The position numbers were made by a program, and so were the translations under genes. A DNA stretch of 64,000 nucleotides from Copromyces sp. CBS 386.78 (Eukaryota > Ascomycota > Sordariomycetes > Sordariales > Sordariaceae): NCBI GenBank assembly GCA_030685235.1, contig MU839099.1, positions 310,001-374,000 on the forward strand, written 5' to 3'. The notes under the pieces were generated by a model, which saw only the letters and a program-made list of their open reading frames with translations, was not told the origin of the DNA and made no database searches. Within the stretch, counting starts at the first letter, position 1. The number at the start of each line of letters is the position of its first letter. Below are positions 1 through 64,000 of the stretch, piece by piece.

Positions 1-553
1 CTCAAGCGAACCAAGCAGCTTTTGGGGAAGAGCAGAAGGGAAGCACAGAATCCCTGCAACCATCACATCGACTTCCCTTTGTGTTGAGTCGCTCCTACCC
101 GCTCCTCCCTAGTGCCTCCCCAATTCCCACCCCTCCCCCCCCCCCAAAGCTCGCAAGTCACTGCGAGTCTCTTCGCGGTTTCTGTGTGGACTGTGGCTGT
201 GGTGGTCTGGTAGCATCGACGGGATTTGGTTATAATAACCACCCGGTCCGTTGCCTGTCTCGATTTCTTATTTCCTGTCTGGCTCCTGCTTCCTTTTCCC
301 AGTCGTCTTCCTGGTTGAACTATCCGCTTTCTTTTCTCCTTCCTCCCGGTTGTTGCTTCTCTTCAACCAAGGAATTGTTCTCCTACACCCAATCAGCACG
401 GTTGGCTTTGAGTTCTGGGAAAGAAAATAAAGGGGTCCGCCATCCGCACTTACACACGACCACAGCCCCGGTTCCTTTGAGTTGTTACACAGTTAACGCC
501 CTCACCTTCACACACTCATCTCACAAAATCGAAACCTAAGGAACCCCTACAAA
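1..553 (+). promoter_or_regulatory. Promoter and 5' leader of the DUF3712 gene
   Basis: This pyrimidine-rich stretch lies before the ATG at 554 and contains C-runs near 126-146 and CT-rich blocks near 270-370. It has an open frame from 81 to 539, but that frame is low in complexity, does not join the downstream coding frame, and resembles no protein I recognise. It probably belongs to the transcribed leader. No clear TATA box is visible. Confidence 0.4.
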
Positions 554-1773
554 ATGGACAACAAGCCCGAGTATACCCAGACGGAGAATGTCGTCGAGAA
601 GCCGCGCAAGCGAGGCTGCGCCGGCCACTGCTTGAAGTTTTGGTGGGCCTACTTGATCGCGCTCATCGTCATCGTTGTCATCGTCGTCCCAGTTATGTAA
701 GTCATAAACTCACTTGATCTCACTTATAAAGATGTGTTTGGTCGCTGATAGTCATACCACAGCCTCCTCGTTGCCGTTCCCAAGATCGCTCAGGACAAGC
801 TCGACCATGCCGAGCTCACCCTTGATAGCATCAAAATGACCAACTCCCGGGCTCACAACTTCACCATGTCTATTAACACCGAGATCCAGAGTGACGGAAA
901 GGTCAAGGCCAGGATCGAGCCTTTCGAGGGTGTCATGTATCTTGAGGATTTGCCCGAGCACAGGCCTTTCGCCAAGGTCCACTTCCCCGAGACCAACAGC
1001 GAGAAGTCCCAGATTGTCAACGTTACCCAGTTCACCATGATCGACGATATGGAGGCTTTCACCACCTTCAACACCTGGCTTCTACACAACGAGACTTTCA
1101 GGGTTACCGTCGAGGGTCCCACCAAGGTTCACGTCAAGGGTATCGCCAAGGCCTATGGTGTCACCTTCAAGAAGACCATTGAGATGCCCGGTAAGCATCC
1201 CTTTGTTATCTTGGTATTCTGCAAGCATGGTAGCTAACAGGAACAACAGGCCTCCGTATGCTTGATGGAACCATCGTCAGCAACACCACCGTCAACTCCT
1301 TTGCTAAGAAGGGCGTCAACAACTTCTTTGGTACCGTCCAGATCCCCAACTACTCCAAGGTTGCTTTCGAGCTTGTAAGTTGAACGCTTCAGTTCCATTC
1401 GTTATTGATATGCTGACCTGTCGCTTCTCAGGGCAATGCTACTTTCCACAACTACCTCCTTGACAAGGAAATCGGCACCGTCTACCTTGACAACCTTTCC
1501 CTCAAGCCCGGTAACGACAACGTTTATCCTATGCGCGCCACCATTGACGACCTCGGCTATGTCACCGGTCTTGCCGTGCAGAAGCCTTACTGCGATAAGC
1601 TCAAGGGCGTCCTCCCCTTCAAGCTCCGCGGCAAGAGTGTCGTCAACAATGGCGAGAGCCTCTCGTATATTGCCGATGCCTTGGCGACCGGAAACCAGAC
1701 TGTCCAGATCGACATTCGTGGCACCGTTGAGCGCTCTATGGGGATTACGCTCGGCTGCACCGACGACGAGTAA
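554..1773 (+). CDS. DUF3712 / LEA-2-like membrane-anchored protein
   Basis: Four exons, 554-696, 763-1190, 1250-1374 and 1432-1773, join in frame to 345 residues. Donors are GTAAGT, GTAAGC and GTAAGT, and acceptors are CACAG, ACAG and TCAG. A short basic cytosolic head (PRKRGC) is followed by one hydrophobic helix at about residues 29-53. A long beta-rich extracellular or lumenal part follows, with repeated 'NV.(V/F)' strands, as in the DUF3712 family of fungi. These proteins are thought to be vacuolar or plasma-membrane anchored, and their biochemical role is not established. The frame is continuous across all three introns with no stop, which supports the model. The ATG sits in a good context (CAAAATGG). 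Assignment to DUF3712 is by overall resemblance, not a search. Confidence 0.85.
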
Positions 1774-3041
1774 ACGCTATACACTGTCAACAAGCGTTTT
1801 GATATTTGAATACCCATGGATGGCGAGATTACGCGGAAACATTGCCTAGTGCCAGGTTACGCACTTTGGTCAATCTAATTCACTTTTTCTTGAACTACCA
1901 CATTGCGCCTGTGGTGTATACAGGTTCACGCCGCCACTTCATTCTTGCCTTGGTTTGGATAAATAGGGGGTCATTTTATGTTTTATGCTTATGTGTTTGA
2001 AGATACCATGGAATTGCACAAGGGCGAGGGATGATGAGGCACGGTTGCGGAATGAAGAGCTTCTCTTGGAACGATTAACGCGGAGAATACACTTAACTAA
2101 CGAGTTGGAAAGGGCCTCTTATGAAGCTAATATGTAAAAGAGTGTTCGATAGCTTACTTTGCTGTGATGATAGCAAAGAAGCAGACAAATAATTAAGAGA
2201 TACTAACCATCATACTAAAACCATTCGTGTGCTATTGCGTGAGTGACCAATAAATAGCTTTCCAAACTATTTAGTTAGCTTTGGGAAACATAATTTCCGA
2301 GCAACTGGATAAAAATACCAATTTCCATATTTGGGAGTGCTGTCCATTCCTGATCCCAGTAATAAGTAGCGTTTTGGATAGGCTCTAGATCAACTATGGT
2401 CTTGACATTCCGTATTAAAGCTATCCAAGACTATTTTAACTATAAAGGGAGAAAATGTCAAGTTGACGAAACGTTACGGTGGTGGATACAAGTAGGAGAG
2501 TAAGTATCTGGCATAGGGCTTTTAGTCGCGGATTTAATAAAAGGGGACTGTCGGACACCAACTACAACACTCGTGCGGGCGTCAGTCAGACGGTCGATTT
2601 TGCAGACCTGACGAGTAGCTTCTTCTCTTACAACTCACCTTGGGTGTCTTGGAGTCTACGTTACACTTGAAGTCACGAATCCTCAAAGTTAAATCCGCGC
2701 CTCTCCGTTTTAGTATAATCCCCTTTAGCGTATGGAGTTTTCGTCCTTTGTATCTGAGCTACGTATGGGCCATTACGAAGTCGTTGTGCTTTGCAACGCC
2801 CATTATAAGGATATATGCTTTTGTCGACAATTCTCTACGCCGAGCCACAGACCAACCCACTCCCGATGTTGACCATGCATGACCATGTCCGTGATAATGA
2901 CCGGTATGATCAATAGCTTTTCACAAAATAGTCCATCGAAACCTATATTCCGACCTTAGATCATCCTCTCGCCCCCTCTCTTTGAACCGGATACGCAAAT
3001 ACTGGAAACAGTTGCTTGTAGAAGTTCCCTGAACTCTCACC
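1774..3041. other. Intergenic, partly degenerate A+T-richer DNA
   Basis: This holds the 3' region of the DUF3712 gene and then, from about 2080 to 2900, DNA that is visibly richer in A+T than its neighbours. Only short open frames occur here (63-80 codons) and none resembles a known protein. It could be an old transposon remnant, but I see no terminal repeat or coding motif to prove it. Confidence 0.4.
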
Positions 3042-4280
3042 TCACGTATCAAACCTCGACTTCCTCTTTACCCCAGCCGTCGTGCCACCACCAGCACCAG
3101 CACTCGGCGTCCCCGTTCCGGTGCTGGTCCCGGTCGCCGTCCCGCTCATCCCCCCAGGGTAAGCCACACTTCCCAACGGCGTCGCGCTCCCCGTCCTATT
3201 CGCCATTTCGCTGCTTGTAGTACCACCACTAACAAACTCCACCCTCTCCCCTCTCTTCCTCTCACTCTCCTTCTGCATTCTCTCCTGCGTTTTTCGGATT
3301 CTATCTCTAAAGGCCCATCCCGGCATCGCAGTCGGATCCCAAACTTCCTTGGAGAGAGTGGTGGCGTATTGCTCCCATCCAGCCGGCGGCGGTACCTCCG
3401 TGTTGTCTGAGTTGTCGTTGTTGGCGGTTTCGGCAGGAAGATCGTCAAAGTAAAACTCCGTCTCAACCCCAACAAACCTCATCAATTTATCCATCAACCT
3501 CGGATTCTTCGTAGCTGCACTCTGCGCGATGCGCGAGTTGAAGTGCTGGCTCTTGGTGCGCTTCAGCTCGAGAAATTTGTCGAATTTGCTGGTTAGGGCC
3601 GCTAGGCGTTCCACTGACCCAATATCGGAAGGTGAGAGCGGAGGGGACGCGGGGATGTCCATGTTGGGAAGGGCGGGGAGGGTGAGATCGCGGAGTAAGG
3701 TGCGGGTTGCCGTGTAAGGGGATTTCGGGGGTTCTGCCGCTGATGGCCCAGAGGGTAGATTGGTGGAGGAGGTGGAGGGGTCGTCGAGGAAGGACATGTC
3801 GACGTCGGAGTCGGGGTCGGGGAGGGTGTTGAGTGAGGCTCCGGCTCCCGCGGGAGGGATGGAGGGGCCGAGGACTGGGCCTGGTGATGGTTCTCGGGCA
3901 GGTTGGGGTTGTTGTGGTAGCTCGTCTGAGGGCGCTGGTGGTTGTGGTGCTAATGGTTGCGAGAGTGTGGAATTTTGGAGGCCACTGGCGGCTGTTGTTG
4001 ACGATGTCGTTGCCATAGTAGGTTAGCCACTGACAGAGGGACATCTCATTGTTGTCGGGCGTATAGCGCGAAAACTTGAGCGTGTGGGGGCGTACCGGCA
4101 TCGTTTTGTGATAAATGTGAAGCTTTGTCGTTTACAAAGGCCTGAGGCTGTGAAGACATGTCAGCTTATAAACAGAACACGGTTTGTATCTAAGGACCAT
4201 CCTGTTGTTCTTACCAAAGTCGGGGTCTCGACTTGGACGTCCTCATCCTCGTCGCTGCTGTCGTACGCTACAAGTCCCAT
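3042..4280 (-). CDS. HCNGP / SAP30-binding-protein family nuclear protein
   Basis: Three exons on the minus strand, 4280-4215, 4147-4096 and 3991-3042, give 355 residues. Exon 1 encodes MGLVAYDSSDEDEDVQVET, the acidic N-terminus I know from fungal HCNGP proteins. Intron 1 is GTAAGA...GCTGAC...CACAG and intron 2 is GTACGC...GGCTAAC...CAACAG; phases are 0 and 1. Residues about 20-150 are Pro/Ser-rich. The conserved HCNGP core follows near 185-260 (FNSRI, NPRLMDKLMRFVGVE, KEVWDP). The end is KRKSRFDT, the usual terminal motif. SAP30BP proteins are nuclear and linked to Sin3 corepressor and pre-mRNA splicing. A single-exon model from the ATG at 4016 would miss the N-terminus. The promoter is shared, divergently, with PRE4. 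Confidence 0.85.
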
Positions 4281-4908
4281 GGTTGTAATTTAAGTTGACT
4301 CCGTGCGGTCGTACAAGGAATAAAGAGCCAAATCAATTGATGAGAAATGATATAAGTTTCATAAGGGCGCCGTCGTTGACGAGTAGAGGTAGTGAAGGTG
4401 AGTTCGAGATGAAGGGTGTCACGTGCTGATAGGAGGCTCAAGGCCAAGCCTGGAACCAAAACATTCAAAAGACGCTCGGGCCCTCTCCTACCTTCTAGAG
4501 GTATGGATCCACTATTTAAAGTGGGCTGCCCGGAACAGTGACGCCAAGCCAAGCCCAACAGCAACGGGAGTGGAAGGCAGCACCTGGACGCGAAGCTCCA
4601 GGGCAGGGGATGGAGCTCACCTCACTGGACTGGCGCAGCCTGCCACTGCCAGCTCCTCCAGCCGCAACGTCAAGTCAGTGACCAGGCGGAAGCTCCCCAC
4701 GTCAACACCATCATCTGTCCCAAACGAACCATTCCCCGTTTATCGTTATCTTGCCATATTCAACAACAACCAACGAACAACTTTCTGAGCGACCACGGAC
4801 GAGCATCTCGAATAGCGACCGAAGTTCGTCTTTACGCGAAGCCTCTTGTTTACGAAAACGATACCCCGCCTTTTAGAGCATTCTCTCGATTCCCAACTCT
4901 AGTTAACC
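4281..4908. promoter_or_regulatory. Divergent promoter between the HCNGP gene and PRE4
   Basis: These 628 bp separate two head-to-head genes, so both promoters must lie here. CT- and CA-rich blocks occur near 4640-4790. I see no obvious TATA box and no copy of the yeast proteasome element GGTGGCAAA. Confidence 0.6.
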
Positions 4909-5899
4909 ATGGATCACCGCCCGCAAGCTTGGGGTCGTGTACGTCTTCAACCCTCCCCGACCTGCTGTCGCAGCAGCATTTATACATAAATAACTCTACC
5001 CAACATGGACGGCATGGAATTAACATGTTGGTTTATGACCCTTACAGCCCAGAGACGATGTCTACGGCGCCTATGACCACTCCTACCTCCAGAACAGCGG
5101 CCCGAGGCAGGCGACACAAGCACCCATCGTGACGGGTACCTCCGTCATTGCGATCAAGTACAAGGATGGTGTAGTCATGGCTGCGGATAACCTTGGTACG
5201 TTTCTATCAGCCAACCTCACCTGCGTCGACCAAGCCACACCCATACCATAACACCACGCTAACCTGTCATCTTAAACAGCCTCCTACGGCTCCCTAGCCC
5301 GCTTCCCCGACGTCAAGCGCCTCCGCGTCTTCCTCGACTCCTCCGTCATCGGTTTCTCTGGCGACGTCTCCGACATGCAATTCCTCGACCGCCACCTTAC
5401 CGAGCTCTCCATCGACGAAGCGTACGAGGACCCCTCATCGGACAGCAAGGCCGGCCAGTTGAACGCCGCCAATCTGCACAAGTACCTGCAAAAGCTTCTC
5501 TACAAGCGCCGCAATGACTTCGACCCTCTCTGGAACCAGCTTCTGATCGCTGGTTTCGACGGCGACTCCAAGCCGTACCTGGCTTCCGTTGACCTGCGCG
5601 GCACGTCGTTCACTTCACCTTCGCTGGCGACGGGCTTTGGCAGCGCGCTGGCGCAGCCTATCATGCGCCGGTATGCGGCGACGGAGGAGGATGCGGCCAA
5701 GCTGAGCCGCGAGGAGGCGGTGGAGGTTATCAAGGAGTGCATGAAGGTGCTGTATTATCGTGACGCGAGGAGCTTGGATCGGTACAGCATTGCGGTTGTG
5801 ACGAAGGAGGGCGTGGAGCTGAAGGAGGATGAGCAGCTTGAGAAGCAGAGCTGGGCTTTTGCTGAGCGGATTAAGGGGTATGGTACTCAGACTGTTTAA
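4909..5899 (+). CDS. PRE4: 20S proteasome beta-7 subunit (Pre4/PSMB4 type)
   Basis: Exons 4909-4938, 5048-5195 and 5280-5899 give 265 residues; both introns begin GTACGT and the frame is kept. Exon 1 is only 30 nt (MDHRPQAWGR). The segment PIVTGTSVIAIKYKDGVV at residues 37-54, then MAADNLASYGSLARF, is the signature of yeast Pre4 and human PSMB4. Later landmarks are GDVSDMQ, NPLWN-like DFDPLWNQLLIAGF, SLATGFGSALAQP and MKVLYYRDARS. This beta subunit is one of the non-catalytic ones: it is processed but has no active-site role, and its C-terminal tail clamps the two beta rings together. The gene lies about 8 kb from another proteasome gene (RPT4); I see no shared promoter element and treat this as coincidence. 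Confidence 0.95.
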
Positions 5900-6704
5900 G
5901 GTCTGCACGTACATAGGCTAGCATGGCTTAGGTGATGGCAGGGCTCGGGTGATAATGAGAGCTTATTGGAATGAAATCGCATCAATGAAAAGATGTCATA
6001 CGCTGACGAAGATAATGTGGCCCGTTTGATCTCCTAAAGCAATGGAATTTCTAGCGAAGCTGTGATATCCATGACCCAGTATGGTGATTGGACGCGCGGT
6101 CACAACATGGCACTGACCTGAGCATTAGGTTCCGATTCCAGAATCCCAGAGACAGTAGCGCCTAACTCTTATCATCCTCTTTCTCGCCTCGAGTTATGCA
6201 GCACATCAGCACCGGAGACGTACCATATGGTCACTTTGCCAGACATGCATTATCAACACAGTACCATTACTGTTACTAGCTAACTCCTTAATACCAGTTC
6301 CATCACATCGTCCTTGAATGTGACAAACAGATCGCAAAGTACGCTTCAAATCATGAGCACAGTATTCCGTAACCCAAATTGTTCCATCCGTCCCGACTCC
6401 CTTGATTTCCATCCATTTCACTTTTGACATCCCCGTGCGCGCCTTGGCTTTTCGCCTTTTTCTTCCTTCTTCCTTTCCTCCCAGATCAGATCAGATCAGA
6501 TGTTTGTGCTTCCCAGCCCAGCAAGTAAAAACTCCACCACGCCCGCCTATAGACCAAAGCACGATGTAGATTACAAATAGGTATATCAAAAATCCGCTCA
6601 TCAACACAGAAAGACCTGTCTTCCTTCAGTGGTTGTCTCGTCGTCTCTTCGTTCGTGCAAAAGTGTCGATCGCTCTACCGACGACCCCTTTCATTTATCC
6701 TCGT
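5900..6704. other. Convergent 3' regions of PRE4 and GFA1
   Basis: The two genes converge here, so about 800 bp hold both 3' untranslated regions. A short direct repeat of GATCA occurs near 6484-6500. No gene is visible. Confidence 0.6.
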
Positions 6705-9256
<2,552 letters not shown>

Positions 9257-9412
9257 GTTGACTGATTAACCAACGAACGACGGTACCGAATATAGAATTA
9301 GGGCTTGTTGTAGTTGTGTTGTGGAAGTTCGGGTAGTGGTCGCTATCGTCTTGCGGTGAGACGGTGTACGGAGTTGTACGGGGCGCGGGACCTGGATCGG
9401 GGGGAAGAAGGT
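9257..9412 (-). promoter_or_regulatory. Proximal 5' leader of GFA1
   Basis: This short stretch lies directly upstream of the GFA1 start on the minus strand. It is followed by the G-run and assembly gap at 9413-9790, so the promoter sequence beyond it is unreliable until resequenced. Confidence 0.5.
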
Positions 9413-9790
9413 GGGGGGGGGGGGGGGGGGGGGTATAAAGTAATAAAAAAACGGAAAGAAGGCGAAGCGAACGTGTGGAACGACGGGGTCCGTCGGGGTG
9501 GTTTTTGGGACCAAAGGAAAAGCCAGTTTATAGGAAAAATAAAAANNNNNNNNNNGGGCGGCCCCCCGGCCCCCCGCCGCGCGCCCCGCCCCCGCGGCCC
9601 CCCCCCCCCCGCCGCCCCCCGCCCGCCCCCGCCCCCCCCCCGCCCCCCCCCCCCCCCCCCCCAATCAAGTATTAAAGAAACGGACAGAAGGCGAAGCGAA
9701 CGTGAGGAACGTCGGGGTCAGTCGGGGTCGTTTGGAGGACGAAAGGAAGAGCGAGATGAATGGATAGATAGAACAGAGCAGGCCAGAAGG
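9413..9790. other. Assembly gap with a probable false duplication
   Basis: A run of 21 G at 9413-9433 is followed by 9434-9545, ten N at 9546-9555, a chaotic G/C block (9556-9662) and then 9663 onward. The stretch after the G-run and the stretch after the C-run read as two versions of the same DNA: both carry AAACGGA, AGAAGGCGAAGCGAACGTG, GGAACG and GTCGGGGT in the same order and spacing. The left copy has the scattered errors expected of poor read ends past a homopolymer. I take this as one locus split into two by the assembler. Confidence 0.75.
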
Positions 9791-12700
9791 GAGTCCAAAG
9801 ACTCTCGACGGCCACGGGGAGAGACTTGTCTTTATGGCCGAAACGGGCGGGGAGGGTACGGCGCTCTCGTCACTTCTCTTGGCTCTCTTTGCTTCTCTCT
9901 CTGTTCTCTTCGGTCCTCTTTTGGCATCTCTCACTGGAGACCGGGACTGGCGAGACTGGAGACGGGACTGGACTGGCTGTGTTTAGGTCGGCCCCGTTGC
10001 CCCGTCCACGGGCGGATTTGGTGGACAGCACTGGCCAGCGCTGACGGCAGGGACAGGCGGCACCAATGGCATTGACCGGTTCGCTGGTGAGACTGCTGCA
10101 GGTGCAGCCTCCCAGGTGGGGCACACGCGCACTATCGCCAAGGACAGGGGTCTCGCCCACCTGCTCGCTTTCTCCTTGGCCGGCCAAACGACAAGAAAGA
10201 CCGCTAAGCTTAGGTTTGTGTCCACCGCCCGAACGGTCTCGGGGTCCGTCCAGATTCTGCCAAACTCGTCCCATGCTCGTTGATTTTTCTTTGTCCATTG
10301 CTTTTGTCTCCAGAAGCCCCGCCCCATTGTCGATACTAGTACGGAGTCAGCGAAAATCAGAAATCGTATGCGGATTCGAATGTTGTGGTGATCATACTCA
10401 TAGCCCAGCGTTTCAGCGTGATACCGGTTCGGGGGTGGCTGTTTCGGTGGTGGCCTTGATATGGCGGGGGACAAGCCGTTTCCAGGGCAGGACGGTTTGT
10501 GCTTGATGGAGGGGTTCGGTTTGTTGTCATTGGGATTGTTGCTGTTGACTTCATCTCTGTAACGTACAGGTACAGACCACCCACCCACCTTGCAACAGTT
10601 CATTCGATGCCACCTGGAATCTTCTTGACAACTCTTGACAACTTAACATCATGATGACTACCTCGAGGCTATATCCATGCCTTCCTCCCATCAAGAAAAT
10701 CTCTTCTCTTTGTTGTGTCTCGCAAGACTTTGCTTCACTAACCTACTTAGCTCTTACATGTACAAAGGCTCAGCTGAAGTAGCTCATGCTATCCCACCAC
10801 GATATGTGTAGAAAGCTAGGCCGCATGTATACTTCCTGACTTCTTAAATTCTTCGCACGATACCTATCTTGTGTTTCAGCCAACGGAGGATGCCATGCTC
10901 ATCAATGGTAAACAGTTAAATGCAAGCCATTTCAGCTTTGTCAGTGATGGACAACTCTGAACGGGCAGAACGAGGCACGGGGTTCCCTTTATTGGTGGGG
11001 GTCATCATGGTTGCCCACGCATAACCTCATGCACTGCACGCACTGCGCTCGGCAGACGGACAGCTATGGTAGAAAGATACATACAACTCTCCACAACATC
11101 CGCGACGACTCGTCACCCCAGGCCTCGAAAATGGTAATGGAAATGAAAAGGCTCTCTCCAGATGGACCGTGGCATGCTCCTGCAAGCCTTCTCGATATCT
11201 CTACCTTCTCACCGCCTTCCCGGGTCTCCCCTCATCTTCCGATAAGTGCGAGCACGTAATGCCAAATTCCGATGTTTATGCTGTGTCGATATTTCAGGGG
11301 TTTCACGGCAATGGCGGTGGAGAGCCTCGTTCGTAACAGTGGGCCGAAGCAGGGGGGCCGGCACCCGTTCCAAGCCCTCCGCGACGTCACTGTCTGCTTG
11401 CCCTTCGCGTATGACGCGCGCCATCCATTCTTCAAGCCCGGCGATCGACCGTGGCATGCTTTCCGAAATGTGCGGGATAACAGATAAACATACGGGGTAC
11501 GGGGACGCCATCACGCGGTTAGTGTCGATCAACCCCTGACCTACTCAGCCTCCCGAACCCGGGACGGAGCAGAACAACGACAACAACAAACATCTGCCGC
11601 CTTTATACAAGACAAACCTCTTCAAGGCATAAACCTCCCGACCCTAGTTCGGCCTGTCTTCGTTCCTAGGCGCCCTCAAGATCCATAAAATTTTCCTTGG
11701 GGACTTCTTCACACGAGGATACTGCTTGCCGCCGGGTTGCTAGCCGAATTTCCAAGCAACAGAGTGGAAGCCATCTTTTAGGAGGAGCCCACTTTTTGCG
11801 GCTGTGACACCTCTTTCCACGGGCACAAGGAGGACCATCCAAGCCGCTAAGAACCAAAAAAAGTGGAAAAAGAGAGGACCAAGTTCGGCCGCCGGCCGGG
11901 ATGCGCTATTCTTAGCAACCCATGATATACTTTCGCTCCCAGAATGCCGGGTCATTCATATGCTAGGCAACAAAAAGTTTTTCCAAAAGAAACACGATGT
12001 CACAAGGATTGATGGAATCTATCCATTACCTGAATCACCATGTCCATCACCAGTCAGTCAGCCACTAACAAAGGACAAATACGAAATATTGTCCGCGGTC
12101 CAGTTTACCCTTTTCGATCTCTCTGACCAGCCATCTCACATGGTTCACAACCCGCTTCGGCTTTACTTTGCTCTTGGTGCAATTTCGGAATACGGTTCCG
12201 CCTTGGCCAAAGGCGGGCAAGCTCTCACTTACACCACCCACGAAGCAACGACACTAACATCTAGTATCAAGGTTGGTGATGCTAGCGTCACCACGAAATG
12301 AACAACCGACGGGAGTTGTACATTCCAGCCTCGAGAATTATTCCGCCATCCATCACGGAATTGCCGCCTCTACTATCACTACACTACTAATCCGCCATTC
12401 TACCTCGTATCGTGTTGATCCGCCCTTCGGCGGCGGCGCCCGCCCAGGAACAGAAATCAGAAACAGGAACCGAAGCTACCTACCACTAACAGAGTGGATG
12501 GATGACACCATCCCAGCCATTGAGCCGCATAGCACTATCTGTTTCCATCACACATCAACACATCAGAAGAGGTAAAGTGCACGCTAGCAAGTTGCAAGCT
12601 GAGCATCGAAGGAATCATGATTCAGTTTTTTTTTTACGTGTATAACAAATGTAGGTAGGGGAAGGTAGTCAATGTCTCGGGCCGATCCATCCCACAAGGC

Positions 12701-13633
12701 AACCTCTGCGGGATGGGACCATGAAAACACGCGGAGAAGTGGCACAATCAACGTCACAGACAGACAGATATCATTGACAAGAAATGTACCTATGTCCGAG
12801 AAACTTGATGCCGGAGTTTCGGCTTCCTCGTTTGCTAATTTGCTAAGATATCCGAGACATGCGGGTTTATGAGTGAGAAGAGAAAGCAAGCAAATCCAGC
12901 CTCGTTGCCTCGCCCGTTACCAACAAACGATTTTCAGTTTTACCTTCCCTTTCTGCTGGGTCCTATATGAAAGGAACACCACAAGAGCGACTAAGGGATT
13001 GCACAACAAACCGGGACAATCTTGCCATCCATCCATCATCCTCTTAGCAAGGCAAAACAACAAGCCACCGTGCCGTCGACCAGCAGCCGGAAAGCTGCAT
13101 GGCGGTGGTGAAAACGTGCTTGGTGTGCCACTTCAATAATGCTGTGTCGGGTGAAGTGACGGTGGCTCGGGTGGTCAGCCCATCAGTTTTTGTGTTGCGC
13201 ACCTATCTTCTCGTGGTTGGACACTCACCACCGCCGCGGAAACGGAATCATCTCAAGCGACGGTGGTTCATACAGTCATTTGTTTATCAAGTAGTCGGAC
13301 TACACCGGAATATTACCAGAAGAAACGAGTACTGCAGCTTAGAGGACATATCACTGCTTACTGGCCTTTGCTAGAAACATAGAAGGCAAAGGGACTGTGC
13401 CATAAGCCATCAAATAATCATTGTGACGCCCTTTCTGCGGGCATCGTGGTACTTCGCTTGCGTAGAAATTACAGTTCAGAGTTCGCCCATCATCTTTCTT
13501 CCTCCTCGCATTTAGGAAGGGCGCAAAGTATTCTAGTTTTCTATGTCCGCGTCTAAGATGCTTTGTCACTGTTGTTGTTCAACCGCTACCACCTCTACCC
13601 ACCGCCCAACCTCCAGTTACTGCATGGTTATTA
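9791..13633. other. Long gene-poor interval between GFA1 and RPT4
   Basis: Nearly 3.9 kb lie between the GFA1 leader and the RPT4 stop. Several open frames of 100-206 codons exist on both strands, for instance 9983-10603 (-) and 11804-12301 (+). Their composition is not protein-like and I recognise no domain in any. CT-rich and GA-rich tracts occur around 9885-9990. The interval probably holds the GFA1 promoter, the RPT4 3' end, and perhaps non-coding transcripts. Confidence 0.4.
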
Positions 13634-15019
13634 TTATAGCTTCTGGTATTCGAGCTTGCCCTCAAGCTTCTTGGACTCGGCGACCTTGCGCACCGCCTTG
13701 TTGAAGTCGTCTTGGCTGATCGCATCGCGGTAATCCTTGATTGCAAAAAGACCACTGTGAAGAAGATGAAGGTTAGCAAAGGAGTCGCACGGTCGGTGTT
13801 GTTGTCATAGCAGAAAATCAGTAACTTACGCCTCAGTAACCACGTTACGCAAATCAGCACCGTTCAAGCCGTCGCTCATCTTCACAACACTCTCGTAGTC
13901 GATATCGCCCTCAATAACCACACCGGAGGCATGGATCTTGAGAATCTCCAGGCGACCGACCTCATTCGGCAGAGGGATCTCGATCTTGCGATCTAGACGG
14001 CCGGCACGCAGCAAAGCGGGGTCGAGAGTATCGGGGCGGTTCGTCGCCATGATGATCTTGGTCTTGCCGAGGTAGTCGAAACCGTCGAGCTGGTTGAGGA
14101 GCTCCATAAGTGTACGCTGGATTTCTCTGTCGGCAGATGTACCCTCGCTGAAACGCCTGCCACCGATGGCGTCGATCTCGTCCATGAAGATAATGCAGGG
14201 CTCGTGTTCCTTGGCGTAGCCAAACATTTCGCGGATAAGTCGGGCAGATTCTCCTATGTACTTGTCGACGATGGCGGAGGAGACGACTATAGAAGCGGAA
14301 TGTTAGTGACCTGGGTCGAGTAATATCACCACAACAAATGCAGGGGAAAGATCGTGAGAGCTTACCTTTCAAGAAGTTGGTCTCCAAGCTGCTCGCGACA
14401 GCCCTGGCTAGTAGCGTCTTTCCGGTACCTGGGGGACCATAGAGCAAGACACCCTTGGGAGGCTTGATACCGACTCGCAAGAACAGCTCTGGGTTCTTGA
14501 GCGGCAGTTCGATAACCTCTCTGAGCTCGCGAATCTGATCGTTGAGACCGCCGATACCCGCGAAGCTGACTTGACCGGGATCCTCGAGCGACATGTTGTA
14601 TACTAGCGGGTCGACCTCGCGGGGGAGCATGCGCATGATGGTGAGGGTCGTCATGTCGAGCGCCACACGTGTTCCTTGCTTGAGCTTCGCCTTGTCGACC
14701 TTTGATCGGCAGCCGACGACGTACCTCGGGCCGGAGGAAGCCTTGACAATAACTGTCGCATGGCAGGTTAGTGATAGTTGCCAGATTATGAGTGGGGGAT
14801 GCAAGACGTACACCTCTCATCGTCCAGTTGCTTAAGGACCTCGCCGATGATTTGGCCGACACTTTGCAACGCCTTGATGTTGTCTTCTGTTTGGTCGTAC
14901 TCCTTTTGCAGTCCCTTGAGCTCCAAACGCAAGTTCTTGAGCTTCGCCTCCCACTCTCGCGACTCGATCAGCTTCGCCTTGAACGAAGCCAACGCATGCT
15001 GGCGCTCCTGGTCCGCCAT
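13634..15019 (-). CDS. RPT4: 26S proteasome regulatory ATPase Rpt4
   Basis: Four minus-strand exons, 15019-14812, 14752-14366, 14286-13830 and 13754-13634, give 390 residues. The first 60 residues form a coiled coil ([20 protein letters not shown]...). An OB-fold part follows ([20 protein letters not shown]). The AAA+ ATPase domain has Walker A GPPGTGKT at residues 175-182, Walker [15 protein letters not shown], the pore-loop region [16 protein letters not shown] and sensor/arginine-finger segment [21 protein letters not shown]. This is one of the six ATPases in the base of the 19S cap; it unfolds ubiquitinated substrates and threads them into the 20S core. Donors are GTACGT, GTAAGC and GTAAGT; phases close. 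The terminal residues EYQKL lack a classic HbYX tail, as is usual for Rpt4. Confidence 0.96.
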
Positions 15020-16016
15020 TATGGAGATGATGTGACGACTGGCGGGTTGTAGAGTTGATTGAAAGGTGACGTCAGGCGGTCTTGAGGCGTCGGGTTGGTC
15101 GACTGTTTATCGGGGTTGTAGACAGATCGGTAAGTGCGCAGGCGGAATGACTCCGATATCGTGAACGAAATGGGTTGTTTGATGGATGAACTGGTTCCAG
15201 ATTGGGTTGTTGTGTTGATGCAACTGAACAATCGGCAGGCGGGCAATGGGCGGGTGTTGACGCACGGACGAAGGAAGGTACGTATTGATGGAGCTTACCT
15301 CAAGGTTTCGTTGCCTTGGGCGGGTGGGTCCAGTGCATTGTCACATTGGATTCCGCCCCAGCTGAGGTCGAAGTTGCGAATGCAATTGTTTGGTCCGAGC
15401 GCTCAGGTTGAACCTGAGCTCGCGGGGTTCTCAATCCTTATCGTTATCACGACGACACGACATCGAGGCCATTGCACTTTCCTCTCATGCGATGCCCCTG
15501 AATAATTTCCGTCAGACACTTCCACTTTGCACACTTTCCCTCGCCGAAATTGCAAACTCTTCTTCCATTTTCAAACTCTCCGTTTGTCAGTTCTTGGCTC
15601 GCTGTCCTTTTCATGGCACATGAAAGTTATCCACTGCCACTTTCAACATCGTCCAACATGATATCAATTGGCCTCGGCAACGGCCTGTGAGCCGATGTAC
15701 AATTGACGTCGAGGTCTTCCTCTCCACTTACAGCTTCTTCCCTTTGGATGCCTGAACCTTGAACCATCACCCAATTTTCGACTCGGAAAACTGCTGCGGG
15801 GAACATTGGTCAATGCAGTGCCGTTCCTCATGATGCCCGCATTACGCAGTGGTGAGGGATTGATATCTCTCTATCCACTACCACAGGCGGGCGGTTCAAC
15901 AAAACTGTGTTCTGTCGCTCGAATGGCCTAAAACGCAGTTACCGTTGTCTCGACGAGCTTCATCAGAGACTCGTATACTTTCACGGCTATCGACTCTGAC
16001 CTAAAGGTAGCTGTCG
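15020..16016. promoter_or_regulatory. Divergent intergenic region between RPT4 and the MBL-fold gene
   Basis: About 1 kb lies between two head-to-head genes and must contain both promoters. Open frames at 15134-15505 and 15390-15623 have no protein-like features. No TATA box is clear on either side. Confidence 0.5.
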
Positions 16017-16895
16017 ATGGCGCCTGATCTCAACATGCCCTCAACAAAAGTCTCGTTTGATTACCCCCTCAGCATTACCAACATTGGTACAGCCACCGCC
16101 TTGATCCATCTTGGCGAGCCAAGCAGCCCAAACCGTATCAACCTGATCACAGACCCCGTGTTCAGTCCCGGTGGCACCAAGATCGAGTATCGCGGTGTTG
16201 TCATCAATAAGTCCGACTCCCCAGCTCTGGGTCTCGACCAACTCCCTCCTATCGATGCTGTTCTACTCAGCCATGAAGACCATCCGGATAATCTAGATGA
16301 TCTCGGTCGACGCCTTCTTGATGGTCGGAGGGTGCTCACCACCAAAGATGGCGCTTCTCAACTAGCTCCGCGGCCAGGAGTGCGGGGCCTTGAGAACTGG
16401 GAAACAGTCTGCCTTGATCTTGGAGGTGAGGGTAAGGCGCGGAAGTTGGATGTGATGGCCACTCCATGCAAGCACCTACCTGGCGGTCAGGTAGTCGGTT
16501 TCATTGTCAGCTCTCCAGACGGGGCATTTGGGACACATGCTGACGGCCGTCCGAATGCGATATACTTCTCTGGAGACACGATACATCTCGAAGAGCTTGG
16601 CAAGATGAAGAAGAAGTATCACATTGCCGTCGCGATGCTGAACATTGGAAAGGCGACGGTGTCGTTGCCCGGCGGCGGTGCTGATGGGGGAGGCCCGCTG
16701 CAGATCACCATGGGCGGTGACCAGGCCGCGCAGTTAGCCAAGGATATCGGAGCCGATGTTATCGTACCGTTGCACTTCGAGTCGTGGAGTCACTTTACGG
16801 AATCAGAGACCCAACTGGCAAATGACTTTGCCAAAGCAGGGGTGGAGGATAAGGTGCTCTGGCTGAAGCGAGGCGTGGAGACCAAAATTGTTTGA
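16017..16895 (+). CDS. Metallo-beta-lactamase-fold hydrolase (UlaG-like)
   Basis: A single exon of 292 residues. The metal-binding layout of the MBL superfamily is visible in order: TDPVFSPGG near residue 45, then LLSHEDHPDNLDD (His86, His89, Asp91), CKH with His153, YFSGDT with Asp187, and PLHFESWSHF with His253. This spacing matches the L-ascorbate-6-phosphate lactonase-like (UlaG-type) branch more than class B beta-lactamases. The HxHxDH motif is relaxed here (HEDHPDN), as in several fungal members. The substrate is unknown. No signal peptide is seen, so it is probably cytosolic. A second in-frame ATG at 16035 could also be used. Confidence 0.85.
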   Translation: MAPDLNMPSTKVSFDYPLSITNIGTATALIHLGEPSSPNRINLITDPVFSPGGTKIEYRGVVINKSDSPALGLDQLPPIDAVLLSHEDHPDNLDDLGRRLLDGRRVLTTKDGASQLAPRPGVRGLENWETVCLDLGGEGKARKLDVMATPCKHLPGGQVVGFIVSSPDGAFGTHADGRPNAIYFSGDTIHLEELGKMKKKYHIAVAMLNIGKATVSLPGGGADGGGPLQITMGGDQAAQLAKDIGADVIVPLHFESWSHFTESETQLANDFAKAGVEDKVLWLKRGVETKIV

Positions 16896-17262
16896 GTATT
16901 CAACAAGCTGGGAAACACACAGGTAGGTTATCCGTCAGGGCAGCCCACACATTGCTATGTTTTCCTAAAAGCTAACAAGAAGGTCCACGCAGTGATTATA
17001 GACAAACAATGAATGGACATGGACCATAACACCGCGACACCATCATAACTCATCAAGACAACAAAAAGTGTTTCCATCCCTCATGACCTCGTATCCCGCG
17101 TGCGCTACCAACCAAATGTGGCCTTTGATCGAATCCAACCGAAGCAACAAAATATTACTCCTAAAACGCCTTGTCATAACTGTCATCATGATCGAAATCC
17201 GCCCCATCCCCTCCCCTCTAGCGGAACATTAGAAGGGTCGCGTTTGTTCGGTCCTTGTGGGC
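16896..17262. other. Convergent 3' regions
   Basis: The MBL-fold gene and the hydrolase-vWA gene converge here. The 367 bp hold both 3' ends and show no other feature. Confidence 0.55.
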
Positions 17263-19961
17263 TTACTCCATGTCTCTGGCTCTGTCAATACCGCCGAGGA
17301 GAATGTTGGTGAGTCTCTCTTGCAAAGATTTGTCGATCTGATCGGCTCTGTCCCAAGGACGGGTATCTACCATCTATCACACGCCTTCTGTCAGTAAAAC
17401 TTCAACGGGGTAGGAGGATATGACGGATGCGTGGGCTCAGCCTACGTCTCGAATTCCATGGTTCACGTTCAGGTCATCATCCAACTTCTTCAGCCACCTC
17501 GAAGCCGCTTCGTCTTTGCCGATTTGCAGGAACTGAATTCCTACTTGGTTTGGAAGTGCCCTCAGTTCATCCAGTCTCCTCGCTGCACCGACAATCACAT
17601 CCTCTACCGCATCCTTGTCATCCGCTGCTCCGTCCGTGATAACAATAATGTTCAACATTTTTGGCTTCTCGGGAGGAGGTGACCGGTCTCCCATCCGTCG
17701 CCGATAACTTTCGAATCGGTCGATATAAGCCGTCAGGATTGTCCAAAGCCGCTCGGCAATGAAGGTTCCGCCACCAATCTCGTCTGGGCTGACTTCGTTG
17801 GTCAAGAGATCTAGAACCCGTTGTCCATCTTGGATGCCAAACTCGTCTTTATCCTCGTTGCAAAAAAAGTGCACATCTACGCCGTCGCGGTCATAGTGTG
17901 TCACGATATCGACAATATAGCGCATAGACTCGATCATTTCGTCCCATTTCGAACGCTCCCTTGTCTCACAGTTGCCGTTCGATGAGGGGACAGCTTCCAT
18001 CATTGATCCTGTGTCATCGAGAAGGAAGACAACGTCAAATTTTGAGAGCATGGCAAACTCTCGGTTATCTTCCCTCCCACCATCAACACGATTGAGAGGC
18101 ATCATGTCGTTGAGTCTGACGGGGATTATATTGGAGCGGGATCTCCCAGGAGAGTTGTTGCTTTCTTCAGGATTTGGGTTTCTGATGCCCAAACCTACGG
18201 GTTGGGAATAGGGAGAGAGGCGAGCGGTCGATGTTTCATTACTAGCTGAACTCTCTGTGGAAGGCCATTCTAAATTTTGGCCTTGGTCTTGTGGGGGGCT
18301 CTCGTCTCTTATTGGGCTCTGTCTGAAAGGGAGTTCCCCAAAGATTTCTCTCCCACACTGTGTTACGGGAGAGGGTGGGATACTGCTGGATCCGGAGAGT
18401 GTTCGTTGAATCATTCGGATTATGAATTCAGCGACGTCACGGTAACTCCGGTCCTGGTTGTTCTCCATCTTGATCATGGTGCGGTGGTCACCGTCAATGC
18501 CGATGGTCTGGCAATCAAATGAGCTCATGGCTGAGTCGGGATCGGTTACCTGGATATGTGTCAGTATAGGCTGGATCGGGGGTTTTAGGGTCCCGGAGCA
18601 GAGCCCTTATCGAGACAAGAAGCGACATTTCGACGTACGAATCTCATGCCAAACATTGGCTCCATCTCATATGCAATCACAATCGGAATCCTCGTCCTTG
18701 GGTTGTTTCGCATCTGATCAAACCTGGCAACAATGGTGTTCAGGTCCTCGGATTGGATGCTCAAGCTATCTATGAGCGTGCCATTGCCGTGGAGGAACTT
18801 GGCAATGCGTGAGGCATATCTGGCTAGCCTGGAGCCCTCCTGTGATCATCACTGTTTGTCAGCAAATGCCCACACATTGACGGGTTTCGGAGCCTTCCGG
18901 GGGTGTGAACTTACGAAAGGGGTGCCAAAGAAGAAGATCCCCTTGACAAGGCACTCTTCGCCATTGAAGAACGTGCTTTGGCAGTCTTGGAACCGCTCTA
19001 GCGTGTTTGACTCTTCAGACAGAGCATGAATAAGGGCCTTGAAGAACACATTTAGACAAGATCACAGCAGATTTTTGAGTCGACAGGGCTTCCTTTACCT
19101 GGCAGACGACCAAGCCTCCAAGGCTATGGCAAGCAAAGTACATCGGGCGCTTGGATCCCTGTTGAAATGCAAGTCAGTTAGGAGCAAGCAGACAAAACTG
19201 TGGTAGCCGGACACACCTCAGTCCGGTCAGCCCGGAGATGGTTAAGGAAATTCTGCGATATCTTGTCGACCGTTGCGGTGGCAGCGGAAGCAAACATGGC
19301 GCTTGCACGATATCCCACGGTTGCGAAGCGACCGGCTAACTTTTGGCCTTCCCACTTCCTGGGATTCAGCGGCCTCGCTTTGACATCGTCAGGAAGGAAA
19401 TCTCTGGGCCACATGTGAGGCGCGCCTTTGTCCGTGCTCCAAGACTTGAAGGCATGCCCTCCGAGGCCATGAACAAAGTACATACTGTGTTCGCAGTGTT
19501 GTTAGCGAGAAGCTCTCATTGTTAAACATGAAGCCTGGTCATGGCAAGTCGACTCACTCGAATTGAGGGTCATCGTGCTCAGCGATGGTTGTTACACCGA
19601 GAAACTCATCGCTCACCATGACAGCTGAATCTGTGATCTCTCCCGCTGGATGCCTTGGATAGATCCGCGTAAGGTTGAGCCTGTCACGCAAAGCTTTGCA
19701 TCTCTCGTCTGTCTCCTGACGAATTGTGACGACCGCGCAGAGCGTGCGCTGGTTCGTCTCTTTGGTCAATGGGTTGACAATGGGGTCAGAATCGGGTCTC
19801 TGTCGCCGGATATGCTCAAAGACGTCATTTTCCGTGGTCCCCAAGGGAAGATTACGGATCGTCAAGGTCATATATGAGTCTCTTGTCGCGTGACGATGGC
19901 CGTGACTTGGGTGGAAGCGGGCGTGCACCCGCCTGTGGATGTTATCGATCAAGGTCGCCAT
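17263..19961 (-). CDS. Alpha/beta-hydrolase (SesB/DUF676-like) fused to a von Willebrand A domain
   Basis: Seven minus-strand exons, 19961-19558, 19484-19217, 19158-19099, 19037-18915, 18839-18639, 18549-17446 and 17373-17263, join exactly to 756 residues. The N-terminal ~100 residues include LTIRNLPLGTTENDVFEHI, which looks RRM-like. Then comes an alpha/beta hydrolase: YFVHGLGGHAFKSW, a nucleophile elbow ACHSLGG with Ser at about 236, FFGTPFEGSRLA, and a GDHRTM segment near 370 that probably carries the catalytic His. A disordered Ser/Pro linker (about 400-515) leads to a vWA domain with MIDAS motif DDTGS at about 530-534 and IVITDGAADD. SesB-like hydrolases often head fungal NLR proteins, but no NACHT/NB-ARC segment is present. 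I chose the ATG at 19961; another in-frame ATG lies at 19871. Confidence 0.85.
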
Positions 19962-22589
19962 CTTGGATGGGCTTCGAGTTTTGGAGATGAGTGTGTTGAG
20001 GGTGTTGGAGATGGGACAAGCATTCAGACCTTCTGGTGTGGCATCCAACCCGTATTTAAGCTGAACTGGCTTGAGGTTTTAGTTATGCGGCTCTGCACTT
20101 CCAACTACCCTTTGACTAGCTTGTACCCAAACTGTTGTCAGGACTTCCGCATGGTATCCCATGGTGTTGATACTAACTGGCGATCAGCATTCAGCTCCAT
20201 CCAGGTCCTCGAAGCATTGTCTACGAAAACATCGAGCAGCAAGGTCGCAACACAGGCAGTCGCATTAGTCGCCAAGCGCGGGCTGGCCTGCTTTCTTTCC
20301 CAACGGTTCTCGTACGCGATGCACTGCAAGATGCGCAAGAAAGAGTGGTGTGCAATACACGCATGCCAACATTCCCAGCGCCGCCCCAATCAAGTTTTCG
20401 TGACGCCTATCCTCTGGCCGAGATGCTTTCTCCAGACTTCTCATAGAACAATTAGGGCTGGCTTTGAGGATTAACAACAAGAATGGCGTTGCTGCCCAAT
20501 CGAGACCACCGGTCCCGAAATGCTTCCGAGGTCTTGTGGCCTTGCTCTGCCTTGCCAGTTTTGCGTCTGATCGACTTGTATCGGGATTACCACAGTAGGA
20601 AAGGGTGAACATTCTCGGCACAGGTAGGGCGAACCTGCGGGCCCAACCTCAACGACCCATACCCATATAGGCGTTGTCTTGGCAATTTACGCGGGGAATA
20701 GGCGTGTTGTCCTAGACCCCTTGTTCTCAAGGCCTGTTATGGCATGGGAAGGGACTGGGTAAATTTGTATGTGTTTGCAAAAGTTGGGGGGAGGGGGGGG
20801 CGGGGGGGGGGAGTTTGCAACTGCAGGGGTAAAGACTGTAGTTCTAGGCCGGCACTTGGCTCCCGTCGTTCGTTACCCATGTCCCACTCTGGCCAGAGCG
20901 CCAACGCAACACCACATCTTTGTGCTATGTGCCACTCCCGAGATAAGAAAGGTTCTTCCCGTGACAGCGAATCCAGAATTGGGCGCCAGCGAACACTGAT
21001 TGTCAGGCTCCTCGTCAGTGGAAAGCCGTCGAGAGTTTTCTGTTGTACTACTCGAAAAGCGTTCCGCAAAACAATCACCAGACTTCGACCTCAAACACCG
21101 ATTCACTGCCACGACGAGGCACGGAATAGCACCGGCGAGAGAAATTTCCCTCGGGTGTGGTTGCAATTGGTGAAGGCTACGCCACATATGCGTGTGATTT
21201 ACAGGGGGTGAGAAGAGGAAGTCGTTCATCCCCGCGAGGTTCCTACCCCGACCCTTCACAGCTGGGACAACCCATCAAGCTGCTCGAAAACTTCTCCGCT
21301 GATCGCTGACCAGTCGGCCGTTCTCTGGAATATCTCCGACCTCATTACCCCGTACCATAAACTCGAGGTTTCTCAGCTTCCGCAAAGTTATGATTACATG
21401 AGGCTCCGCCGCACAGCTCGCGAATGATTGACGGCCTTAGCTCCAAAGGGCCTGAATGGTTTAGGCACCCATCAATAGCTGCCGAATCAAACACGGCGTC
21501 CGTCTGGTTAACGATGATTTCTGGGTACGACCAGCCGTTGATTTCAGATTGCATGTTTTTGCCTGACGGTGAGGCCGTGACTCGAGTGCCAAGAATGCAC
21601 CCAAGAGTCGCGGACTGTCCTCTCACGTTTATCACCCCTTTTTCTGGAAATGCGAGAAACAAAACAGGTAACGCAGCGAACAACCCATGGTGTTTCATCA
21701 GGACCCAATATCCGGGGAATCCCGCCGATGACCCCTATCCATGTCACGTCAGGACCTTACCAGGCTAATCACTCGCCGGAGCGCAAGACCGACGAAAGGA
21801 AAATGACGATGTTTCCAAACCCCAAACCTCGTCCGTCTTGTACCTTACCGATACCATGCACCCGGTTACCCCGAACCCATACGTGGCGAGCTCTGATCCG
21901 CTTGACGACCCTCTCTCATCAACGGTAACCATTCTCAACGCCTTGCCTCGTCTTTCGAGAGGTCTACCATCCGTCCAACTTGCCTCTTGGCTCGGCTCTT
22001 GATACACTATACCACCGCCCCTGATGCGTGTCACTCGACGTAATACCTGTGCACACTGTTTTGCAGAGCCTGCATGGATTGCCACTTGAATACATGGCTG
22101 ACACTCGACAAGTGAGTTGTCATTTGGGCTGAAGCGGGTTCCTGGTCTCACTGGACTGGCGATATGTGACAGAGACGGAGGCTCAGCCCTCTCCGAGACA
22201 TACCTACTGCACGAGATCCTTGGATGCCGAGTTTCCGATCAAATTTCATCCCTCAATGCCAGTCAATGCCGTTCCATAATCAGACTCCCCGGTTAGCCCT
22301 CCTTCTGCTCGTCAACCAGACTAGTGTCTGAGACAAAATCCCACTACCACAGGCATGGTAGCTTTTTCCCATTCCTACCTCCCTTGACTTTGGTTAAACC
22401 TGTCTCAAGTCTCCACAGCAGAGCCTCACAATACTACCTGCCGACAGAAGGACGGAGACACCGTCAGGATGGATGTCGCAGGCTGCATTGGTGCCAGGCT
22501 GCGATGCATGGAATAACCAAAGCAGGGTGACGACTTGCAGACTGGAGCTTGGCAAGAGACTCGATGCTTACGGTGGAGAACATGCACGC
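19962..22589. other. Gene-free DNA up to the RIP island
   Basis: About 2.6 kb with no convincing gene. It includes the upstream region of the hydrolase-vWA gene and a very G-rich tract at about 20785-20812. Open frames such as 20744-21211 (+) and 21345-21698 (-) have no recognisable domains. Confidence 0.4.
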
Positions 22590-22650
22590 TGTGCTTTGCA
22601 AGCACGGTGTCAGTCCCCACTTTTGCATTTGACCGCCAGATATACACATA
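22590..22650 (-). repeat. Island-edge inverted repeat, left copy
   Basis: The minus strand of this stretch matches 34485-34547 on the plus strand. A 33-bp core (22596-22628) is identical to 34508-34540. The repeat sits in DNA of normal composition immediately before the A+T-rich island begins. Confidence 0.8.
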
Positions 22651-22659
22651 TCGTAAAAA

Positions 22660-23884
22660 CGTCAATACGTGATAATAGTAAAATCTTTATCTAGTAATAT
22701 CATTACTAATCTAAAGGGTATTTATAATCTAATTATTATTCTATATTCGTATAAACTCCCCGTATCCATTAAAATCAATACTAAAGGATCCTAATCAACC
22801 CGCTAACTTATACTATATATAATTTGTACTAGGTACCGCCGCGCCCGCATCTATATTAATTATACCCCTTAAACGCTCCCTCCCCGATAACGATAATAAC
22901 TTCCAACGGTCGAAGTGGCTTTTATAGCCTAGTGCCCGCGTAATTCGAATAAATACTGTATTTAAAGCCAGAAATATAAACGATACTAGCAATAAGCAGG
23001 CGGGGGATATAAAGGCAATAATAAGCGGCGCTATTATTCTAGAAACTCCTTAGTTCAACCAGCCCAATCCTAAAATCGTATTCGTTAATAATAATAATAA
23101 TAATAATAATACGGTAGAAGGTAGTAATACTATTAGATTTATAAAGGTAAGTATTACAGGTAAGTAGCCTATTCGCCGTACTTTATTTATACCCGCCAAC
23201 CCTATACGGCGTATTATAATCCGACCGCCTACTATTATTACCTTTCTAACTATTTCGATTTCGTTTACTCTTCTAATAATTATTTTATCCTTTTAAATTC
23301 CCGTTACTTTATCCTTTCGAATTCCCGCCGTTATTCCCGCTTGTATTCGAATTCTTCGCGTCCTAACGCGCCCTCGGGCTAAAAAATAGCCGCCGCCGCT
23401 TCCCCGTTATAAAACCTTTATCGAGGATAAAAATAGATTCCGTTGTATAATAATTGTAAGTAATAATAGGGGGGACGAATATAAGCCTCTATTTTAAGTA
23501 TTATAAATATTATAAAGTAAGGTTAAAATTATTAAAATAGCGCTTTGTATTTATACGGCGCCCGCTAGAAAATTATATAAATTAAAGGTAGTATTAGTAT
23601 TGCCCCCGGCGCTCTGGGTCCCTGACTATTTTAATATTTTATTTATATATAATAATATATAGTTAGTAAATAGAAATTTTAACGATTTCTTTATAAAGCC
23701 CGGTAAATTGCTTACTTTCGTTTCGAACGACCGTATATTTATTAAGAAGGACGATTTTAGCGAGGTCTATTTAGACGATTATAACTTTAATATTAGGTTT
23801 TTAGCTAAATTGTAATATATTGAAAATAGTTTTATAGAAATTATTTGTAGCGAGTATAATATTATCGGTATAAATCCCTATATT
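22660..23884 (+). pseudogene. Left part of an unrecognised older element, split by the gypsy insertion
   Basis: Plus-strand frame from about 23600 to 23884 reads nearly without stops (PGKLLTFVSNDRIF, then KKDDFSEVYLDDYNF and EYNIIGINPY) and appears to continue at 31070 across the gypsy element. I do not recognise the protein. Further left, microsatellite-like TAA runs (23085-23110) and G+C-rich scraps occur. Degenerate throughout. Confidence 0.45.
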
Positions 23885-23889
23885 ATTAT

Positions 23890-24197
23890 TATTACGGTGC
23901 AAAGGCACAAGGTAGGTAAGAATATACGTAATTGCACGAAGGAGTAAGAGGAAAGGTTTAAGGGTACGATCCCAAACTAGTCTTTATAAAGGCTAATCTA
24001 GGAAATCAACTCTATAACAATCTCATAAGTACTATAGAACTAGTACGACCTATATAGCGATAGCAATAATAAAGCTATCGTAGCCTTCTATAAAGGCCGT
24101 AATAACCTTATATTATATTCGGAGCTATAACTTAATTCCTAACTCCGATAACTATTAACCGTATACTTCTAAACTATTACAAGGCTAATCCTATAAT
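23890..24197 (-). repeat. 3' LTR of the gypsy element (left copy)
   Basis: 308 bp, aligned along its length with 30756-31064. Read on the minus strand it starts TATTATAGG, which matches TATCACAGGG in the other copy; the original TG is now TA in both. This copy has lost more G+C than the right one. Confidence 0.9.
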
Positions 24198-24712
24198 ACT
24201 ACCCCGGACTAAAAGAAGCCGTATAACTAACTAACAATATATAAAACGATTAAAATACCTATTAATCGTTTAATCTACCCTATAAAAGCCTCTATAACCG
24301 CTGCTACTCTACGTAGCGACCTCCTCAATCTTCTATACCCCGTATCTCCTATTAATACCGATTAATCCGTTCCTACCTCCGCTAATAATAGTTAGTCCGC
24401 TTCTAACTACTAGCCCGTTATTATTTTATACCGCTTTTTTATAACAATTTAATTTAGCGGCGCTAATTCGTTTAAATAACTCTCGTAGAACTTCCGTACC
24501 GCCTCCGGGCATATTATAACATTAACCCGTTTCTACTAATCTAATATATATAGCGGTACCTATAAGACGTAGTATTCTTATTATCTATTCTTTAAATTTC
24601 ATTTATAATTACTTATACTATTAAAATCCTATTCAATAAAATCTTTCCCATTATCCGTCTATTTTATAATCCTCCCCTAATTTGCCCTTACATCCCCTTC
24701 AATACATCCTTC

Positions 24713-24916
24713 CTAAAATTTTACCTTACTAATATAAAATATAGGACTATACTTTATATTAATTAAGAGTCGAAGAATAACTATATAATTACTAACTTTT
24801 AAAACTTCGAATAGCCCTTCCCGGAATAGAATTAACTTAATATATAATTTTCCGGTCTTAAAGTTCTCTATATTTAATAAAACCTTATCCCCGACTTTAT
24901 ATCGCGGGGCGTCCAA
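24713..24916 (-). pseudogene. Integrase C-terminal remnant of the gypsy element
   Basis: An open stretch of 67 codons contains PRYKVGDKVLLNIENFKTGK and ends near FYISKVKF. This corresponds to the GPF/GPY and chromodomain-proximal end of fungal Ty3/gypsy integrases (YKVGDKV, then a fit to 'HPVFHVS'). It is a fragment of the element described at 23890-31064, not a gene. Confidence 0.85.
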
Positions 24917-26689
24917 TCTCCTTTTATTAATATTATCTTCGTACCGCCTCTATATTTCCTTTATTTTAATCGTTATATAATCTAAAACTATTTTAAACCG
25001 GTTAACAATCTTAATAATTTTGAAATATTTATTTTATTAAATCTTTAATATTTCTAAAGAATACAGCGTAGTAAGTTCGACCCCTATTCAGGGATAGAAT
25101 CCGTAGTTAATAAAAAATAATAAAACTCCCATCATCTTTAAAATTAAATTATTAGTAATAAATTCTACTATTAATAATTAATTAACCTAATCGTTTTATA
25201 CTTAATTAATAAAGGTTCATAAATATCTTTCTATTTCTACATTAATACGTTCCGTCTACTTATTTATAATTAGGTAAAAAGCGGAGGAAGGTATAAAATT
25301 AATTTCCAATTTTATTAATAACGCTCTTTAAAATTACGAAATAAATTAGGAATTTCAATTAGATATAATAATATTAAATAAGCTATAAATACTATAGACC
25401 CGTTCTATAAAACGGTCCGCTAATTCTTCTATAGTCAGCCCTACCGTAGAAATAAAATACCGTATCTTTATTAACTTATTAATAATTACCGCAACGTATT
25501 AAAATACCTATCTACAATATTCGTAGGGCATTAACAATATAACGTAATTAATAAAAATATTTTTCTATAGAGCGAAAAGTACCGGTAAAGGTTTTAAAAA
25601 CCCGTATAACGTATATTATAACAGCTTCGTCTTTATATACGTTAAGCAAATCTTATAGTAGGTCTTTATTACATTATATATCCCCGGCTAAAAAAAAAAT
25701 TAAAGGAGAAGGCTATAAATCTTCTCCCTCCCTAAATACCCCGCTCCTAGCGTATTATAAATATAGCAAATTAATTAGTAGTAAACTTTAATATTTCCGG
25801 GGTTAAGGAAAACCAAACCGCAATAATAAATCCGGCCCTATATAGCGTAATATTCCGCGAACGAAAGTTTCTTAAAACTCCTTTTAACCTCCTTTAATTA
25901 TATTCTCCTTATTAAATCTATTAAATAAACGAATATATTTTAGAAAAGGGTTAATTTTTTATAAATCTCCATTACTAAATTATTTACCAACGTTTCATCT
26001 ATAGCTTCTAAATTATAAAAGCAAATTATCCCAACGAAAACCTTTAAATCCCTTTTATTTTTTAAAACGTAAAAATTATTAACGAAAATATCCTTTTCTA
26101 ATAAGACTTTATTCTTTATTAGGAGGCGTTTATTACCTTCGTATTTTAAAATATCTTCCGGTTTACAATTTAATATATTAGGGCGGATTTATAGTAAGCC
26201 TAATCGGTACCGGATAATAAAATTAAAGCGGGAGAGAAATTATAATTATTTTATATATTATAATATTAATTGTTTACTAACTGTAAATAATTTTAATCCT
26301 TTATAATTTATTAAAACTTCGAATAATTATTATATTCCTTCTAATTCTAATTTCTATTCCTCTAACGCTTTAATAATAACGAATAGTTCTTTATTATAAA
26401 TATTATAATTATATTCTACTAACAAATATTATTAATTAAAGTAAATTATTAATTATAATACCCCGTCTTTATTATATTAAGAGAAAATACCGCCGTAAGC
26501 CCAATTTAAAGTATTTATCTCTACGACTATCTATTTAGACTAATTGTAAATATATAATACTAATCCGTTAATAAAAATTCATTTAAACGTATTAAAAGAA
26601 TATTAATATTAATCTTCCTATTTTTAATTTTTAACAGTCTTCTTTATTAATTCGTATAATAGTCCCGCTAAGATAGAAAAATATTTAAT

Positions 26690-27300
26690 AAATTACTAAT
26701 AGAAATTAGCGAATCCTAAAAAATATTATAGTACCCTCTTAATATTTAAGGCCTCTTACGAAATAATTATTACTACCTTTTCTAAATCTATTTCGATACC
26801 TCTAAGAATAATAATAAGCCCTAAATATTTAATCCATTTCGTATAGAAATCGTACTTATTAATATTAATTTATAGGCTTACGTCTATTATCCTCCGTAGG
26901 ACTTTACTAACGTACTTTACGTAATCCTCCTTATTTTCCGAATAAATAAAGATATTATTAAAGTAAATAATAATATATATATCAAGGATATTATATAGGA
27001 CGTCGTTAATATAATTCTAAAACGTCCCCAGTACCCTTTATAAATTAAATAGATATATTAAAGATTTGAAAAATCTAAAACGAATAATAAATATAATAAA
27101 TTATTCATAGCCCTCCTTTACCCGTATTTTATTAAACGTACTAATAATATTGAACTTAATAAAAATTTTCGCTTTATAAATAGCGTTAAAGGTTTTTTTA
27201 ATTAACGGAATTAAATACCGTATTTTTAAAGTAACGTTATTAATATTATAATAATTAATATAAATATAGATTCCCCCGCCCGGCTTTTATATTAATAGGA
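26690..27300 (-). pseudogene. Reverse transcriptase remnant of the gypsy element
   Basis: On the minus strand a discontinuous frame gives YFNNIFIYSENKEDYVKYV, then YTKWIKYLGLIII, the palm region of a Ty3-type reverse transcriptase. The catalytic Y-x-D-D is Y-F-N-N. Stops interrupt the frame, several at places where Gln or Trp is expected. Ends are approximate. Confidence 0.85.
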
Positions 27301-28510
27301 TAAATAAAGCGGCGGCGGATTAGGAAGGATAAATAAACTTCTTTTTAAAATTCTCGTTAATTTATTTTTTAATAACGGTAGCTTTAATAGGTAATATTAA
27401 TTTAAATTTAGCGTATAATAATTACTCTCCTAATTTGAATTCGATTTTATAATCGTATAAACGGTACGGGGGTATTTTATCGGCTAACGTAGGAAGAAAA
27501 GCGTTAATATATAGTTAATAATAATCTATTAATATCCCTTTTATTTTTTCCTTAATTTTTTAAAACTTATCTATTTTATTAAAGAATTTTTAAACGTCTT
27601 CCTCCGTTATTTTTATTAAGTAAATACAACGGATAATCTCTTTATAGAGCGGTATATCCTTAGCTAAATCCCTTATTAAAGTAATAGATTTAGTAATTAT
27701 TACCGCCTCCTTTTCTATTTTAAATCCGTATTTACCGGTTATATTATCGATAAAGGAGTGGAAGGAACGTAGAAAATTGTCCTTATACTTTTCCCTTCGC
27801 CCTTCGATAATATTTTTTGCAATTTCGTACGTAAAATCTATTTCCCGGAATTCTAAAATAGTAATTAGCTTTTCTAATTGAACGTAATTAATAACGTATA
27901 ATTAAAATTAGTCTTTCTTATAAATAAAATTGAAAGTAGCGGCGTTAAATTCTTTAATATTAATAAAATTTATATTATCTTCAATATATTTACTTATTCG
28001 AATATTAGTACGGCGCGTATTTACTAATATACGTCTCCTATTAAATTTAATATATAATTTATATAGTATATCGCGCTTAATTAGTATTAAAACGGCAGCG
28101 GTACTTATAATACTTTATATTTTCATACCTACGTAATATATAATAAAAGTTTGCAATAGAGCCGTTAATAGTGCTTTGGCGGGAGAGTCGGAAGTCCGCT
28201 CTTTAAATCCTTCGTTTTTAAATTAAGGAGCCTTAATAAACTAATCTTCGATTTCCTTATACTAAGCTACTTCCTTACGGAAATAGCCCTTAAGGACGTA
28301 AAGAAGAAAAGAAGGGAATTTAGAATTATTTTAGGGAGGTGCCTTCTTATAAGCGTGGGTAGTTATAATGGAAATAGGGTTAAAAAAGGCTCGGGGTATT
28401 TCTATTTAATTATTAAGGAGCTTTATTAATAAATAACAGTCTTTATAACCTAAGTAGCTAAAATATATACCGCCTTTCTTATAGTCGATATATAATTTAT
28501 AGAATTTTAT

Positions 28511-28759
28511 TTAAAGGAACCTTAGAATAATCGGGTACTTATTAGAAAAATTATAAATTAAGAAAGTAATAACCTCTTTATAATAATTTATCCGTAATTT
28601 TCTTATTATTTTTTCGCTAATTATACTTTTAATATTTTTATTTACGAATACGAACTTTTTAAAACGAAGAAGGCGGAAACGGAGAAAATTATATTTTATA
28701 ATAAAAGAACGGTTAATAAATATAAATGTAGAATATCCGCTATTAATAAAAAAATACAA
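28511..28759 (-). pseudogene. Retropepsin remnant of the gypsy element
   Basis: Eighty-two open codons starting near FFINSGYSTFIFINRSF, which corresponds to the D-S/T-G active-site loop of retroelement aspartic proteases with Asp changed to Asn. Further on YNFSNKYPIILRFL matches the second conserved strand (D-I-I-L-G type). A remnant, not a functional gene. Confidence 0.75.
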
Positions 28760-30755
28760 TAGTTTTTGCGTATATTAGTAATTACGTACGTAAATAATAA
28801 AATTGAATTTAGAATAATACTATTTAGTAATTAAATTTATATTTTTTCTAAATTTAATAAAGGATCCTATTATTTCTATAATATAATTACTTAATTCGGC
28901 CTCTACGTACGATTAAGCATAAAGGTTAAATATTTTCCGGTTTATTATAATATTTACCGCCCGTAATTAATTTAATCGCGGAAATTATAATTATATTAAT
29001 AGTTCTTACCAAATAAACTTCTATAAATTCTTATCTAATACTATTATTATTATATTTACCCCTACCTTTCTTGTTTTTACCGGTTAATTTACTATTAATA
29101 TAAAATTTATTACTTTAATTAATAAATCCGAAGTAATTACGGGCGATATAATTTTATTCATTATAATAGTAATAAAAGCCCTTTTCCCTTTATTCTTTAA
29201 AAATTTCAGGGTCGAATATAATAAAGAAATTTATAGAATTAAGATCTATTTAATTTCCTCCTTAATTTATAAATTTATTAGCTATAATAAGAGGAGCCGT
29301 TATAATATTCTTAGAAGAGGAATTTAAATCCTTAAAAGTACCTGCGACTATTTTATTATAATAATTAGCATCCTTTAATTTCCGGTTAACCTTCCTTATA
29401 AGCCTCAATTACGTAATATAATTATCGTCTTCGGAAAAATCCTAAGAAACTAAAATATTTTAAAGCTGTTTATTAAATTTATTACGAAAGTAATAAACCT
29501 TTATTACATTATTAAATTTGTATTTATTTATAAATTTAATAAATTCGATTTCGAAGCGCGGGAAAGGAATATTACCCTAATAGAAATTAATAAAATATTT
29601 ATTAATATTTAATTTAATATTATTATTATTATATCAGTCTATAAAGTATATAAAGAAAGTTTCGCCAATTGCTTATAGCTACTTCTTAAGCTCCTTAAAG
29701 AATTCTATAAATTTTTTTAAACTGTTGTTTAATATTAAACGTAAGTCTAATCCTAGCTGGAATATTGTGCGTACGATTTTAACCCGTTCTATAAAGAAAT
29801 AAAAAGGGTTAAATTCTTACGCGGTTTTAATTTAATTCTGCTATAACCGGAAAACGTTATAATATTTAATATTATTTTTATCCTCCTTAATAAAAATCGG
29901 AGGGTCTTTAATAATATATTTAGAGGGCCGGGAAACGGTTATCGTAGTTTCTTTAGGGGCGTTAAAGGTTTTTAATATATTAAAGGGGGCTATAGCGGAT
30001 ATAATTGTAATCTGCTATTATAGAATTATAATTATATATTATATTACGTTTTATTATTCTATTATAATATTATAATTCGTAATAACTATTGTAAGCGCCC
30101 TTTTTAATAATTCGATAATAAATTTAAAAATTAATTATCGAACGATAATTCTAATAAAAACCTTATAGTTTCGAAAAATTAAATATAGTCGAATATCCTC
30201 CGTAAAGCTGTTTATAAAATCCCGGATACTACGAATAATATTAACGAATTAAAGAAGGGCTATCTAATAAATTTTAATATCGGGAATTAAATTTTCGGTA
30301 AAAACGTCGAAAAATTTTCTAAGGTCGAATAAGTCGAAGGAATCGTTTATTAATAAGTTAATTCTTTATTCTATTTTTTAAAGGTTTAGAACGATGTAAT
30401 CCGGTAACGAAATATCGTTACCGCTATCGTTATTATTATTAAAATAATAATTATAATTATTATTATCTTCCGTAAAGAAATTAATTTATAATATAAGGGG
30501 GACTACTATAATATAAAAATGTAATTAAAAGGGACTACTATAATATAAGGGCGTAATTATAATAATTAGACTATTACTTTTAGGGTTTAATCCTAACGAG
30601 TCCGCGGCTTAACGAGATAATTTTATATACCGGGGTCCGTAATTCCTACGAAGCGATCCCAGTATAGTTTTAGATTACGTAGCTTCTCGCCGCGCGACTT
30701 TAAGGGTCGAAAAAAAATGTACGTATAAACGCGATAATTTGAAAGTGCAATTAAC

Positions 30756-31064
30756 TATTACGGTATAAAGGTATAAAGTAAGTAAGAATATATATAATTA
30801 TACGAAGGAGTAAGAAAAAAGGTTTAAAGGTACAATCCCAAATTAGTCTTTATAAAGGCCAATTTAGGAGATTAGTTCTATAGCAATTTTATAAGTACTA
30901 TAGGGTTGGTACGACTTATGTAGCGATAGCGATAATAAGGCTATCGTAGCCTTCTATAAAGGCCGTAATAGCCTTATACTATGCTCGGAGCCATAGCCTA
31001 ATTCCTAGCTCCGATAGCTGCCAACCGCATGCTTCTGAACTATTATAAGGCTAACCCTGTGATA
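30756..31064 (-). repeat. 5' LTR of the gypsy element (right copy)
   Basis: 309 bp, direct repeat of 23890-24197. It keeps more G+C than the left copy, for instance GCATGCTTCTGAAC here where the left has GTATACTTCTAAAC. It is followed by the ATTAT target duplication. Confidence 0.9.
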
Positions 31065-31069
31065 ATTAT

Positions 31070-33000
31070 ATAGTATGCGGATTAGGCGGTTAGTATATAG
31101 GAAACGAATAGGAAAAGTATAATATTCTTTTAAGACTACGTTATCCCTAAGAGAAATAATCTAATTACGCTATTTAATAACGGTAATATTTCGAAAGTAA
31201 TTATTAATTTCGTAGGGTAATTAGTTAAACGATACTTTTTTACAATTATAATTTACTTTTATATTATTAGCGGATTCTAATAATAAAATAGTTTTACCTT
31301 TATATTTAATACGCTTATCCTATTACGAATCGCCTCCTTTATAGAACGGTTAGCTAATTATAGTATTTCGTAATTAGAGTTACAATCTTAATTATAATAT
31401 AACTCTCTTCGCTTACCTTCTTACTATTATTAATTTTTTTATTAACTATTTCGCTAGCCTTTTATATTTACTACTATATTTACCGCCGCGCCCGCTAATA
31501 CTTCCAAATATTTAACGATAATTAGTACTGGCCGTAAATTTATAACGAATTCGATACTATACGAATTTAAGGATAAACGCAATTGCGAGCGCAAAGTATA
31601 AAAAGAGGGTAAGGAATCCGCTAATTTATTATATAATAAATTAATTAAAATATAGGGGTATAACTTCGCTCGCGAATATAAGAATTATTATAAAGGGTAA
31701 GAATATTATTAGTATTATATTTTTCCTAATTAAAAATACTATTTTACCCTAATAATAAAGGATCTCGTTATTTAAACTAGTACTATTGCTACTAAACGGA
31801 CTATAGTTAACTAACTTCTACCCGAAATAACTTTATAGTAATTTAATTTATTTTAATAGTTATTTATCTCTTTCGCCGGCGCACTAATATTTAAATAGTT
31901 AAATAATTAGTAATTTTAGCCATTCGTACTATACGCTATCCCGGGTACGAAATATAGTGGTGGTATAAAAGGTTTTATACCTATACTTCAAGTCTTTAAC
32001 TTTAACTTCCAAAATAGTTACTAAATTAATAATAATGCGTATAGAGTTAACGGTAATAATAATAGCGTTAAAATACTCCCTACTCTACTTCCTATACCCG
32101 TATTTAACGAATATAAGGGTATAAATATAAGTACAATAAATATAGGACTATTAGAACCTACGTTACCTACTTTACTTACATTACCTAGCGGTATTAATAT
32201 TAGTACTAATATTACTTCTACCTTTCGCGCTAGCGATAACCGTTAACTTTCCTCCCTTCTACCCTTATTACTACTAAATTAACCGCTTAATACCTATATT
32301 ACCGACTTTATAAAGTAATTAATTTTTAAATTCGCGCCGAGAGCTAGTGAAAATAACGCATTAAGAGAAGCGCTATATAGCCTTAAAAATTCCTTTATAT
32401 CCGGGAAATTATTATTTTATAACGTATAAAACTTGCTGCGTTTATAGTATTTCGCCTATAGAATTAATAAAAGTATTTATATTATAATTAAAAAGGCTAT
32501 TAAAGATTATTTCTATTTCGAACGCAATTATATTTAGTAGTTATTATTACTACTACCGCGTAAAGCTCTAGCACCGCGTACGGCTCTAATACCGCAACCA
32601 CAATAGATCCCCCTCTAGACTATTAACCCTATAAAACTATTATAGCCGCAAAGTAAATATTTATTTATTATTATTATATATATTACTAACCGTTTATATT
32701 ACTAATAATTATATTCTTAAACTCCCTTTAGGATGTAAACCTCGTACCCGACCGCAATCCTCCCGCTTTCGACGACTATATTTATAGTAGTTTTATTTAA
32801 GACTATGTAAACGAGGAAACTAACCCCAATAATAGCCTACGTATAGACGACGACCCTACCACTAGCGAGGTAAATTCTATTTCTATTAATAATAATAACG
32901 ACGACGAAGATAATGAATTTTAAGAGGGGGATTATATATACGAAGGGAAGCGAGTTCTAAAGAGGGAGATTATATATATAGAGGGATTATTATATATAAT
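31070..33000 (+). pseudogene. Right part of the unrecognised element carrying the gypsy insertion
   Basis: A plus-strand coding relic can be followed in pieces from 31070 to a stop near 32923. It ends in an acidic tail (DDDPTTSEVNSI, then NNNNDDEDNEF). Before that, AYRINKSIYIIIKKAIKDY is open. Together with 22660-23884 it looks like one element interrupted by the gypsy insertion. I cannot name the family; a Crypton-like or other DNA element is possible. Confidence 0.45.
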
Positions 33001-33024
33001 AATATTATTTGAGGGATTTATAAT

Positions 33025-33100
33025 ATTTTTAATATTTTTAATACTTTTAATACTTTTAATACTTTTAATACTTTTAATACTTTTAATACTTTTAGTATTT
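33025..33100. repeat. 9-bp minisatellite (TTTTAATAC)n
   Basis: Roughly eight head-to-tail copies of a 9-bp unit, TTTTAATAC or TTTTAATAT, inside the A+T-rich island. Just before it (32932-33015) the motif GAGGGATTATATAT also recurs. Confidence 0.85.
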
Positions 33101-33439
33101 TAGGAGGTTTTTTCATTATTATTACTTTCTTTATATATTTATAGCATTTTCTTATATTTATATTCGTTTCTAGCTACGAATTACCTTTAATTTCAATAAT
33201 ATCTATTTCGCTATATTTACTATACAAACTAATATCCTATATTATTATATTCGTTGTCTTTAATTCGTATAGTTAATCCCTATATAGCGCATTGTAATCC
33301 TTTATTTCACTAGCCTCGTTAAACTCGTTAGAAGGTATATATACCTAGCGATAGTGCCCTTGTATAGTATTAATTCGTTACTCTATTTTCTACGTTGCCC
33401 CTTTAAAGAAGGCTTTAAATTCTCTTTCCTTTAATCGAT

Positions 33440-34000
33440 TACCGCTAGCGTACTAGTATTACCGCCTTATATATACTTTTATATCGTTAAAGTATACTTC
33501 GATAGGGTTGAAATTAAAGGAATATAGTAGTAAAAATTAGAATAGGATACTTTTATTATTATAAGCGACTTTAATAGAGGGATTTTTATATTACAATACG
33601 TTATCTATTATTAAAATATTGTAACGGTTGGGAAAAGGATTTATTTTAAGGAATACCTCTTCTTCGAACTATATAATAAACTTAACTATATTAATTACTC
33701 CTTTATAATATAATACGTCGATAAAGCTATTTATAATTAACATTAGTAGTAAATAGAACCGCTTACCCCTAGTTAGGACGCTATTTAACTATAGAAATAT
33801 ACCTTTTAGCGCCTATCCTATACAACGAATACCATCCCTTTTATTAATTCCAAATTTATTATAGAATACATATATTTCTATTAAAAACTTCGAAACCTTT
33901 TATAATTAATCGAATTTTAATAAATTACTACGCTAAAAAACTTTATAAACTATCCTCTTATTTTTCTATTTCGAAACTTTTAAATATTTTAATATAATTG
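33440..34000 (-). pseudogene. DDE transposase (Tc1/mariner / DDE_3 type), RIP-inactivated
   Basis: One minus-strand frame reads as a DDE superfamily endonuclease with stop codons at expected Trp positions: NKRDGIRCIG, then LNSVLTRGKRFYLLL, NSFIDVLYYKGVINIVKFI, FEEEVFLKINPFPNRYNIL, IIDNVL-stop-YKN, and LLLYSFNFNPIEVYFNDIK. The second Asp (in IIDN, family 'MDNASWHKN') and the final 'NPIE' Glu are still legible, while the usual PPYSPDFNP has become LLYSFNFNP. The start of the gene should lie to the right, up to about 34400, but is too decayed to read. Confidence 0.85.
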
Positions 34001-34484
34001 TTATCAATATATATATATTTAATTCGCTAGCAAGAAAGTATTATATTTTATCGAAATAAAGGTCGGATTTATATTAAAAGAGCTCGAGAACTTCTTATAT
34101 ATTAGTAAATTAAATACAATTCGAAATTATTATACGTATATACCTATATTAACTTCTATAGCCTAAGGCGCTAGTATAATAAAATTAAAGGGAGTACGAA
34201 GCTCTAAATATAGCTTACTAATCTTATTATAATTCTTTTTTAAGCGCTAAATCTATCGCTCGTTAATATTAATAATTTATACGATTTTATATAAATACTC
34301 GCTAGTAACTAATATTACGTAGATAATTTGCCGCTGTTAGCTATTTGTATAATGTGTTATAGTCATAATTGTCGTACGTCGATATAGTTTTAATTTCCGG
34401 TCGAAACGGTCAAATTTAAGTGTAAATCGAGTATAAAACGACGGAGTTATCAATTTTTACAATCTAGAAAGTCGATATTGATGC

Positions 34485-34547
34485 ATGTGTGTGTATCTAG
34501 CGGCCAGATGCAAAAGTGGGGACTGACACCGTGCTTGCAAGGCACAG
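34485..34547 (+). repeat. Island-edge inverted repeat, right copy
   Basis: Inverted counterpart of 22590-22650, with the identical 33-bp core at 34508-34540. Immediately to the left the A+T-rich DNA begins. Confidence 0.8.
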
Positions 34548-34917
34548 CGACACTGGAGACACTTTCACTTCAGCCTCAACTTTGGCTAACGACAAGTGTC
34601 ACTCGGCGATCACATTGGAAGAATCATTCACGGCAACAAAGAAGATTGATCATGGAAACAGCAGATGATAGTCTTTTCCTCCCGAGGCAGGATAGCAAAC
34701 TGTCGATACGAAGCTTCTTTTGACTTCCCACCACATGACAAAAATCCCAGATCGAACCTCGTCCCAGCACTTCTTGCGCCCATCATTACTAGCCATGCGA
34801 GAAAACAAAAACCTAAACTCCTAAAGATTCCGACCAATGCACCCATATCTCTGAACCATCAACTAGTACACGCTATGTTCCTGAAAGCAAAGTATCCTCC
34901 TAAGAAATCCCTGCCGT
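34548..34917. other. Intergenic DNA between island and SRP-A
   Basis: This 370-bp stretch of normal base composition includes the 3' side of SRP-A. No gene or repeat beyond the edge repeat is seen. Confidence 0.5.
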
Positions 34918-35568
34918 TCAATTCCTTCTCACATCTTGTTCAAACGGGTCGGCTGAGTAGCCGCGGCTCGTGAAGATGGACAGCTTGGCGTTCTTCGGCG
35001 CATGCATCGAGTTCTCGAGTCCCGTCTTTCTCTTCGGCAGCGCATTGGTGGTGTTGGCCAGGGCAGGACGGTGGAGTCTAGCAGCCGGGTTCAAGGTGAT
35101 GAGCCGGTTCTTGGGCGCCCACATGGAGTTTTCCATGCCGGTCTTTCTCTTTGACAGCGAATTGGCGGTGTCGGCGAGTGCGCCGCGGCTGGGCCCAGCG
35201 GCCGGGACGTAGTCGTCGTAGTAACCGGCCTGTCAACAAGATATGTTGGTGATTTCTGCGTGAAAGTTGAGGATCAAGTGATCAGGGGCACAAACCTTCT
35301 TCAAGGCCTCATACTCCTCCTCGCCTTCTCTGAACCAAGCTTTCACCTCCTCATCGGTCATACAGCTGGGCGAGTCCGGTGCGCGCGGGGCTTTGTAGCG
35401 GACTGTGAGGAGGGTCGGACCGGGGGCCGGACGGGTGATGGTGCGGGGCGCTTGGCGGGGAATGGGTGACGCCTTCATGCCCTGGTTCTGGAGATGCGAC
35501 TTGTAGGCAGCCGCGCTGCGGTACGCGTTCTTGTTGAACGGCTTGGTGTAAGTAGGGAAGTCGGACAT
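34918..35568 (-). CDS. SRP-A, small repeat-box protein (unknown family)
   Basis: Two minus-strand exons, 35568-35296 and 35229-34918, give 194 residues; the intron is GTTTGT...GACAG, phase 0. I do not recognise a known family. It starts MSDFPTYTKPFNKNAYRSAA, like SRP-B and SRP-C. A Pro/Arg-rich middle follows, then an acidic helix (EEVKAWFREGEEEYEALKK) that ends exactly at the intron. Exon 2 opens AGYYDDYVPAAG and carries two copies of the C-terminal box, GMENSMWAPKN and GLENSMHAPKN. No signal peptide or membrane segment is present; it is likely largely disordered. A TATA-like box (CCATAAATACC) lies about 125 bp upstream, followed by a GGAA repeat on the plus strand. Confidence 0.75.
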
Positions 35569-35647
35569 GGTTGCGAGTTTGCGATTGCGATTTGTGAAGT
35601 TGCGTTGGTTTATGTTGGAGTCAAGTGAAGTAGATTACAGTTTGTAA

Positions 35648-35690
35648 GGAAGGAAGGAAGGAAGGAAGGAAGGGAAGGATAAGGAAGGTA
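35648..35690. repeat. GGAA microsatellite in the SRP-A leader
   Basis: At least seven uninterrupted AAGG units on the plus strand (CCTT on the coding strand), placed between the TATA-like box and the SRP-A start codon. This would make a CT-rich leader or initiator region. Confidence 0.8.
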
Positions 35691-35697
35691 TTTATGG
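35687..35697 (-). promoter_or_regulatory. TATA-like box of SRP-A
   Basis: CCATAAATACC on the minus strand, about 120-130 bp before the ATG at 35568. The same spacing recurs in other SRP genes. Confidence 0.5.
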
Positions 35698-36160
35698 ACA
35701 AGGCAAGTGCTATTGAAAAAGTACGTACAGTACCTATTGAGAAGGCAAGTGCATATTGAGAGTTGAGATGGAAGGCAAGTAGTACCTTGTTGAGGAGGCT
35801 GGATCTATTGAGAAGGCGGGTGCCTACCTCTATGAAAGCGCAATAGGAGAGCAAGTGCAAGTGCTAGTGGGGACCAAGGCCCCATTGAGAAGACAACTAC
35901 CAATTGTGAAGGCAAATGCATACCGTATTGAGAGTTGAGATGGAAGACAAGTACTTGTTGAGGTGGCTGGTATCCATTCAGAACACGGCACCCATTGAGA
36001 GCACATCAGGAGGGCAAATGCAAGTGCTAGTGGGGACCAAGAACCTGTTGAGAGAGCAAGTGCATATTGAGAGTTGGGGCGGAAGGTATGGAAGTAACTG
36101 TTGAGCAGGCTGGTATCCTTTGAGAAGGCGGGTGCCCCCCGTGAACCACCAAAGACTTGC
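35690..36160. repeat. Degenerate minisatellite upstream of SRP-A
   Basis: Phrases recur several times with small changes: ATTGAGAAGGC, GGCAAGTGCATATTGAGAG, GTTGAGATGGAAG, GCAAGTGCTAGTGGGGACC and TTGTTGAGGAGGCTGG. Units of roughly 130-160 bp repeat about three times. Copies have drifted and none is long enough or similar enough to be a recent duplication. Confidence 0.75.
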
Positions 36161-36377
36161 TGCCCCAATCCAGGTCCTGAACAGACTTGACCCTCAGCAA
36201 CCAGCTCTGAGATGAAACCATGTCGCAGTATCGAATTCGAAAATATGGGCTTAGTACCTGATGCAGTCATTGGCACACATTGCGGCGGCGGTACTTACAC
36301 CAATCATGCCTCTGTGATCGGGGCTCCCTATAGCAACGATTTTACGAAGCGGTTGGGCGGGCTTGCGCAGGATGGCA

Positions 36378-36698
36378 CTACATCCATCCATCAGCGACAA
36401 ATCCCATGTCCTTGTTGGGTTGGGCCCTGATGTCTCGAAGTTGGGTCCGGACCTTGTCTAGGTTGTGGAAACCTGCATGCTCCGGGTACCCATTAACAAC
36501 GAGGGTCGAGTTGTTGTTTACCTTGGATTCCTGGGAGTAGGTTTGCGGGTCGTGGTACCAGTCCAGCGGCGGGTGCCATAGTGGCTGTAGTTGTGTCACC
36601 TCCGGCTTATCTGTTACGAAAGGGTGTTCGTCTTCGGCGGGATTCGTTAGGGTATATTGATCCCTGGCCCTCACGGCGTTGCTAGCCCGCTTTGGCAT
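36378..36698 (-). CDS. Possible small hypothetical protein
   Basis: An ATG-initiated open frame of 106 residues beginning MPKRASNAVRARDQY. It contains a Trp/Pro/His-rich stretch (LQPLWHPPLDWYHDPQTY). It has none of the SRP boxes and no TATA box at the usual distance. I do not recognise it; it could be a decayed fragment. Confidence 0.3.
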   Translation of the reverse strand: MPKRASNAVRARDQYTLTNPAEDEHPFVTDKPEVTQLQPLWHPPLDWYHDPQTYSQESKVNNNSTLVVNGYPEHAGFHNLDKVRTQLRDIRAQPNKDMGFVADGWM

Positions 36699-37744
36699 CC
36701 TGGTGTGGGCTTTACTGAGAGTTGGGTGTTTTCGGTTGGGATTTACACTGATGAGAGTTGTGCTTCTTGGGGTCGCTGCTGTACTTCGAAAAGAGTGGCT
36801 GGATTTTACTCTGATGAGAGTGGTGCATCACCCTTTCGCAAACAATCTGGAGTAAAGTTCAGAGACAGGAAATTATGGGAATATCGATACTATCGCTATT
36901 GCCACCACTGACCGCCCCATCCTCGTCCTTGGCTTCATCATCATCCTCATGACCAGCACCAGCGAGACCCATCTGATTCGCTTGTGACTGTGCTTCCTCG
37001 ACCACGCCGACACACACACTGACGCACGGGGGGGGGGATGCCACTCCTCCGAGTGATGACAACAGCAACCCGGATGAGCTCTATTGGTTCCGAGATCACT
37101 TCCCCTTTATTCCGGATCTTTGATAATGTCTTTGTATCACCTAATTCACCTTCGACATCATCCATCAGGATGAATGAGTCAACTGTGTCGACGAAGTCAT
37201 TCACAAGGGAAACCGTTCACAGTCTCTCCAACGTTCTGATTATCACCCCGATATTCGACGCCAATTGGTGCGTGACGCATTCCATGGTGGCTCCGAATCA
37301 AGCATGTTTAAACTCCGTTCACAAAGCCTTCCGCGAAACCCACGTGAACATTCCCAATTCTTCTGCCTTCGAAGCGACATCCAGGGGTCTGTTGAGAACA
37401 CAATAAAAGTGCAAGGGCGGGTGCAAGTGCGAGTAAAAGCGCAGGTGGGTACCGAGAGCGTCGCTCTTCCATCTGATTCTTGGAGGTGGGATGTCCATCA
37501 CCTGGCATTTATCAAAACTTCAGACGAGATTTACACGACATGTCAATAGTTTGATTATGGGGCATCACGGTCGGGGAAGCAAGTGCTCAGGAGTTAGAAG
37601 CAAGGTCATAATGAAAGCAACAGAAATATCAAGTTCACTCAGCAGCAAGCCGAACACTCGGAGTGTCCAGTCTGTCGCCATTAATTTACCGTCCTTTATT
37701 GCGTTCAGCCCAGACTCCAGCGAGGCCGATGGAATACTACCCGC

Positions 37745-37880
37745 GGTTGTTCTCCTCGTTCTCAATCAATAAATAGAGCTCTGTGAACTCCTTTCTCAGC
37801 ATCCTCTTCTTCCGGTTCCAGATGTGCTCGATGCGGTTGAGATCTGGACTGTGTAGTGGATGCTCTATGCGCAACAGGGG
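37745..37880 (-). pseudogene. C-terminal scrap of a Tc1/mariner-type transposase
   Basis: The minus strand reads EHPLHSPDLNRIEHIWNRKK, then RMLRKEFTELYLLIENEENN. This matches the end of DDE transposases (P-x-x-S-P-D-L-N-P-I-E-x-x-W). The region upstream does not continue the frame, so only a fragment remains. Its base composition is near normal, so it is less RIP-damaged than the copy at 33440-34000. Confidence 0.75.
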
Positions 37881-38755
37881 AGCCGGGCTTTAGTAACGTA
37901 GAGAGTGGTCGACACTACCAAGACGTTGCGGGCGTAAATACGGGCCGCCCACTCGTCCACGTGCCCGAATTTGCAGTCTCTTCTACCGTCTGGCTAGACT
38001 CTAGCGGATAGTCCGGGTTTCTTGGGCTACCTCCCACAGTTTCATGGCGCGTATACCAAATTGGTTGTATTCCAGTAAGTCGTGTAGGGCCGCCGGGGCT
38101 AAGCTGGTATCAACTGTAGTGGGGAATCGCTTGGGAGGGAGGACGAAGCGGTATTTCTTGTGTGATCCGTCGTGCTCCTTTTGCTTCTTCTTATTCGGCT
38201 TATACGGGATTAGCGAGAAACACCCGACTGCTTGTTCTTGGTTTTGGAGCATTGTGTTGTACACAGCAATGCCGCGGTGTGTCAAGGTCATCGAGTTGTC
38301 CCAGTGTTCATTCTTCAGGTAAAACAAATTGGAAAAGTGGATGCAGGTGCTCACGAGAATCAACTAAGTAAGCGCTGTAGCCGTGAGTTTCATATAGGAG
38401 CTTGAGTTCAAGTACAATGACGGTTGACACAAAGACAAGTTCTGATTTCTTTACAAGGGGCCGGAAGTCAACCGGCTATCAAACGTCTCCAAGTATCTAA
38501 TATTGACCCCCGACTTATGTGACAGCAGTAATACCTCGGATGGACGGTCTACCTTTGTGGAATGTTGCCCAGTATTACCACTCCGTGAATATCCGTGTCA
38601 CCCCTCGAACGTCTTTTTCATCTTCGGTGCCACATATCTAAACACTGATACAGTTCAACTTGTCGGTCAAAGCAGTCGTTTGAACGTTTTCGGAACTCCT
38701 TTCCACCCAGTCAGTCTCAGATCGTGCATTTCTTGGACCGTGGAATCTCTTACCA

Positions 38756-39522
38756 TCACTTCTTCTCGGGCTGGCCAGCCTCGGGTGCCTTCGGGGCATG
38801 CCTGGAGTTGGCCATACCCTTGACAGGTTTGCCGTTGGTATCAAACATCTGCCTGAACTTGGTGAAGTCAGGAGCACGACCAGCAGCTGGCACGTAGTCA
38901 TCGAACTCGCCCCTCTATAGAGAAAAACGTAGAGTTAGTAAATGAATGTTTGGAACCGATCATCGAATGCGACGGAATTACATACCTTCTTCGCCGCCTC
39001 ATAGTCGGCGTTGGCTTCGGCAAAGAACTGCTTAACGTAGGCGTCCTCCTTGGCTTGCTCCTCTGCGTAGGTAGTGTCCTTCGCGGTAGAGCGGTGTTGC
39101 TTCGAGGCGTTCGTCTTCTGGGCGACACGGGAATGGTTGATCTTGGTAGACTCGGTTTGCTGCTTGTTGGAATGTCCATGGGAGGCGTTGTGAGCGGCGT
39201 GGTTACGGTACGCCATGCGGTTGAATGACTTCTTGGGCTCGGAGTTCTGTGCCTTGGATTTTCCGTGCGAAGTATCGTTGGCGGGTTTGTTGCGGTACGC
39301 ATTCTTGTTGAATGCCTTGTCGGGCCCCGAGGGCTTCTCGTTGGACTGTCCGCGCGAGGCGTTGCAGGCGACTTGGCTGCGGTAGGTCGTTGCGTTGATC
39401 GATTTCGTGGGATCCGACGGTTTTTCGTTGGATTGACGACGCGACATGTGGGCATTGTACGCAGCTTGGCTGCGGTATGCCATCGGGTCGAAAGCCTTGC
39501 TGCGCTGGGGGAAATCGGCCAT
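38756..39522 (-). CDS. SRP-B, small repeat-box protein (unknown family)
   Basis: Two minus-strand exons, 39522-38986 and 38914-38756, give 231 residues; intron GTATGT...CTATAG, phase 0. The N-terminus MADFPQRSKAFDPMAYRSQA is followed by three more copies of the same motif about 28-30 residues apart (INATTYRSQ, FNKNAYRNK, FNRMAYRNH) separated by Ser/Lys/Asn-rich spacers. A helix (EDAYVKQFFAEANADYEAAK) ends at the intron. Exon 2 opens RGEFDDYVPAAGRAPDF and ends with GMANSRHAPKAPE and a Lys-rich tail. The protein is polar, with no signal peptide. TATA-like ACATAAAAGC lies about 113 bp upstream. Function unknown. Confidence 0.8.
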
Positions 39523-40224
39523 CTTGGAAAGTGCGATTGTGTTGGGGTGGGTTTCGGTGGGTTTTTGGTGGATGTTGGAGGATGATGTTGTGAGGAGGAA
39601 GGAGCGAAGCAGAGGAATGAGGGGGGACGGGCTTTTATGTCGAGAGACGACTGGAACTGAATAAACCTAGGAGAGTGAACAGCCAGACTGATCAGAAAAC
39701 CTTCAAGGTTGGTACGTGAACATTGTGGTTGATCCCCTTCGCTTGCAGCTGATGTTCGTTGCATAGTTTCTGTCACAACCAGGTCGGTGACTGGAAGCTA
39801 CAAAGTGAACAGTCTCCGGAAACCACTAAACCATGGTGAACCTTGACCCAATCAATCCAGTATGTCCAAAGGTTTTGTCCATCCCGTAAGTGCTAATGTA
39901 GCCTAGATAACTCGTTACGTCGATGATGTGCGAGTGTTCGTCATAATTTACAGCTCGACATCGCGTACCTAATCCTTGAAGTTTCCGAATAGTGTTCTCG
40001 ACGGTTAATCAACAGTGCCATGCACATGTGAAGAATGCGAGCAATTGGATTTGAGGACATAAGTGGCTCCGAGAGCAAGTTTCATGGAAAACATTGGACG
40101 CAAGTTCTAACAAGGGAATCATGCAAGGTGTTGAGAACTTCTCGAACTGTATGATGTTGGAAGGGAAAAGAAAGATATAGCCACGGTAAGCGGGGTCGTT
40201 GAATGGCCCGCAACGGTCGAGCCA
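39523..40224. other. Intergenic DNA, SRP-B promoter
   Basis: Holds the SRP-B leader and its TATA-like box (about 39632-39639 on the minus strand). No gene visible. Confidence 0.5.
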
Positions 40225-40293
40225 CTACCCTGTCTTGAGCATGTACTTGTAGTAGGTTGGGCCGCGGTAGGCGGTTGGGTTGAAGGGTGCCAT
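40225..40293 (-). CDS. SRP-X, 22-residue mini-member of the SRP family
   Basis: A very short frame, MAPFNPTAYRGPTYYKYMLK then TG and stop. It aligns with the first box of SRP-B and SRP-C (AF[DN]PMAYRSxxAYxxH). A TATA-like run (CATATATACTG) lies about 160 bp upstream, near 40452-40462, the spacing used by the family. It could be a complete micropeptide gene or the surviving 5' end of a deleted paralogue; I favour a remnant. Nothing like the helix or C-terminal box is found downstream. Confidence 0.4.
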   Translation of the reverse strand: MAPFNPTAYRGPTYYKYMLKTG

Positions 40294-41883
40294 GGCTAGG
40301 GCATTGTACTGAGGAATGTTGGACACTTTGTCAAGAGTTGTTGGTTTGCTGAAGTGTTGGTAAGGTAGGTAGTGTTTGGTAAAGAATGTTGTTGTGTGCT
40401 GGAACCAAGGCAGAAAGAATCGGTGGAATTGTGAGGCGAGGTGAGGTTTACAGTATATATGTATGTGCCTTGGAATTCAATCGCCGGTATTGTGAAGGGA
40501 TGCATGTAGAATTGTGTGAGGAGTAAATGCAATGCCTAAGGCCTCCGGAAGTCCGTTGCATGTTCCTCCTACATACACTGGCATGGTACTTACATGTAGG
40601 CAGGTACATGCTGCATACATTCACTCGATCTCATCAACTGCACTAGTGCCTTGGCCAGGTTGAAGAAGCTTCCCAACCTTCTGGTATCTTAACCTGGAAA
40701 GGTGAAGTACCAGTCTCCCCGAACTTGTTCGATATGGGCCTTGCCCATTCACTTCGGCATTCTCAGACACTCTGTCATCGCAAAAACTGCTGACGTAGAT
40801 CCGTATATCTTTTGTGTCAAGACTAAAAATACCATTCACCTGTGGCTAGTCGCGTAATAATGCCAGGCATCCTGCAGGTTCACCTTCAGATGCTCGATAG
40901 CCAAAACAACGCCGTAACGGCTACATGGTCGGGAAATGGGACAAGGACCTGATTACTGCACACATGAAGAATAAAAAGTAGGGGCTTTCTTAGGGATAGA
41001 AAGTGGATGTGGATGTGGAAGGTGTTCGAAGGGAGAGCATGATGTTTTCAAAAGGTGATAGAATGTAGTCTGGAAGGGTTTGGTTGCTCAAAGCTAAGGC
41101 GACTGAAAGAGACGGAGTTGACAGGATCGGTGTTCATTCCAAACCTTGGTGCACAGAACACTTGAAAACTTTCCGCGACGGAAGCCCATTCACTCTCGGT
41201 CAGATTGGTAAACCTTGAGAAGCTTGACAACGATGTCCTGATTCTTCCATCTTTACTGCCGGGGGTGCCGTCCGGTTTAAATACGAGGCGCGGTAGCTGT
41301 GGCGCTGAAGATATCACGGGGACAGAACCCGTGAATGAAATTCGGATCGACATGAAGACCGATGAGAAGGCACTGTGGCGGTAGTTGGGATGTTTCTTTT
41401 GGCAAATTGCAGAACAAGACACAAGATGTGGTGTTGAACCCACATGGTCCCGATGTTGGCAGAGGGCAAGAGAACGACTAACTTGATTGAGATTTCCCCG
41501 CAAAAACAGTCCAGAAGTCATCATCGACATTCTTCGATTTGAACACATGTTTGATACTCAAATGCCAACGAACAGCTTTTGGTAACTACCTATAGTGATC
41601 ATTTGCAACATTTGATTCCTCCCTAATCACTCATTCCTGCCTACCTTAATGTTCCTGGCGAAAACAGTGTTGACTCCACGATCAACAGACAAATAGCCGT
41701 AATACCTGTCCATCCCTGCTACTACAACCACGGAAGCAAAAAGCTAACAACAATGTTGAATCGCTAAAGTCCTCATGGGAATCTAGATAGAACATCTTGA
41801 TGCTGACTATTTCTTGTCGAAGGAGTTAGTTACAAGTCCCAGTCATCCTACTACTCCTGACAGTTGATGTACTTACTTCGGCA
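40294..41883. other. Gene-free interval between SRP-X and SRP-C
   Basis: About 1.6 kb with no convincing gene. The open frame 41048-41548 (-), 166 codons, is Ser/Arg-rich in a way typical of chance frames and shows no family box. Confidence 0.4.
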
Positions 41884-42753
41884 TCAGTTCCTACCCTGAG
41901 GCTTAGCAACAACCGAGTTGGGGGCCTTCTTCGGTGCATGCATTGAGTCCTTGAGTCCACCAGCCGTGGTGTTGGTACCATTGAACCGCTTGCGAAAGTC
42001 GCTAAAGTCGGGCTGGCGGCCACCAGCTGGGATGTAAGTGTCGAATCTTCCGGCCTGTATAATTTGCGCCATGTTAGTGAAGCTGTCCATAACTAAAGTA
42101 CCAATGTATGTGCACTGTGATAATAGCATAAAGTTACGTACCGCTTTGTCCCTCTCGTAATCAGCGTTCGCTTCGCGGTAAAAGTCACGAACATACTCGA
42201 CTAGCTCCTCCTCCGTCGGCAAGCGATACTCGTCCTTGTTGGTAGAAGTCTTCGCGTTCTGGGTGACCTGTCTGTTTTGTGGCTTCTGGAACGGCTCCTT
42301 CTTGAGAGCGTTGTTGGTTCCACGGAATGAGTTCTCAGCTTGGCCTCGATTGCCGTTCGCCCTGAAGGTGCTGTTGGACTTGTTGAAGTCGTTGTTGGCG
42401 CGGGGGTTGCGGTAGGCGTTCTTGTTGAAAGTGTTGCCGGGATTGTGAGTGTTGTTGCTGCTATGGGCTTGGCCGCGATGGCCGTTCAGGTTGACAGACA
42501 TGCCGGGCTTTTGAGCATCGTTGGCGACACGGACCTGGGCGCGATAGCCGTTGCGGTCAAAGGTTTTGACGGGCTTGGGGGCGTCGTTGTTGGAGGGGTT
42601 GCCGTGCTTGAGGGCGTCGTTGTTCAAGGGGTTGCCGGGCTTGGGAGCGCCGCTGTTGACTTGAGCGGAAGCTTTGATGTGGGCATCATATGCATCCTTG
42701 CTGCGATAAGCCATGGGGTTAAAGGCAGCGCTGCGCTTCGGAAAGTCTGACAT
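41884..42753 (-). CDS. SRP-C, small repeat-box protein (unknown family)
   Basis: Two minus-strand exons, 42753-42142 and 42054-41884, give 260 residues. I start at the ATG of MSDFPKRSAAFNPMAYRSKD because it matches the other SRPs; the open frame extends further upstream into the leader. The N-terminal half has about five spaced boxes (FNPMAYR, FDRNGYR, VNLNGHR, FNKNAYR, FRANGNR) in Asn/Ala/Pro-rich sequence. The helix EELVEYVRDFYREANADYER ends close to the intron (GTACGT...ATACAG, phase 0). Exon 2 opens AGRFDTYIPAGGRQPDF and ends near GLKDSMHAPKKAP. The 87-nt intron has no in-frame stop, so a retained form of 289 residues is possible. TATA-like box near 42885-42890, about 135 bp upstream. Confidence 0.8.
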   Translation of the reverse strand: MSDFPKRSAAFNPMAYRSKDAYDAHIKASAQVNSGAPKPGNPLNNDALKHGNPSNNDAPKPVKTFDRNGYRAQVRVANDAQKPGMSVNLNGHRGQAHSSNNTHNPGNTFNKNAYRNPRANNDFNKSNSTFRANGNRGQAENSFRGTNNALKKEPFQKPQNRQVTQNAKTSTNKDEYRLPTEEELVEYVRDFYREANADYERDKAVRNFMLLSQCTYIGTLVMDSFTNMAQIIQAGRFDTYIPAGGRQPDFSDFRKRFNGTNTTAGGLKDSMHAPKKAPNSVVAKPQGRN

Positions 42754-43872
42754 GTTGATAGTGTTGCGGTGTGAGGTGTGGTGTGTGGTGTGGGTTGTGT
42801 GCGTGGATGTTCTGATATTCGGTATGTCGAAAGTTGTGCAGAGGGAAAAACTGGAGGAGGGAAAATTGGAGGGGGAGGAGGATCTTATACTAGCAATTAA
42901 ATTCAAGAACCTGGGTTGATTAGAAGGCCTGTCCACTGCCAGTTGATTCCGAGAACCTGTAATGTTCAGGAAGTATATTTACCAACAGCTGAATTTGACA
43001 ACCTGTAATTATAAGCAACTCCTCTGTTCACCGACAGTCTTGATGTTCATTCACCTTGACATAGGATTGCGAACCTTCCGAGGCTTGGCAAGTTCCTGCC
43101 ATGTTATGGATATTGAACCTGGATATCTGTAAGAATTAGCTCCAGTGTTCAGAGCACACAGTCGGACAATGATGTCGAGGCCTATCGAACGGAGGTTAAC
43201 ATGGCCAAAGTCCCGTCACTCAATCATGTTCGTGGAGGTTCAGAGGACGGAGGATTGACAACATTTGGGGTGAAGGATACCAGCACGAGGACCGACAGTC
43301 TGATACCTGCTGCACCATCCACTAGGATTTTTTTTGCGCTTTCTTGCTTGTCGCAGGTGCTAAAACCCACGGTCTGGCTTAGCAAAGTAGGTACATTCGT
43401 AATTCTGCCACCGGAGAGCTTCCCCCGGGACCTCTACTGTAATGCTGATATTTCTGCTTGCTGTCCCGATTGATCTGGCTGATGGAGGTAAAGCTTTAGT
43501 TCGGACACTGTACAATTTTGTCCCATCTTTTTCGTAAGCGTCTGATATGATTCTGAGAATGGGGGAAAACAAAGCAGAATAATACGCAATGTAACATTTC
43601 GGGAGTTTTAGAAGTTGAGCATGATAGAATGGTAATAAAATAGTTGGATACAGTTATGGAAAACGTCAGGGCCACGCTATTTTGGAGGCTCCTATTTTGG
43701 ATGGTTCACAAGTGGGCAAGAACTGCTGCCAAGCACCAGGACATTGATAAAACAAAAAGATGATACCGTACATCGCACTAGAGCCTCAAACGCATTACTT
43801 TCGCAACAGAGAGCTTGTGCAAGGATGAGGAATAACCAGAGAAGTTTAGTAATAACTAATTAAAACATTCCC
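42754..43872. other. Intergenic DNA, SRP-C promoter and SRP-D 3' side
   Basis: Contains the SRP-C leader and TATA-like box (42885-42890). No other gene seen; the frame 43201-43473 (+) is not protein-like. Confidence 0.45.
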
Positions 43873-44296
43873 TTATGCTGAGCCGCCAACCTGCTCTGTG
43901 GTGGTCTTAGCATTGTCCTCCTGGCTCTTCGGGTTGTGACGCGAAGCTGCGAGGCCCTTGTAGCCGAGGGGCAGAGTGTTGACCATGGTGACACTTGGAG
44001 TGTTGTGATTAGCAGGTTGGCGCGAGAAGTTGGCGGCGCTGGTCACCTAAAACAACGTCACTAACACCGAGAATGATCTGGCTATTTCTGGGCAACCATA
44101 CCTGCTCTGTAGCCGTCTTGGGGGCAGGTTTATCCTCCTACTTCTTGCTGGAGACTTGCGGCGTGGTAGCAGCCTAGGACAAATGTTACTGACAGCAAAA
44201 GTATTTGGGTTCATTGCCCGACAATCAGATCTGCTTTGCAACCGCCTCAGGATTGGACTGTTGCTCTTTCTTGGGAGTTTGCGGTGCGCCAGCCAT
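43873..44296 (-). pseudogene. SRP-D, inactivated small repeat-box gene
   Basis: Three former exons can be placed: 44296-44231 (MAGAPQTPKKEQQ...), 44173-44102, and 44046-43873, which contains LPLGYKGLAASRHNPKSQ and ends in EQVGGSA. Two lesions break it. The expected splice donor after AAGCAG at 44231 reads ATCTGA instead of GTCTGA, so translation would run into an immediate TGA. In the second exon a TAG follows SSKK where CAG would fit. Both are C:G to T:A type changes. The second intron (GTATGG...TTTAG) still looks usable. The C-terminal box GLAASRHNPK ties it to the SRP family. TATA box CCGTATAAAACA lies about 123 bp upstream (44415-44424). Confidence 0.65.
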
Positions 44297-44414
44297 GTTG
44301 GAATACTGCTGAGACAACGTTTCTAATGTGAGGGGCTGCCTGGCTGATGTTTCCTGACTCGAGAGTCTTTGGGCAAGGTCGAAGAAAGTGGAAGGCAAAA
44401 GAATGGGAGAGGGA

Positions 44415-44424
44415 TGTTTTATAC
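44415..44424 (-). promoter_or_regulatory. TATA box of SRP-D
   Basis: GTATAAAACA on the minus strand, about 123 bp before the ATG at 44296. It remains intact although the gene is broken. Confidence 0.55.
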
Positions 44425-45792
44425 GGGAAGGCCGCGGCAAGAATGGACGGTTTTTGCTGAGCCGTTACCCTTCACTTGAGGAGTTTTCAAGGTGAATGCC
44501 CGCCGGCTAACCTTGGGCTATGAAGAGTAGGGACCACCAAGCAAGTTCCATCTCAAGCCTGCATCCAAGGTTTATCCGGCCAGGTCAACGGAGTTGGCAT
44601 TAACTGTCGCCAACATGGTGGTACAGAGAGAGGGCATGAGGGAAGGAAAAGCAGACATTGGTAAGGCGGGAAGCAAGGTCGATGTTGATGTCTAGCCGAA
44701 CTTGCGCGTTCTTTGGCCTCAGTCTCACGCTCGATCTACCTGGGACCATTCTCGTGCTTGAGCTCTTGTCACGAAGGAGCCGGACGCGGAGCCGGAACCG
44801 GCACTGGGGTTGGAAGTCGGGTTTCCGGGCCTCGATCCGCCCATGGACTGTCCCGCCGGCGCGCCTACCCTCGGCGTAGTTTCAGCGGTAAGATTAACGG
44901 TCGAAAGGCCTCGGAAGGGTGTCGCGGTTCGTCTTTTTTTTGGGTGTCGAAGAAGACATCGTCGAGCGTCGAGCGATGCGGCGGGAGCAGAGAAGGAAAA
45001 GATTGGATGAGAAGTTGAAAAGAGGGGTGGACAGACATTTCGGCAAGAGCGTGCAGGTGGGAAGGACGTTCTGTTGGACGTGCCAAGAGCATCAGCACCT
45101 CCAGTGAGTGTTGTTTCACTATCAGAATCCCACCCAAATTGGCGGCAATCCTGATAGGGCCGCATCTTATTCAAACAGCGGCCCACTTTCCAATTTGGAC
45201 ATGCAGGCAATGAGTGCAGGCAACAATCTCGCACCACCAACTTCAAGGAACCCAAAATTTAGGAGGAGAAAAAATCGACCGGTGTTTCCTACACTTTCGT
45301 TGCACCATACCATCGAGTGGCCGAAAGTGACCCTTGCTGGACGATTCCTATACCACAGAAACTGATGTAGGAGAGCTTGCCCGAGCCCCAGCAGACTACC
45401 AAAGCAACACACATCTGTGGTTGACTACAATAAAACGAGGGAGCAGATAAAGCAAAATCAGCGTTTTAAGCACCGCCAGGTACGAGTGGGCACACACCAC
45501 AAGCTAACTAGGTATTAATTCGTAAGACTGGCAAGGAAGACGCATCAATTCGGTTGTTACTACCCCGGCAACCTGATCTGCCATCCTTTCCCATAGCTGT
45601 GATGGCCCTGGTAGGTTCTCCTCAATTCCTCCCCGACTGTCCAAGATGTGCCCCCTTCTCCCTTGCTTGCGTCTCCGATCTCAAAGACTACAATGCAGTA
45701 GCAGCGACAAACGACGCTCAATTCTTCGGCTCCTCCTTGGCCCAGCGCCCAGTCTCTTACTGGCTTCAGGAAGCAGGCGGCTGCTCCGAGTC
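44425..45792. other. Gene-free interval between SRP-D and SRP-E
   Basis: About 1.4 kb. Overlapping open frames on both strands around 44700-45250 are G+C-rich chance frames without family boxes or known domains. Confidence 0.4.
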
Positions 45793-46478
45793 CTAGGTCC
45801 TCCTCGATGACACGCCAGCGAGAGCCCGCCAGCCCGCCAGCCCCAGGTTTTCCGCAGGGAGCGGATTCTCCATTTTAGCTCTGGGTATGTCGTGGTCAGC
45901 AGCCTAGTACGACTACTCCCTGACCTAATATTTGAGTTGGAAACGTTTCGTAGACACTGGGTGTTTTTTTTTTTGGTGGTTGACTGTACCTTCTCCTGGT
46001 TGGCCTTTGGCGACTCGGCGAAGAACTCCTTTACCATAGCATCCTCCTCGGCGGAAGCGCGGTACTTTCTGGCGTTCTTTGAGTGAAATGCTGCCTGGGC
46101 CCTCTGTTCCGGAGCAGGCAAATCCTTCACTTCCTCGTCCTTTGCAGTAGCATATCGAGAGCCCGCTAGGCCCAGGTTGCCCTCGGACAGTGGATTCTCC
46201 ATTTCCGCCTCGGCGTTTTCGTCACTGTCCTGGTCCGCAGCCTGGTAAAACTGCTCGTTGTCGTTGGACTAACCTCCGAGTAAGCAACAACCTCAAATAT
46301 CGTAGACACTGACGTGTTTTCCAAGAGACTGTACCTTCTTCTCCTTCGACTTCGGAGACTCGGCGAAGAATGCCTTCACCGCGGCATCCTCTTCCGGGGT
46401 AGCGTTGTACTTCTTGCGCTGGGTTGCCTTGCGTTTTCCTTTGTTGGCATAGGCTTTTCGGTTGATATTTGCAGCCAT
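45793..46478 (-). CDS. SRP-E, small repeat-box protein with a shifted C-terminus
   Basis: Three minus-strand exons, 46478-46335, 46268-45990 and 45903-45793, give 177 residues; both introns start GTACAG and are phase 0. The basic head (MAANINRKAYANKGKRKATQ) leads to the helix PEEDAAVKAFFAESPKSKEK at the first intron. Exon 2 has FYQAADQDSDEN, MENPLSEGNLGLAGSRYAT, and then a second copy of the helix (EEDAMVKEFFAESPKANQEK) at intron 2: an internal duplication. Exon 3 starts AADHDIPRAKMENPLP, but an 8-bp tandem duplication (CTGGCGGG twice) shifts the frame just before the expected G-S-R-W box, giving AGWRALAGVSSRRT and an early stop. The ATG at 46478 is preferred to that at 46568 because the TATA box lies at 46618-46627. 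Confidence 0.7.
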
Positions 46479-46617
46479 CTTGAGATGTTCCAGGTGTGCG
46501 TGCAAGGCAGCTTGACTTGGTATTGAGAGAGGGCGTGAACTGTTTGACGGCCTCGTGACTGGAGTCACTGTGCTCGGTGAGGTTGAGGGGAGAAAGCAAA
46601 GCGAGAGATCTGGCGCG

Positions 46618-46627
46618 CTTATATAGG
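46618..46627 (-). promoter_or_regulatory. TATA box of SRP-E
   Basis: CCTATATAAG on the minus strand, about 145 bp before the chosen ATG. It lies too close to the alternative ATG at 46568 to leave a normal leader. Confidence 0.6.
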
Positions 46628-46963
46628 GTACGAGAGAGGCTTGGAATACAAGTGGTTGTGATGTTTTACTGGGAATGTCAGTGGGGGCTGAAGCAGCATA
46701 GTATCAACAAATGTAAAAACGAAGAGTGGATTTTGTGCTCAAGTGAAAATGGCGAGCAACAAACATTGATTTCGTATGTCTATCAACCTTGCTCTACCTC
46801 CCGTCGAATGTTCTTTGATTAGATGTACCCAATTTCTTTCCATGTGTCCTCCACTCCTCCGCCATCCTTCTGCGTCCTTGATCATCTGCAGAATCTAGTA
46901 TATTCCCATCTGAAAATCCCATTTCATTTTGCTCGATCCTCCACCGCTGGTTTCATTTTGGCT

Positions 46964-47970
46964 TTACTTCTTGGGCGCGGTGGCCCATCGAGAAGAAGCT
47001 AGGCCCTTTGCTCCGGGGGGGAGGGGATTCTCCATCTTTGCACGGGGAGTCTCGTGGTCTGCTGATTGGAAGAATGATTTTTCACTTTCGTTATCGGCTT
47101 CAGCGTAGAAGACCCGGAATTCCTCGACCACTTTACGCTCCTCGGCAGTTTCACGGAGGCGGCGGTTCTTCTTCATATTGCTGTTGCCGTTCACGGCCTT
47201 CTTCTCCTCCGATTTGGGGGCCGTAGCCCAGCGGGAGGTGGCCAATCCTTTCGAAATAGGAGGGAGGGGAATATCGACTGCGGGCTTGGAGGTATCGTCG
47301 GCGGCTGGCTGGTATTGAGGGATAGCCCAGCGAGAGGCAGCCAATCCCTTTGCTCCGGGGGGGAGGGGATTCTCCATCTTTGCACGGGGAGTATCGTGGT
47401 CTGCTGATTGGAAGAATGATTTTTCAATTTCGTTATCGGCTTCAGCGTAGAAGACCCGGAATTCTTCGACCACTTTACGCTCCTCGGCAGTTTCACGGAG
47501 GCGGCGGTTCTTCTTCATATTACTATTGCCGTTCACGGCCTTCTTCTCCTCCGATTTGGGGGCCGTAGCCCAGCGGGAGGTGGCCAATCCTTTCGAAACA
47601 GGAGGGAGGGGAATATCGACTGCGGGCTTGGAGGTATCGTCGGCGGCTGGCTGGTGTTGAGGGATAGCCCAGCGAGAGGCAGCCAATCCCTTGGCGCCAG
47701 GGGGGAGGGGGTTTTCGACTTTGGCCTTGGGGACGTCCATCTGAGATAAGAGTCAGCAATACTTGAGGAACGTTTGCACCATGGGACTAGCTGTGATCGT
47801 ACCTTATTGTTATTATCGAGCTTAGAAAATTCGGCATAGCAGTCATGGAATTCCTTGAGAGCTGCTTGTTCTTCGGGAGACGAATAGTACTTCATCTTAG
47901 GGTTCGTGGGCTTTCTTCCCTTGGGCTTGTTGGCCTTGGGGTTGGTCTTTAGGTTGGTAGCGGGAGCCAT
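46964..47970 (-). CDS. SRP-F, small repeat-box protein with internal tandem duplication
   Basis: Two minus-strand exons, 47970-47803 and 47740-46964, give 314 residues; intron GTACGA...CTCAG, phase 0. A Lys/Pro/Asn-rich head leads to the helix PEEQAALKEFHDCYAEFSK near the intron. Exon 2 is a repeat protein: VENPLPPGAKGLAASRWAIP and DIPLPPVSKGLATSRWATAP, then a basic stretch (MKKNRRLRETAEER), the helix KVVEEFRVFYAEADNEIEKS, and SFFQSADHDTPRAK. This 114-residue module occurs twice and is followed by a final partial copy ending GLASSRWATAPKK. The repeats are nearly identical at the DNA level (342-bp period). No signal peptide, no membrane segment. Function unknown. Confidence 0.8.
47007..47690 (-). 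repeat. Two 342-bp tandem units inside SRP-F
   Basis: Units 47007-47348 and 47349-47690 run head to tail and differ at only a handful of bases. A shorter third copy begins beyond 47690. The period is a multiple of three, so the reading frame is kept. Confidence 0.85.
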
Positions 47971-49939
47971 TATAATAGTGTGTGTGTGATGACTGGTCAG
48001 ACTTTAAGAAAGCGTGAGAGGTCTTTGAGTGTTTTGATGATGGGGAAGAGGAAAAGATTGAAAAAAGATGGGCAAGGGAATGGAAGTTACTTATGGTAGA
48101 ATAGCAATTTGAGAGATAAAAAAAGCAATGCCGGAGATGTGAGAAATAAATTCAACAGACATCTGTGGTCCTGCGGCCTGAGTGCATTGCATTTTTGACT
48201 CATAAAATATCCAAGGCCACGTTTGTTCCTCCATTTCTTGCAGTGTTCGCGGTCCATGCATTGGCCTTGATGCTGTTGATAGTAAAAAAATGGTCTGCAT
48301 CTGCAGCCACAACAGTATAAACGAGAACTCTTGACTCCCGTCTCAAGCCTGGCTTAGGCTTACTGTCGGATGTTGGTCTTCAGGTTGTAAATGACCAATA
48401 CTTTGGACATTTGTGATTAAGACTGCCGCATACCACTACATAACATGAAGATCTTTGGTGTTTCGTGCAGCAAATGGAGTAATTTACTTTTGTGCCCCAC
48501 CGGTCGTCGCCGACCGCATTGCCACCCTTTGATGTCCGCTGCGCCATGTAAATCCCGGAGATAAGAGCATCGGGCCTTCTTTAGATACCTACCACTACCT
48601 TATGCAGGAAATGTCGAGCACCAACATAAAGCAGGAATTGCCTGTGATCACAAAAGTAGTGCGTGGTCGGTTCTTAAGTCACTGATTCAACTGGTAGAGC
48701 ATAATGAGCAAGAAGATTCTTGTGCGTCCGGAGATACAAAACTGTACTATTTTCTCGGACTCCGTTGATACCGCCGGCGAGATTCCTATGGCCGCTTACG
48801 CATGACTCGACGTCGTTGAAGAAGATCGGGAGATGAAGAAGTCAGCAACTGGTAGGAACTGGCCAAATGAACAAGTAATATTCGGGATGTATATGAAGAA
48901 TAAAGGAGTTGCTTCAAGGTATCTCCCCAGTCCGGTTGGTTTGAAGTTGGAATACGATGAGAGACACTCTCTCAAAATCGCTCGCAATTAGAAGAACACT
49001 TCCGGTGACTGCGGGCACAGTGACCATGCGCTCCTCCTCCATCACTCAGTCATGTCTGGAGGCTCGGAAAAAAATAATAAAAAAATGTGGTAAGTTATTC
49101 CGGGATCGCGGAGAGGTCATCACAAACCGGAAAAGCGGGGAGAACGAGATTCAGGATGTTGAGTGATGAAGTAACGATGCTCTTGGACCATGGATCGTGC
49201 GCATGATCGATTCAATGTGAAGAGGTCAGATGAAGCTCTTATATGCAGATAAATCTTGGTCGGAATGGTTAGAAGATCAAACATAGCTTCCATAATGTTG
49301 TCTGCCCTCCGCGGTGGCGGATACCAAAAGATGGTTTTCATGACAAAGGATGACGGGGAAACAATTGGATGCGCGATGCGTGAAACTGGGGAAACCAAGC
49401 AGAAAGTCCAACAGCAAATGCTTGACTAATAATAGATAGGGGTTGACTGGAAAGGGGAAGATGACGATATTGAAGGACCAAACAAGTAATGGTGGAACGA
49501 CCGTCGCTGTGACTTTTGATAAGGTATCTTTCTAGGCAGGGAATACTTTTTTTGGGAAATGACTCCGGGGTTTTGTGCAACAAAGATTCGAGGGGCGTGA
49601 TTGAGGACATGGCTCAAATAGCCCACGATGGTAGAAGTCATAGTGTCTATGATGAGAAGTGGTTCCGATACCGATTTGGCCCACGATCACCCCGACGCCT
49701 GGACCGCGTTCAGCAGCGAGGCCCACAGAAAGGAGCATAATAGCACTCACAATCAGGCTCACGATGAATGCGGCCGCTCAGATGGCACAAAGTCGACGAC
49801 GAAAGAGGTTTGATTGAAGACAAAAGGGCAAAAGCTACCCAAATGCACAAGTTGGAGGGACCTGGAGTGAAGCGAACTTTGATTGAAGAAGCGATAAAGA
49901 AGATGCATACTCCCAAACGCCAATGACGCCCCAAAGGTA
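47971..49939. other. Gene-free interval between SRP-F and SRP-G
   Basis: About 2 kb. A TG repeat occurs near 47977-47990. On the minus strand 49532-49762 opens with a hydrophobic run (MSLIVSAIMLLSVGLAAE) that might be a decayed membrane-protein fragment, but there is no supporting exon structure. Confidence 0.4.
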
Positions 49940-50159
49940 TCCTCTTTCCCAAACGAAAAACTCAAACTCTAGTCTAAGTCTAGTTGGTAGGATGCAATAG
50001 CCACATGCTGGCCTGCTAGCGACTCTTGCCGGGTCTTCCGTCCTCCGCGTAGAGTATTCTCCTTCCCAAACAAAACAAATTCAAATTGAAGTAGGTATAC
50101 AATGGAACAGCCACATGCTGGCCTGCTAGCGACTCTGGCCGGGTCTTCCATGCTCTTCA
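49940..50159. repeat. Two ~110-bp tandem units after SRP-G
   Basis: The 41-bp block starting AGCCACATGCTGGCCTGCTA at 49999 recurs at 50109 with a single substitution, and the preceding TTCCCAAAC...TTCAAA stretch also recurs. The offset is 110 bp. The second copy runs into the SRP-G stop codon at 50157. Confidence 0.85.
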
Positions 50160-50987
50160 GAGCTCTTCCTCCTCTTCCTCATCTTGCAACTCGGATTGAG
50201 GTTGAACTTGAGTCTGCGCGAGCAGCAACTGTGCCTTCGCGGCTTTGATGGCATCCTCGGATGCCTGCAGCATCTTCTGGGCGGCGAATTTGGCCGCCTC
50301 AGCCGCCGCGAGACTCTGTTCCGCCAGCAAAATGGCTCGGGTCTTGGTCTCGCTGCAGGTATTGATCGGGGCCTTGCTGCTTTGGGGGGGATGGGCCTCG
50401 ATGTCGTTCGTCTGGGTATTTTCATGATTGATTAGCGCTCAAACTTCAGAATATCAGATGTTGCTAAAACCCGTATTGGGGTTTATATTTACCTTGGGAG
50501 AAGATGTCTCAACCTTCATCATAGGCTTGGCTGCCTCGGCAGTGGCTCTTTCGGCCTCGGGCTTAGGGGTGTTCGCCGGAGTCGAAATGTTGTTGGCGGC
50601 CGTCGAAGTGTTGTTGGCCGGATTGTGCCTGGAACTACGCATGCCGGGGGGAATAACAAGTTCTGCCTTGGGAGCTGGAGAGTCGGCAGCCTCGGTGGGC
50701 TCGGAGAAGAAGGTGTTCTACAAAGCAGAACATTCAGGTCAGCGAAGGGCGTCACAAAAAAAAACAAGAAGTAGAAAAAAGAAGATGAAAAAAAAAGACT
50801 GGACTGATGGAAGGAAACATACCAAGGGCATCTTTTTGGCCTCTTCAAACCACTGGTCAACCTCTGCGTTGGTTATCTCGCCGGCGCAATGCTTCGTAGG
50901 GCGACGGTACTTGTCATCGCGCTTCTTGCGGCCGCCAGCATTAGCAGCGCCGTGCTTCTTGAATTTGATCTCGGTATTAGGAGACAT
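50157..50987 (-). CDS. SRP-G, small repeat-box protein with coiled-coil tail
   Basis: Three minus-strand exons, 50987-50823, 50717-50493 and 50411-50157, give 214 residues; donors GTATGT and GTAAAT, both phase 0. The head is basic (MSPNTEIKFKKHGAANAGGR). The short helix TNAEVDQWFEEAKKMPL ends at intron 1, as in the other SRPs. Exon 2 has VIPPGMRSSRHNPANN, the family box, in an Ala/Thr/Pro-rich stretch. Exon 3 is different from the rest of the family: a long Ala/Glu/Gln/Lys-rich helix (AEQSLAAAEAAKFAAQKMLQ, continuing to AKAQLLLAQTQ) likely to form a coiled coil, ending in a run of Glu. TATA box GCTATAAAAG lies about 148 bp upstream (51131-51141). Function unknown. Confidence 0.78.
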
Positions 50988-51130
50988 CGTAAATTGTTTG
51001 ATGTGGATTCAATGGTAAGTAATTGTGGAAGCTTGTGTGTGTCAAGACGTTTTGACTTGGCTGCTCACTGGTGTGTTGGTTGATGAAGAAAGGAGGAAAG
51101 GAAGAAGAGATGGGTTGGGAGGGTTGCAAT

Positions 51131-51141
51131 TCTTTTATAGC
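51131..51141 (-). promoter_or_regulatory. TATA box of SRP-G
   Basis: GCTATAAAAGA on the minus strand, about 148 bp before the ATG at 50987. Confidence 0.6.
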
Positions 51142-54100
51142 AAAAACAACCACGAATATCCGGGAACACATGTCGGAGGCCAACCGATTTACCTGGGCAT
51201 GCAAAGGTTTGGGCAATGTAGGGATCGGATATGTCGGTGAAGTGAAATAAGTGAAGGGCCGGAAGGTTCTGCTTACTGGCCGATATTCCTTATGCTCCGT
51301 GACATCAACCCGTTCTTCGTCTAGTGAAGCTACCCGGGTCTTTCACGGATGAGGTTGTTCGAGTGTCTTTTGGGGTCCCGTTTCCACAGACTACATATAT
51401 GCTGCAAGCTGCACTGCACATAGGACAAGGGAAAGAAGAGCCTCACTGCCCGGTTATGCAGCCATATGTATATCCAAACTCCGTAAAATGGGGAGCAACA
51501 TGCGCCACACCGAGCTCGGCATGCGTATATATGTATGCACGCTTGTGCATATTTCGAAACGTTGTTTACTGTCGGATTTCGGCTCGGGTTTGATGGATCG
51601 TTATCGGCGGTGGTTTAGGTATTCTGACAGCAAAAAATGGATGGCCAGAGTGAGTGACCAACACCTACCGCCTCGGCTGCTCTTGCTCTGCAGAGGCGTT
51701 AGCTGCTCACTGATTTTGACACGAAGGTTTTCTACTTTGCTTTTTTTTTCTTTTTTTTTCTTTTTTTTCTTCTCTTTTTCGGAGAAAGGTGGTGAGACCG
51801 GACCCTGCATCGTTAACCGAATATTGCTACAGACCACAGAATTTTGCCCTGCGGCCAGAAAGTTTCAACCACCAAAACTTGGTATGAAAGGAAGTCACAT
51901 GTGACTTCTAGATTTGACGTCTGCTCTTGCCAGTTGTCCAGTTGATGTGGCATCTGATTTGGGTTTCCGGTAAATTCCTGGCTTGGTAGGTACACTACCT
52001 TCCTCCGCTACAGGGACAATTCAGTTGAATGTCCAAGGCAAGGTTACCACCCGACCCGACGATTCGTAAACTACAGACATCATGTCTCCATTTTCCTGAA
52101 AACATTTCACCATGTCCCAAGCATGAGACCCAAGAGTCAAAATCGTCCGTAGGAAGCCTTTTATATATCCTCATGGCTGCAACATCTCCCTTTGATGGCT
52201 TGTACGTGTTCGCAGTTTGCTGGCAGGCTGGATCGTGTGCGCATATGTATCTGGTCTCCAAACAACTTGAACCTAGGCAGACGTTTCATGTGGTACTGGC
52301 CCGCTTGTCTGGAAGATGAGATGCAGGAGGAAGCAAGGGGGTTCCAGAGAGCACAGAAGAGGACGTCTTGTGGGTTAGGGGTGTTTGTGGCTCCTCTAAC
52401 AAATGTGGGGTGACTGTTTGATTGCACTTGTCCTATTATGGCTTAGCGCATGTGATTTGCTGATGTAAGCAGACTGAATTCTCAACGTCACTCCTTCCTT
52501 CTCTTGTGAAATGTGTTTCTCAAATCTGGAGCCTGACACTCAACACGCTTTCCCTTGATGATCCTCTTTTCCCTTATGGGTTCATTATGTCCTCTACAAG
52601 GCCAAAAAAAAAACGACATTGAGTAGTCGGTTTGGGGTTGAGTTCAGCAAGGTGCCTGGATTGTTGAGGCTCTTCAATCGAGCCCTTCGACACTCACTGG
52701 AGATGACAGGCCTAATTTGGCGGACCCCGCGACCCTAAAGATCACAAAGACCGGCGATTGACCCGGAAACAGAAAGCATCCAGTCGTGAGGGACCGCCGC
52801 GCCAGGCACTGATGGGTGAAGCACAAATGCGGAGAGTGACGGCTAGGGAAGGAGGGAGGCCATTTGGGGGTCCCGTCATTTGATTGCGGTGCGCCGAGAC
52901 TGGTAAGGTGTGATGCAACTGGAGCGCTCCTCAGGAAGGGGGTCTGGGATGACTGGGGGTCCGGTTGGCGGAGATGATCTGTGCTTCCCTCAATCTGCCC
53001 CGGGCCCTGTACGATGACGTCGACTGCCACCGCAACTTTTTCCAAGGTCCCGTTGACGACATTTCTGGCCCTTTCCCCAATTGCACTTTCAACGGTCCGC
53101 AGCCAGCTGTATTGGCCTCAGCTTTGGGGGTTCCGGCCTGTCAATGTCCCCTCGCCCGTTCTCCCCGGGTCCTTTTTATTGCAAAAACCCGGGATCCCAC
53201 ATCGCCATGAGCCCATCCATCGGCCATCATCGACATTTCACAATGTACGTGTGCCTGGCCATCATGCCCATCGACAAGGTCTCGTCACAAATCATGCAAC
53301 CAGCTTTTGAGCCAAAAAACAGTAGCAGTTCTCGTTACTTAGGAACCACCCGGCTCTTTCGCATCCTCTCTTCACTGATCTTGTCAGATTCATACCTGAA
53401 CTGTGGTTCTTCAACCTGCCATAAAGTGGTCTCGTGGCCTTGTTATTTCGTTCCTGTTCCTGCTCCCGCTCTTCATGTTGTTAACTCGGGTGGCTTTCAG
53501 GCAGTCGAACCCCACTCATTCCAGTCGTGTCCCAGTTTCCGCATCGTAGTAAAACACAGTCACTGCCATCAGCCCAACCATACAAATCACAGAAAATCAT
53601 AAGAGTATACATAGCCCAAACCCGACCAGGTAGTCAAGGTAGTCCATACAATTTCTACTTAGTGCACTACTTGTACTATCGATCCACCCTCCCGGATTCA
53701 CATCCGATAATTCCAAATCGCTCCCGCCGTTACATCTCGTGTCGTCCATATCTCACCTTTCCTTTCCTTTCCTTGCACTGCCTAGCTCCCAGTTTACCTA
53801 CTCTACACCACACATCCCTAACTTGACCATACTACCATACAGCTCCGTCTCCCCGCCCAATCTTCGCTGCACTTCATCGCCGATTCACTTCACAAACCCC
53901 GAACTCTGACTAGTTACAGCTCCCAAACAGGAAAACCCGGGCCGATTTCGCACCCTCGTTCTTACCAACAGATCTGGAGAGCGTCGTGCTCCCCCTCCAA
54001 AGCCCACACGTCCACACCAATAGGCTGTCAGAGGCCACGGCAAAGGTAACCGAGAGGGATACCACTCAGACAGGGCTGTGTCTTCCTGGGGTTCCCTGCG

Positions 54101-54272
54101 GTCTTTCTAACCAACCCCCTTTTGCTGGCTTCCGGTGTCTTCCAGACTACCTAGCACCGGTAGCTCAACCGTCACCTCACCAGACTCTTCGGCACCGCTC
54201 GGACTCGGGGCAGGACGGGCACGACCACCCGGTTCCTTGTTCGGGCGCAGCTGTTGCAGGCAGTCCCTAAAG
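51142..54272. other. Gene-free interval and leader of the Zn2Cys6 gene
   Basis: About 3.1 kb. A long T-rich tract (with C interruptions) lies at 51738-51780. No open frame shows a domain or convincing codon use. The right part (about 53600-54272) is CA/CT-rich and probably the promoter and leader of the transcription-factor gene, with several short upstream frames. Confidence 0.4.
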
Positions 54273-57004
54273 ATGAATGACTTTTCGGCTCACCCTCATC
54301 AGACAAGCTCGCCAGCCTCCTCAAGTGGCACAATTCATCCACCGCCCTTGCCAGCCACAAGTCTGAGGAAAGAGCGCGGTGCCATCGCCGCCCAAGCCTG
54401 CGATACCTGCAGGGCTCGCAAGCAGAAATGTGACGAGCAAAGACCAAAGTGCGGCACTTGCCAGAGATTCAATGTCGAGTGTCACTACAGGGAACCACAG
54501 CCTACAAAGTAAGTCCACGCCTTAAGCCTCCTGACATGGCTTGATCTAACACGAATGCTAGGAAGGACAAGACGTTGGTTGAAATCTTAGACAAGCTCAA
54601 GGTCCTAGATGTTCTCAATGTCCTCGAGAACAAGATTGATCACTTGAGTTTGCGCATGGACCATTTATCGGCCACATGTCATCCCAACAACAACAACAAC
54701 AACAACAACAACAACTCCACCACGGCAACCCAGTTCGCCCCTACTCCTCCTCCCACCATTTCCACTGGGCATTCCAATGGCATCCAGGGAGTACATCATG
54801 CCGCAGCGCACCACCGCTCGCTAGAAGGACTGTCTAATGGGGTGCCTCACAATATTGCCTCGCTCACCGGGGATCACTACCAATATGTGTCTGCTGCTCA
54901 TCAGATGCTCGCGTGGCCGGCAATACAAGCCTATCTGTCAGCGATTCAGCCCAAATGCCCTACCCGAGACCTCAAGTCGGTTGAGATTGAAGGCCCAGCC
55001 ATAGCACTTGGTGCTCACTTCTCAGGGGATCATACCATACCCTTGAGCCTGCAGAATGTCGACAACTTCAACCCTGCGCCTATCTCGGCTCCCATATCAG
55101 CCTTTGGATTGGACTGGGATATTATGCAAACGCTGAGCAAGGCTTACTTCGACACCCTCAACCTCCTGCATCCCATCTTGGACCGCCATACCTTTTTAAC
55201 TCACACACTCCCGACTTTGTTCAAAAACGGAGTCGATCACAGACTAAAGTCCACCATCGCCTTTCTTGTCTTTGCTCTAGGTGAGGTTGCCCTGGGCAAC
55301 TATAGGGGCGCGCCCATTAATGCGTATGGGGGGAGGCCGAGTGGCATAAGGGGTGGTTCCAAAAGCCACCCACCTGGCATCATGCTATTCAACGAAGCAA
55401 GAAAACGTTTGGGTTTTAGTGTTACGGAGACGAGCCTCGAGATGGTACAGGCATACACACTGGCTAGGTAAGCACCTCGTTCTGAGCTCCTGTCGTCAGT
55501 CTCTCTAACCACACATGCACAGTACCTACTGCGCAACTTGCTCATATCCCATGGGTTTCTGGAAAATGATCAGAGAGGCGTCGTTGGCCTGCCAGTCATT
55601 GATAATGATGTACGTCAATATCATTCTCTGAATTTGTCCAGGATGCAAACTAACTCACCCAAGTAACCCCGAGGTGCTCTCTTCTCCACAGGCAGACCTG
55701 CTTAGAAGATCGTTTTGGCATTGTGCCGTTATGGAAACGTATGTGCCAGCCATACCTTGATAATGTCAACTCAAGCTAATCGACATTCCCCAGTTGCCTC
55801 AACCTTGAGTTGGGGTTCCCACTTACAGGCCTTGAGAAGATGGAGAACGTAGTTTCCCTCCCCGACTTCAGCACCAGCATCTCGAACGACGATTATATCA
55901 GCAATCAAGAGACACAATACCAAGAGCACTTTGCGTCCCAAATAGCTCTCAGGCGCTTGCTTGTGGAATTCCACGGGACGCTCAGTCGATGTAGGGCCCC
56001 CTCTTCCCATTGCTCACTAGTCAATCCTTGCCCAGCCCTCTCTAACGCATCTGTTCCAAGCAGCACCATACAACACCACAGCTCCCAGCAGTAGCAGCAC
56101 CCCGAACACGATCCGCCATATGGCAACGGACCTCGAGCGTTGGCGCGGCTATCTGCCCCCTAACCTACAATGGCAAGAAGACATACCCGGCGCCTTTCCG
56201 TCGAGCGCAACCACCTACAACGGCCCAAGCATCTACAGCCCCGCTACGACAGCAGCAACGGCGACCACGACAACGAACAGCACCCCGGCTATCTCACCCA
56301 TGCTTCCCACTCCCCAAACAGGTACCATGTCCATCAGTTCCGTCAGCTCTGTCGTTGGGGGCGTCTCCATGCCGAGCAGCGCTATGCCTCAATCCGTCGC
56401 CAGCGTCACAGCTTCCGGGCTCCGCTCCCCTCAGCTGCCTCACGGACAACCGATTCTCAATTCCGGTCTCGGGCTGCAACAACACCAACCGGTCCCACAA
56501 ACCCAAATGTTCACAGCCGACCTCGACGCCCCCCCAGCCCGCTACCCGTACGCTCACGACGTGCAGGTAGCCCTCCTTCGCTCCCGGTACTACTACGCCA
56601 AATATCTCATCCACCGCCCCTTCCTCTACAAAGCGCTGCACCATCCGGACGCCATGACGCAAGACGACGCCATCGGCGCCGCCGAGTGTCTCAAGGCCTC
56701 GCTGAAATGGCCCATCGCCATGTCGCCCACGTGTCTGCACAAGCGGCTTGTGCCCTGTCCCTTCTTCTTCACGCAGATATTCTTTGGGATCTTGGTTATC
56801 CTGCATATGGTGCTGAGCGACAAGGTGCCGATCTTGGCCAAGATCAAGGACACGCTGTGCGGAGGAGAGAGGTTCGAGATGGAGATCAAGGAGACAGTGG
56901 AGTTGTACGTGGATTGGATTAGGGACTTGAGGGATGTGGAGCCGAGTGCGGTTTGGGATTGGGATGTTGTTAGTGCCATGTTTGGGTTGGAGGGGAATGG
57001 GTAA
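54273..57004 (+). CDS. Zn(II)2Cys6 fungal transcription factor
   Basis: Six exons, 54273-54508, 54562-55467, 55523-55609, 55664-55738, 55794-55990 and 56061-57004, give 814 residues with all phases closing. The binuclear zinc cluster is ACDTCRARKQKCDEQRPKCG, continuing to Cys63 and Cys70: cysteines 43, 46, 53, 60, 63, 70 with C-X2-C-X6-C-X6-C-X2-C-X6-C spacing. A short linker and a Leu-rich helix (EILDKLKVLDVLNVLENKID) for dimerisation follow, then an Asn run (codons AAC near 54686-54716). The middle region (DWDIMQTLSKAYFDTLN, LLHPILDRHTF, then STYCATCSYPMGFWKM and DLLRRSFWHCAVMET) is the fungal-specific transcription-factor domain. A nuclear regulator; target genes cannot be told from sequence. 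Exon 4 uses the acceptor CCCAAG at 55663 because CACAG at 55691-55692 breaks the frame. Confidence 0.9.
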
Positions 57005-57830
57005 GGGTTGAGCTGGATGGGAAAGGTGTTCCTCTCAAGTCAATCGGGGAGATGGTGGATAGGAGACTGGAAGGGAGAGGCAGGGTGGGGGAAGATTGGG
57101 TGTGATGGTAGAGTTATAGATAAGGGCGTATTGGTGATGTTATGACTGTTTTGGATACCATGTTGTGTCATGGCCGGGAGTTAATGAGTTCACGGTTTTT
57201 TGGACATACCTGTCAACTGAGTTTTTGGAGATTTCGATACTTGTAGTTACGACGCTCAATCTGGAATATCGGTTGTGGAAACAAGCCTGCCAACACCCTG
57301 CGTGATCAACTCCGTGTGTTTTGTTGAGGAGACGTGGAGAACACAATTGGCATCCAAGCCGTCAAGATAATTCTTAGAATCTCGTCACAAGAGAGGTAAT
57401 CGGGTATCCAACAGCTCCGCTGCTCATCTCATCAACCCCGCTTGCTCCAACATTCTCCCAAACCAAATCCCCTCATTCATGCAGGTCAAAGTCACCAAAG
57501 GAATCCAGGAACAATGAAAGTTATCCAAAATCATTTCCACGTTGGAGGTATCATGATACATTAAGTAATACGCCAGTCAAAGCTAAGAGCCGGGCTCGCC
57601 CTCCTACTTTGCCAGCCTTGAAAGAAAAGGTGTAAAAACTTCATTCCATCCCATCTTGCCAGTATTCCAGGACTATCGATGTCCGAATCGGCTCCATGTT
57701 TTTCATTCGACCCCTTCCCTTTTTATTTGAGCCGTCGTACCCTTCTAATTTCCCATTAACATCTTTGTTATTCTTGGTATGCAAAGTAAAAGACAAAGCA
57801 AACCACCACAACCACAGCCACGACGCTTGC
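57005..57830. other. Convergent 3' regions of the Zn2Cys6 gene and the transporter
   Basis: The two genes converge over about 825 bp. No gene, repeat or clear terminator motif seen. Confidence 0.5.
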
Positions 57831-60034
57831 TTATTGCTCCTTCTCACTTACAGGCCTCGTCGAAGACGGGCTCTGTGTCGTCGAAGGGCTTTCGGGGCGG
57901 ATCTTCTCATTCGTGACGGCATCCTTCGGGTTCGCTCCCGAAGCGAACGGGTGCGCGCTGCTGTTGTTCTTCGACCTCGAGTGGTTGCTGGGACCGGCAG
58001 AGCCGTCGTTGACAAACATGCCCTGATCGGTGGTGTTGCGGAAGTAATGGTGGACCTGGTCGTTGAAGTCGTCCTCCTCAAGCTCGTCGCCATGGGAGTT
58101 CTGACCGTTGATCTCCTTCTCGCGGCGCATGCGCTCCTTGCTGGCCCACTCCTCGCGCATATCCTCGATCTTCTGCTTGTGATCGAGCTCGGGGTTGTAG
58201 TGCTTGCCGACGCCGCGGAGACGCTCCCAGAGGGAAAGGTGCATGGGGTGGATGGCGATGCCGTGGTAGTCCTCGGGCTTGCCGGCGCGGATGTAGTTCC
58301 ACCGCCGCTCTTGCTCCTTAAGGTCAAGACCGGTGGTGTCGGGGAGAAACAGCCAGGTGAGGACCATGCCGGCGAGACCGAACCAGGGAACAACGTAAAA
58401 CTTGGTCTGGATGTCGATGTAGTTGTACAGAACGGAGGCGAGAAGCGCACCGGCCTTGCCCAAGCAGGCGCTGAAGCCGTGGGCGGAGGCGCGGATGGGG
58501 GTCGGGAAGACCTCACCGGCGACGAGGAAGGTGACGCTGTTGGGACCGAACTGGTTGAAGAAGCTGGAGAGGAAGTACATGGCCTGGAACGACTTGATAC
58601 CGGCGGGGCTGGTGTAGTATTCCAACTTGAAGGCGGGGACGACGAACATGATGAAGCACATGAGGAAACCGACTTGCTGCATCATCTTGCGGCCATAGAA
58701 GCGGTTGTCCATGAGGAGCGAGGCCAAGTAGTAACCGGCGAGAGAGATGATGACGTTGTATAAGTTCCAAATCCAGCCGGTCAGAACAGAGCTCGAGCCG
58801 CCGCTGATGACGGCAATGAATTGAGCCTGGAAGAGCTTGTTGCCGTAGAAGAAAACGTCGTTGCAGAACCAGCCGCCAGCGGTGGCGAGGAGACGACCGC
58901 CGAAATGTCTGGTGGTCATGGCAAGGGACTCGTAATCGTAACCGGTAACGTTGCTCTTCTTCTTGGCAGCCATAAGCTGTCGGCTGGCGTGGGGCATCTT
59001 GTAGGTTCTGTAGTAGACGAGCCAAAGGGTACCGGCGGCGGGAATGGCGAACGACAATCTGAAGGTCCACTGGACAGTGGCTTTGCCATAAGGCGGAGAC
59101 CCGCTACCGGCGTGGAAGATGAGGAGGAGGATAATGAGGAGGGCCTGGTTGATAAGTTGACCCCAACCCTGCATCAAGAAGGCGGTAGTAACCTTGCGGC
59201 CACGATGAAGACGATCGTTTCTGGTAGAGAGCTTTCCGGACGAGACGGAGTCCTCCATGGAGGAAGTAGCAGTAATAGGGTATTCACCACCGACACCGAA
59301 ACCTGAAGACAAATGCTGTCAGCTTCGCGCGTAATGCGACTTTGGGCGATTGGAAGGAACGTACCGTAGAAGAAAAGAGACCAAGCATAGCAGATAACCC
59401 AGCCCTGGAGGTTCAAACCCCAAGAAGCCGTGAGCATGAGCAAACCGACAAACATGATGGCGGCATCCTGAATGAGACCCCAGCGACGACCAATCCAGTC
59501 ACCAACAACACCAACGACCAATTGGCCAACCATGATACCGATAATCTCGAGATATGTTACGGCAGCGACCCAGTTGCTGCTGCACTCGGGAGCGTTGTGC
59601 CCCCAGCATTGCGGCCAGGTGGCTTTGAAGAGAGGCTCGATGTTGCCGATACTGAAGAGGACGTAGCCCTCGAGACCGAGGCCGGCACCGGGAAGAACGG
59701 CGTTGCGGAAGTACCACGAGACCGGGCTGAGAGGGTCCTCCTTCATCATGCGGCCGATGGTCTTGAGCTCCTGCTTCGCCTCCTCATTCTGGACCTTGTT
59801 GACGAAGGCTATCCTCTGGCGCAGGGGAAGGTCGGCCCAGTAGATGCCGTCTTTTGTGTAGATGTCGTCAGGGTGTGTGAGGTAGGAGAAGATGGCCTTC
59901 TCGTGGTCGGGATCGGGGGTGACGCCGAAGGGAAGCTGAAGGGCCTCGTCACCGGTGGCCGGCCCATGAGGCACGGGGATCAGACCCGGCGTAGGGTCGT
60001 GGTGAACGTCGGGACGTATTGTGTCGTCGGCCAT
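57831..60034 (-). CDS. MFS transporter, phosphate:H+ symporter (Pho84/Git1) type
   Basis: Two minus-strand exons, 60034-59365 and 59302-57831, give 713 residues; intron GTACGT...TTCAG, phase 1. About twelve hydrophobic segments are seen. Landmarks of the phosphate-permease branch are GDWIGRRWGLI (loop 2-3), FGVGGEYPITATSSMED (helix 4), and after the long central loop SFFNQFGPNSVTFLVAGE, VFPTPIRASAHGFSACLGK. The C-terminal tail is long, polar and acidic (DELEEDDFNDQ) with Ser/Pro runs, so probably cytosolic and regulatory. It should carry phosphate or a phosphoester such as glycerophosphoinositol with protons across the plasma membrane; the substrate is not certain. A TATA-like TTTATATACC lies only about 40 bp upstream, near 60070. 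Confidence 0.9.
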
Positions 60035-63000
60035 GTTAGATACGTGATGTGGTTGTGGTATATGGGTGGGGTATATAAAGAAAAGGCTTTATAGGTAGCG
60101 AAGATGGGGAGAAGATAACAAAAAAAAGTAGGTATAAGGTTGGCTCCCCTTTGGTAGGTAGGCAGGTCCTGGGAAGGCGTCAACAAGGAGATACGGGGGA
60201 GGGTTGTCCTCTTGCTCAAGATCCCAAGACCAACAGCACAGAGGTGTGTTGATTCTGGAGATCAGATCAAATGATAGAGAAGGAAGAAGGACAGAGGGCG
60301 CTGGAGGAAGAGCTACCTTATGGATATAAGACTCAGTGGCCACAACGCCGATACTCGTCGCGAGTTCTTATGGCAAGAGCCAAGACTTTGGATGGAAGAG
60401 CTTGGGGATGGTGCTGGGATACCAAGATCCATCCAACCTGCGGTTGTGGGCTCACTGGCGGGGAGACTGGAAGAGTGGAGGGGTAGCAGTACCTGTTACT
60501 GCACCATCATTCAGCAGGCAGGAGCAGTACAGGTACCTGTTCTGATCAAAGGACAGGGGGCAGGCGCAAATGACCACGCCGAACTCCCGAAGGAATGGCC
60601 CTGTATAGGCCAGATCGTGGTCGAATCAGGCACTGCCATTGGCAGATGTGAATTTTTTTCCTTCTCAATCTTCAAATCCAACAGATGTATCACCTCAGTT
60701 ATGGAGCAGTCGAAATCAATTGGAGAGTTGCAGACCCTAACCACTGACATCGGTTTCCCCGTACGCTTCCGGCATTGGGGATTTTTTTTTTGATTTTTTT
60801 TTTCCTCGGGATATTCTGGTATCACGGGAAAGGATGCCGGTCTCATCTGAAGCCAATGGGTATTCATGGCTTTAACCTACGAGCTTCTTCAAAGCGCTCC
60901 TTGTCTATATCTTGTGAGACCACCAGTCTCATTCCTCTGTCACCTGGAACCGTTGGAGGTGGGTTCCCTTGCAAAGGCTCCCGCAAAAATGCAGAACTAA
61001 GTTGGCGTCTCTGCCCGTTCCGCACAGGCAGGGACGGACAATGCTCGCTCGCTGCGCCCACTAACAAGTCCAAGACTGATATCACTCTCGACATCATAGC
61101 ACAACGCAATTCCACCAACAGTGACGCAGCGGGGGGCACGGCTTGAAGCGATAGTTTTCCAAGATATTGGAATCTTGATGCCAAGGCCGCAATGAAGGCC
61201 AAGCTCTCAGTTAAGCTTTCTTCGCCTCTGACAAGACAGGCTCGGCAGCCAGGGGCAACCAACGACGGCGCAACTCTCTAAGCCGCATCGGCACCCGCCA
61301 GTGGTATCGGGGACCGCCACCAGGCCGATTCTGGTGACAGAGCACACGACAAGACGACACACGACAAGACGACACACGACACCGACCTCGACAGACCTCG
61401 AATCGCGCGATGGATTCCTCACTGAATACTTTTGGCTCCCGCTCATTCAGGACCTCCTGGATATCGTTGCTGCACGGCCGAGTTGTGGATTCGAGGTAGT
61501 TGAGGCCAAGATACCAAGAAACGATAGAAAGGAGGACCATCCCCCGAAGAGGAAGACACACACGCGACACCTTTCGTTTCTCGTTCTTTTTTTTATTCGA
61601 TAGTTCATTGTCACGATGCCCAGACATGTCGCCGAGAGGGTGGCCTCGTGCCCTCCTTCCCCATTCTGCCACGTCCAAACGAGGTTGACCCACACATGTC
61701 ATGTTAACTTTACCCTTTGTTGACTTTGCCAACCTCGCCGGCCAACCACGATGAAGCCATGCGCGGGTTCACTGTTCCCCCCTCTCTTTGCCCCAGGCTG
61801 CAAGATCTTCTTGGTTGCATCATTTTGGGAGTGCGTTGTGCGTGCAGCGTGGGAACGAATGCAGTCGAATGCACTTCGGATCAACAGCCTGCAGATTAGC
61901 TCGCTGCTTGTTCGACGTGCCTGGTGCGCCGCTGGGGAGTGCTGGCAGCTGTGTTTCGCGGCGTCTGGACTTGTCGCTTTTTGGTGGATTGCCATTCACG
62001 ACGTCGAGACCGCCCACGTGTTGTTGATGATTGGTTAAAACCACCACCGAGCTCTTTCAAACCCTACTTACTCAGCATGAGGAGCAGACCCTGATATGTG
62101 GGGCCGAATCCGCAACCGCACTTCTTGGCGTCCACCAGACCCTCCGAGCCGTCGCTCGACGTTTTTGCAAGGATGCTCGGGTGCTTCGTCAAAAAAGAAT
62201 AACCCACCGCCCAGAATGCCACGCACGCTACGAAAGCTTATCGATTGGACTGGGTGGAGGTCCCGTCTGGACGGAAGAACTGGCGAAGCAATTTGGCAAC
62301 TGTTGAACCGCACAATTGGAAATGCAGAATCTGCCGCATGTGGCCCGTGCGTCCGGCATCTCCCGCCTCGCGACGGCTTCACAAAAAAGTTGTGCGCACC
62401 TGGGCTTGCCAAGAAGCGGTAAAGCCGTGATGTCATTTGCTGATTTCCAGCCTCAAAAGTCCCATTTTCGTTCATGGTCGACAATCTGTCTATCACAATG
62501 ATGCTGCTGCTGCCGCCGCCGCCTCCGCCGCCCCCGGTTCCTACGCTGACCTCGGCGAAAACAACACGTGGGGGGATGGAAAGTCTCAGCGGCACGACTG
62601 ACCTTTTTGAGGGCATTGGATTCGGGAGTGGCTCTCCACAACGGACTCAGATATGGATGGAACCGGCCGTGGATTTCGCTTTTTGGAAGCCCAGAAAGCG
62701 GTCAAGAAATGGGGAAAAAGAAGGGGAGCTTTTGTTCCATTCCCGATGCTAGGTAGCAAGCGGCCAAGACGGCCCCGACGGGCGCCGAGTTTAGCTCGCC
62801 TCTAAGAGCTTTTCGATATGGCATGTGCTCACACGACCGGTCACCTCGGACAGGTATTGTTGAGCCGCAAAACTTCGCCTCCGTGATGGTGAAGGTGAGG
62901 TGGAAGCTTGCAATTTCGGCACATGAGAATCATCCGTCCACAAATCTCTCGAGAGTCTCGGTTCGCCCTCATTGTCAGAGATCCCCAACCCTTCGGTAAA

Positions 63001-64000
63001 TTAGACGAGCGACACAACTTCATTTCGACCTAAGCTTTGTACGCTCATCTAACTGCATTGGGACCAACCGCTATTCTTTTTATGTCCGTCGCAAACGCGA
63101 AGTGGGTGATGCTGTCAGTCATGGCGCAAGTCACACAGAGAGGTCATTCAGAGCACCACAGCGCTGCAATACTGCAATACTGCAGTGTAGCCGGCATCCG
63201 ATGCACTGGTTCGGCATGCCCATCCCACACCTTCAACTGCCAGACTCCAATTCTTCTTCCCGACCACCAGTACCGCGTAGGTATGTAAAACGTCCTCCGC
63301 CTTCTCCGGGCGTGGTACCGAAATCCCCGAGCCAAACCTAACCGTTCGTGAGAACGAACAAGTGCGAGGACGACCATCTGTCCCTCTCCCCGGTTTCTCC
63401 TCTCACAACCTCAGGCTGTCAAAGGTGACCACTCACTCGGTACCAAACTTAATTCTTGATCACGCATGCCCCCCATAATGAACACGTTCACGAACTGTTG
63501 GTCGCCACGCGCTGTAACCTCAAATCTGCTTGCTAATCTTCAACCAACTGAGAACCCTTGTCATGGATCATGATGCCCCCAACTTCCCGAAGCCTCAAGC
63601 AACTGTCCCCCGCTTCGATTTCTGGGCCAAGTTATCCAGCTCGTCCAGCACGTCCAGCACGTCCAGCTCGTCCAGCTGTGAAGCGCTACATGTCACACAA
63701 CTTTACTCCGACATCACCATCACTTCTCCTCCTCCCCCTCCCAAGCCGAAGCCACCAAGGGTCCTACCTAAACGTGGACATGGGGCATGTGCTATGTCTC
63801 GGTTCAAGAAAGATCACCACCATCACCCGCATTGGAGATTTCAACCGAGACCGGGCGGAGAGATATAGAGATGTGAAGAGAACGAAATGGTTCAATTAGT
63901 TATATAAATGCTTGGGAAATTTGACTAGAGGTTTCGAGCCAACAAGCAAACCAGTAAAAACTTGGGGTCCAAAAGTCTCTCAGGCCATCCCCCATTTTCA
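60035..64000. other. Gene-poor end of the window
   Basis: Nearly 4 kb. It begins with the transporter promoter. A 15-bp unit (CACACGACAAGACGA) is repeated at about 61343-61380. GCC/CTG-type trinucleotide runs occur at 62500-62535. Apart from the doubtful small gene at 63563-63868, no open frame is convincing. Confidence 0.4.
63563..63868 (+). CDS. Possible small low-complexity protein
   Basis: From the ATG at 63563 an open frame of about 101 residues starts MDHDAPNFPKPQATVPRFDF and contains a Ser/Thr run, a Pro/Lys run and a His run. The Ser run is encoded by a 9-bp repeat (GTCCAGCAC and GTCCAGCTC). It resembles no family I know, and the composition may simply reflect simple-sequence DNA. 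Confidence 0.25.
   Translation: MDHDAPNFPKPQATVPRFDFWAKLSSSSSTSSTSSSSSCEALHVTQLYSDITITSPPPPPKPKPPRVLPKRGHGACAMSRFKKDHHHHPHWRFQPRPGGEI

Follow-up and report, generated by a model that had tools for sequence, protein, structure and literature searches.

A cluster of eight related units, all running along the minus strand, occupies positions 34918-50987 of the window, by which we mean the whole 64-kb stretch of DNA that was analyzed from Copromyces sp. CBS 386.78, a relative of Neurospora among the moulds. Each was found where an earlier note on this DNA had placed it. Six of the units are genes (A, B, C, E, F and G), two are remnants (D and X), and conserved genes lie on both flanks of the array. 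The features of the array and of the block beside it are as follows:

23001-34000, no strand: RIP-mutated AT-rich block, GC 0.22-0.33, composite RIP index 0.91 to 1.30 per kilobase
34918-35568, minus: gene A (SRP-A), spliced open frame of 194 aa; intron 35295-35230; one AYR box, helix box at about 35364-35296, two SR boxes starting at 35139 and 35022
38756-39522, minus: gene B, spliced open frame of 231 aa; intron 38985-38915; four AYR boxes, helix box at about 39054-38986, SR box starting at 38818
40225-40293, minus: mini-member X, 22 aa, an AYR box and nothing else; TATATACT at -166
41884-42753, minus: gene C, spliced open frame of 260 aa; intron 42141-42055; AYR boxes, helix box at about 42216-42142, SR box starting at 41958
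43873-44296, minus: remnant D, with VTMVNTLPLGYKGLAASRHNPK in its last exon
45793-46478, minus: gene E, 177 aa as modelled; introns 46334-46269 and 45989-45904; helix boxes at about 46400-46335 and about 46055-45990, SR box starting at 46172
46964-47970, minus: gene F, spliced open frame of 314 aa; intron 47802-47741; three helix boxes; five SRWA boxes starting at 47689, 47590, 47347, 47248 and 47005
47004-47692, minus: tandem duplication of a 342-bp module within gene F, limits taken from mismatch positions
50157-50987, minus: gene G, spliced open frame of 214 aa; introns 50822-50718 and 50492-50412; helix box at about 50876-50823, SR box starting at 50645, Ala-rich C-terminal segment

The cluster had been described as lying beside RIP heterochromatin, and indeed the RIP indices mark 23001-34000; they are transitional over 34001-35000, which includes the end of A, and negative over 35001-51000.

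The SR box, G[LM]xxS[RM][HWY][AN], was matched 12 times across the six reading frames of the window, always inside the cluster, versus a mean of 0.015 and a maximum of 1 in 200 dinucleotide shuffles of 34501-51500. The pattern reported earlier thus holds within the cluster, but not its placing as a solely C-terminal box, since A carries two copies, F carries five, and that of G lies at residue 80 of 214. The AYR box, said to be common to A, B, X and C, was recovered there as a 45-nt DNA repeat in seven copies (A 1, B 4, X 1, C 1), with an additional, second box in C seen by eye; it is a marker of this subfamily and is not general to the array. A further element, absent from the layout first proposed, is an acidic helix box that precedes the SR box in all six full members, so that their order is helix box, modelled phase-0 intron, GLxxSR box. 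All seven modelled introns that adjoin a helix box (in A, B, C, twice in E, in F and the first in G) are in phase 0. The GT..AG introns of A, B, C, F and G were picked by eye; comparison with annotated introns showed exact agreement for B and for the first of E, while the F splice is 15 nt off with its phase unchanged.

Gene B corresponds to QBC45DRAFT_462882 (100% identity) and gene F to QBC45DRAFT_462896, whose annotation adds 5 residues at the splice. In a BLASTP comparison within a set of 14 sequences, run with filters off and hence with optimistic E-values, C matched B (E=2.8e-35) and the C-terminal segment of G matched P0024 (E=2.7e-17), a protein in which an SRWA module is also present. 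The model of E has three exons open to the stop at 45793, and a nearer acceptor for its second intron leads to stops; the annotated protein (P0008, 142 aa) leaves out the modelled third exon. The C-terminal end of E is near-identical in Pseudoneurospora P0007, and a third SR box, near 45835, lies outside the reading frame. Gene F is built of three modules, and its duplication comprises 300-nt copies that are 96% identical at a spacing of 342. Both D and X are without a helix box. Upstream of the units, a strict TATA box falls at -170 to -50 in five of eight versus a 4.8% background (P=1.3e-5, for an interval chosen after looking), and A carries a relaxed TATA, CATAAATA, at -128. No 8- to 10-mer shared among the 600-bp upstream regions exceeded the cut-off.

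One could take most of this array for decaying sequence in which B, E and F are the only real genes and the others relics. D is broken, its upstream exon-like pieces containing an internal stop and missing a splice donor; X encodes just 22 aa, and B, E and F are the only array members among the annotated Copromyces proteins in the matches listed. However, the frames of A, C and G are open with GT..AG introns at the family position, and C and G have strict TATA boxes, so that we find this explanation quite improbable.

We define the SRWA-repeat family by its G[LM]xxS[RM][HWYF] box, ahead of which D, E and F have a stretch of the [VM]xNPLPxG type; all 12 six-frame matches of the window fall in the cluster. 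The Sordariaceae type of the family, with helix box, phase-0 intron and SR box, is represented in the array by the boxes of 6/6 full members and by 7/7 introns. A profile of 143 SRWA units from other fungi recovered F (E=2.9e-45) and D (E=1.6e-6), gave 0.12 for the E gene and noise for A (E=3), and did not list B, C or G; comparison of B-type and E/F-type profiles gave E=7.7e-4 with a probability of 25%. The SR and helix boxes were counted in protein rows that are not mutually independent: of 84 proteins, 79 carry the motif, and in 44 of these the last SR box lies at most 3 residues from the C-terminus, versus 4.3 under uniform placement; the helix box is upstream of the SR box in 18/20 Sordariaceae proteins, three from the window itself, in 2/4 further Sordariaceae-type proteins and in 0/60 outside this type; and any helix box is present in 22 of the 24 Sordariaceae and Sordariaceae-type proteins (mean 1.1 and maximum 5 in shuffled proteins).

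These data bear on the proposal that the cluster is a locally amplified, fast-evolving, possibly genus-specific family unlike any named one, which was partly upheld. Support for local amplification of a single family comes from similarity inside each of two subfamilies, from a common box order and from a common intron position. Fast evolution is suggested by B, which is 44-78% identical to four relatives over 53-100% of its length. Genus specificity is contradicted, since relatives of the F and E types are present in Neurospora, Pseudoneurospora and Sordaria, and other Sordariales have SRWA-repeat proteins (E 3.8e-18 to 7.5e-4). Beyond Sordariales, matches to SRWA repeats in Diaporthe, Neonectria, Nemania and Penicillium came from a chained, weaker search with weak seed rows. 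B-type matches listed were from Copromyces, Pseudoneurospora, S. macrospora, N. tetraspora and S. brevicollis. It is very unlikely that the array consists of selfish or allorecognition genes that diversify under selection in genetic conflict or self-recognition: the tandem arrangement, the patchy B-type presence (these five taxa but not N. crassa among the matches listed) and the altered B of Pseudoneurospora would fit, but no window protein has a Pfam family over cut-off and a missing match may reflect an annotation gap.

The claim that no named family has this layout was borne out for the proteins scanned against Pfam, NCBIfam and PDB. No Pfam-A gathering cut-off was passed by six window proteins or 10 relatives; for 17 E/F-type relatives (P0024 being also in the set of 10) the best match had E=0.0031, with cut-offs shown for the first only. 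No scanned protein exceeded any NCBIfam cut-off shown. A precomputed database column assigns P0050 to PF10795 and both P0077 and P0080 to PF07262; unlike this entry, a rescan of P0077 gave no family above cut-off, and the assignments of P0050 and P0080 are precomputed only. FAM195 / MCRIP (PF14799) appeared below threshold in C (E=0.019) and was dropped because the other five window proteins and the 17 E/F-type relatives were unmatched, in a scan that covered these two groups. Other Pfam names, among them Ada3, Sld5 and DUF3106, each turned up in no more than two members, with E no better than 0.003, and were read as chance. By sequence, PDB returned no matches for F, a 31-residue peptide or the SRWA profile, and six weak ones (E 0.089 to 0.76) for P0075 from Neonectria, which combines SRWA repeats with a C-terminal domain; a KH-like identity of that domain was rejected, with no Pfam KH match. 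Among the literature matches listed, literal motif strings led to no fungal protein family by title, and the two core strings and 'SRWA motif' had 0 occurrences. NCU07367 to NCU07373 were not found in the main texts searched, one of which mentions NCU07374; among the matches listed for disorder, tandem repeats and Sordariomycetes, none by title concerned comparable fungi.

AlphaFold predictions gave a mean pLDDT of 49.6 for B, with the best blocks in a helix at 147-180, and 63.7 for the relative P0017, whose sole helix (28-39) is the helix box, although such low confidence can stem from shallow alignments (5 and 18 sequences, respectively). Residues 51-70 of P0017, ahead of its SR box, have block means of 75 and 72, and this protein need not be disordered throughout. 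The full members have GRAVY values of -0.85 to -1.41 and 0-2 Cys, and no signal peptide was seen by eye in array proteins.

Hydrophilins and LEA-like proteins are small, hydrophilic and predicted to be disordered, and the hydrophilin criterion is glycine above 6% with high hydrophilicity. The array could accordingly encode stress-protection proteins of this kind, with a disordered bulk and boxes that are a by-product of repeat growth. The few cysteines, the GRAVY values below -1 of B, C, E and F and the low pLDDT of B and P0017 agree with this, but glycine exceeds 6% in just one of six full members (A 4.6, B 3.9, C 6.9, E 4.0, F 3.5 and G 2.3%) and bulk protectants need no short box kept among families, often at the C-terminus; we thus regard it as improbable. 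An association with nucleic acids or chromatin, through basic patches and an acidic helix, also seems improbable to us. Basic patches precede the helix boxes of E (KGKRKATQRKK), G (GGRKKRDDKYRR) and F (KKNRRLRE), and the pI is at least 9.5 for A, B, C and F; however, with overall pI values of 6.8 and 5.9, E and G are not basic, and no RNA- or DNA-binding domain reached the Pfam cut-off shown in the six window proteins and the relatives scanned.

The explanation we favor, at roughly even confidence, is that the tandem array encodes small, largely disordered multivalent adaptors whose two short boxes would dock different partners. The SRWA segment is present in uncharacterized proteins of other moulds, and therefore may be a docking tag, with a putative partner conserved among these moulds. 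The helix element, a predicted acidic amphipathic helix (consensus EExAAVxxFFAE) that the intron parts from the GLxxSRWA-type box in the gene, was found here in Sordariaceae-type proteins only and would dock a second putative partner; module repetition would raise avidity. Growth of the array, we infer, involved duplication of genes that later diverged, as well as duplication of modules close to or below the length that triggers RIP (repeat-induced point mutation). A bolder extension, which we hold only tentatively and consider unlikely, is that GLxxSRWA is an undescribed docking motif for one conserved Pezizomycotina-wide hub, served by lineage-specific arrays of disordered adaptors, with an amphipathic helix newly joined to the motif in Sordariaceae and coupling that hub to a new partner; the arrays would still be growing under RIP because their modules are copied in pieces within the RIP length limit.

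Orphan genes of filamentous fungi are mostly without a handle on function, and a compact box kept among several families of such genes makes function testable. One partner of the SRWA box could serve the whole protein set, and the array may offer a natural case of gene growth despite RIP, by module duplication near the RIP length limit.

Like hydrophilins and LEA-like proteins, the array proteins are small, hydrophilic and predicted to be disordered; unlike hydrophilins, they have conserved boxes, and their glycine content is too low in five of six. With FAM195 / MCRIP, C alone shares similarity, over the helix box, at 15.8 bits where membership takes 25. Neurospora lineage-specific genes (PMC10684091) resemble the array in being unannotated, clustered and partly of duplication origin; they are defined there by having no match outside Neurospora, whereas the SRWA family has relatives in other genera, and no NCU0736x or NCU0737x number occurs in the main text of that work. 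A further trait of that class is clustering with HET-domain genes near telomeres. The nearest parallel in kind is offered by the 82 pairs of tandem orphan paralogues reported in Neurospora crassa (PMC2684829), which are likewise tandem, unannotated, lineage-restricted and housed in a RIP genome. Unlike those pairs, the present array has eight units, a motif common to other Sordariales, and one gene with a 342-bp internal duplication that is about 96% identical.

The array of related genes is real, and all eight units that the earlier note had described were found on the minus strand at 34918-50987: A, B, C, E, F and G are full members, D is a remnant and X a mini-member. The C-terminal motif singled out in that note (the SR box, G[LM]xxS[RM][HWY][AN]) gave 12 six-frame matches in the window, 12/12 of which lay inside the cluster, far above the chance level (mean 0.015, maximum 1, in 200 shuffles of 34501-51500). 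AYR boxes (F[ND]xxAYR), also noted previously, are present in A, B, C and X, with counts of 1, 4, 2 (by eye) and 1, respectively. Annotated protein QBC45DRAFT_462882 of Copromyces sp. CBS 386.78 is protein B, identical across 231 residues; the counterparts of F and E are QBC45DRAFT_462896 and QBC45DRAFT_391263.

The cluster indeed adjoins a block of repeat-induced point mutation (RIP): 23001-34000 is AT-rich and scores 0.91 to 1.30 per kilobase on the composite RIP index, which is transitional (0.06) in 34001-35000, where A ends, and negative everywhere in 35001-51000. Repeats and a transposon relic, which matches PF13358 at E=0.0005 (20.4 bits, cut-off 28.6) and which we take to be Tc1/mariner-like, lie among the genes:

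35729-36113: diverged direct repeats of 74 and 77 nt, upstream of gene A
37740-37862, minus strand: transposase relic between A and B, an open stretch of 41 aa whose match to PF13358 (DDE_3) is sub-threshold
49992-50045 and 50102-50155: direct repeat of 54 nt, 91% identical, directly downstream of gene G

Pfam identified conserved flank genes encoding an aminotransferase with SIS and GATase domains and a proteasomal ATPase, as well as a metallo-beta-lactamase fold protein, an MFS transporter and a weak VWA match scoring just under the cut-off. Reading frames 54545-55468 and 56021-57001, for which Pfam gave no match, were taken for a presumed transcription factor. Papers on N. crassa give NCU07366 as an aminotransferase (PMC7533531), place NCU07374 among transcription factors (PMC5940138) and give NCU07375 as pho-7, an MFS phosphate transporter (PMC12506109). 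From these assignments we infer synteny of the array with NCU07367-NCU07374; the MFS transporter of the window would be pho-7, judging by domain and position only. At about 9545-9556, a short N run (10 in the window) in a GC-rich low-complexity stretch represents an assembly gap.

Two subfamilies could be distinguished: A, B, C and X carry AYR boxes, seven of which are covered by a 45-nt DNA repeat, and D, E and F carry a longer [VM]xNPLPxGxKGLAxSR stretch. The SR box of G is diverged, and A has two SR boxes spaced 117 nt apart. In all six full members the SR box is preceded by a predicted acidic amphipathic helix (the helix box, consensus EExAAVxxFFAE; E has TPEEDAAVKAFFAES and A has TDEEVKAWFREG). 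The introns modelled in A, B, C, F, E (two) and G (the first), seven in all, lie in phase 0 directly after a helix box. Splice sites were picked by eye; annotation agrees exactly for the B intron and the first intron of E, places the F donor 15 nt later with phase unchanged, and differs in its end from the model of E after the second helix box. The third module of modelled E (46478-45793, minus strand) has NLGLAGWRALAGVSSRRT at its end and no SR box. This frame change seems to be common to Copromyces and Pseudoneurospora, as relative P0007 of the latter has nearly the same ending.

Members were compared by short-word BLASTP with filters off, and the resulting E-values, being from a set of only 14 sequences, are optimistic: B-C 2.8e-35, A-B 1.2e-8, E-F 2.0e-20, last exon of D with F 6.7e-9, and 4.8e-4 for the B and E helices (58% over 24 columns). 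By the same optimistic measure, P0024 of Neurospora sp. IMI 360204 combines an E-like module with a G-like C-terminal segment (2.7e-17), and the helix box of G matches P0004 at 75% over 12 residues (1.0e-4); G is tied to the family through both proteins. The two subfamilies are tied by helix, intron position and a profile comparison (E=7.7e-4, probability 25%), the last of which may be regarded as supportive, not decisive.

Inside F, 300-nt copies with 96% identity recur at a spacing of 342, a tandem duplication of 342 bp whose longest stretch at this lag with at least 95% identity is 394 bp. This is just below the RIP limit, since PMC2621366 describes RIP as targeting pairs over 400 bp; it also describes RIP-like changes in a 275-bp repeat of another fungus. 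CpA/TpA-type changes account for 5/11 listed mismatches (4/7 within 47692-47346), a pattern that rules out heavy RIP of the pair and by which light RIP may have occurred.

In five of the eight units (C, D, E, G and X) a strict TATA motif lies between -170 and -50 relative to the ATG, against 4.8% of random cluster positions and 3.3% elsewhere; the enrichment (P=1.3e-5) is optimistic because the range was set after viewing the upstream sequences. Relaxed motifs occur in A (-128) and B (-117), and F has neither form.

The search with B, covering 122 candidates, returned five matches including B itself, from Copromyces, Pseudoneurospora amorphoporcata, Sordaria macrospora, Neurospora tetraspora and Sordaria brevicollis. 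No B-type protein of N. crassa, N. intermedia or N. tetrasperma was among the matches listed for these candidates, reflecting either loss or an annotation gap; all three do possess F-type proteins, detected with the E/F profile. The C-terminal part of the Pseudoneurospora B protein P0002 (DVGFAEGFVNGV) resembles 37308-37508 (minus strand), about 1.4 kb downstream of B, and its helix box is partly out of frame. In Pseudoneurospora, a local deletion perhaps fused B to the downstream stretch.

The E/F profile matched at least 43 proteins at E<=10 (7990 scored), and within Sordariales it reached Neurospora species, Cercophora (3.8e-18), Rhypophila (5.5e-17), Diplogelasinospora (1.2e-9), Lasiosphaeria (9.1e-6), Triangularia (7.5e-4) and, weakly, Trichocladium (0.087). 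With this profile, spread of the family inside Sordariales is firm. A second profile of the SRWA form of the box, made from 15 of these proteins, matched at least 61 proteins at E<=1 (7996 scored), including more Diaporthe rows, Apiosordaria (4.8e-10), Neonectria (4.4e-10), Nemania (3.6e-6), Bombardia (1.9e-5), Penicillium salamii (4e-4) and Chaetomium (0.78). A taxonomy look-up placed Nemania and Neonectria in orders other than Sordariales, and Diaporthe and Penicillium presumably also lie outside. The seeds included Diaporthe-type P0037, P0044, P0045 and P0048 and Trichocladium P0039, which had entered on E/F-profile scores of 0.06 to 6.9 and a visible MENP...KGLxSSRWA stretch; because of such weak-scoring seeds, the apparent spread past Sordariales rests on a short box found in a chained search. 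Consecutive accession numbers point to probable tandem pairs or triplets in several genomes:

Rhypophila sp. PSN 637: V8F33_014116 to 014118
Diaporthe citri: INS49_011478 and 011479
Nemania: GGR51DRAFT_573259 and 573260, the second at E=0.19
Neurospora sp. IMI 360204: N0V85_002652 and 002653
N. tetraspora: B0H65DRAFT_545027 and 545028

When 143 distinct SRWA units, drawn from 60 proteins not in the Sordariaceae group, were made into an outside profile, it found F (2.9e-45) and D (1.6e-6) in the window. E-values rose to 0.035 for the third box of E, which is out of frame, to 0.12 for E and to 3 for A, amid unrelated frames at 1 to 7; B, C and G were absent from the matches. As the 60 source proteins came from window-derived profiles, these matches show spread rather than independent discovery. 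A helix box lies upstream of an SR box in 20/24 Sordariaceae-type proteins (18/20 named Sordariaceae, 2/4 other) and 0/60 others, a contrast inflated by the partial choice of the set by helix; P0002 and P0042 lack the SR box, and the helix of P0005 and P0012 is off pattern. Of 79 motif-bearing proteins, many of them close relatives, 44 have their last box ending no more than 3 residues from the C-terminus (4.3 expected if uniform). An F-[ST]-W-A-D-D stretch also occurs in SRWA proteins P0078 and P0083 (Nemania) and P0029 (Diplogelasinospora). P0078 carries a helix-like WEEFDREVKQYGLKTLK immediately ahead of SRWA, a pairing that perhaps arose independently.

AlphaFold gave a mean pLDDT of 49.6 for B, with top blocks (65, 78 and 72) in helix 147-180, which spans the helix box, and of 63.7 for relative P0017, whose sole helix (28-39) is the helix box; residues 51-70 of P0017, ahead of the SR box, reach block values of 75 and 72 with no regular structure. 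No Pfam, NCBIfam or PDB assignment was upheld for the proteins scanned. Three distant relatives carry precomputed Pfam accessions (PF10795 on P0050, PF07262 on P0077 and P0080), and a Pfam rescan of P0077 gave no support for PF07262. On these grounds we favour a model of largely disordered adaptors with two putative docking boxes. In its pattern, acidic residues followed by [VL]xx[FW][FYH], the helix may resemble several known helix ligands, such as PCNA-binding or activation-domain peptides.

The function of the array proteins, putative so far, has become testable. Literature searches did not find the motif and architecture of the array in print; the array belongs to a known kind, the tandem orphan paralogues described in PMC2684829 for a genome subject to RIP.
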